NCBI RefSeq assembly: GCF_900198195.1
Contig: NZ_LT899436.1
Location: 3,315,001 to 3,379,000, forward strand
Length of the DNA stretch: 64,000 bases
Reading direction: 5' to 3'
Source of the DNA: Tenacibaculum jejuense
GTDB lineage: Bacteria; Bacteroidota; Bacteroidia; Flavobacteriales; Flavobacteriaceae
The translations under genes and the position numbers were made by a program. The notes under the pieces were generated by a model. The model was not told the origin of the DNA. It saw only the letters and a program-made list of their open reading frames with translations, and made no database searches. Below, piece after piece: positions 1 to 64,000 of this stretch (the first letter of the stretch is position 1; every line of letters begins with the position of its first letter).

Positions 1-72
1 CTTAATACATTCTTAGTTTCACAACCCATAAATTAAGATTATCACTTTTACTTACATGTAAAACAACAATAA

Positions 73-98
73 AAAAGCAACTAGAAATAGTTGCTTTT
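73..98 (-). terminator. Rho-independent terminator of the TPR/LuxR regulator
   Basis: An 11-bp perfect stem (AAAAGCAACTA / TAGTTGCTTTT) with a GAAA loop lies 4 bp beyond the stop codon of the minus-strand regulator. Read on the minus strand it ends in a T run. The symmetry would also let it stop transcription entering from the left. Confidence 0.8.
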
Positions 99-101
99 CT
101 C

Positions 102-1715
102 TTAAATTGAATTGATAAAATCTTCTAAATTTATACTTCTATCTAAATTCATTTTTTTACGGATTCTGTGTCTAGACGTATGTACAGACTCAACAGATAT
201 ACCTAAAAGCTTGGCCATATCTTTACTTGAAAAATTTAGTTTTATTAAGGCACAAATCTTTTGATCTCCTTGACTTAGATTTGGAAAACGCTCAAAAACC
301 TTATCGTAAAACTCTTTGTTTACATCAACAAATCTCAACTTGAATTCTTCCCAATTTTTATTATTACTTACAGAGATTGTTCTTAAAACATTATTGATTT
401 CACTAACTTTAGACTTGTCTGTTTTTGCAGTTTCAATTTTATTTTTCAGCATTTTTAAGAGTTCGTCTTTTTCTATAATTTGTAAGGCTGATGTTGCTAA
501 TTCTTTATTCTTTAGATCTAGCATTTCGTTCTTCTTCTTAATCTCCAACTCTTTACTCATTTCTAACATTTTCCTTTCAGAAAAATGCTTATACCTTAAA
601 CGTTTGACATATGAAAATCCTATTGCTAATATGAATATAATAGAGATTAACAACACAATTCTTTGTAGGTTTTTAATCTTATCTTCTTGCTCTAACTGCT
701 TTAAATATTGCTCTTGTAGTAGTTGATTTTGTTTCTCTTTCTCTATCAGATATTCGTTTTTAATTTCTATATGGTTTTGATTTCTTTCACTACGGATATC
801 AAACACCTCCTGATCTAATTCTTTCTCTTTCTTTAAATTAACAAATGCTGATTTGTAATTCCCTTTTTCAGCATAAAGCTTTGCTAACTGCCCATATATT
901 AATGCTGTAAAATCAACATGACTATTGTATTTTTTTGATGTTTCTAAAGCGTCTAAATAGCACTTTTCACTCTCTTCAAATTTCGAAATTTCAAAGTATG
1001 CGTCTCCTTTATATTTATTAAACAACACTAAATAAGTCGGTGAATTCTTCTTAAACCAAGGATACAATTCGTCTAATAATTCAATTGCTTTTTTACTATC
1101 TGATTTTATAAACTGACAAGCTTTCTCAAAATCAATAAAAGCTTTCGCTACTAAAGATTCTTTCTTTTTGTAATACATGTAGCAACTATCTAAATAAGCT
1201 TTTGTTAACGCATCATTATTCAATTCTCTGTACGTAGCTACTAAAGAATAATAATATGGAACTAAATTTACTTTAGAAAAGTTATTCTTTTTTGTAATTG
1301 CTTTTTGAATGTTTAACGCTTTCTTTAAATATTCTATGGATTCTTTTTCTCTTTTATGATAAGAGAAGATTCTTCCCAATCTATGATATAAAACTGATTT
1401 TAAACTTTCATTTTTAGATTCATCAAGCATAATAACCGCCTTCCACAAAATCTCATATGATTTGGCATATTTTGCATTATTCTCATAAACTTCACTTTCA
1501 TTCAAAATACTATAAATTGCCTTTATCGTATCTTTTTGCTGTATGTACTTATTATAACTTTTACTGAACAAGTAAATCGCACTATCTGGATGTTCTAAAC
1601 GAATTTTAATTGCCTTTTCGTAAACTTTATCTGGATCGTTATCTTGACCTAGAACTTGATTCATAGAAAAAAGGAAAATGATAAAAAATAGTAGTAACGA
1701 TAATGATTTATGCAT
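102..1715 (-). CDS. TPR-containing membrane-bound LuxR-type transcriptional regulator
   Basis: This 537-aa protein has the common Bacteroidota sensor-regulator layout. A signal peptide ends near Gln-24, and a periplasmic region of about 320 residues is built of helical TPR-like units. One membrane helix lies at about residues 354-371, followed by a cytoplasmic coiled coil (about 375-440). The C-terminal helix-turn-helix (about 477-537) contains GDQKICALIKLNFSSKDMA and GISVESVHTSRHRIRKK, the GerE/LuxR pattern seen in this group. It is divergent from galK, with about 210 bp between them. The position makes it a plausible activator of the galactose/SusCD genes; that role is inferred from context. 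The ligand is unknown. The downstream terminator marks it as a single-gene unit. Confidence 0.85.
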   Translation of the reverse strand: MHKSLSLLLFFIIFLFSMNQVLGQDNDPDKVYEKAIKIRLEHPDSAIYLFSKSYNKYIQQKDTIKAIYSILNESEVYENNAKYAKSYEILWKAVIMLDESKNESLKSVLYHRLGRIFSYHKREKESIEYLKKALNIQKAITKKNNFSKVNLVPYYYSLVATYRELNNDALTKAYLDSCYMYYKKKESLVAKAFIDFEKACQFIKSDSKKAIELLDELYPWFKKNSPTYLVLFNKYKGDAYFEISKFEESEKCYLDALETSKKYNSHVDFTALIYGQLAKLYAEKGNYKSAFVNLKKEKELDQEVFDIRSERNQNHIEIKNEYLIEKEKQNQLLQEQYLKQLEQEDKIKNLQRIVLLISIIFILAIGFSYVKRLRYKHFSERKMLEMSKELEIKKKNEMLDLKNKELATSALQIIEKDELLKMLKNKIETAKTDKSKVSEINNVLRTISVSNNKNWEEFKLRFVDVNKEFYDKVFERFPNLSQGDQKICALIKLNFSSKDMAKLLGISVESVHTSRHRIRKKMNLDRSINLEDFINSI

Positions 1716-1829
1716 GACTATTGTATTCTTTGAAAAGTTAATTTGCTAAACAATATTAATAATAAAACTGGATCAAAAAAACTACTAAAAAGGCGTTGTT
1801 CATTATTTTACAATGGATTAATAGAGGTT

Positions 1830-1878
1830 TGTCAAGTTTTTGTCAAGTTATTTTTTTACTACTACAACCTCCTTGACA
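1830..1878 (+). promoter_or_regulatory. TGTCAAG direct-repeat site upstream of galK
   Basis: TGTCAAG occurs at 1830-1836 and again at 1841-1847, exactly 11 bp apart (one helical turn). An inverted copy, CTTGACA, is at 1872-1878. The same 11-bp-spaced pair occurs upstream of susC (6440-6457). The site ends 77 bp before the galK ATG, in the divergent gap with the TPR/LuxR regulator. A direct-repeat activator site is the inferred function; the binding protein is unknown. Confidence 0.6.
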
Positions 1879-1889
1879 TATATTTACTT

Positions 1890-1905
1890 AACACATTTCT
1901 GTGTT
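1890..1905. promoter_or_regulatory. AACACA-N4-TGTGTT dyad, possible operator
   Basis: This perfect 6-bp dyad around a TTTC centre lies 19 bp upstream of the galK start codon. The position fits a repressor operator, and the operon encodes its own LacI-family repressor. The centre is not the CG step usual for LacI-family sites, so the assignment is weak. Confidence 0.35.
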
Positions 1906-1924
1906 TTAAAACTTTTCTTTTATT

Positions 1925-3049
1925 ATGAATAAAAACGATTCTTATGATCTCGTGATAAAATCTCCAGGAAGAATTAACTTAATTGGAGAACATGTAGATT
2001 ATAATGGTGGACATGCATTGCCTGCGGCAATTGATAAAGTAATCACTCTTAAATTTAAAAAAAACAACAGTAATGATGTTACTGTGTATTCTAAAAATAT
2101 TGACAGCCAATTTACAATTGATTTGGCAAATCTTAATCGTAGTAATATAGAATGGCATAACTATATTATTGGTGTTATTTATTATATAAATGTTCTAAAA
2201 CCAAAATCTGTACAAGGTTTCAATTGTTATATCGACAGCAATTTACCTTTAGGCTCTGGTGTTAGTTCTTCTGCCGCTTTAGAATGTGGTATTGCTAAAG
2301 GAATAAATGAACTTTTTAATATCGGTTTAACTGATACAGAAATCATTAATTTATCTAAAGATGCCGAGCACACAATGGTTGGTACCAAATGTGGTATTAT
2401 GGATCAGTTTACTGTTGTTAAAGGTAAAAAAGATCATTTATTATTACTGAATTGCAAAACAAGTGAACACGAAACTATAAAAGTAGACTTCGGTGATTAC
2501 AAATTAGTTTTACTAAACACCAATGTATCTCATAATTTAGCTACTAGTGAATATAATGTTAGAAGAAGTGAATGTGAAATTGCCATGAAAACTATTGGTG
2601 CAAAATATAATGATCTTGATTATTTGTGTGATGTTAAACCAGAAGTAGTTAAAGAGTTTAAAAACTTACTTCCTGAAAAAATATACAACAGAGCGCTTTA
2701 CATTTCTAAAGAGAATCAACGAACACTTAAAGCCGTAGAAGCTATTAATAGAAAAGACCTTAATACTTTAGGAGAACTTTTATACAAGTCTCACGAAGGT
2801 TTAAGTACTTTGTATGAAGTAAGCTGTGAAGAATTAGATTTTTTAGTAAAATACACTAAAAAGTTTGATCAAATTTTAGGTGCTAGAATGATGGGCGGTG
2901 GTTTCGGTGGATGCACAATAAATCTTATTCATAAAGATTTTGTTGAAGATCTTATTGAGGAAATTTCAAACGCATATAGAAATCAATTTTCTATTGACTT
3001 AACTCCAATTGCTATTCACATTGGTGATGGTGTAAAAAAACAATCATGA
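1925..3049 (+). CDS. galK: Galactokinase
   Basis: This enzyme phosphorylates alpha-D-galactose with ATP to galactose 1-phosphate, the first committed Leloir step, in the cytoplasm. At 374 aa it matches the family. The galactokinase signature SPGRINLIGEHVDYNGG is at residues 13-29. The GHMP ATP loop LPLGSGVSSSAALE is at 107-120. CGIMDQF at about 156-162 carries the catalytic Asp. The C-terminal GHMP motif GARMMGGGFGGC is near residue 320. The stop overlaps the galT start (ATGA), so the two are translationally coupled. It heads the galK-galT-lacI-galM operon, downstream of the TGTCAAG repeats. Confidence 0.97.
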   Translation: MNKNDSYDLVIKSPGRINLIGEHVDYNGGHALPAAIDKVITLKFKKNNSNDVTVYSKNIDSQFTIDLANLNRSNIEWHNYIIGVIYYINVLKPKSVQGFNCYIDSNLPLGSGVSSSAALECGIAKGINELFNIGLTDTEIINLSKDAEHTMVGTKCGIMDQFTVVKGKKDHLLLLNCKTSEHETIKVDFGDYKLVLLNTNVSHNLATSEYNVRRSECEIAMKTIGAKYNDLDYLCDVKPEVVKEFKNLLPEKIYNRALYISKENQRTLKAVEAINRKDLNTLGELLYKSHEGLSTLYEVSCEELDFLVKYTKKFDQILGARMMGGGFGGCTINLIHKDFVEDLIEEISNAYRNQFSIDLTPIAIHIGDGVKKQS

Positions 3050-4074
3050 AGATATACGAACAATCACACAGAAGATATAATATTTTAACCGACGAATGGG
3101 TTTTAGTTTCTCCACACAGAACTAAAAGACCATGGCAAGGAAAAAAAGATACTCCAACAAGTTTACCTAAAATCGATTACGATCCAGACTGTTATTTATG
3201 TCCTGGTAATACTAGAGCTAATGGAGAGATAAATCCGAACTACGATTCTACCTTTGTTTTCACAAACGATTTTGCAGCATTACAACAAGGTGTTGCAGAG
3301 GAAGTTTATGAAGATGATATGTTAAAGGCTAAAACAGAATCTGGGATTTGTAAAGTTGTTTGTTTTTCTCCTAACCATTCTTTGACACTTCCTTTAATGG
3401 AAGTTGAAGATATCACCAAAGTCGTACAATTATGGAAAGAAGAATATACTGAATTAGGTAGTTTAGAAAAAATCAACCATGTTCAAATATTTGAAAACAA
3501 AGGCGCTATTATGGGATGTAGTAATCCACATCCTCATGGTCAAATTTGGGCACAAAATTCAATTCCTGAAATCGTTCTTAAAAAACAAGATCAACAGTTA
3601 AAATATTACAACAAAACAGGAAGGAGCTTACTTGAAAGTTATATTCAAAAAGAGTTACAATTAGACGAACGAATTATTGCAAAAAACGAACATTTTGTTG
3701 CATTAGTTCCGTTTTGGGCAGTGTGGCCATATGAAGTTATGATTGCTCCAGTACAACATTACAGTAGCATTAAAGAACTCAATACAGAAGAAGAAATTTC
3801 TTTCGCTAAAATCATTAAAGAAGTAACCATTCGATACGATAATTTATTTGAAACTTCTTTTCCTTATTCATCTGGAATTCATCAAAGTCCTACAGATAAG
3901 GCGCATCCCGAATGGCATTTCCATATGTCTTTTTATCCGCCGTTATTAAGATCTGCTGAAGTTAAAAAGTTTATGGTTGGTTATGAGATGTTTGCTAATC
4001 CGCAACGAGATATTACTGCCGAACAAGCAGCTAATACATTAAAAGGATTAAGTGATAAACATTATAGTTTATAG
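3046..4074 (+). CDS. galT: Galactose-1-phosphate uridylyltransferase
   Basis: This enzyme exchanges UMP between UDP-glucose and galactose 1-phosphate to give UDP-galactose and glucose 1-phosphate. The 342-aa protein has the active-site motif HPHGQ at residues 162-166, where the second His (H164) is the uridylylated nucleophile in characterised GalT. CYLCPGN at 49-55 supplies the first zinc-binding cysteines. The C-terminal HPEWHFHMSFYPP is also typical of class I GalT. It overlaps galK by 4 bp and is followed after 5 bp by the LacI-family gene. Confidence 0.97.
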   Translation: MKIYEQSHRRYNILTDEWVLVSPHRTKRPWQGKKDTPTSLPKIDYDPDCYLCPGNTRANGEINPNYDSTFVFTNDFAALQQGVAEEVYEDDMLKAKTESGICKVVCFSPNHSLTLPLMEVEDITKVVQLWKEEYTELGSLEKINHVQIFENKGAIMGCSNPHPHGQIWAQNSIPEIVLKKQDQQLKYYNKTGRSLLESYIQKELQLDERIIAKNEHFVALVPFWAVWPYEVMIAPVQHYSSIKELNTEEEISFAKIIKEVTIRYDNLFETSFPYSSGIHQSPTDKAHPEWHFHMSFYPPLLRSAEVKKFMVGYEMFANPQRDITAEQAANTLKGLSDKHYSL

Positions 4075-4079
4075 AGCAA

Positions 4080-5096
4080 ATGAGTAATCAAGTTACACTT
4101 AAAGACATTGCCAAAATTTTAAATGTTTCTGCTTCAACTGTATCCAAAGCTCTGAATGATAGTCATGAAATAAGTCAACAAACCAAAGACAATGTAGCCA
4201 GAATAGCCAAATCTTTAAACTATATTCCTAATGATATAGCTAGAAGTTTAAAATCCAACGCTACAAAACGTATAGGTGTTATTTTACCTAATATTGAAAG
4301 TGATTTCTTTGCTAAAATTATAAGAGCTATAGAAGAGGAAGCAACGAAAAGGAATTATAAAATTCTTATTATCTTATCAAATGATATTCTTAAAAAAGAA
4401 ATAGAAGGTGTATCTATTTTATTAAATGGTAGTGTTGATGGTGTAATTATTTCCTTGGCTCAAGAAACAGAAGATTTACAAGAGTTTTCTCACTTACAAA
4501 ATTTCAATCAAAGAAAACTACCGGTAGTAATGTTCGACAGAGTTTGTCATGAAATTGATTGTGATAAAATTACTATTGATGATTTTGAGGCTACTTATGA
4601 AACTACAAAGTACTTACACCACAAAGGTTGTAAAAACATCGCTTTCTTGTCTACAATTTATCAGACTAGTGTAGGAAAATTAAGAAAAAAAGGATATTTA
4701 AAAGCTAATGAAGATCTTGAAATTGATAAAAATTTAGTTATTGAAATTCCAAACTACAAAAAATTCAATTCTATTTTAAAGTCTCATTTAAAAAAACACA
4801 GTATCGATGCAATTATTACTTCTGATCAGTTATCAGCCATTTGTGCTTTAAAAGTGATACAAGAAAACGGTTTCAAAATCCCAAAAGATATTTCAGTTAT
4901 TGGTTTTACTGATGGACTTGTTCCTCAATATACAATTCCTTCATTATCTATTATTGATCAAAACGAAGAAAAAATGGGAAAGTTAGCTTTGAAAACTTTA
5001 ATCAATAGGATAGAAAATATAACCGAAGAAGAATCTATTGATTTTTCTCATGAAATTCTAAAAACCAATTTAATTCAAAGGAAATCATCCTTATAA
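4080..5096 (+). CDS. LacI-family transcriptional regulator of the galactose operon
   Basis: This 338-aa protein has a LacI-type N-terminal helix-turn-helix (VTLKDIAKILNVSASTVSKA, residues 5-24) and hinge helix. The periplasmic-binding-protein-like ligand domain that follows begins with KRIGVILPNIESDFFAKI. The C-terminus carries the usual DISVIGFTDG stretch. It sits inside the galactose operon, 5 bp after galT and 1 bp before galM. Galactose or a derivative is therefore the likely inducer and the operon the likely target; both are inferred from context. Confidence 0.92.
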   Translation: MSNQVTLKDIAKILNVSASTVSKALNDSHEISQQTKDNVARIAKSLNYIPNDIARSLKSNATKRIGVILPNIESDFFAKIIRAIEEEATKRNYKILIILSNDILKKEIEGVSILLNGSVDGVIISLAQETEDLQEFSHLQNFNQRKLPVVMFDRVCHEIDCDKITIDDFEATYETTKYLHHKGCKNIAFLSTIYQTSVGKLRKKGYLKANEDLEIDKNLVIEIPNYKKFNSILKSHLKKHSIDAIITSDQLSAICALKVIQENGFKIPKDISVIGFTDGLVPQYTIPSLSIIDQNEEKMGKLALKTLINRIENITEEESIDFSHEILKTNLIQRKSSL

Positions 5097-5097
5097 A

Positions 5098-6108
5098 ATG
5101 AACATTCAGAAAACAGCAACAATTATACAATCTTCTATTAAACTCACTAATAAAAATGGAATGGAATTAGTTATTAATCCATTCGGAGCAACTATAATCA
5201 GTTTAAAGGTACCTAATAAAAATAATCAGCTTACTGAAACTATTCTGAACTTACATACTGAAGAAGAATATTATAATGAAACTTATTTAAAAGAAAGAAT
5301 ATATTTAGGAAGTACTGTTGGCAGATATGCTGGACGAATTTCAAATAAATCTTTCAGAATTGATGACGAAGTTTATGAGTTATATCACGACAATAATTAT
5401 ATTCATTTACATGGTGGAAAAAATGGTTTTGACAGAAAAATGTGGAATGTAAAAGAAATTCTAGAAAATGAGGAACGCTCTGAACTTACATTAAGTTATG
5501 AAAGCAAACATTTAGAAGAAGGTTACCCAGGGAACTTAAACTGTAGTGCAACTTTTATTTTAACAAATGAAAATACGGTACACATCATATATTCAGCAAT
5601 AACAGATAGAAAAACTCATGTAAATCTTACGAATCATAATTATTATAATTTGAATGGAAATGATTCAATATTAGAACATAAATTACAATTAAACTGCGAT
5701 CAGTATTTAGAAGTTGATAAAAATTTAATTCCTTCAGGAAAATTACTGGACGTGAATAAAACTAAATACGATTACAGAAAACTAAAAACAATTGGAGAAA
5801 ATAATTTTGAAGGATTGGACGATACTTTTATTTTCAATCAGAATGAAAACAAAATCATATTAAGTTCTGCTACATCAGGAATTCAAATGAAAATTTCTAC
5901 AAATCAACCAGCAGTAGTAATATATACTCCTTTAAATTTCGATCATTTAAACCTCAGAAATGGTTCTAACTTTTCAAATTATCCAGGTATTTGCTTTGAA
6001 ACTCAAAAATATCCTGATACACCAAACAACGCTCATTTTCCATCTACACTTTTAGAACCAGGAAAAGAATACAAGAACGAAACTACTCTTTCCTTTTCTT
6101 TGTTATAA
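5098..6108 (+). CDS. galM: Aldose 1-epimerase (galactose mutarotase)
   Basis: This enzyme interconverts beta- and alpha-galactose, providing the alpha anomer for GalK. The 336-aa protein has the epimerase core: GRYAGRISN near residue 75, HLHGGKNGFDRKMWN near 103, catalytic His-180 in NLTNHNYYNLNG, and catalytic Glu-301 in the CFETQKYPDTPN motif. No signal peptide is evident, so it is probably cytoplasmic. It is the last gene of the galK-galT-lacI-galM operon. No strong terminator hairpin follows. Confidence 0.93.
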   Translation: MNIQKTATIIQSSIKLTNKNGMELVINPFGATIISLKVPNKNNQLTETILNLHTEEEYYNETYLKERIYLGSTVGRYAGRISNKSFRIDDEVYELYHDNNYIHLHGGKNGFDRKMWNVKEILENEERSELTLSYESKHLEEGYPGNLNCSATFILTNENTVHIIYSAITDRKTHVNLTNHNYYNLNGNDSILEHKLQLNCDQYLEVDKNLIPSGKLLDVNKTKYDYRKLKTIGENNFEGLDDTFIFNQNENKIILSSATSGIQMKISTNQPAVVIYTPLNFDHLNLRNGSNFSNYPGICFETQKYPDTPNNAHFPSTLLEPGKEYKNETTLSFSLL

Positions 6109-6439
6109 AATCGAATATTTTTCTAAAAAAATATCAAAACTACTTTACCGTTTCAATTAATTTCTTAAAATTTGAAATGGTATTTTTTTATGAATACTAA
6201 AAATAAAGAATTGAAAAATCTTTAATTGATATATTTTTAGAAAAACTAACTGCATTTTATCTAAAAAAACATCAATATAGTGTTATTTAAAAACTAACAA
6301 ATGATAAAAAAAGGCATCGAAAATTCCTTATAATAAAATTTATCGTTAAAAAAATAAAAACTCTACATTATACGCCAATACTGGTGTTTTATTGATATTC
6401 TTTATAAAAAACATAGTGTTTACACAACTAAAACGTTAT
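6109..6439. other. A+T-rich gap between galM and the susC control region
   Basis: No credible ORF is seen in this stretch. A weak dyad (ACGCCA / TGGTGT) lies at about 6372-6388 and AAACA-TAG-TGTTT at 6409-6421. Nothing else stands out before the repeat and promoter elements at 6440-6497. Confidence 0.5.
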
Positions 6440-6457
6440 TGTCAAGTTTTTATCAAG
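6440..6457 (+). promoter_or_regulatory. TGTCAAG/TATCAAG direct-repeat site upstream of susC
   Basis: TGTCAAG (6440-6446) and TATCAAG (6451-6457) are spaced 11 bp apart, the same pattern as upstream of galK. The site ends just before a TTG -33 element at 6465, a class-II-like activator position. Co-regulation of the gal operon and the SusCD operon is inferred. Confidence 0.6.
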
Positions 6458-6464
6458 TGGTAAT

Positions 6465-6497
6465 TTGAGAAATCAATTTATAATTTAACAATATTTG
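6465..6497 (+). promoter_or_regulatory. Candidate promoter of the susCD operon
   Basis: TTG at 6465-6467 and AATATTTG at 6490-6497 are separated by 22 bp, matching the Bacteroidota pattern TTG-N19-23-TAnnTTTG with one mismatch. The susC ATG follows at 6527. Confidence 0.5.
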
Positions 6498-6526
6498 GAT
6501 TCGATAATCAATAAAAAAACAAAAAT

Positions 6527-9500
6527 ATGGACGGATATTTGCGATATTCACATTTCAAAAATCCTTTAATTACTATGATCTTTTTGTTTCTTTTTGGGTA
6601 CATCGGTGCTCAACAAATTAACGTAAAAGGACAAGTTGTGGATGAAGAAAACAACCCTCTACCAGGAACTAGTATAATTATTAAAGGTACAAGTAAAGGT
6701 GTAGAAACAGACTTTGACGGTTTTTATAATATAAACGTTGATGCTAATAATACGCTAATTTTTAGTTTTGTTGGCTTTAAAACTCAAGAAATAAGAGTAA
6801 CTAAATCTGATGCTAATCTAAAGGTAATCTTAAAAACAGACTCCAACATATTAAATGAAGTAGTTGTTGTTGGATATGGAACACAACGTAAAAAAGAAAT
6901 TACAGGTGCTGTAGCAAATGTAAAAGCAGAAAGTATAACAAAACTTGCTGTTCCTGATTTAGGAAGTGCGTTACAAGGTAAAGTAGCTGGGGTTAATATT
7001 CAAGCTGCAAATGGTAGACCAGGACAAGCAGCAAATATTCAAATTAGAGGTTTAGGATCTGTAAATCCAAATGCTTTAGGTCCTTTATATGTTGTTGATG
7101 GTGTTCCTTTTACAGATAATCCTAATATTGCCCCAGAGCAAATAGAATCTGTTGATATTTTAAAAGATGGTGCTTCTGCTTCTGTGTATGGAGTTAGAGC
7201 TTCTAATGGTGTAATTTTAATCACTACAAAAAAAGGTAAAAGTGGAAGAATGAAGGTAGATGTTAACGCATATACAGGTATTCAAAACATAACTTCTGGA
7301 ACACCTTTAATGAATACAACTCAACAATTATTTGCAGAAGACACCAGATTAGATGCTATTGGACAAGAACCTCTTGTTTTCTTTTTTAATCCAAACGCTT
7401 TGGATTTTAATTCTGATTTTGTTGGAGACATCCAAAACAATAATGCATTAATTCAAAGTGCGAGTTTAAACTTAAATGGAGGAACAGATAATTTGAAAAT
7501 AAATCTGAACAGTTCATACTTTGACCAAGAAGGAGTTATTATAAAATCTAGTTTCAGAAGAATTGCAAATAGATTAACTGCTGATTATAGAAAAGGAAAA
7601 TTTAGAGCTTTTGCTTCTGTTGGTATTACACAAGAAGATACAGAAGAAGAACCTTTTGCTTTATACGAATTTGCAGTAGCTCAAAATCCTTGGCAACCAA
7701 GTCTTAGTCAAGTAGAAAATGTAGGACAAAACACTGTTTCTATTCCTGTTCGAAATGCTATTCTATTTAGTAATTTATCTAGAAACTTAACGAATATAGA
7801 TGAAAGGGAAGTAAATGCTACAAACATTGCTGCTAACTTTAGTTACGAAATTGCAAAAGGATTAGACATTAAATTAAATTTAGGTAGAAATACTTGGGAT
7901 TTCAGAAGAAAATGGTTCAGACCACAATATATCGTTAGAGATTTTAGCGGACAAATAAATCCAACTGCATCAAGATCGCAAGCACTTTTAGATCGATTTT
8001 TAATTTTTAATAAGAGAGAAACCTTAGAAGGAATTTTAAATTATAAAACCAACTTTGGTAACCATAATTTAAATTTCACAGGTGTAATTTCTTATGAAGA
8101 ACAAGAAAGTCAAGATATTGCTACTGGTGTAATTTTCGATGAAAACGCAAGTAACGATATTCAAGTTTTAAGTGCTGGTGCAGAAGCAACAAGACCTAGA
8201 GAAGTAATTCAAAGAAATACTTTAGCTGGTAAATTATTAAGAGTTCAATACAATTACGATGATCGTTATTTGTTCTCTGCAAGTTACAGAAGAGACGGTT
8301 CGTCTAGGTTTGCACCAAAAAACAGATTCGGAAACTTCTTTGGTTTCTCTGCTGGTTGGAATATTCATGAAGAAGATTTCTTTAAAGTAGATTTTATCAA
8401 TAGTTTAAAACTTAGAGGAAGTTGGGCTGAAGTAGGAAATCAAAATATTCCAAATTATGCTTTTACTCCTGTTATAGAATCTGGTGTTAATTATCCTTTT
8501 GGACCGAATGAAAGTTTAAATTTTGGTTTCTCTCAAAGACGTTTTGTTGATGAAAATATTCGTTGGGAAACTACTATTTCTAAAAATATTGGTATCGATG
8601 CCACATTCTTCAATAACAAACTTTCATTTACTGCCGATTATTATGAAAACGGAAGAGAAGATATGCTTTTAGAACAAAGACTTCCTCCTTCTTCGGGTAC
8701 TTCTCAACCTGGTGGTGGAGCTGGTATTTTTGATGTACTAGTTATTAATGCTGGAGATATGATTAATGAAGGTTTTGAATTCGCATTATCTTACAGAGAT
8801 GAAACTAAATTTGGTTTGAAATATAATATCTCTTCTACCTTTACAAGAAACCGAAATACTGTTACCAATTTAAACGGTATTCAAAGAGGTTTTGCAAATG
8901 GTAGACCTATTACTTCTCAAGGACCAAATATCGATTTTACAACATTCTTAGCAGTTGGTAGAGAAGCTGGGGCATTTTTCTTAGTTGAAAATGATGGCGT
9001 GATTAAAACTCAAGAACAATTAGATGCATATTTACCTATAGATAGTAGCGCTAAACTGGGAGATTTAATGTTTGTAGATCAAAACGGAGATAACGTAATA
9101 GATGATAATGATCGTGTTTATAAAGGCTCTGGTCAAGCAGATTTTGAAGTTGGTTTAGATTTTAGTTTTGAGTACAAAAACTTCGATTTATACGTACAGA
9201 ACTTCTATTCTCAAGGAGCTGAAATTTATAATGGGGCAAAACTACATGCATACGGACAAGGAAGACATCGTGATTTATTCAATATGTGGTCTCCTCAAAA
9301 TCCAAACTCAGATATTCCAACAGACAGAATTAGTGCTTTTCACAATAACGTAAGAGCTAGATCTGATTTCTTCTTAGAAGATGGAACCTATTGGAGAATA
9401 AGAAATATAACACTTGGTTATACAATACCTGGTTTAGAAGCATCAGGAATAGATAAAGCAAGAATTTATTTATCGTCTGTTAACCCTTTTACATTTACCA

Positions 9501-9616
9501 GATATACAGGTTTTGATCCTGAAGTTGGTGGTGATGGTATTTTTACTAGAGGAGTTGATCGTGGAGATTATCCTGTTTCTCGTCAATTTTCTTTAGGTGT
9601 TCAATTAAGTTTTTAA
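6527..9616 (+). CDS. SusC-family TonB-dependent outer-membrane transporter
   Basis: This is the TonB-dependent barrel of a SusCD nutrient importer. The 1029-aa protein has a signal peptide ending near YIGAQ (about residue 29). A carboxypeptidase-like regulatory domain (about 32-110) follows, with GQVVDEENNPLPG and the SusC hallmark NEVVVVGYGTQRKKEITGAV. Next come the plug (about 120-235) and a large beta-barrel ending in aromatic ...FSLGVQLSF. The substrate is probably galactose or a galactoside, judged only from the neighbouring gal genes. It is followed 12 bp later by susD. An internal Met-17 is an alternative start, but the upstream basic stretch makes a better signal-peptide N-region. Confidence 0.93.
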   Translation: MDGYLRYSHFKNPLITMIFLFLFGYIGAQQINVKGQVVDEENNPLPGTSIIIKGTSKGVETDFDGFYNINVDANNTLIFSFVGFKTQEIRVTKSDANLKVILKTDSNILNEVVVVGYGTQRKKEITGAVANVKAESITKLAVPDLGSALQGKVAGVNIQAANGRPGQAANIQIRGLGSVNPNALGPLYVVDGVPFTDNPNIAPEQIESVDILKDGASASVYGVRASNGVILITTKKGKSGRMKVDVNAYTGIQNITSGTPLMNTTQQLFAEDTRLDAIGQEPLVFFFNPNALDFNSDFVGDIQNNNALIQSASLNLNGGTDNLKINLNSSYFDQEGVIIKSSFRRIANRLTADYRKGKFRAFASVGITQEDTEEEPFALYEFAVAQNPWQPSLSQVENVGQNTVSIPVRNAILFSNLSRNLTNIDEREVNATNIAANFSYEIAKGLDIKLNLGRNTWDFRRKWFRPQYIVRDFSGQINPTASRSQALLDRFLIFNKRETLEGILNYKTNFGNHNLNFTGVISYEEQESQDIATGVIFDENASNDIQVLSAGAEATRPREVIQRNTLAGKLLRVQYNYDDRYLFSASYRRDGSSRFAPKNRFGNFFGFSAGWNIHEEDFFKVDFINSLKLRGSWAEVGNQNIPNYAFTPVIESGVNYPFGPNESLNFGFSQRRFVDENIRWETTISKNIGIDATFFNNKLSFTADYYENGREDMLLEQRLPPSSGTSQPGGGAGIFDVLVINAGDMINEGFEFALSYRDETKFGLKYNISSTFTRNRNTVTNLNGIQRGFANGRPITSQGPNIDFTTFLAVGREAGAFFLVENDGVIKTQEQLDAYLPIDSSAKLGDLMFVDQNGDNVIDDNDRVYKGSGQADFEVGLDFSFEYKNFDLYVQNFYSQGAEIYNGAKLHAYGQGRHRDLFNMWSPQNPNSDIPTDRISAFHNNVRARSDFFLEDGTYWRIRNITLGYTIPGLEASGIDKARIYLSSVNPFTFTRYTGFDPEVGGDGIFTRGVDRGDYPVSRQFSLGVQLSF

Positions 9617-9628
9617 AAAATATTTATC

Positions 9629-11377
9629 ATGAAAAAATTTAAAAAAACAAGTTTATTATCACTACTCATTTTAGCAATTAGCTTTGTAAGTTGTGATGAA
9701 GATGATTTCTTAAAGGAAGTGAATCCAAATGCTATTACAAGCGATACATTTTGGCAAACACAAGAACAATTTAATTCGGCATTAACTACTGTTTATGGAG
9801 CATTACAATTTCAGTCTATAAGTGGTGGACTTTTACAACACCAAATGGTTAGAGGTGATATTGCTGGTACAGAACCTTGGTATAGACCATTACAATTCCG
9901 AAACTTGACTTTTAATGATGGAACATTTTATGTAACAGACAAATGGAACGAATTGTACATTGGTGTATTTAGAGCCAATCAGGTAATAAATGAATTACAA
10001 TCTGCTGATCCTTCAGTAATGTTTGCTGATAATAGTAAAGTAGAAATTGAAGCCCAAGCTCGATTTTTAAGAGCCTTCTTTTACTTTCAAATTGCTCATA
10101 CGTACGGGCAGGGAATTATTCATACCACTGTTCCTGCAGCAGGAGAGTTCAATAAAGATTTATCTTCGATGCAAGAAATTACAGAGACTGTAATTAAACC
10201 AGATTTAGAGTTTGCTAAAGCAAATTTACCTCAATCTTGGTCTGATGAAAATTTAGGTCGTGTTACTTGGGGAGCAGCTACATCTTTACTTGGAAAAGTG
10301 TATTTGTATGAAGAAAATTGGGCTATGGCTGCTCAAAACCTTAAACAGGTAATTGATTCTGGAATTTATATGCTAACTCCTGAAATTCTTGATAATTTCA
10401 GACATGATACAGAGTTTAATTCTGAATCTATTTTTGAAGTAGTTTATAACGATGAATTAGCTCCCGGTATTGGTGGTGGAGCTGTTGATGATTTCCCTGG
10501 AGGTGTTGGTGCAGAAGCTTCTACTCTAGCAACTGCAACAGGTCAATTAAGTTTTAATGCTTTTAACACGGTTTTAGCTTCGTATTATTTACATGAAATG
10601 CTAATTAACGATGAAATAGATCCTGTAAATCCTAAAAATTCTTCAGGAAATGTTCACTCAGAAAGATTAACCGCAACAATTGCTCCTAGAAATGGTGAAG
10701 GTAATTATTACAATACTCCTTTTGGTGATAAACCAGGATGGGGATTCGGACAAAGTGCATATGTAAAAAAACATTCCAATTGGTATCATAAAGATCAAGA
10801 AGATGCTATTGAGTTTAGTGGTAGATCTGGAATTAATTTTAGACATATAAGACTTGCAGATGTGTATTTAATGTATGCTGAAGCTGTACTAGAATTAAAC
10901 AGCGATGTTAAAACTGCTATTGAATATATAGACAGAGTTAGAGCTAGAGCTGGAGTAATTACCTTAAATCAATATTTAAATGATAATGGAGGAACTTTTC
11001 CTCAATTACACATTAGTAAACAAGTGCATGGTACTTTACCAATGGTTACTGCTTCTGTAGAAAATGTCATGACTCATTTACGTAGAGTTGAAAGACCTTC
11101 AGAATTATGCTTTGAAGGACATCGTTGGAATGATTTAGTACGATGGGGAATTGTTGCTGAAGTTTTTAGTGAACTTGCAGCCGATGAAGCTTGGAGAGAA
11201 GCAAATAAAGAAACTATTTTACAAGTTGGTAATGGCGGTGTAGCTCCTTTATTTATCGATGAAAGAATTAGACCAGATTTTATGGTAGCCAATAGCTCAT
11301 ATAATTCTAATCAGCACGATTATTTACCTATTCCTACAGGTGAGGTTCAAGCTAATGGTAATCTTATAACGAATTAA
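9629..11377 (+). CDS. SusD-family surface glycan-binding lipoprotein
   Basis: This is the lid/binding partner of the adjacent SusC transporter. The 582-aa protein has a lipoprotein signal with cysteine 22 (ISFVSC) followed by acidic residues (DEDD), the pattern that sends Bacteroidota lipoproteins to the cell surface. SusD features include the early TSDTFWQTQEQFNSALTTVY, the helical ARFLRAFFYFQIAHTYG and the C-terminal RRVERPSELCFEGHRWNDLV. It lies between susC (12-bp gap) and the PKD lipoprotein gene (6-bp gap), so the three form one operon. Confidence 0.94.
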   Translation: MKKFKKTSLLSLLILAISFVSCDEDDFLKEVNPNAITSDTFWQTQEQFNSALTTVYGALQFQSISGGLLQHQMVRGDIAGTEPWYRPLQFRNLTFNDGTFYVTDKWNELYIGVFRANQVINELQSADPSVMFADNSKVEIEAQARFLRAFFYFQIAHTYGQGIIHTTVPAAGEFNKDLSSMQEITETVIKPDLEFAKANLPQSWSDENLGRVTWGAATSLLGKVYLYEENWAMAAQNLKQVIDSGIYMLTPEILDNFRHDTEFNSESIFEVVYNDELAPGIGGGAVDDFPGGVGAEASTLATATGQLSFNAFNTVLASYYLHEMLINDEIDPVNPKNSSGNVHSERLTATIAPRNGEGNYYNTPFGDKPGWGFGQSAYVKKHSNWYHKDQEDAIEFSGRSGINFRHIRLADVYLMYAEAVLELNSDVKTAIEYIDRVRARAGVITLNQYLNDNGGTFPQLHISKQVHGTLPMVTASVENVMTHLRRVERPSELCFEGHRWNDLVRWGIVAEVFSELAADEAWREANKETILQVGNGGVAPLFIDERIRPDFMVANSSYNSNQHDYLPIPTGEVQANGNLITN

Positions 11378-11383
11378 AATACA

Positions 11384-12952
11384 ATGAAAAAAATTAAACT
11401 TAAAAATATTATTCCGTTACTTCTTATCTCTTTCACAGGGTCTTTTCTAATTCAATGTGATAAAGAAGAAACAGTATTAATTGAACCTAATCAAAGAGCT
11501 ATTTTTACTTCTGAAATGGATTTTGATAACAGAGTTAATGTTAATCAAGATATTGATTTTGCTGATGCTTCTGCAGGAGTAGTTTCTAGAACTTGGACTT
11601 TTCCAGACAATGCTGTTGACATTGATGGATCAGACAATAATCAAACTTCTTCTAACAAAATAGTAAAAGCCTTTTTTAATCAACCAGGAACGTATAATGT
11701 AACTTTAAATCAAACATTTAAAGGTGATGTTTTAGCTAACGGTCAATCGACTGGTTCTAATGTAGCTGATACAACAATTGTTGTAAATGTATTATCTGAA
11801 GTGAATATTAATTTACGAGCAAATATTTTAAACGATGATGGTACTTTAGGTAATCCTTTAGTGATTGCTGATAATGCTGAAAATGAAGTTATAGCTAGTA
11901 AAAAGGTGCGTTTTTCGTATACTGTTGATGGTGATCCTGATATTTTTGATTGGACGTTTAACGGCGCATCTCCTGATACTTTTGATGGTTCAGATGTAGA
12001 TGTTGATGTTACTTACAGAAGTTTAGGAGTTCACGATTTAAAGTTTATTGCTCGTAGAGATCGTCCTGCTGGTGGAGACACTATTTCAATAAAAAACCTA
12101 ATTAAAGTAGTACCATCTACAGAACCTGTAAATTTAATTTCTGTTAATGAATTAGATGGAAAAATTGGTTTAGAATTCAGTAGAGATATGGATCCAAATA
12201 GTGCAACTGCTAGTCAGTTTAGTGTAACCTTAGAAAACAATGGAGCTACTATTCCAGTAAATATTACCAATATTGATGTTGACAGTAATTTTCCTAATAT
12301 TTTAGTTCTTACGTTAAATGAAACTGTTTTTAGAGACGACGAGGTTACCGTATCCTATACTCCTGGTACTTTAGCAACAACAGATAGAGTAAATGCTGAT
12401 GCTATTCCTCAAACACCTGTTGGATTCGATAGACTTGAAAATATATTAACTTCAATTTTAGATCATAGTTTCGAAAACAGTACGAATATAAATGATGAAT
12501 GGCCAGACAATATGTGGGGTGGCATGTGGGCTAAGTATAATCGTAATGTTTCATCTATGAGAGCAAAAACTGGTACTAATAGTTTACTTGTTGAATACGA
12601 GCCAAACGGAGGCATGATTATAAATAGTGGACCTGCTACTATTCCAACAGAGCAAGGTCAGACTTATGAATTAGGTTTCTGGATTTACGTAGAAAGTTTA
12701 GGTAATAGTGATCCTGCTCAATTTTTACCAGAAATTAGATTCTTTGCTGATCCTCCTTTCCAAGAATTAGGTATTGTTTTCTTCAATGATACTTTCCCTA
12801 CAGGACAATGGTTATATCAAAGTCTATTTTTTACTGCTAATAATACTGAAGATGCTAAATTACTTATTAGAGGATTTAATGAATTTAATCCAGAACCTTT
12901 AAAATTCTTTATAGATGATTTAACTTTAAGAAAAGTGAATTTGCGTCCATAA
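11384..12952 (+). CDS. PKD-domain surface lipoprotein of the SusCD operon
   Basis: This 522-aa lipoprotein has its lipidated Cys at residue 25 (GSFLIQC) followed by DKEE. Two PKD-like beta-sandwich segments are seen (about 35-135, with SRTWTFPD, and about 140-245, with DIFDWTFNGASPDTFDG). An Ig-like segment with LEFSRDMDP lies at about 250-350. The C-terminal ~160 residues (from ILDHSFENSTN) look like a carbohydrate-binding jelly roll ending in KFFIDDLTLRK. It probably acts as an auxiliary surface sugar binder, in the place SusE/SusF-like proteins take in other loci. No catalytic domain is seen, and the exact ligand is unknown. Confidence 0.8.
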   Translation: MKKIKLKNIIPLLLISFTGSFLIQCDKEETVLIEPNQRAIFTSEMDFDNRVNVNQDIDFADASAGVVSRTWTFPDNAVDIDGSDNNQTSSNKIVKAFFNQPGTYNVTLNQTFKGDVLANGQSTGSNVADTTIVVNVLSEVNINLRANILNDDGTLGNPLVIADNAENEVIASKKVRFSYTVDGDPDIFDWTFNGASPDTFDGSDVDVDVTYRSLGVHDLKFIARRDRPAGGDTISIKNLIKVVPSTEPVNLISVNELDGKIGLEFSRDMDPNSATASQFSVTLENNGATIPVNITNIDVDSNFPNILVLTLNETVFRDDEVTVSYTPGTLATTDRVNADAIPQTPVGFDRLENILTSILDHSFENSTNINDEWPDNMWGGMWAKYNRNVSSMRAKTGTNSLLVEYEPNGGMIINSGPATIPTEQGQTYELGFWIYVESLGNSDPAQFLPEIRFFADPPFQELGIVFFNDTFPTGQWLYQSLFFTANNTEDAKLLIRGFNEFNPEPLKFFIDDLTLRKVNLRP

Positions 12953-13019
12953 AAAACATAGAATTATTGTTTTCATATTGTATATAATTTTAACTACGAA
13001 ATAAGTTGTTAAAAGGAAT

Positions 13020-13055
13020 TTAAGTCTAAAAACTCTTTAGGCTTAATTTCTTTTT
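13020..13055 (+). terminator. Terminator of the susCD operon
   Basis: TTAAGTCTAAA pairs with TTTAGGCTTAA (one G-T pair) around a 5-nt loop, and TTTCTTTTT follows. It separates the SusCD operon from galE. Confidence 0.7.
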
Positions 13056-13102
13056 ATAAAAGTTGAAAACGATTAATCAACACGAAAAACAAATAAGTTT
13101 AA

Positions 13103-14113
13103 ATGAAAAATATTTTAGTAACTGGCGGCCTAGGCTTTATCGGTTCACATACTGTTGTAGAACTTCAAAATGCAGGATTTCATGTAATAATTATTGATAA
13201 TTTATCAAATTCAAAAATCGAAGTTCTTAATAATATTGAAGAAATAACCAGTAAAAAACCTCAATTCTTCAATATTGATTTACGTAATAAAGAAGATGTA
13301 AAACATTTTTTTAATACTAATTCAATTGATGGAATTATCCATTTTGCGGCTTCTAAAGCCGTAGGTGAAAGCGTAAATAAACCTTTAGAATATTATGAGA
13401 ATAATATCAATTCGTTGGTATATATACTTCAAGAAATGAAGACTCATACTATTTCAAACTTTATTTTTAGTTCCTCATGCACTGTTTACGGACAGGCAGA
13501 TGAGTTACCTATTACAGAAAATTCCCCAATTAAACCTGCTGAATCACCTTATGGTAACACCAAACAAATTGGTGAAGAAATTATACGAGATACTTGTAAA
13601 GCTGACAACTTAAGTGCCATATCTTTACGATATTTTAATCCTATTGGAGCTCATGAGAGTATTAAAATTGGGGAATTACCAATTGGAGTTCCGCAAAACT
13701 TAATTCCGTATATAACACAAACCGCTTTAGGAATTCGAGAACAACTTTCTGTTTTTGGTGACGATTACGATACACCCGACGGTACAGCAATTAGAGATTA
13801 TATTCATGTAGTAGATTTAGCCAAAGCACATATCGCTGCTTTAGAAAGACTTTTAAATAAAAAGAATAAAGAGAATTTTGAATTCTTTAATGTTGGAACC
13901 GGAAAAGGTAATTCTGTATTAGAGATTATTCAAAAATTTGAAACTGCTACGAATGTAAAATTGAATTATAAAATTACAAATAGAAGAGCTGGTGATGTTA
14001 CCGCTGCATTTGCTGATGTTTCTAAAATTCAAAAAGAATTAAACTGGAAAAATGAAAAAACTTTAAACGAAGCTCTTATTTCTGCATGGGAATGGCAGAA
14101 GTCTGTGAAATAA
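13103..14113 (+). CDS. galE: UDP-glucose 4-epimerase
   Basis: This enzyme interconverts UDP-galactose and UDP-glucose with bound NAD, closing the Leloir cycle. The 336-aa short-chain dehydrogenase fold has the nucleotide loop TGGLGFIGSH at residues 7-16. The active site is SSSCTVYG (123-130), with Tyr-150 and Lys-154 in YGNTK. The family stretch RYFNPIGAHESIKIGE and the C-terminal RRAGDVTAAFAD are present. Terminators on both sides show that galE is its own transcription unit, unlike galKTM. That fits a second need for UDP-galactose in envelope synthesis. Confidence 0.96.
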   Translation: MKNILVTGGLGFIGSHTVVELQNAGFHVIIIDNLSNSKIEVLNNIEEITSKKPQFFNIDLRNKEDVKHFFNTNSIDGIIHFAASKAVGESVNKPLEYYENNINSLVYILQEMKTHTISNFIFSSSCTVYGQADELPITENSPIKPAESPYGNTKQIGEEIIRDTCKADNLSAISLRYFNPIGAHESIKIGELPIGVPQNLIPYITQTALGIREQLSVFGDDYDTPDGTAIRDYIHVVDLAKAHIAALERLLNKKNKENFEFFNVGTGKGNSVLEIIQKFETATNVKLNYKITNRRAGDVTAAFADVSKIQKELNWKNEKTLNEALISAWEWQKSVK

Positions 14114-14136
14114 TTTAACTTCAAAAAAATTAAAAG

Positions 14137-14164
14137 CCTTACTAAAAATAGTAAGGTTTTTTTA
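14137..14164 (+). terminator. Terminator of galE
   Basis: CCTTACTA pairs with TAGTAAGG around AAAA, followed by a run of eight T. A nearly identical stem recurs at 19734-19759. Confidence 0.85.
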
Positions 14165-14259
14165 TTCTTTCAATTTTTATAAGATACTTTTTTCTACTAA
14201 TTTTTGAATCTTAAAATAGTCTCTTCACTAATTATTTTTAATAAGTTAATATGAAGAAA

Positions 14260-15093
14260 TTAAAATTCCATCTCATCACCTAATTCTTCAACTAAAAGTT
14301 TCGTAATAGAATAAGGAAAAACATCTGTAAAGAGGTAATAATTATTCTTAGATAATTCTTCTTTTTGAATTTTCAATAGAGTGCTTACATCTAGTGAAGA
14401 GCCTTCATTTGTGTACTTTACTATATCTTTCTTTCTATGTTTTAAACCTTTAGAAAGCCTTTTCCGATAAATATTAATATTCTTAGAAAAATCTAACTTC
14501 TCCCCTTTCGCTAAAAATAGAGCTTTAAAAATTTCAATATAATCGTCGTAATATATTTTTCTTACTCCCTTAAACCTATCGTTAAATAGTATATTTAACC
14601 ATTTATTTAGTGTTTTTATATCAACCCCAAACTCACTAGCTATATTAGTTTTATTCGTTGAAAATAATTTTTTTTTGATGATCTCTTCCTCTAAGTTTAA
14701 AATTTTTAATTCACTTAAAAAGAAATTTCTAAAGGATTCTTTATTTTTTAGATAAAAATCATCAAATACGTTCCAATGTTCTTTGGGAATTTCACTTACA
14801 AGATCTTGCAACTTTTTATCTGAAGATAGTTTGATTAGATCAACAATACCTGATGCTTCAGTCATTCTTTTACTCAGTAATTTGAATAGAAATAATAAAG
14901 GGAAATTATTTTCTAGGAGTACATCAACTTTTTCTATTGTTTCTAAACTATTTATATTATTGTAGAAAAACTCTGCTAACCTAGTCTTATCTCCTTCAAA
15001 ATAAAGGTTTGCTATCAACTCTATATTATAATCTATGAAAAAATTATTTTCTTGTGATTTTTTTTCTATCAATTCAAACACTTTCCCTATCAT
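14260..15093 (-). CDS. Hypothetical protein with a possible helix-turn-helix
   Basis: I do not recognise the family. The 277-aa protein is almost entirely helical and Lys/Glu/Asn-rich, with no signal peptide or membrane segment. The stretch TNIASEFGVDIKTLNKWLN (about residues 155-173) has helix-turn-helix spacing, so DNA binding is possible. It lies directly downstream of a 45-codon gene and that gene's terminator, so it may be expressed by read-through. No clear separate promoter was seen. Function unknown. Confidence 0.6.
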   Translation of the reverse strand: MIGKVFELIEKKSQENNFFIDYNIELIANLYFEGDKTRLAEFFYNNINSLETIEKVDVLLENNFPLLFLFKLLSKRMTEASGIVDLIKLSSDKKLQDLVSEIPKEHWNVFDDFYLKNKESFRNFFLSELKILNLEEEIIKKKLFSTNKTNIASEFGVDIKTLNKWLNILFNDRFKGVRKIYYDDYIEIFKALFLAKGEKLDFSKNINIYRKRLSKGLKHRKKDIVKYTNEGSSLDVSTLLKIQKEELSKNNYYLFTDVFPYSITKLLVEELGDEMEF

Positions 15094-15104
15094 ATCATAA
15101 ATAT

Positions 15105-15137
15105 AAAAAAGCTATTCATTTAAAAACAAATAGCTTT
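15105..15137 (-). terminator. Terminator between the 45-aa gene and the 277-aa gene
   Basis: On the minus strand AAAGCTATT pairs with AATAGCTTT around a 12-nt loop and runs into a T stretch. It follows the 45-aa ORF and ends 12 bp before the 277-aa gene, so it could act as an attenuator between them. Confidence 0.7.
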
Positions 15138-15151
15138 CTTGACATTTCTAA

Positions 15152-15289
15152 TTATTTCCCTTGATAATTAGGGTTATTAGGATTCAATTGATTAGAGGTA
15201 TTATTTAAACGACTTTGATAAATCGAGTTTACTCCACTAGTTCCTGAATTTGAATTATTAATGTCTGCGTTGTGATTTCTAATTCTCAT
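15152..15289 (-). CDS. Small 45-aa Asn/Ser-rich protein
   Basis: This short ORF starts MRIRNHNADINNSNSGTSG and ends PNNPNYQGK. It is rich in Asn, Ser and Gly and has no Cys and no signal peptide. It is supported as a gene by a TTG-N22-TAAATTTG promoter upstream (15320-15352) and a hairpin/T-run terminator downstream (15105-15137). The leader would be only about 25 nt. Function unknown; it could be a structural, secreted or regulatory peptide. It is too short for a standard ORF cut-off. Confidence 0.5.
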   Translation of the reverse strand: MRIRNHNADINNSNSGTSGVNSIYQSRLNNTSNQLNPNNPNYQGK

Positions 15290-15319
15290 TGTTAATGATT
15301 TTTAAAATTAATTATGATT

Positions 15320-15352
15320 CAAATTTAAATTAGTAAAAAGACTCTCTACCAA
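15320..15352 (-). promoter_or_regulatory. Promoter of the 45-aa gene
   Basis: On the minus strand TTG (15352-15350) is followed after 22 bp by TAAATTTG (15327-15320), a perfect TAnnTTTG -7 box at the same spacing as the susC promoter. Confidence 0.55.
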
Positions 15353-15595
15353 ATTATCCCAGATAACAAAAAACAATATGTAATTCTAAAATCAACTCTA
15401 AAAACAAAAATCGTACTAAATTAGTAATGCTAATTCTTATTGGGATAGGATTATAACCTGAAATAAACTTTACTAGTATATCCCTTCAACTTTCGCCTTA
15501 AACTACTTATTTTTAGGTATTTTAACGTTTCGTATTTTCTTGTATATTAAAAATCTAGTAGATAACTTACTAAACTAATTAACCGACTTTTAAAT
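15353..15595. other. Intergenic DNA before the exported 964-aa protein gene
   Basis: This divergent gap is A+T-rich and holds no convincing ORF. I could not pick out a perfect TAnnTTTG box for the plus-strand gene at 15596. Confidence 0.4.
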
Positions 15596-18490
15596 ATGAA
15601 ACTAACAACTACTTTTATTTTTTGTGCTTTATTTTATCAAATAACTTTAGCACAAAAATCTGCTCCTGTTGCTGGAGATGCAGCTCAACTTATCGATCTT
15701 TTAAAAAAAGATTACAATGCAGTGAATCCTGAAAACAAAGATGAAATCATTTCTAGAGATATGTTTAAAGTTACTTCTATTTTTAAAACATATATGAATG
15801 ATCAACAACGTAATGATTTAAAAAACACTACATGCTCTCAAACATATACTAGCCTTAAAACTATTACTAATGATCATTTAACAGAAGCTAGAATGTTAGA
15901 TCCGAGAGTAAACGATAAAGACACTTTTTGTGGAGCTATAAATGATATTTCGGAAATATATGAAGAATATGAACTTGAGAAGAAGAAATTTAATGCTATG
16001 AGTTCGAATTCTAGTTCTAGAATCAACCTTATTGAAGATTTAGCTGAATATAAAAAAGAATTTTATGAAGCAAAGTTTTTCAAGGACATTTCTGAATTGT
16101 ATCAAATAAAAAATAGTTACAATAGTAACAATTCGTATTTAGCAGCTGTTGTCGAAATTTTTATCAGAAAGTATGCTACAGTTCATTACAATAAAGATGA
16201 TATTAATTCACAAATAAATTATAACTCTTCAGTACAAAAAGCAGCTGGTTTTTTGGGTGGGGATTTAGCTTTTGAAACTATTATAGATGGTTTGAGTAGG
16301 TTTTTAGTAACACGAATTAAAGAAGAACTAACTACGCATGCTATTGAGAAAATTCAAAACTATTTAAAGAATCCTAGTCAGAAAAGTTATTTAAATGAAT
16401 TAATGATTTTGCTTCCTACTGCTACAGACTATTTGAAAAGTTTTGAAGCCAGTCAAGTACTAAATTTCACAAATGATTTTAAACAATATATTGAAAAAGA
16501 TCTCAATAACTTACTATCAAATGCTCGTAATTTAAAGAATACTGCTCGTTTTAAAGCTCTTATTAACAAAAATCCAGACATTGAATTTGCATTTGAAGCG
16601 CTAGATCTAATTCCTCAAATCTCAAAAATTAAAGAGCCTCTTGATTATTTCAAAATTATAGAAAACAGTAAAACTCTTAATAACTGGAGTAATGATACAT
16701 CAAAAAAGATAAAATTTAATATTGCCAATGGTATCAATTTAACTTCTTTATTGGCTCATAGTTTATTGGTTATAGATGAAGGTAAACGAAAATTAGTATC
16801 ACTAGATTTTATGAGTGATTATGGCTCAGAAAAAGAATTTTATTTACTCTACATAGGTTTTCTACAACAACAGAATAATAAGTATTTTAATGTAAAGTTC
16901 ACAAAAGATGGTGCAACCGAAGTTCCATTAGATTTTAAACTCTTAATGACAAAATTTTCCCCAGATAACATTCAAATCACCAATAAAGCATTTGTATTTT
17001 TTAAAGAACATATTATAAATATTGTAAGTAATACTGAAAAGTTACAAGAAGTCATTGCCAGCATCAAACGTGCAAATAAAGACGATGATAAAATTAAAAC
17101 TACAGAAGTTCACAATCTAATAGAAACCTTGATTGAATTTTCGGAAGAAATTACAATTACTTCTGATGATATTATAAGAGAAGGAATCAATTTGGGCTTA
17201 TTTTCTAATTTAGATATCGATACTACTACTATTGTAAATAAAACTAAACCTTATTTTGAAACCGCAAAAAAAGTAAACTCTATCTTTTTAGATTTACATA
17301 ATAAAAACTACACCACTGCAATAACAACATCTTTAGATATTGTAAACGATTACACACATAAAGATCTTTCACTAGCCAAACTTATTAATATAGAAAATCA
17401 GCTTGTAAATGCTAGTGACCTCACACTTTTAAAAACCTTTTTAGAAAGTAAAAGTATTCCTGGAAATGAAAAGAAAAAGAATGCACTCAAAGATTTGGCT
17501 GTTCTAGTACAAGAAATTATTTATCGTCCAACGATGAATATGAATTTGACAGCCATCAAAACCCAATTTGATAGAGTACTTTCTGCTATTGATTCAAATG
17601 AAAACAATAATTTTAAAAAGGAATTAAAACAGCTAAAAAGTGATATTGAATTACAATATAAAGATGTATTAAAAGAATATGCAGGTATTAAACTAACAGA
17701 AGTTTTTATAACACCAATTCATAACTTTATAGATGGTAAATCCATAAATGCTAATATCAAAACAAAATTAAAGACATATGTAGAAGATTTTACAAAAAAT
17801 GCTTCTAAAGCATATTTATTAGGTGAGGATAAAGATTTAAAATCTTCCAAAGAAAACTTAGTCCGTTACTTAACTGTTTATGTACCAGAATTATCAAACG
17901 GTATTTTTAATGTGAAAGATAAAAATGTACTTCGTATTATACATTTCATTACAGACGTGGCGCTTTCAAATAATGCTAAAGACGTAGAAAATGCTTTAGA
18001 ATCTTTTGCGCTACCTGCAGGAAGTTCTTCTGCAAAAGAAAAAGTTAACTCTTATTTTTCTATTAACTCATATCCTGGAATATTGTTTGGTAAAGAATTT
18101 ACCACTAATGATAATGCAGAACATATTGGAATTACAGCTCCGGTAGGTATTTATGCACAATTATGGAAAAGTGAAAAAACAACATGGGGCTTATTTGTAC
18201 CCATCATAGATATTGGAGCACCAGTAAGATTTCGTTTTGACGATAATAAAAATACTGAAACACTACCCGATTTTGATTTTAATGATATTTTCTCCCCTGG
18301 ATTATATATTAGTATAGGGTTAAATAATTCTCCTTTTGCATTCAACGCAGGAATTCAATATGGACCAAAATTACGAGGTATTGATAATGGTTCTGGAGTA
18401 TTAACAAATATCGAAGCCTATCGCGTAGGCGTAGGTGTTGTTATTGATATTCCTTTATTTACTTTATATACAAGTGGAATCGATGATTAA
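15596..18490 (+). CDS. Large exported protein with a barrel-like C-terminus, unknown function
   Basis: I do not recognise the family. The 964-aa protein has a clear signal peptide (hydrophobic core, cleavage near TLAQ, about residue 20). About 800 residues of charged helical sequence without obvious catalytic motifs follow. The last ~140 residues are rich in Gly and aromatic beta strands (SPGLYISIGLNNSPFAFNAG, then YRVGVGVVIDIPLF), which looks like strands of an outer-membrane barrel. Location in the outer membrane is therefore likely. The stop codon overlaps the next gene, a secreted protease, by 8 bp, so the two are translationally coupled and probably work together. Confidence 0.7.
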   Translation: MKLTTTFIFCALFYQITLAQKSAPVAGDAAQLIDLLKKDYNAVNPENKDEIISRDMFKVTSIFKTYMNDQQRNDLKNTTCSQTYTSLKTITNDHLTEARMLDPRVNDKDTFCGAINDISEIYEEYELEKKKFNAMSSNSSSRINLIEDLAEYKKEFYEAKFFKDISELYQIKNSYNSNNSYLAAVVEIFIRKYATVHYNKDDINSQINYNSSVQKAAGFLGGDLAFETIIDGLSRFLVTRIKEELTTHAIEKIQNYLKNPSQKSYLNELMILLPTATDYLKSFEASQVLNFTNDFKQYIEKDLNNLLSNARNLKNTARFKALINKNPDIEFAFEALDLIPQISKIKEPLDYFKIIENSKTLNNWSNDTSKKIKFNIANGINLTSLLAHSLLVIDEGKRKLVSLDFMSDYGSEKEFYLLYIGFLQQQNNKYFNVKFTKDGATEVPLDFKLLMTKFSPDNIQITNKAFVFFKEHIINIVSNTEKLQEVIASIKRANKDDDKIKTTEVHNLIETLIEFSEEITITSDDIIREGINLGLFSNLDIDTTTIVNKTKPYFETAKKVNSIFLDLHNKNYTTAITTSLDIVNDYTHKDLSLAKLINIENQLVNASDLTLLKTFLESKSIPGNEKKKNALKDLAVLVQEIIYRPTMNMNLTAIKTQFDRVLSAIDSNENNNFKKELKQLKSDIELQYKDVLKEYAGIKLTEVFITPIHNFIDGKSINANIKTKLKTYVEDFTKNASKAYLLGEDKDLKSSKENLVRYLTVYVPELSNGIFNVKDKNVLRIIHFITDVALSNNAKDVENALESFALPAGSSSAKEKVNSYFSINSYPGILFGKEFTTNDNAEHIGITAPVGIYAQLWKSEKTTWGLFVPIIDIGAPVRFRFDDNKNTETLPDFDFNDIFSPGLYISIGLNNSPFAFNAGIQYGPKLRGIDNGSGVLTNIEAYRVGVGVVIDIPLFTLYTSGIDD

Positions 18491-19700
18491 AAAGCCTAGC
18501 ATATATCCTTTATTAATTTTAGCTTTTTTTATTAGTTATACATTAACCTCTTTAAATAAAAATAGTATAGCTACGAAAAGCTTATTACAACAAATTATCA
18601 AAGGAGTTGTTGTAGATAGTGAGGGAATTTCACTACCAGGTATTACTATTTTAAATAAAAATACTGGTAAAGGAACTACCACAGATTTTGACGGTAATTT
18701 TAGTATTGAAGCTTCTTTAGGAGATGAATTGGTATTTACTTACATAGGCTTTGAACAAAAAAGTATTATTATCAGTAATATCGAGGAAGAATTAAGCATA
18801 ATATTAAATGAAAGAGCTGCTTTAAATGAAGTCGTTGTTCTGTCAATAAGTGAAAGCGAAAGTGAACGAAGTCAAAAACAGCTCATACCTTGTTGGAATG
18901 CTCCTCGACTTATTAGTCCATCTATTTATGACAGTAGATTTGAATCTTATGAACTTGATTCGTCAACTATTTGGCAACAAAAAATCAAAAAACAGATAGA
19001 ATCTGTTGCCATGATTGTCGAAAAAGAAAAGTTATATATGGTTTCTGAAAACGAATATGAACTTGATATTTCCAATTCACTAAAAGAAATTTATAATCTA
19101 TGTGATAATCAAAATTTTCAAGAACAACCTGTAGTAGGAAACGGCACTGGTTTTATTATTTCTGAAGACACTATGGTTACTGCGAATCATGTTTTTGAAA
19201 GAGATGTTGATAGTTATGTTGTAGTTTTTGGTTTTGAAGTCATTAATGAATCAGGCAAAATACATAGTCGAATAAAAGATTCAGATATATTTTACCCAAA
19301 ACAAGTTATTAATCGTTTTGAAGATTTAGATGTAGTTACTTTTAATGTTGATAGACCTTTTAAAAGACCAAAACTTGATTGGGAAACTTCATCTAAATTA
19401 AAGGAGAGTAATGAAATTTATATGATTGGTAATCCATCTGGATTACCAACTAAAATTTCTTTAAATGCTGACATCATTGATAATTCAACACTTGAGTTTT
19501 TCTACACCTCTTTAGATAGTTTTCAAGGAAATTCAGGATCTCCAATTTTTAATTTATGTACAAATAAAGTTATAGGTATTTTGGTTTCTGGTGAGATCGA
19601 TTATGAATATAACGGTGATTGTTATCGAACTACTTTATGTACTTTTCCATATTGCAAAGGAGAGAAAGTAATACGTGTAGAAAATATTATGAGAAATTGA
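18483..19700 (+). CDS. Secreted trypsin-fold serine protease with carboxypeptidase-like regulatory domain
   Basis: The start was chosen at 18483 because it overlaps the upstream gene by 8 bp and begins a basic/hydrophobic signal anchor (MIKKPSIYPLLILAFF). A longer frame reaches back to 18435. The 405-aa protein has a carboxypeptidase-D regulatory-like domain (about 38-120: KGVVVDSEGISLPG, then ALNEVVVLS, as in SusC N-termini). A chymotrypsin-fold domain follows, with His-236 (VTANHVF), Asp-281 or 283 (EDLDVVTF) and Ser-351 (GNSGSPIF). All three catalytic residues are present, so it should be active. The regulatory domain on a protease rather than a transporter is unusual. The substrate is unknown, possibly the coupled 964-aa protein. 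Confidence 0.8.
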   Translation: MIKKPSIYPLLILAFFISYTLTSLNKNSIATKSLLQQIIKGVVVDSEGISLPGITILNKNTGKGTTTDFDGNFSIEASLGDELVFTYIGFEQKSIIISNIEEELSIILNERAALNEVVVLSISESESERSQKQLIPCWNAPRLISPSIYDSRFESYELDSSTIWQQKIKKQIESVAMIVEKEKLYMVSENEYELDISNSLKEIYNLCDNQNFQEQPVVGNGTGFIISEDTMVTANHVFERDVDSYVVVFGFEVINESGKIHSRIKDSDIFYPKQVINRFEDLDVVTFNVDRPFKRPKLDWETSSKLKESNEIYMIGNPSGLPTKISLNADIIDNSTLEFFYTSLDSFQGNSGSPIFNLCTNKVIGILVSGEIDYEYNGDCYRTTLCTFPYCKGEKVIRVENIMRN

Positions 19701-19733
19701 AAAGACGAAAAAGTAGAAAGTTTTAAAACAAAA

Positions 19734-19759
19734 AAGCCTTACTAAAACTAGTAAGGCTT
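19734..19759 (-). terminator. Hairpin after the protease gene
   Basis: AAGCCTTACTA pairs with TAGTAAGGCTT around AAAC. The T run follows on the minus strand; on the plus strand the stem leads straight into the 74-bp repeat. It closely resembles the galE terminator stem. Confidence 0.65.
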
Positions 19760-19760
19760 A

Positions 19761-19834
19761 TTGTGAGCCCTGAAGGAGAAGTATCGAACTTTTTATTTCA
19801 AGATTTTGAGATTATAGTGAGTTTCATTAATTGT
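19761..19834 (+). repeat. 74-bp direct repeat, left copy
   Basis: This sequence begins TTGTGAGCCC and contains GAAGTATCGAACTTT and AAGATTTTGAGATTATAGTG. It matches 28607-28680 over its full length without gaps, with scattered substitutions. Both copies directly follow a terminator-type hairpin. The pair brackets the copper-type efflux operon and may mark an insertion. The rest of the 19701-20029 gap has no ORF. Confidence 0.75.
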
Positions 19835-20013
19835 AAAAGTTCACGTTTTTGATTTCAGAATACTATAAAGTATTTAGATAAAAAAATAGAATCACTTCTT
19901 TCTCTCTATCTTTTTGAGCTTAAAGAAAAGAGGAGGACAATTAAATTTAGCCACTCTTTATTCATTTGGTATATCTCAAAAACTTATTCTGTATTTTAAT
20001 TTTTTAAAAATTG

Positions 20014-20021
20014 TATCTTTG
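20014..20021 (+). promoter_or_regulatory. -7 promoter box of the efflux operon
   Basis: A perfect TATCTTTG (TAnnTTTG) ends 8 bp before the ATG at 20030, implying a leaderless or nearly leaderless transcript. No good TTG -33 element was found. Confidence 0.5.
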
Positions 20022-20029
20022 CTTCATAG

Positions 20030-20443
20030 ATGAAAAATATAATTCATAAAATAATGTCTTTAGCAATGGCTTTAGTAGTGTTATTCTCTACAATGTCATT
20101 TACTGTGAATATGCATTATTGTGGAGATACTTTAGTAGAAACTGCCATATTTCAAAAAGCCAAAGGTTGCGGAATGGAAATGGATAAACCATCTACTGAA
20201 GGGTGTTCTATTACCAAGAAAAATTGTTGTAATGATGAACAATTAGCATTTGAAGGTCAAGATGAACTACAACTGCAAGTTGATAAAATTACGTTTGAGC
20301 AACACCTATTTATAGCTTCATTTGTTTATACTTATATTAACCTTTTTGAAGGTTTAGACAATAATGTATCTACTTACGAAGAATACAAACCACCACTCGT
20401 CGTCAGGCAACTCTACAAGATTGACGAGACATACTTAATTTGA
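20030..20443 (+). CDS. HYC_CC_PP family exported protein
   Basis: This 137-aa protein has an N-terminal hydrophobic signal or anchor (about 8-25) and the three markers that name the family: HYC (MHYCGD, about 30), CC (KNCCND, about 66) and PP (YKPPLV, about 123). Family members are small Bacteroidota proteins often found beside metal-efflux genes; no molecular function is known to me. The cysteines suggest metal binding. It heads the RND efflux operon and is separated from cusA by two hairpins. A -7 box sits almost on its start codon. Confidence 0.75.
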   Translation: MKNIIHKIMSLAMALVVLFSTMSFTVNMHYCGDTLVETAIFQKAKGCGMEMDKPSTEGCSITKKNCCNDEQLAFEGQDELQLQVDKITFEQHLFIASFVYTYINLFEGLDNNVSTYEEYKPPLVVRQLYKIDETYLI

Positions 20444-20463
20444 TTTTTAAACAATAGACTTTT

Positions 20464-20523
20464 TTATCCTATGACAGCAATGTCGTAAGGATAATTTGCT
20501 GTATTCGGTGTTTTCCAAACACC
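20464..20523 (+). other. Two consecutive hairpins between the HYC_CC_PP gene and cusA
   Basis: Hairpin 1 (20464-20494) pairs TTATCCT with AGGATAA and, inside it, GACA with TGTC around GCAA. Hairpin 2 (20507-20523) pairs GGTGTTT with AAACACC around TCC. Neither has a following T run, so RNA processing or stability control fits better than simple termination. Confidence 0.6.
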
Positions 20524-20552
20524 AATGTCTAATTGTTAAATTATCAAAGCCA

Positions 20553-23500
20553 ATGCTAAATAAAAGCATCAAATTTTTAATAGAAAATAAACTCGTAGCA
20601 GTTTTATTATTAGTTCTCTTTATAGGTTGGGGAACAGTCAACGCACCTTTCAATTGGGATACAGGATTCTTACCAAGCAATCCCGTGGCTGTAGATGCCA
20701 TACCGGATATAGGGGAAAACCAACAAATCGTTTTTACCAAATGGGATGGTCGTTCGCCACAAGATATAGAAGACCAAATTACCTACCCGCTAACCACATC
20801 ACTTTTGGGAATTCCGGGAGTTAAAACCATACGTAGTTCTTCGATGTTTGGTTTTTCCAGTATCTATATAATTTTTGAAGAAGACATAGAATTTTATTGG
20901 AGTAGAAGTCGTATTCTCGAAAAACTCAATTCCTTACCAAGTGGTTTATTACCCGAAGGTGTTAATCCTGCTTTGGGTCCCGATGCCACAGGATTAGGAC
21001 AAATATTTTGGTACACGCTTGAAGGTCGTGATGAAACCGGAAATGTAACTGGTGGTTGGGATTTGCAAGAGTTACGCAGTATTCAGGATTACTATGTAAA
21101 GTATTCGTTGTCCTCTGCAAGTGGTGTTTCAGAGGTTGCTTCTATTGGTGGTTATGTTCAAGAGTACCAAGTGGATGTTAATCCAGAATTAATGCGTCAA
21201 TATAATATTGGATTGCATCACGTTGTAAAAGCAGTTAAGGAAAGCAATAAGGACATAGGTGCACAAACTTTGGAAATTAACCAAGTCGAATATTTAGTTC
21301 GTGGTTTGGGGTATGTAAAATCCATTTCAGACATCGAAAATGCAGTAGTCACTTCAGAAGATTATACTTCAATTAGGATAAAGGATATTGGAAAAGTCTC
21401 ATTAGGTCCTGCAACCAGACGTGGCTTATTAGATAAAGAAGGTGCAGAGGTTGTTGGTGCTGTTGTTGTTGCTCGTTATGGCGCGAACCCAATGGAAGTC
21501 ATTAATAACGTAAAGGAAAAAATTAATGAGTTAAGCGCAGGGTTACCTTCAAAAGTATTAGCGGATGGTAGAACATCACAAGTTACCATAGTGCCTTTTT
21601 ATGACAGAACAGAACTGATACAAGAAACATTAGGCACACTTAACGAAGCATTGACTTTAGAAATACTTATAACCATTTTGGTCATAATCATTATGGTGTT
21701 TAATCTTCGTGCTTCAGTACTAATTTCTGGACTACTACCAGTAGCAGTTTTAATGGTGTTTATAGCGATGAAACTCTTTGGTGTCGATGCTAATATTGTC
21801 GCATTATCTGGTATTGCTATTGCTATTGGAACGATGGTCGATGTTGGTGTCATACTTTCAGAAAACATCATTCGGCATTTAGATGAAGATGATGGAAAAC
21901 AATCCATTAATACGGTAGTTTACAACGCAACCGCTGAAGTATCTGGCGCAATCGTTACCGCAGTAATGACCACCATTATTAGTTTCATTCCCGTATTTAC
22001 GATGATTGGAGCGGAGGGAAAATTATTCAGACCATTAGCATTCACAAAAACTTTTGCATTAACAGCATCTATAATTGTAGCTTTATTTTTAATCCCACCA
22101 TTTGCTGCATTCTTATTCCGAAAGAAAAGCATTAAAAACACTTTTAAATATGTTTTAAATGGTGTTTTAATAGCATTAGGTATCGCTGCAATTATTTATG
22201 GGTATTGGTTAGGGTTGGTATTAATAGCTTTTGGAATTACAGCACTTTTCAATCTTCAAAATAAGATAACAGACAAACAAGCTAACCTTATTAATATTAT
22301 TATTTCAGCATCAGCAATAGTATTCTTATTAGCCGAATATTGGAGACCATTAGGCGTTGATAAAAGCATTTTTTGGAATCTCATTTTCGTTAGTGTTATT
22401 TGCTTTGGGTTATTGGGTGTTTTCTCTTTATTTATCAAATACTACACACGCATTTTAAGGTGGTGTTTAGATAATAAGTTGCTCTTTCTATCAGTACCAA
22501 CAGCTATTGTAATTGCAGGTTTTTTCATTATGAAAAATACAGGTAAAGAGTTTATGCCATCATTAAAAGAAGGTTCTTTTTTACTAATGCCAACCTCGAT
22601 GCCACATTCTGGTGTAGAAGAAAATAAACGGGTTTTACAACAATTAGATATGGCAGTAGCCAGTATTCCAGAGATTGAAACCGTAGTTGGTAAAGCAGGT
22701 AGAACAGAATCAGCTTTAGACCCAGCACCGCTATCAATGTATGAAAATATCATTCAGTACAAACCAGAATATATGCTGAATGAAAAAGGACAACGCCAAC
22801 GCTATAAAGTCAATGATGATGGTTTATTTGAGTTAAAAGATGGGCGATTTATTGCAAATCCAAATAATTCTGAAAATGTCACTTTAAGCTCGGTAAAAAG
22901 GTTTCAATTAATAGAAGATGACAATGGCGAGTTCTATCGCAATTGGCGACCAGAAATACAGTCACCCGACGATATTTGGAATGAAATTGTAAGAGTCACC
23001 AAACTACCTGGTGTCACTTCTGCACCAAAACTACAACCTATTGAAACCCGATTGGTAATGCTGCAAACAGGAATGCGTGCGCCAATGGGAATCAAAGTGA
23101 AAGGTCAAGATTTAAAGCAGATTGAAGCATTTGGCGTACAATTGGAAGACATTTTAAAACAAGCTGAAGGTGTTAAAAAAGAAGCTGTTTTTGCAGACCG
23201 TATAGTAGGGAAACCCTATTTGTTAATTGATATTGATAGAGAAAAAATTGCACGTTATGGTATTTCAATACAAAATGTACAAGATGTACTTAAAATTGCA
23301 GTTGGCGGAATGGTATTAACCCAAACCGTTGAAGGTAGAGAGCGTTATGGTGTGCGCGTACGTTATCCAAGAGAGTTACGAGCAAATCCTACCGATTTAC
23401 AACAAATTTACGTCCCTGTTGAAAAAGGGAGTCCTCTGCCTTTAAGTGAATTGGCAACCATTCGATACGAACAAGGTCCACAAGTCATTAAAAGTGAAGA

Positions 23501-24260
23501 TACCTTTTTAGTTGGTTATGTGCTATTCGATAAAATGGATGGTTTTGCAGAAGTAAGCGTTGTTGAAAATGCACAAGTACTAATCCAAGAAAAGATAGAT
23601 TCTGGTGAGCTAATTGTACCAAAAGGAATCAACTATGCATTCACAGGAACGTATGAAAATCAGTTAAGAGCAGAAAAAACTTTGTCGGTTGTTGTGCCTT
23701 TAGCCTTGGCAATCATTTTCTTAATTCTGTATTTCCAATTCCGTTCTATAGGGACATCACTAATGGTATTCACAGGTATTGCAGTAGCGTTTGCAGGTGG
23801 TTTTATAATGATATGGCTCTATGGCCAAGGTTGGTTTTTAAACTTCAATTTCTTTGGGGAAAATATACGAGACTTATTCCAGATGCATCCTATTAATTTA
23901 AGTGTAGCAGTTTGGGTTGGGTTTATTGCACTCTTCGGTATTGCAACCGATGATGGTGTAGTAATGGCAACTTATTTAACCCAAACATTTGATAGAAACA
24001 CACCAGATAATAAAAAGGAAATTAGAGCATCAGTAGTTGAAGCAGGTGAAAAACGAATCAGACCCTGTTTAATGACTACAGCGACCACGATTTTAGCATT
24101 ATTACCAATACTTACATCCACTGGACGAGGAAGCGATATTATGATTCCTATGGCAATACCAAGTTTCGGTGGAATGCTCATTGCCTTAATCACTTTGTTT
24201 GTTGTACCAGTATTGTACAGCTGGAAAGCAGAAGTTCAACTTAAAAGAACATCAAAATGA
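20553..24260 (+). CDS. cusA: CusA/CzcA-family heavy-metal RND efflux pump
   Basis: This is the inner-membrane proton-driven pump of a tripartite metal exporter. The start at 20553 (MLNKSIKFLIENKL) was chosen over a longer frame from 20496, because typical CusA proteins begin with this short basic stretch just before the first membrane helix. That gives 1235 aa. The CusA/CzcA-typical DAIPDIGENQQIVFTKW, the membrane segment AIAIGTMVDVGVILSENI and a second copy of the RND membrane repeat (FGIATDDGVVMATYL) are all present. A central stretch of about 90 extra hydrophobic residues (around 530-640) lies between the two halves. The stop overlaps the TolC-type gene by 4 bp. Copper/silver is favoured by the neighbours, but zinc/cobalt/cadmium is not excluded. 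Confidence 0.92.
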   Translation: MLNKSIKFLIENKLVAVLLLVLFIGWGTVNAPFNWDTGFLPSNPVAVDAIPDIGENQQIVFTKWDGRSPQDIEDQITYPLTTSLLGIPGVKTIRSSSMFGFSSIYIIFEEDIEFYWSRSRILEKLNSLPSGLLPEGVNPALGPDATGLGQIFWYTLEGRDETGNVTGGWDLQELRSIQDYYVKYSLSSASGVSEVASIGGYVQEYQVDVNPELMRQYNIGLHHVVKAVKESNKDIGAQTLEINQVEYLVRGLGYVKSISDIENAVVTSEDYTSIRIKDIGKVSLGPATRRGLLDKEGAEVVGAVVVARYGANPMEVINNVKEKINELSAGLPSKVLADGRTSQVTIVPFYDRTELIQETLGTLNEALTLEILITILVIIIMVFNLRASVLISGLLPVAVLMVFIAMKLFGVDANIVALSGIAIAIGTMVDVGVILSENIIRHLDEDDGKQSINTVVYNATAEVSGAIVTAVMTTIISFIPVFTMIGAEGKLFRPLAFTKTFALTASIIVALFLIPPFAAFLFRKKSIKNTFKYVLNGVLIALGIAAIIYGYWLGLVLIAFGITALFNLQNKITDKQANLINIIISASAIVFLLAEYWRPLGVDKSIFWNLIFVSVICFGLLGVFSLFIKYYTRILRWCLDNKLLFLSVPTAIVIAGFFIMKNTGKEFMPSLKEGSFLLMPTSMPHSGVEENKRVLQQLDMAVASIPEIETVVGKAGRTESALDPAPLSMYENIIQYKPEYMLNEKGQRQRYKVNDDGLFELKDGRFIANPNNSENVTLSSVKRFQLIEDDNGEFYRNWRPEIQSPDDIWNEIVRVTKLPGVTSAPKLQPIETRLVMLQTGMRAPMGIKVKGQDLKQIEAFGVQLEDILKQAEGVKKEAVFADRIVGKPYLLIDIDREKIARYGISIQNVQDVLKIAVGGMVLTQTVEGRERYGVRVRYPRELRANPTDLQQIYVPVEKGSPLPLSELATIRYEQGPQVIKSEDTFLVGYVLFDKMDGFAEVSVVENAQVLIQEKIDSGELIVPKGINYAFTGTYENQLRAEKTLSVVVPLALAIIFLILYFQFRSIGTSLMVFTGIAVAFAGGFIMIWLYGQGWFLNFNFFGENIRDLFQMHPINLSVAVWVGFIALFGIATDDGVVMATYLTQTFDRNTPDNKKEIRASVVEAGEKRIRPCLMTTATTILALLPILTSTGRGSDIMIPMAIPSFGGMLIALITLFVVPVLYSWKAEVQLKRTSK

Positions 24261-25474
24261 AAAATATAATTCTAATAATCAGCATTTTGTTTGTTTCCGC
24301 TTTCGCGAAAGCACAAGAGCTTCAATCCTACATTCAAGAAGCAGAATCAAACAATCCAGAAATTCAAAAGTTCGAGTTACAATACAAAAGAGCTTCTGAA
24401 AAAGTAAACGAAGTGAATACCATTCCCAATACCGAATTTGGTGTAGGCTATTTTGTAAGTGAGCCAGAAACAAGAACAGGTGCGCAACGCTTTAAAGTGT
24501 CAGCAAAACAAATGTTACCGTGGTTTGGGACTATTACTTCGAGAGAAAATTACGTGAGTTCATTAGCGGATGCTAAATACGAAGACATTGTTATCGCAAA
24601 GCGAAAACTAATAGCTTCGGTATCACAATCCTATTATAATCTATACGCCAACAAAGCAAAGCAAGAAGTCTTAACTGAAAACATCAAACTATTAGAAACT
24701 TATGAGACGTTGGCATTAACTTCTGTTGAAGTTGGTAAAGCATCCGCAGTAGATGTGTTGCGATTGCAAATGCGTCAAAACGAAATGCAACAATTAAAAG
24801 ATGTATTGCAACAACAATTTTTAGCAGAACAAACTAACTTCAATAATTTATTGAATAGAGATAATGATGTTACTGTGAATGTGGTAGATAGTTTACTGAT
24901 ACCTTCAGAAGACTTTGATATTACTTCTGAAAATTTAGCATTACATCCTGAATTACTAAAATATGATAAACTCTATCAATCCATAGAGCAATCAGAATTA
25001 TTAAATCAAAAAGAAAGCAGTCCAATGATTGGTTTTGGGTTAGATTATATCAATGTTGCTGAAAGACCAAATATGGATTTTAGTAACAACGGAAAAGATA
25101 TTGTAATGCCAATGGTGTCAGTGTCCATACCAATTTTCAATAAGAAATATAAATCCCAAACCAAACAAAATGAGTTGCAACAGCAGGAAATTACTGCTCA
25201 AAAACAGGAACGTTTAAATTCATTGGAAACTCTTTTAGACAAAGCGATTAACGAACGCATTTCTGCAAGAATAAGTTATGCTACCCAAACCAAAAACTTA
25301 AAGCAAGCTAAAGATGCAGAAGATATTTTAATCAAAAGCTATGAAACAGGAACGATTGATTTTAATGATGTTTTGGATATTCAAGAGTTGCAACTAAAGT
25401 TTCAAATGAACCAAATAGAATCTGTGAAGACTTACTATGTGCAAAGTACAATTATCAACTATTTAATTCAGTAA
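24257..25474 (+). CDS. TolC-family outer-membrane efflux protein
   Basis: This is the outer-membrane channel of the metal exporter (CusC/CzcC role). The 405-aa protein has a signal peptide (FVSAFAKAQ, about residue 20) and the long alternating coiled-coil helices of TolC proteins. These include NNPEIQKFELQYKRASEKV near the start and LETYETLALTSVEVGKASAVD in the middle. The repeated half ends near DILIKSYETGTIDFNDVLD. It overlaps cusA by 4 bp and lies 4 bp before the HMA/MauE gene, so stoichiometric expression with the pump is likely. Confidence 0.9.
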   Translation: MKNIILIISILFVSAFAKAQELQSYIQEAESNNPEIQKFELQYKRASEKVNEVNTIPNTEFGVGYFVSEPETRTGAQRFKVSAKQMLPWFGTITSRENYVSSLADAKYEDIVIAKRKLIASVSQSYYNLYANKAKQEVLTENIKLLETYETLALTSVEVGKASAVDVLRLQMRQNEMQQLKDVLQQQFLAEQTNFNNLLNRDNDVTVNVVDSLLIPSEDFDITSENLALHPELLKYDKLYQSIEQSELLNQKESSPMIGFGLDYINVAERPNMDFSNNGKDIVMPMVSVSIPIFNKKYKSQTKQNELQQQEITAQKQERLNSLETLLDKAINERISARISYATQTKNLKQAKDAEDILIKSYETGTIDFNDVLDIQELQLKFQMNQIESVKTYYVQSTIINYLIQ

Positions 25475-25478
25475 ACAA

Positions 25479-26216
25479 ATGAAACATATATATATAATAA
25501 AAGGAATGACCTGTGGCAGTTGTAAAGCATCTGTAGAAAAAAGTTTAAGAGATATAGATGATGTTTCCGATGTCGAAGTTAATCTTGAAAATCAAGAAGC
25601 AACAATAACTATGGATAAACATATTGATATTGTAGAACTTCAAAAATCCTTAGCATCAAAATATACCATAACTCAAAAAGAGGTAAAAAATGTTTTTACT
25701 TCTACGCAATCTTCAACTTTTGAAATTGAAGAAGAAAAAAGCAAATTACAACAACTCAAACCACTATTGCTAATCATCTTTTATATAGCAACAGCAAGTA
25801 TATTATTACATTATAAAAATTGGAGTTGGAGTGCGTTTATGCTCGACTTTATGGGCTTATTCTACATTGTTTTTAGTTTTTTCAAGATGTTAGATTTAAA
25901 AGGTTTTCCTGAATCCTTCCGTATGTACGACCCTTTAGCTAAACGTGTTCCTTTTTATGGGAAAGTTTATCCATTTATTGAAACAGCTTTAGGACTAATG
26001 TTTTTAATGCGGTTTGAAATCAATATAGCCTTAAAAATTACACTAATAGTATTAGGGATAACAACTATTGGAGTAACAAAAACATTATTGGACAAAAAAT
26101 CAATACAATGTGCGTGTTTAGGTACTGCTTTAAAATTACCTATGACAGAAGCCACTTTTATTGAAAATGCTATTATGATTGTAATGGCAATATTAATGTT
26201 ATTAAACATCTTTTAA
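25479..26216 (+). CDS. HMA-domain / MauE-like membrane protein
   Basis: This 245-aa protein fuses an N-terminal heavy-metal-associated domain (GMTCGSC at residues 9-15, about 1-68) to a four-helix membrane domain. That domain resembles MauE/DoxX-type proteins (about 88-245, with TALGLMFLMRFEI and KKSIQCACLGTALKLP). The CxxC motif should bind Cu(I) or a similar soft metal; the membrane part may pass it on or take part in thiol chemistry. It sits in the efflux operon between the TolC-type gene and cusB, with 1-4 bp gaps. Role inferred from domains and context. Confidence 0.8.
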   Translation: MKHIYIIKGMTCGSCKASVEKSLRDIDDVSDVEVNLENQEATITMDKHIDIVELQKSLASKYTITQKEVKNVFTSTQSSTFEIEEEKSKLQQLKPLLLIIFYIATASILLHYKNWSWSAFMLDFMGLFYIVFSFFKMLDLKGFPESFRMYDPLAKRVPFYGKVYPFIETALGLMFLMRFEINIALKITLIVLGITTIGVTKTLLDKKSIQCACLGTALKLPMTEATFIENAIMIVMAILMLLNIF

Positions 26217-26217
26217 A

Positions 26218-27990
26218 ATGAAAAAGTATATAATATATATTGGAATATTAGCTGTAGGTCTACTTTTAGGGTGGATACTCTTTGGTGGCTCATCAAAAGA
26301 CGAAACAGACCATAATCACGATGCAGTTACAGAAACCAATCAAATGTGGACCTGTTCAATGCATCCACAGATTATGCAACCAGAAGCAGGAGATTGCCCC
26401 ATTTGTGGTATGGATTTAATTCCTTCAGAAGCTGGCGCTGATGGTTTGGCAGTAGACGAATTTAAACTGACTGAAAATGCAATGGCTCTGGCAAATATCC
26501 AAACAACTGTTGTTGGTAAAGGCAATCTAGAAGGCAATACCATAAAACTATCTGGTAAAATTGCTGAAAATGAAGAAGCCAATGCAGTACAAGTCAGTTA
26601 TTTCTCTGGAAGAATTGAACGTTTAAATGTGAGTTTTACTGGCGAAGAAGTCCGTAAAGGTAAATTATTGGCAACTATTTATTCGCCAGAATTGTATGCA
26701 GCACAACAAGAACTCATTACAGCAGCATCTTTAAAAGAATCACAACCTGCGTTATACAAAGCAGTGCGTAATAAATTAAAACTTTGGAAGCTCTCTGAAA
26801 ATCAAATCAATCAGATTGAAGAAACCCAAAAAGTGAAGGAAAACTTTCCTGTGTATGCAACAGTTTCAGGAACTGTCGCAGAAAAACTGGTAGAGCAAGG
26901 TGATTATATTAAACAAGGTCAACCTTTATTAAAAATTGCCAATCTAAACACAGTTTGGGGAAATTTTGATGTGTATGAAAATCAGATTGATTTGTTTGAA
27001 AAAGGACAGGAAGTAATGATTACAACCAATGCCTATTCTAATAAAGAATTTAGAGGTAAAGTCGATTTTATAGACCCAGTTTTAAACACAAAAACAAGAA
27101 CAGTAACCTTGCGTGTGGTTCTAAACAACAAGGATGATGTATTTAAACCAGGAATGTTTGTAACCGCAAATATTGATGGTGTTAAGAATGAAAATAAAGA
27201 AGCTTTATCTATTCCAGCATCTGCTGTGTTATGGACAGGTGAGCGTTCTGTGGTGTATCTTAAAACAAATCCTGACCAACCTATTTTTGAAATGCGTGAA
27301 ATTAAATTAGGCAATCAAATTGGTAATGAATATGAAGTTGTAGAAGGTTTATTTGTTGGAAATGAAATAGTGACTAACGGAGCCTTTACGGTTGATGCAG
27401 CAGCACAATTACAAGGCAAGAAATCAATGATGAATAAAGATGGTGGTAAAGTAATGACTGGTCACGAAGGTCATTTAGGTATGGATAACAATTCATCCAA
27501 CAAAGAAACAGACCACACCAATATGAATGAACGTTTGGAAGTATCAGAGAAATTTCAACAACAGTTAAATAGTGTTTACAATGAGTATATCAATTTAAAA
27601 GATGCTTTAGTAAAAGAAGATTCAAAAAGTGCTTCAACAAGCGCATCTACTTTACTAAACAATTTAACCAAAGTAGATATGAAATTGTTATCAGATAATA
27701 AGGCGCATAAACATTGGATGTCATTAGAAAAGGAAATTAAATCTTCTACAACTTCTATTTCTAAAGCGTCCGATATAAAAGCACAAAGAGACCATTTCAA
27801 GCATTTGTCATCACATCTAATCAATGCTGTTCAACTATTTGGTGTAAATGAAAAAGTCTATTTAGAATTTTGTCCAATGGCAGATAATAACAAGGGTGCG
27901 TTTTGGTTGAGCAAAGAAGAAAAAGTAATCAATCCATATTTTGGTGATGCAATGCTAACCTGTGGAGAAGTAAAACAAATAATAGAATAA
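26218..27990 (+). CDS. cusB: CusB-type periplasmic adaptor with added metal-binding and DUF3347 domains
   Basis: This membrane-fusion protein links the RND pump to the outer-membrane channel. The 590-aa protein has a signal anchor (about 5-23) and a His-rich linker. A heavy-metal-binding motif with CSMHPQ and CPICGMDLIP lies at residues 46-69. The HlyD-like adaptor core covers about 85-400 (SGKIAENEEANAVQVSYFSG, then VYATVSGTVAEKLVEQGDYI). The C-terminal ~160 residues form a DUF3347 domain ending near FCPMADNNKGAFWLS. Combining all three in one chain is typical of Bacteroidota copper/silver exporters. The metal-binding module favours Cu/Ag delivery to the pump. Confidence 0.9.
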   Translation: MKKYIIYIGILAVGLLLGWILFGGSSKDETDHNHDAVTETNQMWTCSMHPQIMQPEAGDCPICGMDLIPSEAGADGLAVDEFKLTENAMALANIQTTVVGKGNLEGNTIKLSGKIAENEEANAVQVSYFSGRIERLNVSFTGEEVRKGKLLATIYSPELYAAQQELITAASLKESQPALYKAVRNKLKLWKLSENQINQIEETQKVKENFPVYATVSGTVAEKLVEQGDYIKQGQPLLKIANLNTVWGNFDVYENQIDLFEKGQEVMITTNAYSNKEFRGKVDFIDPVLNTKTRTVTLRVVLNNKDDVFKPGMFVTANIDGVKNENKEALSIPASAVLWTGERSVVYLKTNPDQPIFEMREIKLGNQIGNEYEVVEGLFVGNEIVTNGAFTVDAAAQLQGKKSMMNKDGGKVMTGHEGHLGMDNNSSNKETDHTNMNERLEVSEKFQQQLNSVYNEYINLKDALVKEDSKSASTSASTLLNNLTKVDMKLLSDNKAHKHWMSLEKEIKSSTTSISKASDIKAQRDHFKHLSSHLINAVQLFGVNEKVYLEFCPMADNNKGAFWLSKEEKVINPYFGDAMLTCGEVKQIIE

Positions 27991-28010
27991 TAACAATTAA
28001 ATTTTAAACA

Positions 28011-28439
28011 ATGAAGAGAGTAATTTTAAGTATCGCTGTAATAGCAGCGTTAGGTTTAACAAGTTGTAAAAACGAAACCAAAAAAGAAACAGAAACTACA
28101 ACAACTACTGAAATATCTAAAGATATGGCAATGAAAGAGTTGTCTTTTGGTGTAAGAGGAAATTGCGGTATGTGTAAAAGCACTATCGAAAAGGCAGCTA
28201 ACGGTGTTGAAGGTGTTGCAAGTGCCAATTGGGATGTCGATAAAAAGAAAATAGATGTTTCTTTTGATGATTCGAAAACCGATGCAATGGCAATTCACAA
28301 AGCAATTGCAGCTTCAGGTTACGATACCGAAAAAGTGGCAGGTGATATAGATGCTTACGACGGTTTACCTGGGTGTTGTAAATACGACCATGAAATGGCT
28401 ATGAATCAATATAGTGAAGTGAAAAAAGAAATTCATTAA
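28011..28439 (+). CDS. HMA-domain lipoprotein (metal-binding)
   Basis: This 142-aa lipoprotein has its lipobox Cys at residue 19 (GLTSCK) and a Thr/Glu/Lys spacer. An HMA-like ferredoxin-fold domain covers about 45-110, with NCGMCKS in place of the usual GMTCxxC loop. A Cys-Cys pair (LPGCCKYDHEM) lies near the end. It probably binds copper or another soft metal in the periplasm or outer envelope, at the end of the efflux operon. A strong terminator follows at 28576-28608. Confidence 0.8.
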   Translation: MKRVILSIAVIAALGLTSCKNETKKETETTTTTEISKDMAMKELSFGVRGNCGMCKSTIEKAANGVEGVASANWDVDKKKIDVSFDDSKTDAMAIHKAIAASGYDTEKVAGDIDAYDGLPGCCKYDHEMAMNQYSEVKKEIH

Positions 28440-28575
28440 AAATATTATTTTCAGACTTTAAAGGATTCGAACCATAAAACCATGAAAAACAATATCTTAA
28501 GTCAAAAAAAATAAAACAAAGCAGATAAGATAAGTATCGAATCACCTACTATAAACAACTGATATTCAGTGAAAT
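28440..28575. other. Gap after the efflux operon
   Basis: No ORF is supported. The stretch has GGATTCGAACC near 28463, identical to the T-arm complement of many tRNAs, but no tRNA can be folded around it. It might be a relic of an integration event. Confidence 0.3.
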
Positions 28576-28608
28576 AAAAAGAGATAAATATTAAATTTAT
28601 CTCTTTTT
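28576..28608. terminator. Bidirectional terminator of the efflux operon
   Basis: A 14-bp perfect stem (AAAAAGAGATAAAT / ATTTATCTCTTTTT) with a 5-nt loop. A/T runs on both sides allow termination on either strand. Confidence 0.85.
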
Positions 28609-28680
28609 GTGAGCCCAACGGAAGAAGTATCGAACTTTCTTCTTGAAGATTTTGAGATTATAGTGAGTTTTATGAATAGT
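28607..28680 (+). repeat. 74-bp direct repeat, right copy
   Basis: Gap-free partner of 19761-19834 in the same orientation. It begins in the tail of the terminator hairpin and ends before a gene-free stretch to 28813 in which I see nothing else. Confidence 0.75.
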
Positions 28681-28813
28681 GGAATTAAATAATAAAATTT
28701 TAATTCGGAAATAAAAAATTTGTTCATGGTTCAGTTTTTAAAACTATACTCTATGTTCAAATCTATTAGTTCAATTGTTAGTCCTAAGATAATGTTCTGA
28801 TTGTAATTTTAAA

Positions 28814-30766
28814 TTATCTCCAACTCATTCGTTGTAATCTAATTGCATTTAAGATTGCTAATAATGCTACTCCTACATCTGCAAAAACAGCTTCCCACAT
28901 CGTTGCTAAACCACCTGCACCTAAAATTAAAACAATTACTTTGACCCCAAAAGCCAATATAATATTCTGGCACACTATTTTGCGAGTTGAACGGCTTATT
29001 TTAATAGCTCTAACTACCTTAGAAGGTTGATCTGTTTGAATAATGACATCTGCTGTTTCAATAGCCACATCACTACCTAAACCACCCATAGCAATACCAA
29101 CATTACTTGCTGCTAAAACAGGTGCGTCATTAATACCATCACCAATAAAAGCCACTTTGTTTTCAGGATTTTTCTTTAAAATTTCAACTTTGTTTAATTT
29201 ATCTTCTGGTAATAATCCACCTTTAGCATTTTCGATATTTAACTCTTTGGCGACTTGTTGAGTAATAGAGTCTTTATCACCCGAAAGCATCATTATTTTA
29301 TTGATACCAACTTTTTGTAATTCTGTTATTGTCTGTTTAGCATCTTCTTTTAATTCATCAGCTATGACCACATAACCTGCAAAGTTATTATCTATTGCCA
29401 TCAACACTATTGATTCTACAATAGAATCTGTTTCAGTTGGAACATCTATGTCATTTGTATTCATCAAAGCTTTATTTCCTACTAAAACAGTCTTACCGTT
29501 TACTATTCCTTTTAAGCCTTTACCTGCAATTTCTGAAACTTCTTTTGCTTCATAGCCATCTCCATTCTCTTTATACTCCATAATGGCTTTTGCAATAGGG
29601 TGGGTTGACTGTTCTTCCATAGCCATCAGGTATTTCATAAATTCGGATTCTTCCCAACCAATAGCTTTGACTTTCTTTATTTTAAAAACACCTTTGGTAA
29701 CTGTTCCTGTTTTATCCATTACCAACGTGTTAATTCTGGTCATGGCGTCTAAAAATGAAGCACCTTTGAATAGAATGCCATTTTTTGAAGCTGCTCCCAG
29801 TCCACCGAAATAACCCAACGGAATAGAAATCACCAATGCACAAGGGCAAGAAATCACCAAGAAAATTAATGCTCTGTAAAGCCAATCTCTAAAAACATAA
29901 TCATCTACAAAAAAGTAAGGAAGAAAAGTAACACCTATAGCTAAAAAAACTACAATTGGCGTATAAATACGTGCAAACTGTCTGATGAATAATTCTGTTT
30001 TAGATTTACGTGCAGTAGCGTTTTGAACCAAGTCTAATATTCTGGCAATTGAACTATCTTCAAACTTATTGGTTACTTCAACTTCAATAACACTATACAA
30101 ATTGATACTCCCTGCATATACTTTAGCTTCTTTTAAAACAGAATCTGGTTTACTCTCACCTGTTAAAGCTGAAGTATTTAATGATGCTTTTGAGGATAAC
30201 AACTTACCATCTAAAGGGATTTTTTCACCTACTCGAATTTGAATTTTTTCTCCAATATTTACATCTTCGGGCGACACACTTATATAGTCACCATCACGAT
30301 ACACATTGGCTTCTTTTGGTCTAACATCTAATAGTGCTTTAATGTTTCCTTTTGCTTTGTTTACTGCTGCATTTTGAAATAATTCACCTACCGCATAGAA
30401 TAACATTACTGCAACACCCTCTGGATATTCACCAATTATAAATGCACCAATTGTAGCAATAGACATTAAAAAAAACTCGGTAAAAACATCGCCTTTTATA
30501 AGACTTTTCCATCCTTCTTTGATTACAGGAAATCCAACTGGAATATATGCTAAAGTGTACCAAACTAATCGAATCCATCCTTTAAATTGAGGAATGGAAT
30601 CAAAATAATCTACAGCGATACCTACAATTAACATAACAAAACTTATAATAGCAGGAATGTATGTTTTGAATGCACTACCATCTCCGTGGTCGTGACCATC
30701 ATCGTGAGAATGTTGTTCTTCTGAATTTGGTTTTAAACCTCTTAAATTGACTTTCTTTTTTTTCAT
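28814..30766 (-). CDS. Heavy-metal translocating P-type ATPase (Zn/Cd/Pb/Hg-type)
   Basis: This P1B ATPase pumps soft divalent metals across the inner membrane. The start was set at 30766 (MKKKKVNLRG), 10 bp after the upstream stop, because the longer frame overlaps the neighbouring gene heavily; that gives 650 aa. It has a His/Asp-rich N-terminal metal segment (EEQHSHDDGHDHGDG) but no CxxC domain. The TGES loop, the ion-site motif SCPCALVISIP, the phosphorylation motif DKTGTVTKG, STHPIAKAI and GDGINDAPVLA are all present. CPC with a His-rich tail and ZntA-like spacing suggests zinc or cadmium. It ends the minus-strand metal cluster. Confidence 0.92.
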   Translation of the reverse strand: MKKKKVNLRGLKPNSEEQHSHDDGHDHGDGSAFKTYIPAIISFVMLIVGIAVDYFDSIPQFKGWIRLVWYTLAYIPVGFPVIKEGWKSLIKGDVFTEFFLMSIATIGAFIIGEYPEGVAVMLFYAVGELFQNAAVNKAKGNIKALLDVRPKEANVYRDGDYISVSPEDVNIGEKIQIRVGEKIPLDGKLLSSKASLNTSALTGESKPDSVLKEAKVYAGSINLYSVIEVEVTNKFEDSSIARILDLVQNATARKSKTELFIRQFARIYTPIVVFLAIGVTFLPYFFVDDYVFRDWLYRALIFLVISCPCALVISIPLGYFGGLGAASKNGILFKGASFLDAMTRINTLVMDKTGTVTKGVFKIKKVKAIGWEESEFMKYLMAMEEQSTHPIAKAIMEYKENGDGYEAKEVSEIAGKGLKGIVNGKTVLVGNKALMNTNDIDVPTETDSIVESIVLMAIDNNFAGYVVIADELKEDAKQTITELQKVGINKIMMLSGDKDSITQQVAKELNIENAKGGLLPEDKLNKVEILKKNPENKVAFIGDGINDAPVLAASNVGIAMGGLGSDVAIETADVIIQTDQPSKVVRAIKISRSTRKIVCQNIILAFGVKVIVLILGAGGLATMWEAVFADVGVALLAILNAIRLQRMSWR

Positions 30767-30776
30767 CAAGTTAGTT

Positions 30777-30983
30777 TTAACAACAACTTTTGTTTTGTTG
30801 AATTGGTGGACAAGGAACTGTTCCATAAGAACAATACACACAACAATCTCCTTCGTTTGGTTTTAGAACCGTTTTACAATGCTCACACTCGTAAAAGAAT
30901 TGACAAGCGTTAGTAGGCATATCTTCCACTTTTTTATATCCGCAGTTAGGGCAAGTGATTTCCGATTTTAATATGGTTTTCAT
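30777..30983 (-). CDS. GDCCVxC-domain metal-associated protein
   Basis: This 68-aa cysteine-rich protein begins with CPNCGYKK, has CEHCK in the middle and ends with the defining GDCCVYCSYGTVPCPPIQ and SCC. Twelve cysteines in 68 residues point to soft-metal binding. It starts on the last base of the merTP stop codon and is 10 bp before the P-type ATPase. Proteins of this family lie next to MerT-like transporters in many bacteria. The molecular role is unknown. Confidence 0.85.
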   Translation of the reverse strand: MKTILKSEITCPNCGYKKVEDMPTNACQFFYECEHCKTVLKPNEGDCCVYCSYGTVPCPPIQQNKSCC

Positions 30984-31576
30984 TAATTTTCTTTTTTGTC
31001 AGTTACTTTATAACCCGTAGAATTAATTGCTTTCTCAATTTCCGCTTCATTTGTTTTTGTTTTGTCAAACTCAATGATTGCGTTACCATTTTCGTATGAT
31101 GTTTTTGAGTTTATAATTCCGTTAAGTTTATTTACTTCGTGGTTTACGTGTGCTTCACAACTGGCACAGGTCATTCCGCTTATTTTATACTCTGTTGTTT
31201 TGATATTTGATTTATCGACTACTATGATTTGTTTTTCGCTGTTTGGATAAAATATACTTGAGTAGTATGGAAATGTCAACATCACTATTGCGAATATTGT
31301 TACAATGCCTAAAAAGGTTTTTGACTGAATAAATTTTGGTTTTTTATCCGTTTCACATTCACAGTCGATTTCTTTTTCTGGTGTTAATTTGTGATACCAA
31401 GCAAAGAGAAGAACTAATATAGTTAGCCCTATTAAGTAAGGTCTAAATGGTTCTATCCAAGAAAAAGTTGAAGCTACACCACTTGTTCCTGCAATTAATG
31501 CCAAAACAGGTGTGATGCAACACAATGAAGCTGTGATTGCTGTTAGGATACTTGTAATCGCTAATTTATTTTTCAT
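30983..31576 (-). CDS. merTP: MerTP mercury-type transport protein (MerT-MerP fusion)
   Basis: This 197-aa fusion has an N-terminal MerT-like part with the vicinal cysteine pair (SLCCITPVLALIAGTSG, C19-C20) in the first membrane helix and two further helices (about 45-60 and 88-105). A C-terminal MerP-like HMA domain has GMTCASC (134-140). In mercury systems it imports Hg(II) for reduction by MerA. No merA occurs in the window, and a P-type ATPase is in the same operon instead, so the real cargo or fate of the metal may differ. It overlaps the DUF3703 gene by 4 bp. Confidence 0.88.
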   Translation of the reverse strand: MKNKLAITSILTAITASLCCITPVLALIAGTSGVASTFSWIEPFRPYLIGLTILVLLFAWYHKLTPEKEIDCECETDKKPKFIQSKTFLGIVTIFAIVMLTFPYYSSIFYPNSEKQIIVVDKSNIKTTEYKISGMTCASCEAHVNHEVNKLNGIINSKTSYENGNAIIEFDKTKTNEAEIEKAINSTGYKVTDKKEN

Positions 31577-31935
31577 TCTATATCTAATAATTTTTCAATG
31601 TCATTTGGAATAGGCATACGTTTTAATGGTGGTACGTTTGCGCCACCTGTATTACCAAGAGGAACGTGATTTATAAATGATTTCCAACCACCAACAAGCA
31701 ATCTAATAATTTGACCGAATACTTCTTTAGTATCTTTTTGTCTAAATCCAAACTTTAGCATTAGCCAATGTGAATAGGTATGTTCTATAGGATAAGACTG
31801 TCCTATTATATGACTGCGTTCTAAATGAAACCAAGCATTACCAAAACGCTTATTTTCTAAACAGAAACTGTATTGTTTTAATTCTTCGTTATACGCCTGT
31901 TTGATATGTTTAGGTATTTTAGTATTAAACTTCAT
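31573..31935 (-). CDS. DUF3703 family protein
   Basis: This is a 120-aa protein of unknown function, soluble and helical, with the conserved AWFHLERSHIIGQSYP stretch and several His residues (HxxxH...HSHW). DUF3703 proteins are recurrent neighbours of Fur-type regulators and MerT-like transporters. The start was put at 31935 (MKFNTKIPKHIKQ); a longer frame begins at 31977 but adds an unrelated-looking stretch. It overlaps merTP by 4 bp. Confidence 0.8.
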   Translation of the reverse strand: MKFNTKIPKHIKQAYNEELKQYSFCLENKRFGNAWFHLERSHIIGQSYPIEHTYSHWLMLKFGFRQKDTKEVFGQIIRLLVGGWKSFINHVPLGNTGGANVPPLKRMPIPNDIEKLLDIE

Positions 31936-31991
31936 ATCCACTAATTTTGGATAAAAGTAATTTAATAGTAAGTGCAATGGAAGTGCATTTG

Positions 31992-32405
31992 TTATCCACT
32001 ACACTTATCACATATACCTTTTACAACCAAGTTTACATTTTCTGAAACAAAACCGTCAGGAACCTTTATTTGAGGTATTTTATGGTCTGTTAAGCAAATG
32101 GTTTCATTACAATTATTACAATGAAAATGTAGATGCAAATCGTTTTTTATATCACAATTACATCCCTCTTCGCATAACGCATATTTGGTAATTCCTGTAC
32201 CATTGTCTATTTGATGAACAATGACTTTCTCTTCAAAAGTCTTAATAGTCCTATAAAGTGTTGTTCTATCTGCTTTTTCAAATGCATTTTCTATATCACT
32301 CAATGTTACTGCTACCTTTTTTTCAGCAAGAAACTTATAAATTAATAATCGCATTGCGGTAACACGTATATTTTTTGACTCTAATAGTTGTTCTATTGTT
32401 TTCAT
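31992..32405 (-). CDS. Fur-family metal-responsive regulator
   Basis: This 137-aa Fur-family protein has a winged-helix N-terminal domain (RVTAMRLLIYKFLAEKK, then DRTTLYRTIKTFEEK). The dimer/metal domain has HLHFHCNNCNE (C96, C99) and GICDKC (C132, C135), the structural zinc site seen in Zur and related regulators. It sits between the TonB receptor gene (2-bp gap) and the DUF3703 gene, and it likely controls this cluster in response to metal. Whether it senses zinc or another metal cannot be told from the sequence. Confidence 0.88.
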   Translation of the reverse strand: MKTIEQLLESKNIRVTAMRLLIYKFLAEKKVAVTLSDIENAFEKADRTTLYRTIKTFEEKVIVHQIDNGTGITKYALCEEGCNCDIKNDLHLHFHCNNCNETICLTDHKIPQIKVPDGFVSENVNLVVKGICDKCSG

Positions 32406-32407
32406 GA

Positions 32408-34594
32408 TTAATCGTGGTCTTCGTTTCCAAATGGTTTAATAATAAGCCCTACACTAAAAATAAAACCATCTGTAGGCGCATATATTTCTGGGAAAACAGG
32501 ATTTTGGTGCGGTGGTAAAACCAAAGGTGAAAACCTGCTTTGTCTTCTATCTGTAAAGTTTTCAAAATTTACAAATACACTTCCTAATTTAAAATTACGC
32601 ATAACCAATAAACCCATGGTTACAAAATCTGTGGTTTCTGTTCCATTAGATAAAAATTGTTTTCCAGTATAGTAGGTTTCATAACCTATTCTCCACTTAT
32701 CAGATTCGTACATTAAAACACTACCTGCATTATGCTTTGCGGTTAATGGCTTCTGTGGATTACCAGGTAAATAATTTAGTTTGGTATCAATAAACGCATA
32801 GTTTAAAAACCATCTAAAGTCTTTATATGTAAATTTTATATTTGTTTCTGCTCCTTTACTAAATATTTCATCTGGTGCATTTTCAAATTGAAATAATCCG
32901 TTATCTTTTGAATTTAAAAGCAATCCATCATTTATTGCAGTCACGTAGAATAATTGATTTACAGAAAAACCAATCTCATCAGATAGACGAGTTTGATAAT
33001 TCAAATCAAAATTAACACCATAAGAACGTTCTGCATCTACTGTAGATTTATCTATTGCAAGCACATTTTCAAAGTTAATATACTCTGCTTCTTCTGTAAA
33101 AATATCTGGAATCTTATACCCTAAACCTCCACCAATTCTACTTGAAAACCAACTATTGGTTTTATAAAGTAATGAAATTCTTGGAAGTGGAAAGAAACCG
33201 AAATCAGTATTGTAATCTGCTCTTAATCCTGTTTCCAATATCCAATTATCCGATATGTCGTAAATATTATTTGCAAATGCTCCAAAGGTCACATCTTTTT
33301 GGTCACGCTGTAATGGTGCGTTATCATTTTCATCAAAATTTGAGGTATATAGATTAGCTCCAACTATCCAATCCGTTTTATCTGATGTTGTGCTATAAGA
33401 GACTTCAGTAAAAGTGTTTGTTTGCTTACCATCAAAATTAAAATCAGGAACTGTTAAATTCCTATCGAAAAAAGAGACACTATTTTTAAACTCTAATGAA
33501 CTAACAGAATCTAGTTGTGTTTGATACACAAATTGACTGCTTAATCGTTTTGAGTTGTTTTCTTCTGTGTATTGATGAATACCATCTTCACCATTTTCAA
33601 TTTTGGTAATATCTCCGCCAATTCTATCATCATACGTTCCGTTTAATCCAAACCAAAGTGTTGTTTTATCTGATGGATAATAAAATAATTTAGGATTAAA
33701 TGAAATTGATGTCGTTTTTGGTAAATTACTAAAACCATCATCTTCTGGGTCATACGCTTTTTGATAGTGACCAGAGCCGTAAAGTGAAACACCGAATTTT
33801 TCATTTCGTTTGCTATAAAATACATTGGCTGTACTTCCTAATGCTTGTGTCTGCGTGAGCATTATGTCTAATGCAGGTTCTTCGTCTGGTGTTTTAGATA
33901 CCATATTTACTAATCCTGCAATAGCACCTCCACCATAAAGTGTTGATGAACTTCCTTTAATAATCTCAAATTGTTGTAAGTCTAAAGGTGGTATTTGTAA
34001 AATACTTAATCCACTTGAAAAACCACCATATAATGGAAACCCATCTCTTAAAAGCTGTGTGTACCTACCATCCAATCCTTGAATACGAATATTTGTACTC
34101 CCACTACTTAATGATGTTTGTTGCATCTGTATTCCTGTACTTTCACGAAGTACCATAGAAATATTAGTAGGGTTCATTATTGCTTTCTCGCCTAATTCCT
34201 CTGCACCAATAAACTCTATACGCGTTGGTATTTTTCGAACAGTTCTTGTACTTCTTGTAGATTTAAGTACAACTTCATCCAATTCATTACCTCCTTCTTT
34301 TAGTTTAAATATTAATTCTGTTTTACTTGGAACTTGAATTGTGGTTTCAAATGTTTCAAAACCTAAAAAGGAAATTATTATTTGATGTTGACCATCTGGT
34401 ATTTCTGTAAATTCTACAATACCATTAAAATTGGTTACAGCCCCTTTTTCTAATGCTTCAAAGTAAACTGTAGCACCCATTAGAGGCTCGTTTTCAGCCT
34501 CTGTGATGACTTTTATTTGTATGTCTGATGTTTGTGCCTTTAACGATAGGCAAAGTATTAATACGAGCTTTATGCTCAATAAGTATTTATTCAT
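32408..34594 (-). CDS. TonB-dependent receptor of the metal cluster
   Basis: This 728-aa outer-membrane receptor has a signal peptide (LCLSLKAQ, about residue 21) and a carboxypeptidase-like N-terminal domain (about 24-110, GATVYFEALEKGAVTNFNG). The plug (about 120-235) contains RIQGLDGRYTQLLRDGFPLY, and a 22-strand-type barrel follows. It lacks the NEVVVVGYG hallmark of SusC, so it is a siderophore/metal-type receptor. Its position in an operon with a Fur regulator and metal transporters suggests uptake of a metal complex. It follows the DUF6660 gene by 47 bp. Confidence 0.9.
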   Translation of the reverse strand: MNKYLLSIKLVLILCLSLKAQTSDIQIKVITEAENEPLMGATVYFEALEKGAVTNFNGIVEFTEIPDGQHQIIISFLGFETFETTIQVPSKTELIFKLKEGGNELDEVVLKSTRSTRTVRKIPTRIEFIGAEELGEKAIMNPTNISMVLRESTGIQMQQTSLSSGSTNIRIQGLDGRYTQLLRDGFPLYGGFSSGLSILQIPPLDLQQFEIIKGSSSTLYGGGAIAGLVNMVSKTPDEEPALDIMLTQTQALGSTANVFYSKRNEKFGVSLYGSGHYQKAYDPEDDGFSNLPKTTSISFNPKLFYYPSDKTTLWFGLNGTYDDRIGGDITKIENGEDGIHQYTEENNSKRLSSQFVYQTQLDSVSSLEFKNSVSFFDRNLTVPDFNFDGKQTNTFTEVSYSTTSDKTDWIVGANLYTSNFDENDNAPLQRDQKDVTFGAFANNIYDISDNWILETGLRADYNTDFGFFPLPRISLLYKTNSWFSSRIGGGLGYKIPDIFTEEAEYINFENVLAIDKSTVDAERSYGVNFDLNYQTRLSDEIGFSVNQLFYVTAINDGLLLNSKDNGLFQFENAPDEIFSKGAETNIKFTYKDFRWFLNYAFIDTKLNYLPGNPQKPLTAKHNAGSVLMYESDKWRIGYETYYTGKQFLSNGTETTDFVTMGLLVMRNFKLGSVFVNFENFTDRRQSRFSPLVLPPHQNPVFPEIYAPTDGFIFSVGLIIKPFGNEDHD

Positions 34595-34641
34595 TGAATT
34601 ATAATTGTAATTAACTAAATAGTTTATTTAAAATCGTTTTT

Positions 34642-34959
34642 TTAGCTAATTACTTGTGGCGGTTGCCAAATATTAGAATGAAAATCAAATCTATAATTTG
34701 ATTGATAAGTAGAAATTAATTGAGTAGAAATTTTATAAAAACTCAATAACTCATATGTTGCTAAAGGCTCATAAGTTATTGACATACCGCAACAATTACA
34801 AATACAAGTCATTGGGCAAGAATCATCACTATCTTCTTGGTGATTATGTTCTGCACTAATTTCTTCGTGCTGTTGGTCTTCAAAATTTTGACCATCAGAA
34901 CAAGGCATTGTAGATAATGCTAACATTGTTATAGCTAATATGGAAGCTAAAAATTTCAT
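34642..34959 (-). CDS. DUF6660-like small exported Cys-rich protein
   Basis: This 105-aa protein has an N-terminal signal (MKFLASILAITMLALSTMPC). A Cys/His-rich middle (EHNHQEDSDDSCPM, then CICNCCG) looks fit for metal binding. The start at 34959 was preferred over one at 34989 because a perfect -7 promoter box lies at 34965-34972, inside the longer frame. It is the first gene of the minus-strand metal cluster. Function unknown; proteins like it often precede TonB receptors in metal loci. Confidence 0.7.
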   Translation of the reverse strand: MKFLASILAITMLALSTMPCSDGQNFEDQQHEEISAEHNHQEDSDDSCPMTCICNCCGMSITYEPLATYELLSFYKISTQLISTYQSNYRFDFHSNIWQPPQVIS

Positions 34960-34964
34960 CCAAA

Positions 34965-34972
34965 CAAAGATA
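34965..34972 (-). promoter_or_regulatory. -7 promoter box of the minus-strand metal cluster
   Basis: On the minus strand TATCTTTG (TAnnTTTG) ends 5 bp before the ATG at 34959, implying a leaderless transcript. No TTG at the usual distance was found. Confidence 0.5.
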
Positions 34973-35270
34973 ATACTTTTTTGATGCAATGGTTGTGCAA
35001 ATAATTTCAGGATTCTTATTTAATGGTTGCAATTTGAATGGTCATTACTTTTCATTTCACTAGATTGATTTACCATCATTTAGTAATCATACAGGAAAAA
35101 GTGATAGATACTGATACGCAATCTAAAGTTAATTGATGTAATGTAATCTTCTCTTGAACGGCTCTATTTATTTTATCAACTGTAAACCAAACAATAAGCC
35201 ATCTTAAAGAATTAAGCTTTTTAATAAAAAAAAGCATGTATGAGAACTTATATTTTTAAATTTAAAATTA

Positions 35271-35278
35271 TAATTTTG
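35271..35278 (+). promoter_or_regulatory. -7 promoter box of the radC-like gene
   Basis: TAATTTTG (perfect TAnnTTTG) ends 5 bp before the ATG at 35284, again a leaderless arrangement. Confidence 0.5.
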
Positions 35279-35283
35279 ATTTT

Positions 35284-35907
35284 ATGGATATTAATTTAAC
35301 CGAAGCCGAAAAAATAAAAATCTTAAACTCAGACGACCTTTACGGAATCATGCAAAAGATTTTGCTCCGTGAAGGTAAAATAGACCAAAACCGAGAGCAC
35401 TTTTGGGTAATTGGTTTAGAGAATAATAATCGTATTTTATTCATTGAATTAATCAGTTTAGGGACAATAAACAAAACACTTGCTGAACCAATGGAGGTAT
35501 TTAGTTTAGCATTACAAAAACGAGCAGTAAAAATCATTCTGTGTCATAACCACCCTAGCGGAGAACTCACTCCCTCTGATGCAGACAAAGATATTACCGA
35601 CAAATTAATACAAGTAGGGCTAATTGTAAATACTCCCGTAATAGATCATTTAATTATTACCTATAAAAGTTATTTAAGTTTTAAAGATACTGGCTTGCTA
35701 GAGAAACTAGAGAAAAGCACAAAGTATGTGCCTAAATATGAATTAGAGCGACGCATTAAGGAAGAAGCTTCTAAGATTGCGAAACGACAAGAGAAAATAG
35801 AAATAGCCAAACAACTTAAAAGAAAAGGAGTTGATAATGAAACGATTGCTTTTTCTACTGGGTTAACTGTTCAAGAAATTGAAAAACTAAGAGTTAAGAA
35901 GTTATAA
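35284..35907 (+). CDS. radC: RadC-like JAB/MPN-domain protein
   Basis: This 207-aa protein has a RadC-type JAMM metalloprotease-like domain (about 15-140): HNHPSG at 88-93 with Ser-98 and Asp-101 completing the metal-site motif. It lacks the N-terminal helix-hairpin-helix of housekeeping RadC. Instead it has a C-terminal helical tail ending in an HTH-like stretch (NETIAFSTGLTVQEIEKL). Short RadC forms of this kind are typical of mobile elements in Bacteroidota. It lies at the start of the mobile backbone, before the repeat-rich non-coding region. Confidence 0.85.
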   Translation: MDINLTEAEKIKILNSDDLYGIMQKILLREGKIDQNREHFWVIGLENNNRILFIELISLGTINKTLAEPMEVFSLALQKRAVKIILCHNHPSGELTPSDADKDITDKLIQVGLIVNTPVIDHLIITYKSYLSFKDTGLLEKLEKSTKYVPKYELERRIKEEASKIAKRQEKIEIAKQLKRKGVDNETIAFSTGLTVQEIEKLRVKKL

Positions 35908-36238
35908 GAATTAATATATTTTTATTCATTTTCTAAACCTTTTCGAATCGAATACATTATGCGTGTTTTTAAGTTTGGTAAGCCTGCATATTCTTACTAA
36001 TTTTAAATTATAGTAATCATTTTTCTATTTTTTGATACTTTTTCACTATTAATAATCATCTTTATATAGCTAGAAAAATGTCTTTCTTTAATACTTTTTC
36101 TGTCTAAAATAATAACCATTTAGGTTTTTATTTTAATTATAATGAATTTTTCGTGCGAAAATATCTTCGCTCTTATTTCAAAAAACCAATATATATTCAA
36201 AAATCCTCGACTTCGGAGGGATTTTAAACTCCGTAGGA

Positions 36239-36311
36239 CAAGTTTGTAATGAGAGGCACAAAAGCATTTTTGAGGCACTCATTACACAACTTGCTCTGTT
36301 CCGCTGAACAG
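36239..36311. repeat. 15-bp inverted repeat with internal direct repeat, plus hairpin
   Basis: CAAGTTTGTAATGAG (36239-36253) pairs with CTCATTACACAACTTG (36278-36293), with one bulged base. Between the arms GAGGCAC occurs twice in direct orientation. A perfect hairpin CTGTTC-CGCT-GAACAG follows (36296-36311). Confidence 0.7.
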
Positions 36312-36509
36312 TTTTCTAATGGATTTTAATGTAATGATGCGATATCACCTACCCTAAAACTGCTCACTACAAATTAAAAATGGATAAATGACAATAACAC
36401 TATGATATTCAGAGATAAAACAAGACACCCAAAGCCATTAGGTACAACTAAATGAAATCGTTAAGAGAAATGGAACGAAAGAGCTGTTTTTCTTGATGTA
36501 TTGCCGTAA

Positions 36510-36637
36510 CGCCGTATAGCCAGACATACGGCGATACAGTTAGCCGTTTAGTCAGCTAGCTAGTCATCCACTCAAACATCTGTATGACTGGCTATACAGA
36601 AATATTTATAGCTGAGAGTCCTACTAGTTAACTAGTA
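36510..36637. repeat. Cluster of nested palindromes
   Basis: CGCCGTAT (36510-36517) pairs with ATACGGCG (36526-36533). The overlapping 16-mer GTATAGCCAGACATAC (36514-36529) recurs inverted at 36582-36597 with one mismatch. A perfect 16-bp palindrome TACTAGTTAACTAGTA lies at 36622-36637, and a degenerate relative at about 36682-36697. CTAG-containing words are strongly over-represented. Confidence 0.75.
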
Positions 36638-37240
36638 AATCGTGCAAACAGATGAAAGTATGGCTTACTATACAGTAGTACAACTAGCTAACTAGTTATA
36701 ATGTGATATTGTTATTCACCAGTAAAAAATAAGTTGTGTTTTTTTAAAAATAATTTTAAGGGGGGTATTAGTTTGGTTTTCCATTCATAACAAAATGAAT
36801 GAAGTGGAATTTGTCAAGACTTTTAGGAGATAATTAGGTGTGTATACGACGTAGTAAAATACTCGTATTTTCAAGGAAGTAGATACCTTATTATTTTCTA
36901 AAACTTGTATAGTCTTTACAAGTTCCATAAGGATATCTAGCAGTTCTTTTGGAAGTTTTTGTGTTTGAGTGTACAGACAGTTAAACGAAAAAAGCAACAA
37001 TTTTCAAATTAGAACTACTTATATCCTGCTCGTTTTTCGTTGTCCCGAAAAATGATAAAAGCTTCATTTATTACAAACCCCTTAAAATTTAAAATTCCAG
37101 ATGTAAATCCCTGACGCTATTATAATAAAATCAGACAATTAACGACAAATAAAGACGATTTTATTTGTTAGTAAATTACAGCCTACCAAAGCTATAAGTT
37201 TATAAAAAGAAGTAAAGAACGTGCTTCTATTTATGAACCT

Positions 37241-37438
37241 ATGCAACATATTAATAAGGAAAATATAGAACAAGCTACTCAGAGGGTTAAGAAACGATTA
37301 CCTATAGAAAAAATACGTCAAATTCCTAAGTATAGAAACATATCTCCTGAAGGATATAATCAGCTTATTAAAAACGCTGAAACCTTTTCTTTACTCGTAT
37401 TAGAAGCTATCAATGTACAAGATCAAAATATTATTTAA
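37241..37438 (+). CDS. Small hypothetical protein upstream of the serine recombinase
   Basis: This 65-aa, basic, helical protein (MQHINKENIEQATQRVKKRL...) has no signal peptide. It precedes the serine recombinase by 66 bp in the same orientation. I do not recognise a family. It may be a recombination-directionality or accessory factor by position only. Confidence 0.55.
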   Translation: MQHINKENIEQATQRVKKRLPIEKIRQIPKYRNISPEGYNQLIKNAETFSLLVLEAINVQDQNII

Positions 37439-37471
37439 CATTGGTTTTTACACAAAACTTACCAATACCTA

Positions 37472-37479
37472 TATCTTTG
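37472..37479 (+). promoter_or_regulatory. -7 promoter box of the serine recombinase
   Basis: A perfect TATCTTTG lies 25 bp upstream of the ATG at 37505. A TTG at 37441-37443 is farther away than usual (28 bp between the boxes). Confidence 0.45.
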
Positions 37480-37504
37480 TTATTGATATTCAACACTTAA
37501 AACC

Positions 37505-39136
37505 ATGGATAACTTAACTCTTTTCAAACAATTCGCTCCCAAAGCTCCCAAAAAATTTCAAGAAGGTAATAATGCTGTTATTTATACTCGGGTTTCCTCC
37601 AGCGATCAAGAGGATAATACCAGTTTAGCTTCTCAAAAAAAGCATTGTGATTTATATGCACAAAGACGAAACCTAAATGTTGTTGGATATTTTGGCGGTA
37701 CATACGAATCTGCAAAAACAGATGACAGAAAAGAGTTTAATCAATTATTAAAGTTTGTAAAACGCTCTAAAAACATCAACTATATTATTGTGTATTCTTA
37801 CGAACGATTTTCACGTTCGGGGATTAATGGAGCATCAATTGCGGAAGAACTACTTAAAAAGTATGGTGTTATTACATTAGCAATTACACAAGAACTTGAC
37901 CCAACTACTCCGTCTGGTTCTTTTCAGCAAAAAATATTTTTCCTCTTCGGACAAATGGATAATGAATTAAGAAGAGATAAAACCGTTACAGGAATGAAAG
38001 AACTACTCTTAAAAGGATATTGGGTTTGGGCTGTTCCTAGAGGGTATGAGGACTTAAATAAAGGAAAAGCTACAGAACGTAAATTAGTGGTTAATGAAGA
38101 AGGAAAACTGCTAAAAAAGGCTTTTGAATGGAAAGCTTACAGCCAATTACCAAACGTAGAAATTGTAAGACGTTTAAAAAAGATGGGAATTAACCTATCA
38201 GAGAAACGTTTAAACGATTTATTTTCAAATCCTTTCTATTGTGGGTTAATCACAAGTAAAATGATTCCAGACCAAGTAATTCAAGGAAATCATGAAGCTA
38301 TGATTTCTAAAGAACTTTTTTTAAAAGTTCATAATATTAGAAAAGAAAAACGCATACACGGATTTGTACATAATAAAGACAACGATAACCTACCCTTAAA
38401 AATTTTTACAAAATGTGAAAAATGTGGAAAAGGAATGACGGGTTATTTAGTGAAAAATAAAAATCTATATTACTACAAGTGTCGCACAAAAGGATGTAAA
38501 GTAAATCGTAGTGCCAAAGCAATGCACGAATTGTTTAATAAAGCACTTGCTTCTTTTAAGATTGAAAAAGAAGAACTAGAAATTATCAAGGTTCAACTAG
38601 AAGAACAAATGGGTGTGTTTTTTAAGTCAAAAACAGAGAATGAAAAGATTTTAAAAACCAACCTAAATACACTTAAAAAGAAATTAGAGAATATCGAAGA
38701 ACGATTTGTTATTGGCGAAATAGATAGACAGCTTTATGATAAATACAGTTCTAAATACAAAAAAGAATATTTTGAAATTGAACAAGAAGTTGAAAAAACA
38801 AGTGGATACAGTTCGAACCTCAAAAAAGTAATCAATTTTGTTACCAAAACATCTACCAATGTCTTACCGTTATGGGAATCTTCTACTTTGGAGAATAAAA
38901 AAGTTTTTCAGCAAATGCTATTTCCTGACGGAATCTTCTATAATCACGAATTAGACCAAGTTCGAACCACTAGAGTAAATTCATTTTTCTCGCTAATCCC
39001 AGAAATGACGAGTAATATAGGGAATAAAAAAAGCGGAAATTTTATCCAGTTTGATAAAAAATCCGCTTTAGTGATCGCGACAGGATTCGAACCTGTGACC
39101 GTCTGCTTAGAAGGCAGAAATTTTGACCACACATAA
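37505..39136 (+). CDS. Large serine recombinase with tRNA-derived C-terminal tail
   Basis: This site-specific recombinase of the resolvase/invertase superfamily has its catalytic domain at about 22-165: Ser-31 in YTRVSSSDQ and Arg residues in YERFSRSG. A recombinase domain follows, with a zinc ribbon (Cys-304, 307, 326, 331) and a coiled coil (about 355-435). From about residue 508 the frame runs through a minus-strand terminator hairpin. From residue 523 it runs through 48 bp identical to the 3' part of tRNA-Arg, giving ATGFEPVTVCLEGR. The tail is therefore host-derived read-through, and the native C-terminus probably ends near residue 505. It presumably mobilises the element to its left; that element's other end was not found. 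Confidence 0.85.
   Translation: MDNLTLFKQFAPKAPKKFQEGNNAVIYTRVSSSDQEDNTSLASQKKHCDLYAQRRNLNVVGYFGGTYESAKTDDRKEFNQLLKFVKRSKNINYIIVYSYERFSRSGINGASIAEELLKKYGVITLAITQELDPTTPSGSFQQKIFFLFGQMDNELRRDKTVTGMKELLLKGYWVWAVPRGYEDLNKGKATERKLVVNEEGKLLKKAFEWKAYSQLPNVEIVRRLKKMGINLSEKRLNDLFSNPFYCGLITSKMIPDQVIQGNHEAMISKELFLKVHNIRKEKRIHGFVHNKDNDNLPLKIFTKCEKCGKGMTGYLVKNKNLYYYKCRTKGCKVNRSAKAMHELFNKALASFKIEKEELEIIKVQLEEQMGVFFKSKTENEKILKTNLNTLKKKLENIEERFVIGEIDRQLYDKYSSKYKKEYFEIEQEVEKTSGYSSNLKKVINFVTKTSTNVLPLWESSTLENKKVFQQMLFPDGIFYNHELDQVRTTRVNSFFSLIPEMTSNIGNKKSGNFIQFDKKSALVIATGFEPVTVCLEGRNFDHT
39024..39069 (-). terminator. Displaced native terminator of tRNA-Arg
   Basis: On the minus strand AAAGCGGA pairs with TCCGCTTT, with an inner TTATC/GATAA pairing and a 6-nt loop, followed by TTTTT. 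It immediately follows the left tRNA-Arg fragment, where the tRNA's own terminator would sit if the 19-kb island were removed. Confidence 0.7.
39071..39118 (-). repeat. attL: 48-bp duplicate of the tRNA-Arg 3' end
   Basis: These 48 bp are identical to 58276-58323, which covers the 3' half of tRNA-Arg from the anticodon stem to the discriminator base. Identity stops at both sides. It is the left boundary of the integrated island, 156 bp before the integrase gene. Confidence 0.92.
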
Positions 39137-39151
39137 AACCATATAAAAACA

Positions 39152-39176
39152 AAAACCCTTATAAACAAAGGGTTTT
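39152..39176. terminator. Hairpin between attL and the integrase
   Basis: AAAACCCTT pairs with AAGGGTTTT around a 7-nt loop. It may insulate the integrase from outside transcription. Confidence 0.45.
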
Positions 39177-39217
39177 ACGAAATATTAAATTTTATAAAAT
39201 CAGATAAAAATAAAAAA

Positions 39218-39238
39218 ATCGGGGAGTTTTCGGGGAGT
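39218..39238 (+). promoter_or_regulatory. Tandem CGGGGAGT repeat near attL (possible integrase arm sites)
   Basis: CGGGGAGT occurs twice, 11 bp apart, separated by TTT. The whole 21-bp block, including the leading AT, is repeated identically and in the same orientation at 58208-58228 near attR. The integrase has an N-terminal arm-binding-type domain, so arm-site function is plausible. Confidence 0.6.
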
Positions 39239-39274
39239 TTTTTCATATCTTTAAAGTATCCAAAATTAAAGACT

Positions 39275-40579
39275 ATGGCTAGTGTAACAATTGTTCTAGA
39301 CAAAAGAAAAAGTGGACAAAAAAAAGATGGATCTTTTCCTATCAAGTTAAAAATTGAACATGATAATAAACACCTAACAATTCATTTAAGTAAGCATGCT
39401 AAAATTGAACAATGGGACAGGGATAAATATAATCGTAAATACCCTAATTCTAAAAGAGCTAATAATGAACTGAATAAAAAGCTTGTTATTGCAGAAGATA
39501 TTTTAGATGATTATGAAAATGAAATTAAAACTTGGAACTGTAAACAACTTAGAGATTTTATTGCTTTACAGATCTTAGATGAAAAGTCCGAAAAACGAGA
39601 TAAAAAAATCAAAGAAAAAGGCGGTACACTTTTAATGACTCCTAAAGGTATTAAAACCATTAAGCTTTTTGAATACGGTAATCATTTAGTTAGCCATTAC
39701 GAAAACTTAAAACTTTATGGTAGAGCTAAATCCTACAAACAAGCTTTAAGTGCATTTAAGAAATACACTAACTGTAAAGAAGATATCACTTTTGCGGAAA
39801 TTACTGGAAAAGTCCTAGAGCAATGGAAAGTAAACATGATGAATAAACCTATGAAAGACACTTCGTACAATGCTTATTTAAGAGGCTTACGTGCAGTAAT
39901 CAATCATGGCATTAAAGATCATAAACTTCCAAAAGATGGAAATTATGGATTTCAGTATTTTACAGTGGGTACACCCCAACCAACACAAAAAAGAGCTATT
40001 CATTTAGAACAAATCAAAGCTTTATTTGAATATCCGTTAGAAAGAGAAACTTCCTTATGGCATTCTCAACAACAAGCTATTTTTATGTTTAATACTAATG
40101 GAATTAACTTTCGAGATTTAGCTTATTTAAGAATGAATCAAATTATTGGCGATTTTAACCGTATAAAATATACAAGAGCAAAAACCCATAAAGATTTTGA
40201 TATTGTCATCGCAGGTAAATCAAAGGAAATATTACAATATTACTCACAAAGAAAAAAACTAAATTCTAATGAATTAGTCTTCCCTATTCTGCCACAACAA
40301 ATTTTAGGACTAGGAAAAAAAGAGGTTACTCTTTATGAAAGTCGCCGTGATGTGTTTAATAACAACCTAAAGAAAATTGCCTCATTAGCTGAAATTGACA
40401 CCAATTTAACTTCTTATGTTTTAAGACATTCTTTCGCTACTGCTTTAAAGCACTCAGGAACAAATATTTCATATATTTCCGAAGCTTTGGGACATGACTC
40501 TTCTAAAACTACTCAAGTGTATTTAGACAGCTTTGAAACTGAGGACAATGATAATATCACTAAGTCTGTGGCTTTTTAG
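39275..40579 (+). CDS. int: Tyrosine-type site-specific integrase of the island
   Basis: This 434-aa phage-type integrase catalyses insertion and excision at tRNA-Arg. The N-terminal ~100 residues form an arm-DNA-binding-like domain (VTIVLDKRKSGQKKDGSFP). A core-binding SAM-like domain covers about 125-235. The catalytic domain has NGINFRDLAYLRM, a Lys in RAKTHKDF, SYVLRHSFATAL (R384; the usual first His of HxxR is Tyr-381, as in many Bacteroidota integrases), GHDSSKTT (H407) and the nucleophile Tyr-416 in QVYLDSF. It lies just inside attL. A TATCTTTA box at 39246-39253 may be its promoter. Confidence 0.93.
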   Translation: MASVTIVLDKRKSGQKKDGSFPIKLKIEHDNKHLTIHLSKHAKIEQWDRDKYNRKYPNSKRANNELNKKLVIAEDILDDYENEIKTWNCKQLRDFIALQILDEKSEKRDKKIKEKGGTLLMTPKGIKTIKLFEYGNHLVSHYENLKLYGRAKSYKQALSAFKKYTNCKEDITFAEITGKVLEQWKVNMMNKPMKDTSYNAYLRGLRAVINHGIKDHKLPKDGNYGFQYFTVGTPQPTQKRAIHLEQIKALFEYPLERETSLWHSQQQAIFMFNTNGINFRDLAYLRMNQIIGDFNRIKYTRAKTHKDFDIVIAGKSKEILQYYSQRKKLNSNELVFPILPQQILGLGKKEVTLYESRRDVFNNNLKKIASLAEIDTNLTSYVLRHSFATALKHSGTNISYISEALGHDSSKTTQVYLDSFETEDNDNITKSVAF

Positions 40580-40603
40580 AATACTCATGTAATCCTATTC
40601 AAT

Positions 40604-40627
40604 TAAATACCTAGTACTAGGTATTTA
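40604..40627. terminator. 24-bp perfect palindrome after the integrase
   Basis: TAAATACCTAGT is followed directly by its exact reverse complement. The RNA form is a 10-bp stem with a GTAC loop and a T-rich stretch 5 bp later, so it may terminate the integrase transcript. As DNA it could be an operator for the four-gene set that starts at 40674. Confidence 0.6.
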
Positions 40628-40645
40628 GCACTTTTTTATTTTTAT

Positions 40646-40653
40646 TATCTTTC
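40646..40653 (+). promoter_or_regulatory. Candidate -7 box of the four-gene set
   Basis: TATCTTTC matches TAnnTTTG in all but the last base and lies 20 bp before the ATG at 40674. Confidence 0.4.
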
Positions 40654-40673
40654 AGGAATAAACCTAACTTCCT

Positions 40674-43274
40674 ATGAGTAAAGAACTATTTAAAAGCATT
40701 GTTGAAAACGGCAACAGTGTTCCTTCGAGTTTAAACAAAATATTTTTCTCTGAATTTAATAAAAGTAATGGAAATGAGCTTTCCGATTTTATTGATGAAA
40801 ATTTCCCCATTACAATTGACAATCAAAGTGCAAGTATTTTTAGTGATCTACAACAAAAATACACTCAACACCAAAAACATGCTTACATAAATCGACAGAT
40901 ATTAGAAGCCAATTCTGAATTAATAAAGTATGTTGTAGGTACAGCTTCTGTGCCTGCTGCCGCAACTGGCGTTGGCGCTATTGTTGTTGGGGGAGTTAAC
41001 CTTTTCATGGACAAGCTACTTGATCATGCTTTAGATGAGTTCGACCAATCAGTTAAAAACTCTTCTGCTAAAATAGTAGGAGTACATTTAAGAGAGGTTA
41101 GAAATAAAACTGGCAAATCTTTAGAAGAAATATCTGGAATGGATACTAAAGCTGCTCATAAACTCCTATTTGAATCTAATATAGGGATAATGGACAATTC
41201 AATTGAGTTTTTAACTCCAGAAGATCGTACCAAGGCTTTACATGAAATGACGAAAATTCTTGAAGACAAATTAGTTCATGCTACTGCCCTAAATAAGCTT
41301 GTAAATGAAACTCAAGATATAGAAATAGCAAATATAAAAGATGAAATTGATTTCATCTCTAAAGTTCAAAACAACCATCAAGAATGCATCGAGAACATCA
41401 CTGAAAATATAGAGACCATACAACAAAATTTCATTAATTTAAGTGAATCCGTAAAAGTTCTACATTCAGAAGTAAGCAACAATTCTGAGAATATAGACAT
41501 TCTTAAAAACCATGTTTTTTCAAATGCTAATGTTGATCAAAAAATCAAATTACTCGATAGCGGTTTGTTAGATCAAAATTTAACTAGTGAAAAGAAGGAT
41601 CAGTTAGAAAAACAATTAAAAGCCTTAAAAGCAAAGCAAGATTTACAAAGCAGTATCCATAAGCATATTAATAAAGCTCGACACATCACTACCATTTTAA
41701 GCAATGTTGGCTTTGATTCTAAGACAGTCCAAAAAGCTAATGAACTAATTAATATAGGAACTACTGCTATGAATGCATTTACTGCATATAGTTCTGGCAA
41801 CGTTCTTGCTTCTGCAGCTATTGTCTCTGGACTTTTTGGAGGAAAAGGAAAATCCGATCCTGCTGCCCAAAGACATAAGCAAATAATGGACAAATTAAAT
41901 GTTCTAGATAATAAACTAACCGAAGTCTTAAATAATCAAATTACTATTATGAAAAATCAACAATTCATAATAGATACGCTTGGAAAAATTTCAAAGCAGA
42001 TAGATGAATTACATGCTATTGAAATGGAGAAATTAGAAGAAATTAAAACTGAGACCCTTTATAACAGGCTTTCAAACCTAGAACTTCAAACTAGAGATTT
42101 AAATGTTTTAGAAACTTTTAGTAAACCTTTTAAGAAATTTAGAGCAATAAAGAATCGCTCATACAATGATATACAACAGTTCTTTTTTGATTATGGAGAT
42201 CGCTTTGAAAAACATAATGATATCTTCAAACCTCTTTTAAATATATATAGCCATTCATTAGATCGATTTTTACAATTAAAGGAATATGAATATTTAGGTA
42301 TTAAAGATGATAATTCAATTAATGAAATATCCATAATTACTAAAGGGTTTGACAGAATCATTAACTATATCGAAAACTTCACAAGCATTAAAAATCAAAT
42401 TAATCTTTTTGGAAAAATAACTATTAATAATGTTTATCACTTAGATTCTAAGTTCGAAACTATTTCAAAAATAGAATATTATGATGATGAGGAACTTCCT
42501 TGGGGTTTAACCAAGTCTTCCTTAATTTTCACGAAACAACTAGAACGAATTTTTGAAATTTTAAATGAGGTTCACATATTCTACTTACTTCAAAAAACTG
42601 ACACTAGCGAATCAGAACTTCTTTCTACTGAAGATTTTTTCGCTAAAAGATTTCACAAACGTAAAGGCTACCAACATTTTCAGCATTTACTTATTTTAGT
42701 TAACATTGCTATTACTCAACAAAATTTACTTTCTGGAGACAAACTATTAGAAGTATTCTATCAAAGATTGTTTATTGATAAAATCGACCAAGAAACCCCT
42801 GAACACAAGCAAATTATAACAGTATTAAACAGTAATGGTTTATTTAAATCAAATTTCGCTAAATATTTTATAAAAAAACAATTGGAAAAAGAACGAAAAG
42901 TTACCATTAATGGGGATGAATTAAATGTTAAATTTGATTTCTTCGAATATAATTTATACTTGGCTAATACTTCATCATATGCTCAAGATATAAGAAATAA
43001 AACTAATTTAAGGATGTGTTTTGATGATAATTTACAATCACAAATCATATATCATAAAGGTCAATGGAAATTAGACTTACACAGAGATGATAGAGAAGCT
43101 TATTTAGAATTACCTAAAACTACCGATTTTAAACAAGGCGCAATACGTTTTCGAAGAGAAATGTATGCCCTACTAGAATTAAAATCAAAAATTTTAGATA
43201 AAATTTCCGAGTATGAATTAAAAGATTTTATCAATCCTAATGAAAATATTTACCAACATTTAAAATTTAATTAA
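40674..43274 (+). CDS. 866-aa coiled-coil protein with two hydrophobic segments, unknown function
   Basis: I do not recognise the family. The protein has no signal peptide. A Gly/Ala/Val-rich hydrophobic segment (about 86-111, SVPAAATGVGAIVVGGVNLF) could insert into a membrane. A long coiled coil (about 215-330) follows. A second small-residue-rich segment (about 361-393) ends in SGLFGGKGKSDPAAQ, and a second coiled coil covers about 401-465. The C-terminal ~400 residues are mixed alpha/beta with many aromatics and no catalytic motif I can name. The layout recalls helical pore-forming or membrane-active proteins, but that is an inference. One base separates it from the first of three small related genes; the four form a plus-strand operon directly behind the integrase. 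Confidence 0.75.
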   Translation: MSKELFKSIVENGNSVPSSLNKIFFSEFNKSNGNELSDFIDENFPITIDNQSASIFSDLQQKYTQHQKHAYINRQILEANSELIKYVVGTASVPAAATGVGAIVVGGVNLFMDKLLDHALDEFDQSVKNSSAKIVGVHLREVRNKTGKSLEEISGMDTKAAHKLLFESNIGIMDNSIEFLTPEDRTKALHEMTKILEDKLVHATALNKLVNETQDIEIANIKDEIDFISKVQNNHQECIENITENIETIQQNFINLSESVKVLHSEVSNNSENIDILKNHVFSNANVDQKIKLLDSGLLDQNLTSEKKDQLEKQLKALKAKQDLQSSIHKHINKARHITTILSNVGFDSKTVQKANELINIGTTAMNAFTAYSSGNVLASAAIVSGLFGGKGKSDPAAQRHKQIMDKLNVLDNKLTEVLNNQITIMKNQQFIIDTLGKISKQIDELHAIEMEKLEEIKTETLYNRLSNLELQTRDLNVLETFSKPFKKFRAIKNRSYNDIQQFFFDYGDRFEKHNDIFKPLLNIYSHSLDRFLQLKEYEYLGIKDDNSINEISIITKGFDRIINYIENFTSIKNQINLFGKITINNVYHLDSKFETISKIEYYDDEELPWGLTKSSLIFTKQLERIFEILNEVHIFYLLQKTDTSESELLSTEDFFAKRFHKRKGYQHFQHLLILVNIAITQQNLLSGDKLLEVFYQRLFIDKIDQETPEHKQIITVLNSNGLFKSNFAKYFIKKQLEKERKVTINGDELNVKFDFFEYNLYLANTSSYAQDIRNKTNLRMCFDDNLQSQIIYHKGQWKLDLHRDDREAYLELPKTTDFKQGAIRFRREMYALLELKSKILDKISEYELKDFINPNENIYQHLKFN

Positions 43275-43275
43275 A

Positions 43276-43620
43276 ATGCCTGTAAAAATTATAAAGCTAA
43301 AAGCCGACAGCTTCACTTATGCTGGGACAACAACTAAAATTACTACTGCAAAAAATGTAATTGGTGGAGGTGATTTATTTGTAATAAATAAAAGAGGAGA
43401 TTACAAGGACATCATAGAAGAAGTATATTCTAAGGATGAGATTGACAACATAAAGAAAAAAGTTACATCTGATTTAATTAAAAAAATAGAAAATATAATT
43501 CAGGATCACTTTCTTTCCTTAAAAGAAAATATTATCAATGACCCTAAACTTTCTAAAAAAGTTGCTGAACATATATTAAATGACAATACATTTCTAGAAA
43601 AATTAAAAAACAACTCTTAA
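43276..43620 (+). CDS. Small coiled-coil protein, paralogue 1 of 3
   Basis: This 114-aa protein of no known family begins MPVKIIKL, like its two downstream neighbours. It has a short beta-like head (about 1-50, with NVIGGGDLFVINKRGDY), then EVYSKDEIDNIKKKV. A helical C-terminal half contains LSLKENI and ends TFLEKLKNN. The VYxxxEID...K block starting a coiled coil resembles the stalk start of some phage fibre proteins. It starts 1 bp after the 866-aa gene. Function unknown; an adaptor or assembly partner of the large protein is a guess from the operon. Confidence 0.75.
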   Translation: MPVKIIKLKADSFTYAGTTTKITTAKNVIGGGDLFVINKRGDYKDIIEEVYSKDEIDNIKKKVTSDLIKKIENIIQDHFLSLKENIINDPKLSKKVAEHILNDNTFLEKLKNNS

Positions 43621-43632
43621 ATCTAAAATTAT

Positions 43633-44025
43633 ATGCCAATCAACGTAGTAAAAGTCACAAAAACAGGGCAACAACAAGTAACTTTTGAGCCTTGGTATAG
43701 TAATCGCCTCATTAGTCGTTCTAATGTCAATAAATTTGAAACAAGATTTACTAAAAACTGTATTAACCCAATTCACCTTCCTCCTAACTCAGTTTACCTA
43801 GTCTCGGAAGTTAATAATAAAATAAACGAAGTAAAAAACGCAATAGACCAATCGGAAGAGGAATTTAAATCTGAACTTTCTAAAAGTTTAGAGGATATTC
43901 AAAAACAAATAATCAGTCTAAAAAAACAAATAATAAAGGATCAAGCCTTCATAGAAAATATTACGGACTCATTAACTAACAATGAAACCTTCCTTGATAA
44001 AATAAAAGAAAAACTACAATCTTAA
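43633..44025 (+). CDS. Small coiled-coil protein, paralogue 2 of 3
   Basis: This 130-aa protein begins MPINVVKV. The head (about 10-53) differs strongly from its neighbours (QVTFEPWYSNRLISRSN). The block SVYLVSEVNNKINEV aligns with the VYxxxEID block of the others. The coiled coil has ELSKSLEDIQKQIISLKKQI, which matches paralogue 3 closely, and the end is ETFLDKIKEKL. It lies 12 bp after paralogue 1. Function unknown. Confidence 0.75.
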   Translation: MPINVVKVTKTGQQQVTFEPWYSNRLISRSNVNKFETRFTKNCINPIHLPPNSVYLVSEVNNKINEVKNAIDQSEEEFKSELSKSLEDIQKQIISLKKQIIKDQAFIENITDSLTNNETFLDKIKEKLQS

Positions 44026-44035
44026 AATTAACTAT

Positions 44036-44428
44036 ATGCCAATAAAAGTATTTTCATTAGAAAGAGGCTATAAAGGTAAAAATACCAAAATAGTACCAGC
44101 TTTAACTCCAATTCATTCAGGTAACCATGTCCATAAAGGAGATATTAGTGCACTTAATATAAATGACAATTACAAACAAGAATTTTTTGGTAAAGGTTAC
44201 AGGATAGCAAATTCAGTTTACACAACTAATGAAATAGACTCTTTAATCTCAAAAATCAATAACGAAACAGTTAATCTATTAAAAAATGAATTTAGTACTG
44301 AAATTGCTAAAAGTTTAAACCAAATTCAACAAGATCTAACTTCATTAAAACATGAAATTTTAGCTAGCAGAACTTTTAGAGAAGAGCTTAAAAATGAAAT
44401 TCTAGAAGAACTAAAAAGAGAACTTTAA
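44036..44428 (+). CDS. Small coiled-coil protein, paralogue 3 of 3
   Basis: This 130-aa protein begins MPIKVFSL. Its head (about 9-58) contains IHSGNHVHKGDISALN and is unlike the other two. SVYTTNEIDSLISKI leads into the coiled coil EIAKSLNQIQQDLTSLKHEI and an end rich in Glu/Lys. It is the last gene of the plus-strand set, 10 bp after paralogue 2. The conserved stalk with variable head across the three suggests parallel subunits with different binding targets; this is inference. Confidence 0.75.
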   Translation: MPIKVFSLERGYKGKNTKIVPALTPIHSGNHVHKGDISALNINDNYKQEFFGKGYRIANSVYTTNEIDSLISKINNETVNLLKNEFSTEIAKSLNQIQQDLTSLKHEILASRTFREELKNEILEELKREL

Positions 44429-44560
44429 AAGCAATCTTCTTCCGTCAACTATAAATAAGAAGTATCTTGCATTAATAAAATTAACCAACCTTAAAGTGGA
44501 CTTGCAACAAAAAGTCGGACAAATTTTCTAAGACCTATGCCACGTTTTTAATTTGATAAA

Positions 44561-44595
44561 ATTCTTGTTCACACATATGTAGTATATACAAGAAT
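44561..44595. terminator. Inverted repeat between the convergent defence operons
   Basis: ATTCTTGT (44561-44568) pairs with ACAAGAAT (44588-44595), with ACATATGT inside the loop. It lies where the two cargo operons face each other and may end one or both transcripts, although the T run is modest. Confidence 0.4.
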
Positions 44596-44607
44596 TGATT
44601 ACATTTT

Positions 44608-45585
44608 TTATTCTTCTCGAATTAAATTAAGTTGCTTTGCTATATCCATTACAATTTTACTCATTGGTCTTTTATGGATATCTTTATCTTGTGTATAATT
44701 ACCTACTAATAACCTTTTAAATAGCTCAGGGTGCAAGGATAATTTGTTAAAATTTTCATTTAAACTTTTCAAGTAAGACTTATTATAAATTTGACTTTTA
44801 ATAATTAGTTCTTCTATCAAGTCTTTCTGAGTTTCATATATACTTTCTATATGAAAAACATCATTAAATTTCTTAGCTATAGGATCATTATACGTAGGTT
44901 CAGAAAAGGAAAAATTAATTTCTTGAGCATCTCTAGTAGTTAAATACTTAGATTTAGAATATGAACTCATTTTAAAATTATATTTAGATTTTGTTGTTTT
45001 CTTAGAATCCAGTGTATATAATTCAAATTCAATCTTATTGTTACTTTTTACTCTATTACAAGATGCACAAGCTGGGTATAAGTTAAACAGTGAAATACTT
45101 AGAAATGGATATTTATCTCTTGAATAATAATGGTCAACATCAAATTTAGCGGAATAAGTTCCGTTAGATTTGACAGCAGTTATTGATAACTGTGAGTTAC
45201 AATACACACATGACTTAATCCCTAACTCTTTAAAATATATTGGATAAAATGTTCCTCTTAAATATTTATAATTAAGAGCATCGAGTATAAATTTTTTAAG
45301 AGTTTTTTTAGGTTTTCCGTTTTTATAAAATCTAGAATTTGGAGGAATACTACCGATTGATACTATTAGGGTTTCTATAGTATTTGGGACACACTCTATA
45401 ATCTTTATTGAAGAGTTTTTTTCAAACAATCTTATTACTGATCTTAGATAATTCTTTTCAGCTGTATTAAATTGATTTTTATTAATCTTTTTTAATTTGG
45501 TTAGTGCTTTCTCTCTTTGATTTTCTATCTCTATTTTAAAAAGCGACTGAACGTATAACACTTTATTTTCATGAATCGCTATCAT
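44608..45585 (-). CDS. HNH endonuclease (PtuB-like)
   Basis: This 325-aa predicted nuclease has an HNH core: CVYCN (126-130), DVDH (149-152), Asn-168 and CASCN (173-177). The four cysteines form the structural zinc site and the DH pair the catalytic metal site. It overlaps the upstream AAA-ATPase gene by 17 bp. An ATPase followed by an HNH nuclease is the layout of the anti-phage system Septu (PtuA/PtuB) and of some retron effectors; no reverse transcriptase or retron RNA was seen here. The nuclease is probably held and released by the ATPase. It is the last gene of the eight-gene run. Confidence 0.85.
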   Translation of the reverse strand: MIAIHENKVLYVQSLFKIEIENQREKALTKLKKINKNQFNTAEKNYLRSVIRLFEKNSSIKIIECVPNTIETLIVSIGSIPPNSRFYKNGKPKKTLKKFILDALNYKYLRGTFYPIYFKELGIKSCVYCNSQLSITAVKSNGTYSAKFDVDHYYSRDKYPFLSISLFNLYPACASCNRVKSNNKIEFELYTLDSKKTTKSKYNFKMSSYSKSKYLTTRDAQEINFSFSEPTYNDPIAKKFNDVFHIESIYETQKDLIEELIIKSQIYNKSYLKSLNENFNKLSLHPELFKRLLVGNYTQDKDIHKRPMSKIVMDIAKQLNLIREE

Positions 45586-47776
45586 CTCTTAATTTTTCTA
45601 ATTTTTTTATTTGTTCATTTATAAATGTATTCTTTGAATTTTTAAATGTTTCAGTATACAAATCCATTAAACTCATATATAAAATAGGCTCACCTACAAT
45701 ATTTATAATTCCTTTACATTCTTTTTCTAACTCTTCTATATTTTTATTCTCTATTTCTTCTTTTTTCTGAATTTTTTTCATGATTTCTATAACATCATTT
45801 ATTCTGTTTTTTGCAAACTCACCCATAAAACCTTTTTTTAGAAAGAAATCATTGGCTAATAAATCATGAATATTTGCTCCAAAAGTCTGTTGTTGAATCG
45901 TTTTTACCTCACCATTCTCTAGTCTTAAAATATTTGATGATTCAATGTCTGATAAAATAAATGGAGAATGAGTTAAGTATATTAAATGAATAGAATCTAT
46001 TCCTTTTTGCCCTTTAATTTTTATATTCTCTAAGGCATCTAAAATACTACTTGTTAACTCTCTTTGCATGTCTGGATGATAATAGATTTCTACTTCGTCT
46101 AAAATGATTGCTATATTTTTATATGTAATTCGCGTAATATCAGAAACTTCTTCTGTAAAATGAACTGAATGTAAATTATATAAATGATACGTAATTGTAT
46201 TAATATTAAAGATTATCTGTTGCTCACCAGAACTTAGTTCACTTAATTGTATAGTTTTGTCTTTATCTACTGATATTTCAAAATCAATATTAAAAAAGCC
46301 AGGTAAAGCATAATCTATTAATAAAGAAGGTGTAAGTGTTTCTTCTTTCAGGCCACATTCCTTTACCCAAGACTTTAAATCTTCTGTTGTAAACTCTCTA
46401 TATGAGTAATGGCTATCTTTATTCCATATAGAATTTGGGTTATTGGTAAATTTAATAAAATTAATTGTTTGTCTTAATTTTCTAGTGATATGGCTTTTAT
46501 CATTCCTTAAAAAAGCCATAAACTTACTATTACTATAATTTTGGTTCTTATCTCTAAATAAATGCGAATAATTATCTCTTATTCTGTCTATTTTTTTCTC
46601 TAAATAACCTAAAGCATAATCTTGATAATTTGTATATCTTTTTAAGTAGTTTTGACCTATTTTTGAACGGACTAACTTCACAGATTTTAAATTATTAAAA
46701 TCATCGCTATCAAGATATCTAGTAAAAGGACGCTTTAAGTCGTTATTTTGATCTTCAAAATCTACTCTTTTGATTAAGTCAAAATCTTTTTTTGCGAAAA
46801 ACAAGAATTTTTTTAGCTCATATTTTTCAAGTAATAACGTTTTCTTGTTTAATACAACATCAAAAGACAGATTAGACATTATTCTTTCCCTTGACAAGTA
46901 TAATTCCTTATTAATATTGAAGTTACCCTCATTTCGCATTGGGTTTATAACTACAGGTGTGGTATAACCATCATTTTTATGAAACAAGCTGTTAATCCAA
47001 TTTCCCATAACTTTAGAGTTCAATGAGTGATGGGAATAGTTTAAGCAGATTGAATAGAAAAAAGGCTCAAAAAAGAAATTACTTTTCTTTACCGGTTTAC
47101 CATCAGAACTGTATTCATAAAATTCTAACTTACCCTTAGTAAATCTAACAGAATATAGACTTCCTGACTCTTGATAGATTAGGCAAGCTTTTAATTTGTC
47201 TTTAATTAAACGTTCTATTTTAAGGTCGTCTTGCTTTTGACCTAATAGGAACTTTAACTTTTTCTTGAATAAATTATTAAGAAGCGTTCGTCCATTTGTT
47301 ATACCTTGCAAATCCTTTTTATCTAACTCCAGATTATTATCATCAAGAAGTTTAAATAAATCTATAGATCTTGGGTTTTTATTTTTTAAACTTTCAAGTT
47401 TTCTAGCATCACTTTGAGCTTTAAGTATTTGAGAATTTAATACTTCAGAATATTCATCTAATAGTTTCTCTTTTTTATTATAGATGCTCATAGCATAAAC
47501 CAAGTAATATAAAAGCTCTATGAGAGCACTTTTACCAGAACCATTTAAGCCTACTACTGCTGAAACCTCAACATTAATACCATTTTTTAATTTATAGATA
47601 CCATTACTTTCATTCTTTTTAACTGTAGTGATTTTTTCAATTCTGCTATTATTCCTGTTCAGTTTAATAGAGTATTGATCAGTAAATTTATAGGGCTTAC
47701 CAATAATTAAATTTTTACTAAACTTTTCGTCACATCCTTCTAAAGGTATTATTGATATTAATTTAAAGTTTTTCAT
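45569..47776 (-). CDS. AAA/ABC-type ATPase paired with an HNH nuclease (PtuA-like)
   Basis: This 735-aa SMC/ABC-like ATPase has Walker A GLNGSGKS (76-83), an ABC signature SELSSGEQQ (512-520), Walker B IAIILDEVE (555-563) and the switch His in LTHSPF (about 602). A long helical insertion lies between the halves. A C-terminal tail of about 130 residues may contact the HNH partner. It is longer than the PtuA proteins I know, so a Septu variant or related system is possible. It lies 12 bp after jetD and overlaps the HNH gene by 17 bp. Confidence 0.85.
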   Translation of the reverse strand: MKNFKLISIIPLEGCDEKFSKNLIIGKPYKFTDQYSIKLNRNNSRIEKITTVKKNESNGIYKLKNGINVEVSAVVGLNGSGKSALIELLYYLVYAMSIYNKKEKLLDEYSEVLNSQILKAQSDARKLESLKNKNPRSIDLFKLLDDNNLELDKKDLQGITNGRTLLNNLFKKKLKFLLGQKQDDLKIERLIKDKLKACLIYQESGSLYSVRFTKGKLEFYEYSSDGKPVKKSNFFFEPFFYSICLNYSHHSLNSKVMGNWINSLFHKNDGYTTPVVINPMRNEGNFNINKELYLSRERIMSNLSFDVVLNKKTLLLEKYELKKFLFFAKKDFDLIKRVDFEDQNNDLKRPFTRYLDSDDFNNLKSVKLVRSKIGQNYLKRYTNYQDYALGYLEKKIDRIRDNYSHLFRDKNQNYSNSKFMAFLRNDKSHITRKLRQTINFIKFTNNPNSIWNKDSHYSYREFTTEDLKSWVKECGLKEETLTPSLLIDYALPGFFNIDFEISVDKDKTIQLSELSSGEQQIIFNINTITYHLYNLHSVHFTEEVSDITRITYKNIAIILDEVEIYYHPDMQRELTSSILDALENIKIKGQKGIDSIHLIYLTHSPFILSDIESSNILRLENGEVKTIQQQTFGANIHDLLANDFFLKKGFMGEFAKNRINDVIEIMKKIQKKEEIENKNIEELEKECKGIINIVGEPILYMSLMDLYTETFKNSKNTFINEQIKKLEKLRDDSDS

Positions 47777-47788
47777 TCTTTATATAAA

Positions 47789-48730
47789 TTAATTTAACAC
47801 CTCTTTTATCATTTGTATTAAGTTAAATGATTCCTCTTCAATCCATTCTTCACTTTTGATTAACTCGTTGATGAGAACCAACTCCTTTTTAGAAAAATCT
47901 TCAAGTTTTAAACCAGATAACGCCTTGGTTAAATCCCAATGACTGTAATGATACTTAATGTACGTGCTAATTCTTTTATGAGGTTCATTGGGGAATAAAA
48001 GTTGAATATCACTATTTCTATCTTTTAACTTTGTCTTTATTCTGGAATAAATCTGTAAACCAGCTAAATCCCAATCACAAGAATAATAAATTGATTTTGA
48101 GAGTTCCACTTCATCTATATCATCTAAAACTTTTATATTATTTCCTCCAACATACCACATTTTAACCTCTGTATTTCGAGCAATCCATGGTTGTTTTAAG
48201 AATGATTTATTTTCACATAATACGATAGCTTTCGGGTTTTTATGGTCTACTACTATCCTCCAATAATTCTCTTTTGTATCTAAAGGAAAATGAGTAATAC
48301 CTAAAATGGTAAATACAGCATCCCTAACACTTTTCTTCTCTTTTAAATATTTGGATATATCAAAAAACTCATTTGAAAAATCTTCTATATTAGTAGGATT
48401 GTTTCTTAACTCTTCTTTGTTTTCACTAATGAGCATTAATGTTTTGATATCTTCAAGAGTAAAACTCTTTTTTGCAGTTGGTTTAATTCCATTCTCAATA
48501 AGAAATAATTTTGCTTCATTATACGCTACCTTAAAATTCTTTTCATAAAACCCCTCAAACACATCAGTAGCTATTATAACTTTTATATTATCAGGCTTTA
48601 AATCAAGAACACCTTCATCGTCAATAAGATATTTTATGTAGGGATGCTCCTGAATATTAGCTCTAGTTTTTTTTAATCGGTAAATATCATCTAGTGCCTT
48701 TAATTCTTTCCAAGTAATGTTCTTATCCAT
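47789..48730 (-). CDS. jetD: Wadjet JetD-like TOPRIM nuclease subunit
   Basis: This 313-aa protein ends with a TOPRIM-type core: CENKSFL at 172-178 supplies the Glu and DWDLAG at 219-224 the DxD pair. That is the arrangement of the DUF2220/JetD subunit that cuts DNA in Wadjet systems. The N-terminal part is helical, as in other JetD proteins. It overlaps the JetC gene by 8 bp. In Wadjet the JetABC SMC complex extrudes small circular DNA and JetD cleaves it, which protects against plasmids. Confidence 0.82.
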   Translation of the reverse strand: MDKNITWKELKALDDIYRLKKTRANIQEHPYIKYLIDDEGVLDLKPDNIKVIIATDVFEGFYEKNFKVAYNEAKLFLIENGIKPTAKKSFTLEDIKTLMLISENKEELRNNPTNIEDFSNEFFDISKYLKEKKSVRDAVFTILGITHFPLDTKENYWRIVVDHKNPKAIVLCENKSFLKQPWIARNTEVKMWYVGGNNIKVLDDIDEVELSKSIYYSCDWDLAGLQIYSRIKTKLKDRNSDIQLLFPNEPHKRISTYIKYHYSHWDLTKALSGLKLEDFSKKELVLINELIKSEEWIEEESFNLIQMIKEVLN

Positions 48731-51700
48731 TTTTTGCTACTCTATTTATATACTCATTAATATCTTCAAAAACCTCATCTGAAAAAATACCAAGTGGTGG
48801 AACAAAGTTTTCCATATCAGCTAAATTATTTTCATTCATTATATAAATATACTGTCCATCATCAGTAATTTCACCAGCTGTTTCAATTGCCATCGTTACA
48901 ATCTGGTACTTCTCTTCTTCAGCTAATTCATGAAGCATATCATAATTACTACCTAACCCCTCAGCTTCATCTATGGGCATTATTTTAAGTCCAACATCCT
49001 TTTCTTCAATTAAGGATATTCTTGCTAAGCATAATAATGCATTGGCAGTATAAGTTTGTCCATTACTTCCAGAATTAATTTCATCATTATCAAGTTTTAA
49101 ATGAAAATCTAAATCAAAGTAAGACTTTGGATCCATAAGATCTTCTGGTTCTACTTTAGCACTACCACCAAGTTTTTGAAAAGCTTTAATCATCATTTTA
49201 TTGATATCTATTTCTTCTCGAAGGTCACTAAATAATCCTGTATAATTCATCTGATTATTTAATTGTTTTCTAAAACTCGAAAGCCAATTTTCAGGATAAT
49301 GAACAGATTTCTTATATGATAGTGAAGCTCTATTACCTCCTGTAATACCTTTGTTTTTCTTTTTAAGATAACTGTTTATTTCATTGATTTTAGTCAAATA
49401 TCCTGTATAAACTTTATACACTTGATTAAAAATATCGCCAAGAATTTCAACTTTTCTTGATCCTATTTCTTGAATATCTTTAGTTAACTTATTTAATCTA
49501 TCTGCAATATTATTATTGATTAAATCTTCATTCACTTTTGATGTTGGAAATACTGTTGGTAAAAGATAGTTTGCCAGTTGGCCTATTGATACAGAATCAT
49601 CATATGGTGAATCCTTTGTAATCAATCGTAAATATGCCTTGTAATCTGATTTTACACTATCGGCTTTATACTTTAAAGAATTATTACCTCCCTCATCTGG
49701 ATTAGTAAATTCTTCTGCTTCATTATTAAACTTTATAGTAGATTTGAACAAGTCAACATTCATTCGATTTGTTTCATCTAACTCTTCTTCAGATACACTT
49801 ATGTGGTCTTCTTTTTCCTTTTTAATTACTAGCAAATCTTTTCTTGATTCTAGAGTGTCATATCTTAACCCTATTAATTTAGATTTATCATTAATGTGTT
49901 TTGAATACTTTTTCTGAAAAACATCTATCTGTTTTTTTTCAAAGTTCTTCTCTTGTTCTAACAATTGTTCTTTGCTATCAACAATTCTACTTTCAATTAT
50001 TGAATCATCTACATTTGAATCTTCATCGAAAAAATCAGATTCTAATTGTTTAACTCTTTTAGTATAGTTATCTAGAGTATTTTTCTTGTTTAAATGCTTT
50101 TGGTATCTATCTTTTAATTCATCATATTTTTTTTCAATTTTCTTTTCTCTTTTGTAATCGTTTAGAAGATTGTTGAATGAATCTTCTGTTATGTCTTCTA
50201 GGTCGATATGAATTTTAAACTCACTAAGTTCATCTTTACGACCATAAAGTTTAACATGCTCTTTAAGGTTACTAAATTGAAATAAGGTTTCCTTAAGTTC
50301 TCGTTTAGTTTCTATTTGTGAATTAAGGTTTTGTAACTTGCTATTAACCTTATCTTTAAACTCTACTATTGAGTTAATTAATTCCTTTGGATTATCAATA
50401 TCCAAAACTCGATTTTTAGAACATTCAACAAATTCGTGTACGCCATCAAGATTAAGCCAAAAGCCTTTTTCGCTAATTTCCTTTATATTATCGTTTACTT
50501 TATTGAATAGCTCTTCTGGTTCAGGGATATATCTTTTAGAGTTTTCTTCTGAAGGTTTAACTCTACCGTATTTTTGGAAGTATATTAAAATGCTCTCAAT
50601 CTCATAAGATATTGGGAACTTTAAATTTTCAGTAGCCCATCTTAAGAGCGACTCAGGGTTGTTTATATCTGAAAATTTGGATAAAGCTTCTTGTTCGTTA
50701 ATTTCCTTTTCTAATTTGTCAATTTCTATAGAAAACTTCTCTTGAGCATTATCAAAATCTTTTAACCAATAAGAAGTTTCAAAATCCGTTACTATTTCTT
50801 CATTTGTTAGATAGTCATTAAACTCTTCTAATTTATTTTTAGCATTATTTTCTTTTTTTTGAGTAAAGAACCAATCTTTAACTTTCTCCAAATCTTCATC
50901 ATTAATCTTCAACCATTTTTTTACTTTTTCTACATTTAATTTAAATTGCTTTACCTCCAAAAATTTATTTTCTATATCATACTCAAGCTCGTTCTTTTCA
51001 TTAAATTCAATAATTCTTTCTTTAGTATCTAATAGTTCTTCAAGCTCTTTTATATCTAATTTAAGTATTAAGTTTTCTATAAACTGTAGTTCTAAATTAG
51101 TCTCATCAAGATTTTTAGTATTCTTTTCTTTTTCTGTTATTGCTTTTTTCTGAAGCGTATTCCAAAAATTGAACCTCTTATTGAGGTATTTTGTATAAAT
51201 AGTTTTGTAGTTATTACTTTTTGTAAGAGCATCTTCTAATAAATTCCACTTTTCGTTTATAAGATTTATTTCAGCTAAATATCTTTTATGTTCATGAAAA
51301 TCATTATTTATGTTATTTACCTCCTCTTTATATTTTTCTAATATTATGTTTTGTTCATCATCTCCAAAAAGGAACTTTTTTAAATTCTCCGATTCTATTT
51401 TAAAACCTTTACCTCTAGAAAATGACCTAAGTATACTAGCAAAAGTTTTTAAAGTCTCATTTTTTGTTAAATCCAATGAAAGTATATCATTGTTAAAAAG
51501 TATTTGATGATAACTTTTTCTCTTAAAAGACTTCATGTTTGCTATTTCAAACTTTTCACAAAGGTTTTTAAGTGTTTCAATTTTATTATTAATAATTAAA
51601 TCCTTGGCAAGGATCGGTGTAGTAAGATTTGTTAATTCTTCCCAATCATATCCATTTTGAATTATAAACATGTCTGCCATATTACTTGTACCTTCAATAT

Positions 51701-52010
51701 AGGCACCAATGCTTATGTACTGCTTTGGTTTAATTTCTATATTTAAAAATATATAGCCTCTGGAAGTTGAGTTCCCTTTAGTACCCAAAAGCATTCCTTT
51801 AACATCTCGCTTTTTATTTCCATCAGTTGCAGATTTAAACTCACTTGAACCAACAAGAATTAATTGTATCATATCTGCTATCATACTTTTTCCACTACCA
51901 CTTTCTCCACTGAAATCTGTTCTATAAGGGTGGAATAAATAATCCGCATTAAAATGTTGTTTAATACCTATCGTCGACAAGCTATATATACGAGGAAAAT
52001 TATTCAGCAT
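48723..52010 (-). CDS. jetC: Wadjet JetC-like SMC ATPase
   Basis: This 1095-aa SMC/MukB-like protein has Walker A GESGSGKS at 35-42. About 700 residues of coiled coil lie in two arms (about 235-480 and 560-770). The C-terminal head has NSGSNGQTYTANALLCLARI as the signature region and Walker B IMPIDEAEGLG at about 1010-1020. It is the motor of the Wadjet complex. It overlaps jetB by 11 bp and jetD by 8 bp. Gene order jetA-jetB-jetC-jetD is the standard Wadjet order. Confidence 0.88.
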   Translation of the reverse strand: MLNNFPRIYSLSTIGIKQHFNADYLFHPYRTDFSGESGSGKSMIADMIQLILVGSSEFKSATDGNKKRDVKGMLLGTKGNSTSRGYIFLNIEIKPKQYISIGAYIEGTSNMADMFIIQNGYDWEELTNLTTPILAKDLIINNKIETLKNLCEKFEIANMKSFKRKSYHQILFNNDILSLDLTKNETLKTFASILRSFSRGKGFKIESENLKKFLFGDDEQNIILEKYKEEVNNINNDFHEHKRYLAEINLINEKWNLLEDALTKSNNYKTIYTKYLNKRFNFWNTLQKKAITEKEKNTKNLDETNLELQFIENLILKLDIKELEELLDTKERIIEFNEKNELEYDIENKFLEVKQFKLNVEKVKKWLKINDEDLEKVKDWFFTQKKENNAKNKLEEFNDYLTNEEIVTDFETSYWLKDFDNAQEKFSIEIDKLEKEINEQEALSKFSDINNPESLLRWATENLKFPISYEIESILIYFQKYGRVKPSEENSKRYIPEPEELFNKVNDNIKEISEKGFWLNLDGVHEFVECSKNRVLDIDNPKELINSIVEFKDKVNSKLQNLNSQIETKRELKETLFQFSNLKEHVKLYGRKDELSEFKIHIDLEDITEDSFNNLLNDYKREKKIEKKYDELKDRYQKHLNKKNTLDNYTKRVKQLESDFFDEDSNVDDSIIESRIVDSKEQLLEQEKNFEKKQIDVFQKKYSKHINDKSKLIGLRYDTLESRKDLLVIKKEKEDHISVSEEELDETNRMNVDLFKSTIKFNNEAEEFTNPDEGGNNSLKYKADSVKSDYKAYLRLITKDSPYDDSVSIGQLANYLLPTVFPTSKVNEDLINNNIADRLNKLTKDIQEIGSRKVEILGDIFNQVYKVYTGYLTKINEINSYLKKKNKGITGGNRASLSYKKSVHYPENWLSSFRKQLNNQMNYTGLFSDLREEIDINKMMIKAFQKLGGSAKVEPEDLMDPKSYFDLDFHLKLDNDEINSGSNGQTYTANALLCLARISLIEEKDVGLKIMPIDEAEGLGSNYDMLHELAEEEKYQIVTMAIETAGEITDDGQYIYIMNENNLADMENFVPPLGIFSDEVFEDINEYINRVAKNG

Positions 52011-52680
52011 TTTTTATTTCTTTTATTAGGTCATCAATTGTTGCAATTTGTGGTTGATAAGCTACTCTCAATCTTTCAAAGGATGGCATAATCTTAAATT
52101 TATCTTTTTCATTTTCATCATCCCACACTAACCAACCTAACTCTCCAAACTTTAAGAATGATTTTCTAATTACATCTTCAAACTTTTCATCATTCATATC
52201 TGAACCTTTATCTGAAGAACTATCATTGATTAATTTTCTTAACGCATTTTTTTCCTCCTCATATTCTTCATAAAGCGTAGTTGAAAATTCAGAAATACTA
52301 TCAAGTTCAATATTCCCATCTAACTTGTACATTTTTAGAAATAACATCCCTATGATTATATACTCACTTTTTAAGTACTCTCTATTATCCGAAGGAACAT
52401 TACTTTTCCCATCTTCATTTAGTGCTAGGTAGTAGTATCGATTAAATTCACTACCTTCTTCTATCAGATTTAAATTGAATAAATCGCTATAGTAATTTTT
52501 TAAAGACTCAAAGTTTTCAGCCTCGTTTAGAAAGCGAAATAAATTTACATTTAAGGGATATTCCCTCTGTACGTGCACTCCACTTCTTAATACATAATCA
52601 AGTTTACCAAAGATGGAAGATGCTTTCTTTTCATAGAGAAAACTATACTTACCTATCTCTTTTGAATTTTCATTTGCCAT
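52000..52680 (-). CDS. jetB: Wadjet JetB-like (MukE/MksE-like) subunit
   Basis: This 226-aa acidic helical protein sits between the JetA-like and JetC-like genes, where the KITE/MukE-like subunit belongs. A winged-helix-like C-terminal half (GELGWLVWDDENEKDKFKI) fits that fold. Sequence signals alone are weak, and the assignment rests mostly on size and place. It overlaps jetA by 28 bp and jetC by 11 bp. Confidence 0.75.
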   Translation of the reverse strand: MANENSKEIGKYSFLYEKKASSIFGKLDYVLRSGVHVQREYPLNVNLFRFLNEAENFESLKNYYSDLFNLNLIEEGSEFNRYYYLALNEDGKSNVPSDNREYLKSEYIIIGMLFLKMYKLDGNIELDSISEFSTTLYEEYEEEKNALRKLINDSSSDKGSDMNDEKFEDVIRKSFLKFGELGWLVWDDENEKDKFKIMPSFERLRVAYQPQIATIDDLIKEIKNAE

Positions 52681-53972
52681 AACGATGTTTCTTTATGTGA
52701 TGAGCTAGTAAAAGCTTCTTTTTTTATTTCAATACTATACTTGTGTTTAAGTTTGGTACATCTTCTAATGATACTATGAGCAGTTTTAACTGCAATCCTA
52801 AGTTTATCTTTATCTAAAATTTTGAAAAATAATGGTGAAAAAACTAAGGTGCCTTTCTCTTCTAATTCTTGAAAAGCCATATTAGTCCAATATTTCACTC
52901 TTGCTTTCTCTTGCTTCCACTTTTTCGCTTTTTCTATTAATTTTTTTTGTTTTTCGATATCAACTTGTCTTTTTGTAACTTCTACAGGCATTTTAGGACT
53001 TATATCTCTAATTGAAAGTACATTTAATTTTAGATTATGCTCCGTAGATTTTATTTGTATTCCAGAGAGGTTATCTGGAAGATGAATTCTTTTAGTATTT
53101 CTATCTCTTTTTACAAAAGAGTTATTTAATAGGTAACCAATAAATTTATTTGTTTTTCTATCAAAGTCTTTTCTATTGAAATCATATATAAACTCTCTAA
53201 TTCGAGGCTTTATTTTTTCTATTCTCTTACTGATATGTTCTAATTGACTTCTAGAATTATCGTGAAAATCTTGAACTCTTTTAATATTTTCAATATGATC
53301 ATATCCGCTATCTTTTTCAAGAATACCAGTCATTAGTTCGTCAATATCATAAGAAATTTGAAAAGCATTTTTAATTTTTAATGCTTGTTCTTTAATTATC
53401 TCAAGACGAAACTCTATTTCTTTTAAAATATTGAGTATGTCTTTTTCTTGTGATTTAATATTAGACTGAAACTCTTGAACAGATTCATTAACTTGTTGAT
53501 CTAAAATTTCAATTTGTGAAATAAGCTCTGGCTTTCGTATCTCAAAATGATCCTCTATCCATTCATTAAATTTTTTTCGTTCTACAATATTTTCACTAAG
53601 ACTTTTATACAATTCATCAAAAAACCTTTTTATTTTGGCAGGGCTATATCGTTTAATTAATCGTTTTTCAATATTTTGACACCATTCAAAACCATATTTT
53701 TTAAATTTATATGTTCTTTTAGAGTTATTACGCCATAAAAATGTTTCTTGTAACCTAAGAACAATATTGTTGTTTCTGTGATTTTCTGTTCTTGGGCTTT
53801 CATTTCCTTGATCTTTAAAAACTTTCTTTATTATTGAGATAATATTTTGTTCTGTAAACTCTTTGTCCTTATACTTATCATAGAGGGATAAGAGGATTAA
53901 TCCATCATTTTTATTAGGAATTAATTTCTCATATTGAGTTTTTGCTTCTATGTAAAGATTAAAGCTATCCAT
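52653..53972 (-). CDS. jetA: Wadjet JetA-like (MukF/kleisin-like) subunit
   Basis: This 439-aa protein has an N-terminal winged-helix-like region (about 20-110), a long helical middle (about 140-270) and a C-terminal winged-helix-like end, as in MukF/MksF kleisins. It begins the jetABCD set, 8 bp after the helicase gene and overlapping jetB by 28 bp. No catalytic motif is expected. The subtype of Wadjet cannot be decided from sequence inspection. Confidence 0.78.
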   Translation of the reverse strand: MDSFNLYIEAKTQYEKLIPNKNDGLILLSLYDKYKDKEFTEQNIISIIKKVFKDQGNESPRTENHRNNNIVLRLQETFLWRNNSKRTYKFKKYGFEWCQNIEKRLIKRYSPAKIKRFFDELYKSLSENIVERKKFNEWIEDHFEIRKPELISQIEILDQQVNESVQEFQSNIKSQEKDILNILKEIEFRLEIIKEQALKIKNAFQISYDIDELMTGILEKDSGYDHIENIKRVQDFHDNSRSQLEHISKRIEKIKPRIREFIYDFNRKDFDRKTNKFIGYLLNNSFVKRDRNTKRIHLPDNLSGIQIKSTEHNLKLNVLSIRDISPKMPVEVTKRQVDIEKQKKLIEKAKKWKQEKARVKYWTNMAFQELEEKGTLVFSPLFFKILDKDKLRIAVKTAHSIIRRCTKLKHKYSIEIKKEAFTSSSHKETSLWQMKIQKR

Positions 53973-53980
53973 CTTTATTT

Positions 53981-55996
53981 TTATACTTCTTTATCCAAAT
54001 CAATAACATTACTTTTACCAAACCATTCTCTTGCTTTAATAATAACTTTATCAGAACAATCACCTTCATAGAAAACTACCAAATCCTCCTTTGCTCTGGT
54101 ACAAGCAACGTAGAAAAGATTTAATGTTCTATCATAATACTTTTTATCTTCAGAATCTCCTTCAAAAAGAGTTTTGTAGCATACCGTTAACTGCGAAATT
54201 TTGTCTTTATTAATAACAACTAAGACATTGTCAAATTCATCTCCTTTTACACCATGTTGAGTTGAATATGAACTAAGCCCCTCTGTATAATTATAAAGAT
54301 TTTCGATTTCTGAATAACTTACTCTTTTAATTCTTTCAATTAAATAAGGATTTTTTTCAATAAACTCTGTAATTCTTGAGTCAATATTAAATAGTTCAGA
54401 AGTTTCAATATAATCTAAAATATCTTCTATTTTAGAAGAGGTAAGCAAGCATAAATTATCCATTTTATCTTTGAGAAGGATTTTATGTTTGCCTATTTGT
54501 ATTTTAAAATCAACTTTTTTAATCAGCTTAATAATATCACTGTCTTTATACAACGTAATAATTTCTTGAATTTTATATAAATGCTTTATAAGAACATCTC
54601 TTTCATCATTTCTTTTATTTGAATTTGAATTTTTGCTATTTTTCTTTCCTATAAGTTTATCCTTATTAATATATGTATTAGCTAAGTTTTGAAATTCACT
54701 ATTAAGAGCAGTTTCAAAAAGTTTTTTATTATCAAAAATAAAGTCACACATAGTTCTAGCAGGAAGAATTTTTTCAATTCCTGGGTGAACTTTCTTAACA
54801 GCATTTATAGCTTTTTGAGTAGTGTCTTTATTTTTTTTTTCGTTTTCGACTAATTCAAGAGCCTTTTTTATATCTAATTTTTCGTCATATTTTTTTGTAA
54901 GTCTATCTAAAAGTTCTAAAAAAGTGAGTGAGTTAATATCATCTTCTATAGGGTTTGCTTTTAAAAAATCTTTTATTCTTTTAACATATCCAGATCCTCC
55001 TATTATTTTATCTTTTTCATAGATTTGAAAAAGCGAGTTAAACTCAGCTTCTTTTGCTATTTGACTATTCCTAGTAAATAATATTTTTGACAGAGGCTTT
55101 TCTTTGTCGCTGTAATTCTCAAAATCCCAGTTAGAACAATAATCACTTTCTAAAACTTCTTTAAGAGTTTTGTTTTTTAGTGAAGAATAAAGAAAAATTG
55201 CATTTCCTTCTTTATGAGTCCCATTCTTTTTAATGTTAGGAGAACCAATATTTTTGGCAGGCTCTTGAGTCAAACCATCGTTCCTTAATTGATTTGCTAT
55301 ATCTAACACCTTTCTGGGATTTCTTCTATTTAACTTTTTAGGAACTTCTTTTAATAGTTTTTGATGCTCTCTAAACTCTAATTCTTCAATCTTTATCTTT
55401 CCAATCCCATCATAAATAGATTGCATACTATCTCCAAAAAGACCAATTTTTAAATCAAGTTCTTTTTTATTAAGGTGGGTCAATAAAATATCTATAACTT
55501 CTTCAGAAGTATCTTGATATTCATCAACAAAAATATAATCAAACTTATCGTTTATAATTTTCGATAGAAGTGGATGTTTTATAAAAAGAAATTTGGCTAG
55601 TTGTAAAACTTCATTATGCGAAATAACTCCCTTCTTTAAGCTTTTATATTCTAGATATTTAATTTCCTTATCTCTTGATAATTCTTCTTCAGACACATCC
55701 TCATTTAGTTCTATTATTGCATCTCTCAAATTAGTTTGAAACCCCTTTATATTATCCCATAAAAAATCATGAATAGTAGAAGCCTTTAATGAAAAAGAAT
55801 TTGCTCTTTCCGTAATTTCATCAGCAGCAACATTAGTATATGTTATACATGCTATTTTTGCCTTTGGTTCTTTTTCAGTAATTCTTTGAATAAGCTCAAT
55901 TAAAGTATGTGTTTTTCCACTACCAGCACCACCATTTAATAAAAAATGATTTCCTGCTGCCATTGTTGATATAATTTGATCTACTTCTGAAGCCAT
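53981..55996 (-). CDS. UvrD/Rep-type helicase (GajB-like)
   Basis: This superfamily 1 DNA helicase has motif I GGAGSGKT (22-29), TYTNVAADEI for motif Ia, motif II FVDEYQDTS (about 156-164), GDSMQSIY for motif III, QHGVKGDEFDNV for motif V and FYVACTRAKEDLVVF for motif VI. All are intact. The start at 55996 (MASEVDQII) was chosen over 56032 because a GAAGGA Shine-Dalgarno-like word lies just upstream and it leaves a short 16-bp overlap with the nuclease gene. At 671 aa it is longer than classic GajB (about 500 aa). Paired with an OLD nuclease it forms a Gabija-like system. Confidence 0.88.
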   Translation of the reverse strand: MASEVDQIISTMAAGNHFLLNGGAGSGKTHTLIELIQRITEKEPKAKIACITYTNVAADEITERANSFSLKASTIHDFLWDNIKGFQTNLRDAIIELNEDVSEEELSRDKEIKYLEYKSLKKGVISHNEVLQLAKFLFIKHPLLSKIINDKFDYIFVDEYQDTSEEVIDILLTHLNKKELDLKIGLFGDSMQSIYDGIGKIKIEELEFREHQKLLKEVPKKLNRRNPRKVLDIANQLRNDGLTQEPAKNIGSPNIKKNGTHKEGNAIFLYSSLKNKTLKEVLESDYCSNWDFENYSDKEKPLSKILFTRNSQIAKEAEFNSLFQIYEKDKIIGGSGYVKRIKDFLKANPIEDDINSLTFLELLDRLTKKYDEKLDIKKALELVENEKKNKDTTQKAINAVKKVHPGIEKILPARTMCDFIFDNKKLFETALNSEFQNLANTYINKDKLIGKKNSKNSNSNKRNDERDVLIKHLYKIQEIITLYKDSDIIKLIKKVDFKIQIGKHKILLKDKMDNLCLLTSSKIEDILDYIETSELFNIDSRITEFIEKNPYLIERIKRVSYSEIENLYNYTEGLSSYSTQHGVKGDEFDNVLVVINKDKISQLTVCYKTLFEGDSEDKKYYDRTLNLFYVACTRAKEDLVVFYEGDCSDKVIIKAREWFGKSNVIDLDKEV

Positions 55997-58053
55997 AGTA
56001 ATCCTTCTTTTATATATGATGGAATATTCCAATTACTATAATTTTGATCACTATGATAAACTACATCTAGAGCAAAATGTGTTTTCTTTAGAATACATTT
56101 TTCGGCAAGCTCATATGCGTCTTTTTTATCTTTTCCCTCTAGATCAAATTCTCTTTTATTTTTTAATCCATTAAAAGCATCTTTATTTTTTTTGATAAAA
56201 GATAAATTAATATGTATAAAAGCATCTTCAAAACTTCTTGCATGATAGCCACTTTCTTCATGTTGAAAAGCAATACATAAATTATTATCCTTAATTAATA
56301 TATTTTGAGATTTAATTAATTCTTGTACACTTTTATTAACAAAATGATTTAATGAAGAATTACTCGTGCCACTCACATTAGGATCATTCGCTCGACATGA
56401 TTTAGATACTATTATATCATCACCTTCTTTATTCTTTTCGCCAGTAGGAATCAATTTATTTGTGTCAATGTCAGTAATTAAAAGATACTTTACACCAACA
56501 AAATCAATGAATTTTTCAAAAATATGTGAATATGCACCTACTTCAATAACCGAAATATTTTGTGATACTAATGGTAAGTCGAAAGATTCTTCTTTATCTA
56601 ATTTACTCATCATAGCAGGTAATAAAATTCTTTCTGTATCACCTTCAATTAAAATTGCTTTATCCGCAAAAAATAATTCAGCTCTATTTAGAGTTAAATA
56701 CTGCTTTAAAAATTGATATTGATTAGTATCTTCTTCATAAGCAGTTTTTAAATCTTTAAGGTTCTTCGAGATAACTCTATTTTGTTTCTCTTTCTTATGA
56801 AAATATTTTATATCATCAAAATTACTCTCGGTTACAATATGAGAAGAGTGTGTTGTTACAATACTTTGCAAGTTAAATATTGATTTACTTGAATCCCGTT
56901 TTCCTTTAAGATTAAGACCTTTTTGTTCCTTTTCTAATATTTCGCTAATGTTTTTAATAAAAACATGTTGCATTTGAGGATGAGTATGTGCTTCTGGCTC
57001 TTCAATAAAAAGAATATTTATATCTGCGGGTATTTGCTCTTCTTTAAGTTCTCTTTCTTTTCTGAATTCTCTAAAGATAATCTCTAAGTCAAAAATAATT
57101 GATAATAGATTTAAATATCCTAATCCATTATAATCTTCCGGTAGAAGTGTTTTAGCATATTCATATACAACAGATGTATTTTCTTTTAAAATATTTTTTC
57201 CTTGAAGAGTTGAAACTATTTTTATTAACGATTCCCCTTTTTTCTTCCCTCCGAAAAGTTTAATCTTATTTATTACTTCTTTAAATACTACAGGATATAC
57301 TTCATCGAGTTCTTTGTCTGTCTCTTCTAATTTCTTTTTTAAATTTTTAATTGTAACTTCTTCTTCAAGAGTGTTTTCTAAACTTTCATAGTATTCAGAA
57401 GATAGTTTTGAAAGTGTTTTATCATTTCTGTTTGAATCGGAATTATTAACTTCTCTTTTTGCTTTAATACTTTGAATATTGATAATTTTAGAGATCATTT
57501 TTTTGTCAGTAATCTCTTCAGATTTACCATTTTCTCTATCCTTTAAATGTTCATATGATTTGATTGCTGTTTTAAAATACTTTACACTTTTTGATAAACT
57601 TAAAAAGTCAATAATATTTTTGGTTTCATTATCGCTTTTAAACTCTATAAAATCATCTATTAAATATTTGAACTGTATAGGGTTTAGATAATACTCAAAA
57701 CCTAAAACAACTGTATTCTCAGATTCTAAGTTAAGAATTAGAGAGGATAAATTTCTTAAGTTATCAGTATCATCATATTTTATTTCAAATAATAAATAAA
57801 TGCTAAATTTAAAATCTTCAGGTATACTAATACCCTCTTTTTTTTCTAATGCTTTTAATTTCTCTTGTTCATCTAAATTAAAATCATGTATTGAAAAACT
57901 GCTTTTTTCAGTCAAGAACTTTTCAATTACAGCTAGTAAAGAGGTTTTTCCAGTATTGTTTTTTCCTATAATTAGTGATAATTTATTCTCAACATCAATT
58001 GAGAAATCTTTTAACAATCGAAAATTTTCGACTTTAATTTTTGTTATTTTCAT
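55981..58053 (-). CDS. OLD-family ATPase/TOPRIM nuclease (GajA-like)
   Basis: This 690-aa class 2 OLD-type nuclease has Walker A GKNNTGKT (30-37), Walker B FIEEPEAH (350-357) and the switch motif TTHSSH (401-406). The C-terminal TOPRIM domain has LIEGDTE (469-475, catalytic Glu-471) and TDID (528-531). In Gabija this protein nicks DNA when nucleotide levels fall and works with GajB. It is longer than classic GajA (about 580 aa), mainly through the helical insertion at about 165-300. It is the first gene of the minus-strand eight-gene run. Confidence 0.88.
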   Translation of the reverse strand: MKITKIKVENFRLLKDFSIDVENKLSLIIGKNNTGKTSLLAVIEKFLTEKSSFSIHDFNLDEQEKLKALEKKEGISIPEDFKFSIYLLFEIKYDDTDNLRNLSSLILNLESENTVVLGFEYYLNPIQFKYLIDDFIEFKSDNETKNIIDFLSLSKSVKYFKTAIKSYEHLKDRENGKSEEITDKKMISKIINIQSIKAKREVNNSDSNRNDKTLSKLSSEYYESLENTLEEEVTIKNLKKKLEETDKELDEVYPVVFKEVINKIKLFGGKKKGESLIKIVSTLQGKNILKENTSVVYEYAKTLLPEDYNGLGYLNLLSIIFDLEIIFREFRKERELKEEQIPADINILFIEEPEAHTHPQMQHVFIKNISEILEKEQKGLNLKGKRDSSKSIFNLQSIVTTHSSHIVTESNFDDIKYFHKKEKQNRVISKNLKDLKTAYEEDTNQYQFLKQYLTLNRAELFFADKAILIEGDTERILLPAMMSKLDKEESFDLPLVSQNISVIEVGAYSHIFEKFIDFVGVKYLLITDIDTNKLIPTGEKNKEGDDIIVSKSCRANDPNVSGTSNSSLNHFVNKSVQELIKSQNILIKDNNLCIAFQHEESGYHARSFEDAFIHINLSFIKKNKDAFNGLKNKREFDLEGKDKKDAYELAEKCILKKTHFALDVVYHSDQNYSNWNIPSYIKEGLLWLQK

Positions 58054-58207
58054 CGATAACCATAATTAATTATAGAGAGAATCATCTATATAAAGGAAGA
58101 ATTTGGCTATGAAACGGGGACTTCTTCAATTCTTTTTCTCTCACACTGCTAAAAATAGTAAAATTTATTTTTGAAAACTACGGTTTTCCATAAATAGACA
58201 GTCAAAA

Positions 58208-58228
58208 ATCGGGGAGTTTTCGGGGAGT
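58208..58228 (+). promoter_or_regulatory. Tandem CGGGGAGT repeat near attR
   Basis: This is an identical 21-bp partner of 39218-39238, 48 bp inside attR and in the same orientation. The other content of the 58054-58276 gap is a short hairpin (GAAAAC/GTTTTC at 58173-58188) and the terminator at 58240-58267. No clear promoter box for the defence operon was found here. Confidence 0.6.
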
Positions 58229-58239
58229 ACAAAAACAAG

Positions 58240-58267
58240 AAAGGCTTTCAGTTTCCTGAAAGCCTTT
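58240..58267 (-). terminator. Island-borne terminator for tRNA-Arg
   Basis: A 12-bp perfect stem (AAAGGCTTTCAG / CTGAAAGCCTTT) with a TTTC loop starts about 10 bp beyond the tRNA-Arg 3' end on the minus strand. A T-rich stretch follows on that strand after a CTTG interruption. It replaces the native terminator left behind at 39024-39069. Confidence 0.75.
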
Positions 58268-58275
58268 GTTTTCTT

Positions 58276-58323
58276 GTGATCGCGACAGGATTCGAACCTG
58301 TGACCGTCTGCTTAGAAGGCAGA
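58276..58323 (-). repeat. attR: 48-bp repeat within tRNA-Arg
   Basis: Identical to attL (39071-39118). It covers the tRNA from the anticodon stem to the 3' end and thus keeps the tRNA gene intact after integration. Confidence 0.92.
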
Positions 58324-58350
58324 TGCTCTATCCAGCTGAGCTACGCGACC
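58277..58350 (-). tRNA. tRNA-Arg (anticodon TCT)
   Basis: The 74-nt cloverleaf begins GGTCGCG and pairs with CGCGATC (one G-T pair). The anticodon loop CTTCTAA gives TCT, reading AGA. The T-arm contains GGTTCGAATCC. No CCA is encoded. Its 3' part is the integration target of the island. Confidence 0.95.
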
Positions 58351-58364
58351 AGTAACTCTTTTTG

Positions 58365-58439
58365 TCGGGGTGGCAGGATTCGAACCTGCGACCTCCTGCT
58401 CCCAAAGCAGGCGCGATGACCGGGCTACGCTACACCCCG
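58365..58439 (-). tRNA. tRNA-Pro (anticodon TGG)
   Basis: The acceptor stem CGGGGTG pairs with CACCCCG. The anticodon loop TTTGGGA gives TGG, reading CCA and other Pro codons. The T-arm is standard. It lies 14 bp upstream of tRNA-Arg. Confidence 0.95.
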
Positions 58440-58460
58440 AGGTGTTCTTGCAATGTTTTG

Positions 58461-58542
58461 CGGAGAGACCGGGATTCGAACCCGGGCATCCCGAAGGATG
58501 ACAGCTTAGCAGGCTGCTGCATTACCACTCTGCCACCTCTCC
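58461..58542 (-). tRNA. tRNA-Ser (anticodon GCT)
   Basis: This class II tRNA has acceptor stem GGAGAG, anticodon loop CTGCTAA (GCT, reading AGC/AGT) and a variable arm around ATCCTTCGGGAT. It is the first of three tRNAs on the minus strand. Confidence 0.93.
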
Positions 58543-58626
58543 TTAAGTTTTAAAAACTTAAAAATTGCGAGTGCAAATTTAAGATTAGAAAAAGAATCTC
58601 ACAAGTTTTTTTTAGAAAAAAAATTA

Positions 58627-60687
58627 CTATTCTGGATACTCAACTCGTAAGTGATAGATATTCATCAACTTACTCTTTATAACTTTTTTGATTTTTTCTA
58701 TTTCTCGGAACGTAATATCTGAATTTATGAACTGATTCATGTTTTTTTGTCCTTCTACTACTTTATCAATAAGTTCATCAATAGATTGTGCAGATGGTTT
58801 TTTTAAACTCTTAGAAGCCGCCTCTGCAGCATCACAAATCATTAAGATTGCCGTTTCTTTAGAAAATGGAATTGGTCCTTGATATCTAAACTTCTTTTCA
58901 TCAACTTCAACATCTGGATTATTTTCTTGTTCTTTCTTGTAAAAATAATATACCAAACTTGTTCCATGATGTGTTCTGATAAAATCTATGATTCTGTCTG
59001 GAAGATTATTCTTCTTTGCTATCTCTATACCTTTTATAACATGATTTAAAATAATATGTGCACTATCTTTAGGTGATAAATCATTATGTGGATTAACTCC
59101 CGTAATTTGGTTCTCTGTAAAGTATTTCGGATTTACCATCTTACCAATATCATGATACAAAGCTCCCGTTCTAACTAGCATAGAATTTGCTCCTATTTCA
59201 TTTGCTGCTGCTTCAGCTAAATTGGCTACTTGTATTGAATGCTGAAAAGTTCCTGGTGCTTTTTCATTTAATTCTCTCAATAATGGTGAATTTGTATTGG
59301 ATAGTTCTAATAACGTTACATCTGAAACTAATCCAAATACTTTTTCGTAGAAATAGATAAAAAACACAGCTAAAAATGATAATAAACCATTCATAGCAAA
59401 TAACCCAAAATAAATTCCTTTGATACTACTTACATTTCCTTCTTTAATAATCGAAAAGGCAAAATAAGTAAGCATATAAATAAATGTAATTTGAGCCACA
59501 GAAATGAATAAACTTGCTCTCTTATACAATTCTGAAGTTGATAATACTGCTACTATTCCAGCAATAATATGTAAATAAATAAACTCAAAACTATTTGGTA
59601 CTATAAACCCAAGTAATAAGACTGTTAAAATATGCGTAAATAGCCCTAATCGAGCATCAAAAAAAGCTTTTAATACAATCGGTAAGATAGTTAAAGGAAT
59701 TACATATAGATAATCTGGGTTGTATTTCACTAATAAAGTTTGCACGAAAATCATTAGTAAAATATTAGAGTAAATAAAGGTTATTTTACTATTGTTATCA
59801 AAAATTTCTTTTCGATAACGATGTAAGAATAAAAGAAGCATTAACAATGCTAAAGACACCAAAATTGTATATCCGAAAACCAACCAATTGTAGTTAGATT
59901 TTGTCCATATTTGAGATTTTGAAGCTTCTCTTAAAGAATCTAGCTTATTTAAATTTTCTCCTTCTACAATATCTCCTTTTTGAATGATTAACTCATCTTT
60001 ATTAATCTTCCCCTTAGTATATGAAATATCCTTTAGTGCTTGATTAAGTTCTTTTTGAGAAAATTCTTCATCAAAAGTAACATTAGGTTCTAAAATCTCT
60101 GAAAGCTTTTTTATTACAAAATCTCTTCCATAGTCTTTTTTTAATACTGATAATTCATTTACAATGATAGAAAGTATGTCTTTAGATTGTATTAATTTGG
60201 AAAAAGGAATATTCGAAATTTCATTTGATTTCCTTAATATTATTGTTGGACTTTTATTTACCTTTCCTTTAGAAACTTCATCTATAAATCCAAACTCATA
60301 AATTTTACGAATTACAGCTACTCCTTTATTTCTCAACTTTTTCACATCAGATTCTGACAAACTATCAGAAACTTGTAAGGTATTAACAGCCGTTATGAAA
60401 TTATTTTTAGTGTATTCAGGAACTTCAACATCATATAAAAAATACTGTTGAACAGAAGATTTTATCTGATTAATTTCTTCAGAAATTTCATCTTTAGTTT
60501 TCTGTGTAGCAAAATCAAATGGAGCATACAAGTTATTGTAAGACCAAGGTTTACCAGGAGAATAATCATATCGAAACTTCCCTCCTTTTGGCAACAAATA
60601 CACAATAAAAAAAGCGGTTATAATGAATAGAAAACCTCTATAAATTGCTGCATTATTCTTGTATAGACTGTTAATTATTTTATTCAT
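58627..60687 (-). CDS. PgpH-like 7TM-HD phosphohydrolase
   Basis: This 686-aa inner-membrane protein has an N-terminal anchor (about 19-32) and an extracytoplasmic 7TMR-HDED-type domain (about 60-260). Seven membrane helices follow at about 265-460. The cytoplasmic HD domain has ALYHDIGKM (His-512, Asp-513), HIILNHVIKG and IRTHHGTS. PgpH proteins of this layout hydrolyse cyclic di-AMP in Firmicutes; the same activity here is likely but not shown. The gene lies upstream of the tRNA cluster on the same strand and is divergent from the thiolase gene. Confidence 0.88.
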   Translation of the reverse strand: MNKIINSLYKNNAAIYRGFLFIITAFFIVYLLPKGGKFRYDYSPGKPWSYNNLYAPFDFATQKTKDEISEEINQIKSSVQQYFLYDVEVPEYTKNNFITAVNTLQVSDSLSESDVKKLRNKGVAVIRKIYEFGFIDEVSKGKVNKSPTIILRKSNEISNIPFSKLIQSKDILSIIVNELSVLKKDYGRDFVIKKLSEILEPNVTFDEEFSQKELNQALKDISYTKGKINKDELIIQKGDIVEGENLNKLDSLREASKSQIWTKSNYNWLVFGYTILVSLALLMLLLFLHRYRKEIFDNNSKITFIYSNILLMIFVQTLLVKYNPDYLYVIPLTILPIVLKAFFDARLGLFTHILTVLLLGFIVPNSFEFIYLHIIAGIVAVLSTSELYKRASLFISVAQITFIYMLTYFAFSIIKEGNVSSIKGIYFGLFAMNGLLSFLAVFFIYFYEKVFGLVSDVTLLELSNTNSPLLRELNEKAPGTFQHSIQVANLAEAAANEIGANSMLVRTGALYHDIGKMVNPKYFTENQITGVNPHNDLSPKDSAHIILNHVIKGIEIAKKNNLPDRIIDFIRTHHGTSLVYYFYKKEQENNPDVEVDEKKFRYQGPIPFSKETAILMICDAAEAASKSLKKPSAQSIDELIDKVVEGQKNMNQFINSDITFREIEKIKKVIKSKLMNIYHLRVEYPE

Positions 60688-60785
60688 TATTCTTAATTAA
60701 GTATGTAAATATAACCTTTTGATATTATTTGAGAACTTCTTATAAAATAGTTATTTTCGCATAACAAAAAGCAAACAAATTTAAC

Positions 60786-61961
60786 ATGAAAGAAGTAGTT
60801 ATAGCCTCTGTTGCCAGAACTCCAATTGGAAGTTTCCTAGGAACTTTATCAACAACTCCTGCTCCAAAATTAGGTTCGGTAGCGATTAAAGGCGCTTTAG
60901 ATAAAATTAATTTAAAACCAGAATTGGTTGATGAAGTATTTATGGGAAATGTTGTTTCTGCTGGTTTAGGACAAGCTCCTGCTCGTCAAGCAGCTATTTT
61001 AGCTGGTATTCCAGATACTGTTCCTTGTACTACAGTAAATAAAGTTTGTTCTTCTGGAATGAAATCAATCATGCTAGGAGCGCAAGCAATTGCCTTAGGT
61101 GATGCTGATATCGTTATTGCTGGTGGTATGGAAAATATGAGTATGATTCCTCATTATCAACATGCAAGATTTGCTACTAAGTTTGGTCCAGTTAAAATGG
61201 AAGATGGAATGCAGAAAGATGGATTAATTGATGCTTACGAACAAGTTGCCATGGGAGTTTGTGCTGATGAATGTGCTGTAGAATACAATTTCTCAAGAGA
61301 AGATCAAGATAACTTTGCTATCGAGTCTTACAATAGATCTGCTAAAGCTTGGAGCGAAGGAAAATTTGCAGACGAAGTTGTTCCTGTAGAAATTCCTCAA
61401 AGAAGAGGTGAACCTGTTATTTTTAGTGAAGATGAAGAATATAAGAATGTAAAAATGGAGAAAATTCCTGCTTTGCGTCCTGCTTTCACTAAAGAAGGAA
61501 CTGTTACTGCTGCTAATGCTTCTACAATTAATGATGGAGGTGCTGCGTTAGTATTAATGTCTGCTGAAAAGGCTCAAGAATTAGGAATTACTCCTTTAGC
61601 TAGAATTAAAGGATATGCAGATGCAGCTCATGAACCAAAATGGTTTACTACTGCACCAGCAAAAGCATTACCAAAAGCTTTAGCTAAAGCTGGTGTTGCA
61701 ATTGAAGATGTAGATTATTTTGAATTAAATGAAGCTTTTTCTGTTGTAGGTTTAGCCAATACAAAAATTTTGGGTTTATCTGCAGATAAAGTAAATGTTA
61801 ATGGTGGAGCAGTTTCTTTAGGACATCCATTAGGAGTTTCTGGTGCTAGAATTGTTATCGCTTTAACATCTATATTAAAACAAAATGACGCTAAAATTGG
61901 TGCTGCTGGTATTTGTAACGGTGGTGGTGGTGCTAGCGCAATGGTAATTGAAAGAATCTAA
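60786..61961 (+). CDS. Acetyl-CoA C-acyltransferase (thiolase)
   Basis: This 391-aa thiolase condenses or cleaves acyl-CoA with acetyl-CoA. The acyl-accepting Cys-88 lies in VNKVCSSGMKS, His-347 in GHPLGVSGARI and Cys-377 in GICNGGGGASAMVIERI. All catalytic parts are present and the length is standard. It may serve branched amino-acid or fatty-acid breakdown, or acetoacetyl-CoA synthesis; the context does not decide. The next gene begins 18 bp later. Confidence 0.95.
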   Translation: MKEVVIASVARTPIGSFLGTLSTTPAPKLGSVAIKGALDKINLKPELVDEVFMGNVVSAGLGQAPARQAAILAGIPDTVPCTTVNKVCSSGMKSIMLGAQAIALGDADIVIAGGMENMSMIPHYQHARFATKFGPVKMEDGMQKDGLIDAYEQVAMGVCADECAVEYNFSREDQDNFAIESYNRSAKAWSEGKFADEVVPVEIPQRRGEPVIFSEDEEYKNVKMEKIPALRPAFTKEGTVTAANASTINDGGAALVLMSAEKAQELGITPLARIKGYADAAHEPKWFTTAPAKALPKALAKAGVAIEDVDYFELNEAFSVVGLANTKILGLSADKVNVNGGAVSLGHPLGVSGARIVIALTSILKQNDAKIGAAGICNGGGGASAMVIERI

Positions 61962-61979
61962 AATATAAAGATTTTCTAT

Positions 61980-62747
61980 TTGTACGGAATTTGTAATTTA
62001 AGTATTGTACCGCTTCGACTGGAGCCCACTGATCTGTCTGAAATGGTAAATCAGTTGGTTTTTGGAGAACATTTTACTGTCCTTGAAAAGTTTAAAAAAT
62101 GGAGCAAAATAAAGCTTTCTTACGATGGCTATGAAGGATATATTGACAATAAACAATATGAAAATATTTCCGAAGAACTGTACCATCAATTAAACAATCA
62201 GGAACAATATTATTCAGGAGAATTAATTGACTTTATCTTTGATAAGGACAATAATTTAACAACTGTTCCTCTAGGTGCTAGACTTCCATTTTATAAGGAT
62301 AACAGTTTTTCATTAAATGATAAAACGTTTTCTTATGAAGGGAAAGTTAATCATGGGATATTAAATAAACAATCTATTGTTGAAACGGCTTATCACTTTT
62401 TAAATGTTCCTTATTTATGGGGCGGAAAAACTCCTTTTGGAATTGATTGCTCTGGTTTCACGCAAACTGTATATAAATTATGTGGTTTTAAACTTTTAAG
62501 AGACGCGAGTGAGCAGGCTACACAAGGAGATGTTTTAAGTTTCATAGAAGAAAGTGAACCTGGTGACTTAGCTTTCTTTGATAATGAAGAGGGTACTATT
62601 ACTCACGTGGGTATTGTTATGAATGATTACAACATTATTCATGCACATGGTAAAGTAAGAATTGACAAACTAGATCATAGTGGTATTTATAATACCGATA
62701 CACAGCAACACACTCATAAATTACGAGTCATAAAGAAAATCGTATAA
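61980..62747 (+). CDS. NlpC/P60-family cysteine peptidase with SH3-like domain
   Basis: This 255-aa cell-wall peptidase has an N-terminal bacterial SH3-like domain (about 1-60), a second SH3-like stretch (about 75-125) and an NlpC/P60 domain (about 130-255). The catalytic Cys-157 is in GIDCSGFTQ, His-209 in ITHVGIV and His-221 in IHAHGK. The start is TTG; the next ATG (62043) would remove a third of the first SH3 domain, so TTG is preferred. It probably cuts peptidoglycan stem peptides. No signal peptide is evident, as in other Bacteroidota relatives. Confidence 0.88.
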   Translation: MYGICNLSIVPLRLEPTDLSEMVNQLVFGEHFTVLEKFKKWSKIKLSYDGYEGYIDNKQYENISEELYHQLNNQEQYYSGELIDFIFDKDNNLTTVPLGARLPFYKDNSFSLNDKTFSYEGKVNHGILNKQSIVETAYHFLNVPYLWGGKTPFGIDCSGFTQTVYKLCGFKLLRDASEQATQGDVLSFIEESEPGDLAFFDNEEGTITHVGIVMNDYNIIHAHGKVRIDKLDHSGIYNTDTQQHTHKLRVIKKIV

Positions 62748-62751
62748 AAAT

Positions 62752-62783
62752 AAAAAAGGATAGTTTTTCAACTATCCTTTTTT
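62752..62783. terminator. Bidirectional terminator between convergent genes
   Basis: GGATAGTT pairs with AACTATCC around TTTC, extended by A6/T7 flanks. It serves the peptidase gene on the plus strand and the TPR gene on the minus strand. Confidence 0.9.
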
Positions 62784-62806
62784 TATCTATTAGAACAATG
62801 AGTAAA

Positions 62807-64000
62807 TTACTTCATTGACTTGTATATTGTTCTAAATTCCTTTGCTTTAGCTCCCATTTCTAAAACCTCATAAATACTCATTAAAGATTTAACAGTATCT
62901 TCACTACGGTTTAAACTATCAGCTTTTTCTAAATAAGGTAATGCTTGCTTATACACATCCTTTTGTTTTAAAGCTAACTCGTCATACTTTTTAAAATTAG
63001 ATAAGTTTTTATTCATCTCTTCAATGATCGACTTTTCCTCTTCTAAAATTACAGCAGATAAATTCATGTAAGCATCAGCATAATCAGGCTTTAGTTCGAT
63101 AGCTTTTTTATAATATTTAATAGCATCATCTTTTCTACCTTGATTTGTATTTACTACACCTAAATTGTAATATAAAGTTGGATTGTTAGGATCTAAACTT
63201 ATAGCTTCATTCATTAATTCACCAAATTTATCCATTTGGTTTAACTCAATGTATAATTGTGCTTCACTTAGAAGTAAGCTTAAATCTCCAGGAATAGCTT
63301 TTCTAGCAGCAGACATTGCCGCTAACGCTTCTTCTGTTTTCCCTTGATCCTTTAAAATTAATGCAATATTCTTTTTAATTATTGCAGATTTACCTTCAGA
63401 AGTTTTATCAACAGGCTTTATAAAACCACCTGTTTTTACCATAAGATCTCTATTCGATTTAGAGCCTAAGTTCTTTTCTTCACCTGTGGCTTTTTCAGTA
63501 GCTAAATACATAACTTCTTTACCAGTGTATCCTACTTGCTCTAACTCTCTATAATATTTTAAAGCAGTCTCGTAATCTTTAGCTTGAGTTGCACTTACTG
63601 CTGCATTATAAGCAAAAGCAGTATCAGTTGGACTTAGTTTATAGGTTAAATAGAAAAACTTAGATGCTTCTCCGAAGTTCTTATCATTGTTATATAACGC
63701 TATCGCTTTGTCTGACACTGACTTAATGATTTTATCTAACATTGGTCTAGCATCAGAAGAATAACGTTCTTTACCTATTTTCTTCTCATAATCAAATAAT
63801 TGATTGAAAGAACTTGAAGCTTCTTCATACTTTTTAACTCCTAATAATGCTTGACCTGTTAAAAAGTAATATTTAGTTTTATACTTATCGTCAGCGCTTT
63901 CTATGGTACTCTTTAGAGAATTACCAATGGTAAGTGCTCCGTTAAAATCATTTTTATTTAGGGCTTTCTCCATAGATTTTAGCTCTTTTTTCTGTCCAAA
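62807..64000 (-). CDS. TPR-repeat exported protein, partial (start outside window)
   Basis: The frame is open to the right edge of the window. Codons before the first internal Met read FGQKKELKS, which looks like the end of a signal peptide (cleavage after FGQ), so the true start lies beyond base 64000. The visible 397 residues contain several TPR units, clearest in NPTLYYNLGVVNTNQGRKDD and KPDYADAYMNLSAVI. It is probably a periplasmic scaffold. Partners are not visible. Confidence 0.82.
   Translation of the reverse strand, partial: FGQKKELKSMEKALNKNDFNGALTIGNSLKSTIESADDKYKTKYYFLTGQALLGVKKYEEASSSFNQLFDYEKKIGKERYSSDARPMLDKIIKSVSDKAIALYNNDKNFGEASKFFYLTYKLSPTDTAFAYNAAVSATQAKDYETALKYYRELEQVGYTGKEVMYLATEKATGEEKNLGSKSNRDLMVKTGGFIKPVDKTSEGKSAIIKKNIALILKDQGKTEEALAAMSAARKAIPGDLSLLLSEAQLYIELNQMDKFGELMNEAISLDPNNPTLYYNLGVVNTNQGRKDDAIKYYKKAIELKPDYADAYMNLSAVILEEEKSIIEEMNKNLSNFKKYDELALKQKDVYKQALPYLEKADSLNRSEDTVKSLMSIYEVLEMGAKAKEFRTIYKSMK

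Follow-up and report, generated by a model that had tools for sequence, protein, structure and literature searches.

Several described systems share features with the locus analyzed here. The binary and tripartite alpha pore-forming toxins, such as YaxAB/XaxAB, AhlABC, SmhABC and MakABE, are co-encoded helical proteins with hydrophobic stretches inside long helices, and their components are alike and similar in size. Co-encoded helical proteins and hydrophobic stretches of this kind are also found here, but an 866-aa protein is joined by stalked proteins of 114–130 aa, and no sequence or fold match to the toxins was found. Phage short tail fibres offer a parallel for the small proteins, which also consist of a head and a coiled-coil stalk; the motif at the junction, VYxxxE(I/V)(D/N), presumably resembles that of phage fibres. 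In this case, however, the matches are not significant, no phage genes were recognized around the locus, and the related subunit of Changchengzhania lutea has a signal peptide.

The likeness to Lamassu consists of one PADLOC LmuB model that matches the large protein (E 2.3e-5, residues 20–379). When 28 large-family proteins were searched against PADLOC-DB 2.0.0 at E 1e-3, LmuB models matched twice and PbeC once, in one member each. We discounted the LmuB match because only 2 of the 28 members match an LmuB model and none contains a Pfam ATPase domain at E 1e-3; the best AAA row of the protein in Pfam has an E value of 0.78. The three small proteins gave no LmuA row at E up to 1, a limit at which most rows beyond 0.1 are already removed by HMMER's filters. 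Membership in Lamassu was rejected on these grounds. The first-pass annotation had named a match to a known defence, toxin or phage structural family as evidence against its proposal, a point that the discounted LmuB row touches.

Effectors served by variable recognition parts, for example sensors diversified by DGRs, are described for both the cytoplasm and the envelope in the accessible text of PMC10907252. A comparable division of labor could exist here, but in the four proteins of the locus Pfam revealed no such sensor and no STAND- or MoxR-type ATPase domain above cut-off. No description of this gene set was found among open-licence papers, as far as their accessible text extends.

Organization of the locus and its host element

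The window, that is, the whole stretch of 64,000 nucleotides analyzed from Tenacibaculum jejuense, contains a four-gene set (40674–44428, all on the + strand) with intergenic gaps of 1, 12 and 10 bp (Table 1). The ORFs of 866, 114, 130 and 130 aa agree with the earlier description of four tightly packed genes. The 16-bp core of the palindrome upstream, tested as a genome-wide operator, has no further exact copy in the genome; three other genomic sites resemble it at 2 mismatches.

The set belongs to an integrative element of 19.2 kb that occupies a tRNA-Arg site and is flanked by 48-bp repeats. As the first-pass annotation had it, an integrase precedes the set and three defence-type systems follow, of which the first is a candidate family and the Wadjet-like set is without a recognized JetA. 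The recognized cargo of the element is defence-type; genes of a defence element need not themselves be defensive.

Table 1. Features of the element and the four-gene set, with positions in the window.
Feature	Position	Strand	Description or evidence
Left 48-bp direct repeat	39071..39118	+	Copy of tRNA-Arg 3' end
Tyrosine integrase	39275..40579	+	PF00589 6.3e-15, PF13102, PF17293
Perfect 22-bp palindrome, putative operator or hairpin	40605..40626	.	Upstream of operon
Large protein, 866 aa	40674..43274	+	ORF and helical prediction
Small protein A (P0017), 114 aa	43276..43620	+	Head after MPV start; stalk VYSKDEID...; tail NDNTFLEKLK
Small protein B (P0014), 130 aa	43633..44025	+	Head after MPI start; stalk VYLVSEVN...; tail NNETFLDKIK
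Small protein C (P0015), 130 aa	44036..44428	+	Head (two predicted strands) after MPI start
PDC-M62 two-gene candidate defence system, Septu-like	44608..47776	-	HNH protein and AAA ATPase, 1.6e-48, 1.4e-43
Wadjet-like operon	47789..53972	-	JetD-like, JetC/MukB-like and MukE-like genes plus an unmatched gene in the JetA position
Gabija	53981..58053	-	GajB 53981-56032, GajA 55981-58053; 6.3e-172, 7.9e-237
Right 48-bp direct repeat	58276..58323	+	Inside tRNA-Arg (tct) 58276-58350, - strand

The large protein

Hydrophobicity of the window's large protein peaks at residues 87–105 (1.77), 371–389 (1.12) and 669–687 (1.01). Two hydrophobic segments had been reported earlier; the third peak found here almost equals the second in height. 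The protein has no signal-peptide-like start, in line with the earlier reading. Conservation in the family reaches its maximum at residues 376–405, and the conserved GLFGG...AAQRHKQIM motif lies at 386–405. The predicted structure is mostly helical, with a long predicted helix at 397–491 and a better predicted C-terminal part (about 470–850). Overall the model is weak (pLDDT 61), with residues 1–127 under 50 and low confidence in the N-terminal half.

At least 27 distinct large proteins were found, and relatives named by their source are called only “hypothetical protein.” Among them, P0002 is on a contig of 627 kb, P0034, from Pedobacter nyackensis, on one of 1.9 Mb, P0027 on one of 578 kb and P0013 on one of 338 kb. 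None of 28 family members matches a Pfam family or a PHROG at E 1e-3; Pfam rows of the window protein (His_Phos_2 at E 0.0034 and three weaker ones) fell below the curated cut-offs. Among 13 exported members, NCBIfam gave one family in 2 members (E 0.0005) and another in 1 (E 0.0029). Foldseek searches with the model of the large protein returned nothing under E 0.001. The best structural row was a viral structural protein (E 0.0087), rows to phage tape-measure and minor tail proteins had E values of 0.17 and worse, and a row to XaxB, for a model whose N-terminal half is of low confidence, stood at E 2.2. Against PDB sequences the window protein had no row at E 1, and an exported-family profile had 11 rows, the best of which, to a Piezo channel chain (E 0.0061, 49 positions), was judged to be chance. 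Two family members, the window protein and P0028, matched none of 50,697 phage records. The absence of Pfam, PHROG and fold matches bears out the earlier designation of the set as unrecognized, and the profile and structure searches then proposed yielded no accepted family or fold, the LmuB row being discounted.

The small proteins

All three small proteins begin with MPV or MPI, as had been stated. Their pairwise Smith-Waterman z scores are 12.2, 10.1 and 11.0, and for each pair 0 of 1000 shuffles scored as high, also when residues were shuffled inside 10-residue windows. By these scores the three are homologous, which, with their alike starts and stalks, upholds the description of them as paralogues with differing heads. 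The stalks of A, B and C start with VYSKDEIDN, VYLVSEVNN and VYTTNEIDS; the VYxxxEIDxxxxKI block proposed earlier is thus kept at the stalk start but in the looser form VYxxxE(I/V)(D/N), and KSLxxIQxxxxSLK was correctly placed in two of the three.

Identity over the first 20 residues, the rest of the head and the stalk is 95%, 45% and 62% for P0020/P0021, 75%, 35% and 61% for P0015/P0018, and 40%, 44% and 59% for P0018/P0020, in which the head is not the most divergent part. Judged from these identities, the head diverges beyond both flanks in P0020/P0021 and P0015/P0018, the most similar pairs in the wider family, but not in every pair. The monomer model of small protein C has predicted strands at residues 6–9 and 18–21 and predicted helices at 64–110 and 112–129, with residues 23–57 at pLDDT under 50.

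Pfam and NCBIfam rows of small protein B (PEP-utilisers_N, Med9, TssO, FcmC and others) all failed the cut-off, and most of them fell within the coiled coil. One of the three window small proteins gave two weak rows to PADLOC models at E up to 1 (PbeC 0.0036, CARF6 0.034). Weak rows to fibres were obtained for one of eight small proteins (a tail-fibre PHROG, E 0.0076) and for the small-protein profile against the PDB (a tail-tip fibre at E 0.069, and a row at 0.6), so that the phage-fibre resemblance noted in the first-pass annotation is suggestive only.

Distribution and recurrence of the pair

In the genus, the large protein is found in 1 of 97 genomes. Large-protein profiles matched 2/397, 2/395, 1/97, 2/395 and 1/329 genomes in overlapping draws, and the genomes matched were only that of the window and one other (G125). 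A further draw gave 5/295 at E 1e-3, comprising the window's genome and four matches of at most 18.9 bits, which were counted as coiled-coil chance. Among genome contigs, query A2 found nothing and query A9 one fragment; nothing was found in viral contigs. Searches of plasmids with the window large protein, P0012 and P0031 found nothing, and P0027 as a query led to L009, an exported two-gene set on a conjugative plasmid of Burkholderia ubonensis. The two proteins of L009 as queries matched only this plasmid.

The clearest recurrence of the pair is in Changchengzhania lutea (L005), where the small gene encoding P0016 begins 4 bp after a large gene, with IetA and IetS directly downstream. The large copy is exported and IS-interrupted and precedes these IetAS defence genes; P0016 carries a signal peptide. 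By eye, IS- and intron-like ORFs surround this locus. P0016 looks to be kin to the small proteins from its mean Smith-Waterman score of 68.7 against seven small proteins, compared with means of at most 54.3 for 192 coiled-coil control segments, and from 0–7 of 1000 shuffles as high, depending on the pair. Shuffling inside 10-residue windows gave 22/1000 as high for P0016/P0017, and in a second control one of the 192 segments scored 66 with P0016, above 3 of its 7 small-protein scores. With a profile of the seven unsignalled small proteins, neither P0016 nor P0037, the small partner at L009, was above the best shuffles.

A large protein, P0006, and a small one, P0020, are each listed on 2 contigs, the longest of 3365 bases; this fits one contig, on which they are probably a pair. 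The Burkholderia ubonensis plasmid possibly carries another, the kinship of P0037 to the small proteins not being borne out in profile, Smith-Waterman or control comparisons. One of two neighbours scanned there has weak rows (PDC-S14, 1.8e-5). Flavobacterium sp. LC2016-13 (L008) contains a large-protein fragment with no small gene behind it. On the question raised earlier of whether the gene order recurs, a large-small pair is present again in C. lutea, with the other two graded as above. In scans that covered the window, L005 and two neighbours at L009, recognized defence genes adjoin the set at two loci only (the window and L005). Of the 4 loci where neighbouring genes could be read, 3 (the window, L005 and L009) belong to mobile DNA or lie close to it.

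The export-signal split and the cysteine pattern across the family are newly found here, beyond the first-pass annotation. A signal-peptide-like start is present in 13 of 22 full-length large-protein relatives, counted without the partial P0009, P0029, P0033 and P0035; P0013, whose start is unclear, was left out of the export groups. The nine unsignalled full-length proteins form one side of a single branch (support 100/100). Three shared cysteine columns are found in 14/14 rows of the main exported clade and in 0/10 of the window's clade, gapped in one column. The unrooted tree shows one change of export signal and cysteines. P0036 partially matches the exported family (hhalign probability 86%, E 5e-6, 245 columns; tblastn E 0.01). 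The export signals of large and small proteins, partly judged by eye, agree in four linked cases, being absent from both in the window and P0006/P0020 and present on both in L005 and L009; two of these are uncertain, in the linkage of P0006/P0020 and the kinship of P0037.

Possible functions

We tentatively favor, at somewhat less than even confidence, a two-part conflict module, probably anti-phage, composed of a membrane-acting effector and oligomeric sensors or adaptors. The large protein would be a helical effector that, on being triggered, drives its hydrophobic stretches into a membrane or presses them against it; the core around GLFGG...RHKQIM is its most conserved part. The small proteins would be stalked oligomers, probably of three subunits, whose heads differ and serve to recognize a target, while the stalk and tail that they share would signal to, or recruit, the large protein, with which they may pair in a complex. 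In the relatives that look exported, both proteins would work in the envelope of the cell; in the window's clade, where both are without signal peptides, they would work in the cytoplasm. The module would be cargo of a defence element. For a pore-forming role in particular no supporting family or fold match was found, and the model of the large protein is weak.

The set could instead be directed at rival bacteria, with the large protein as a membrane-active toxin, exported or in the window's clade released by another route, and the small ones as adaptors that bind the target; as cargo it would then serve competition rather than phage defence. The signals of 13 of 22 full-length relatives and the conserved cysteines of the main exported clade fit extracytoplasmic action, and the hydrophobic stretches in long helices recall the binary and tripartite alpha pore formers, which, in the accessible parts of the literature, are also encoded in small operons. 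We consider such a weapon unlikely, however, given that family scans of the neighbours recognized no immunity or release gene, that the window proteins are without signal peptides, and that there is no fold match to ClyA-type toxins (XaxB, E 2.2). The presence of an exported set on the conjugative plasmid of L009, and of another beside defence genes at L005, would also suit a barrier to incoming DNA (superinfection or entry exclusion) that blocks injection or conjugation without killing, and subunits made of a stalk and a head could attach to tail tips or to pili. Such a barrier is quite unlikely, as the window's clade, without an export signal, could hardly act outside, and the plasmid partner (P0037) is not shown to be kin.

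Two further explanations place the set outside conflict or attach it to phage structures. The location of 3 of the 4 readable loci in or near mobile DNA would suit a function of mobile elements outside conflict, whether in maintenance, in transfer or at the surface, but the set is among cargo in an element with no recognized transfer gene and is rare in the genus (1/97 genomes), making this function distinctly unlikely. It is very improbable that the genes encode a remnant phage-tail-like structure with a structural or delivery role, in which a tape-measure-like long protein is accompanied by fibre-like small proteins. Some structural rows point weakly to phage tape-measure and minor tail proteins (E 0.17 and worse), and some sequence rows point weakly to tail fibres, but no tube, sheath or baseplate gene was recognized in the element, no PHROG is matched at E 1e-3 by any of 28 large proteins, the two members searched had no match among the phage records, and signal peptides in relatives misfit a tape measure.

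A more far-reaching reading, which we regard as rather unlikely, is a hitherto unnoticed two-part surveillance machine that is exported and whose constant membrane-acting subunit is aimed by interchangeable stalked heads. In one clade, both parts would have shed their export signals and the cysteines for disulphides, relocated to the cytoplasm and come to include three head proteins, as a novel kind of anti-phage system inside the cell; the outside-to-inside direction is assumed, the tree being unrooted.

The four-gene set may be a new means by which invaders are sensed and stopped. If the conflict module is real, it would be a defence or competition module from a family without known relatives, with envelope and cytoplasmic forms, and would open the questions of how a conflict machine shifts compartments and how small heads re-aim a constant effector. 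Even with another function, the family would be a clear target for study, with at least 27 large proteins and a small partner recurring in some.

Large-protein family

Searches with the 866-aa large protein returned 13 matches from the single sequence and 16 from a profile, giving at least 27 distinct large proteins including the window's own; because both searches scored only the approximately 8000 candidates sharing the most words, 27 is a lower bound. Wherever the source supplies a name it is "hypothetical protein," and the organisms named are Pedobacter nyackensis, a Flavobacterium, a Chryseobacterium and a Candidatus Peregrinibacteria record. P0009, an incomplete sequence belonging to the window's clade (large proteins without a signal peptide), comes from a Candidatus Peregrinibacteria record distant from the Bacteroidota, which may reflect either transfer or misbinning. 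None of 28 members scanned (the 27 plus a piece from Changchengzhania lutea) matched Pfam or PHROGs at E 1e-3, and a fold search with the predicted model found no match; in that model the N-terminal half forms long helices of low confidence and the C-terminal part is better. An alignment of 708 columns joins the window's clade to the main exported one (A2 versus A9, E 2.4e-40), so the two are one family. Conservation peaks (0.74) at residues 376–405, a hydrophobic stretch ending in GLFGG followed by an RHKQIM block, is second at residues 676–690 (0.71), and is lowest at 601–615 (0.36).

Export signals divide the family

Judged from hydrophobicity and charge, a signal-peptide-like start is present in 13 of the 22 full-length relatives of the window's protein and absent in eight. 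P0013 was placed in neither group, as its relative P0031 (64% identical) starts further upstream. The 13 comprise 11 in one clade (P0011, P0022–P0028, P0030, P0032 and P0034), P0031, and P0012, in which the signal-peptide-like stretch comes after a long leader. By eye, the C. lutea protein's N-terminal piece has such a start too. In the main exported clade, three alignment columns hold cysteine in all 14 rows; in the window's clade they do so in none of the 10 rows, and one of the columns contains gaps there; two of the three cysteines are kept by P0012, P0013, P0031 and the C. lutea piece. A 24-row tree sets the nine unsignalled proteins apart from the rest by a branch supported at 100/100. 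P0012, P0010 and the C. lutea row have long branches, and the joining of the last to the unsignalled clade is doubtful. Since the tree is unrooted, the data fit either loss or gain of the export signal. A Met-Pro start occurs in 7/9 full-length unsignalled large proteins and 7/7 unsignalled small proteins (first residues of alignments A1 and A7).

Small proteins with changing heads

The three small paralogues in the window are homologous to each other. A profile search, whose query included P0016 from C. lutea, gave eight small proteins: the window's three, P0016 and four new ones (P0018–P0021). The part of the head beyond residue 20 is less well kept than the first 20 residues or the stalk in the two closest pairs. 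Tails are of at least two sorts by eye, a longer one with (N/D)xTF(L/I) (P0014, P0017, P0019 and, as DPTFI, P0016) and a shorter one with an EELKNEI-like end (P0015, P0018, P0020 and P0021). The long tail is common to P0014 and P0019, whose stalks are 55% identical and the remainder of whose heads is 18% identical, a pattern suggesting that head and tail vary separately.

Pairing at other loci

The C. lutea large gene is split by an ORF (11025–12173 of that locus) that resembles an IS transposase by eye, and this exported copy is therefore probably inactive. P0016 begins 4 bp past the downstream piece, followed by IetA and IetS; it is a 187-aa protein with a signal-peptide-like start, a head, YSKEEIN and a helical tail. 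On a Burkholderia ubonensis plasmid, P0037 (207 aa, signal-peptide-like start, helix-like tail) overlaps P0036 by 4 bp. P0036, whose open frame upstream of the annotated start contains a signal-peptide-like stretch, is likely a distant member of the large family; P0037 is its candidate partner by position and shape. What Flavobacterium sp. LC2016-13 carries is a fragment of the large gene, spread over two ORFs and followed by no small gene. Counting the window, neighbours are readable at four loci: two carry a kin pair, one a pair whose small gene is a candidate by position and shape, and one a partnerless relic. The large protein P0006 and the small protein P0020 are each listed on two contigs, the longest being 3365 bases in both cases, which fits their sharing one contig.

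A defence-rich integrative element

Each of the four genes is present once in the T. jejuense genome: across its single 4,614,879-base contig the large protein matches only its own copy, and a search with the small family that allowed E values as high as 10 finds only the window's three genes. A perfect 22-bp palindrome precedes the four genes, and its 16-bp core has no further exact copy in the genome. The genes lie in a 19.2-kb element bounded by a 48-bp direct repeat, with an integrase gene immediately inward of the left copy. A 25-bp direct repeat inside both ends may represent arm-type integrase sites.

Features of the element and its surroundings (window coordinates)
Feature	Coordinates	Strand	Details
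Serine recombinase ORF	37505-39136		just outside the element
48-bp direct repeat, left	39071-39118
25-bp direct repeat	39214-39238 and 58204-58228
22-bp palindrome	40605-40626
Four-gene set	40674-44428	+	866, 114, 130, 130 aa; gaps 1, 12, 10 bp
PDC-M62, Septu-like candidate system			cargo; E 1.6e-48 and 1.4e-43
Wadjet-like operon			cargo; JetC-like 2.9e-10, JetD-like 8.9e-6, MukE-like 4.1e-7
Gene in JetA position	52653-53972
Gabija			cargo; GajA 7.9e-237, GajB 6.3e-172
48-bp direct repeat, right	58276-58323		within tRNA-Arg (tct)

The gene in the JetA position had no Pfam or PADLOC match, and the operon is possibly a diverged Wadjet variant. The 3′ end of the serine recombinase ORF enters the left att repeat, so that the tRNA-Arg copy supplies its final codons; the overlap may point to another element in tandem, or to a hybrid end. 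In another species of the genus (G1038:C1), the match containing the intact site is accompanied, at distances of 27 and 80 kb, by two partial copies of the tRNA-Arg end (4780608-4780659 and 4834334-4834387), so this tRNA-Arg may be a recurrent integration spot.

A putative effector with recognition subunits

That partners match in their export signals suggests the large and small proteins would operate in one compartment and perhaps touch. Hydrophobic stretches between long helices suggest that the large protein may contact a membrane through them, and constant ends with changing heads suggest a putative role of the heads in recognition. The defence reading derives from the neighbouring genes at two chromosomal loci. 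The best reading, recognition subunits serving an effector within a defence element, is an arrangement of a known kind, though its building material here is a protein family without relatives found in the searches made. The dual-compartment reading, if borne out, would count as categorically new.
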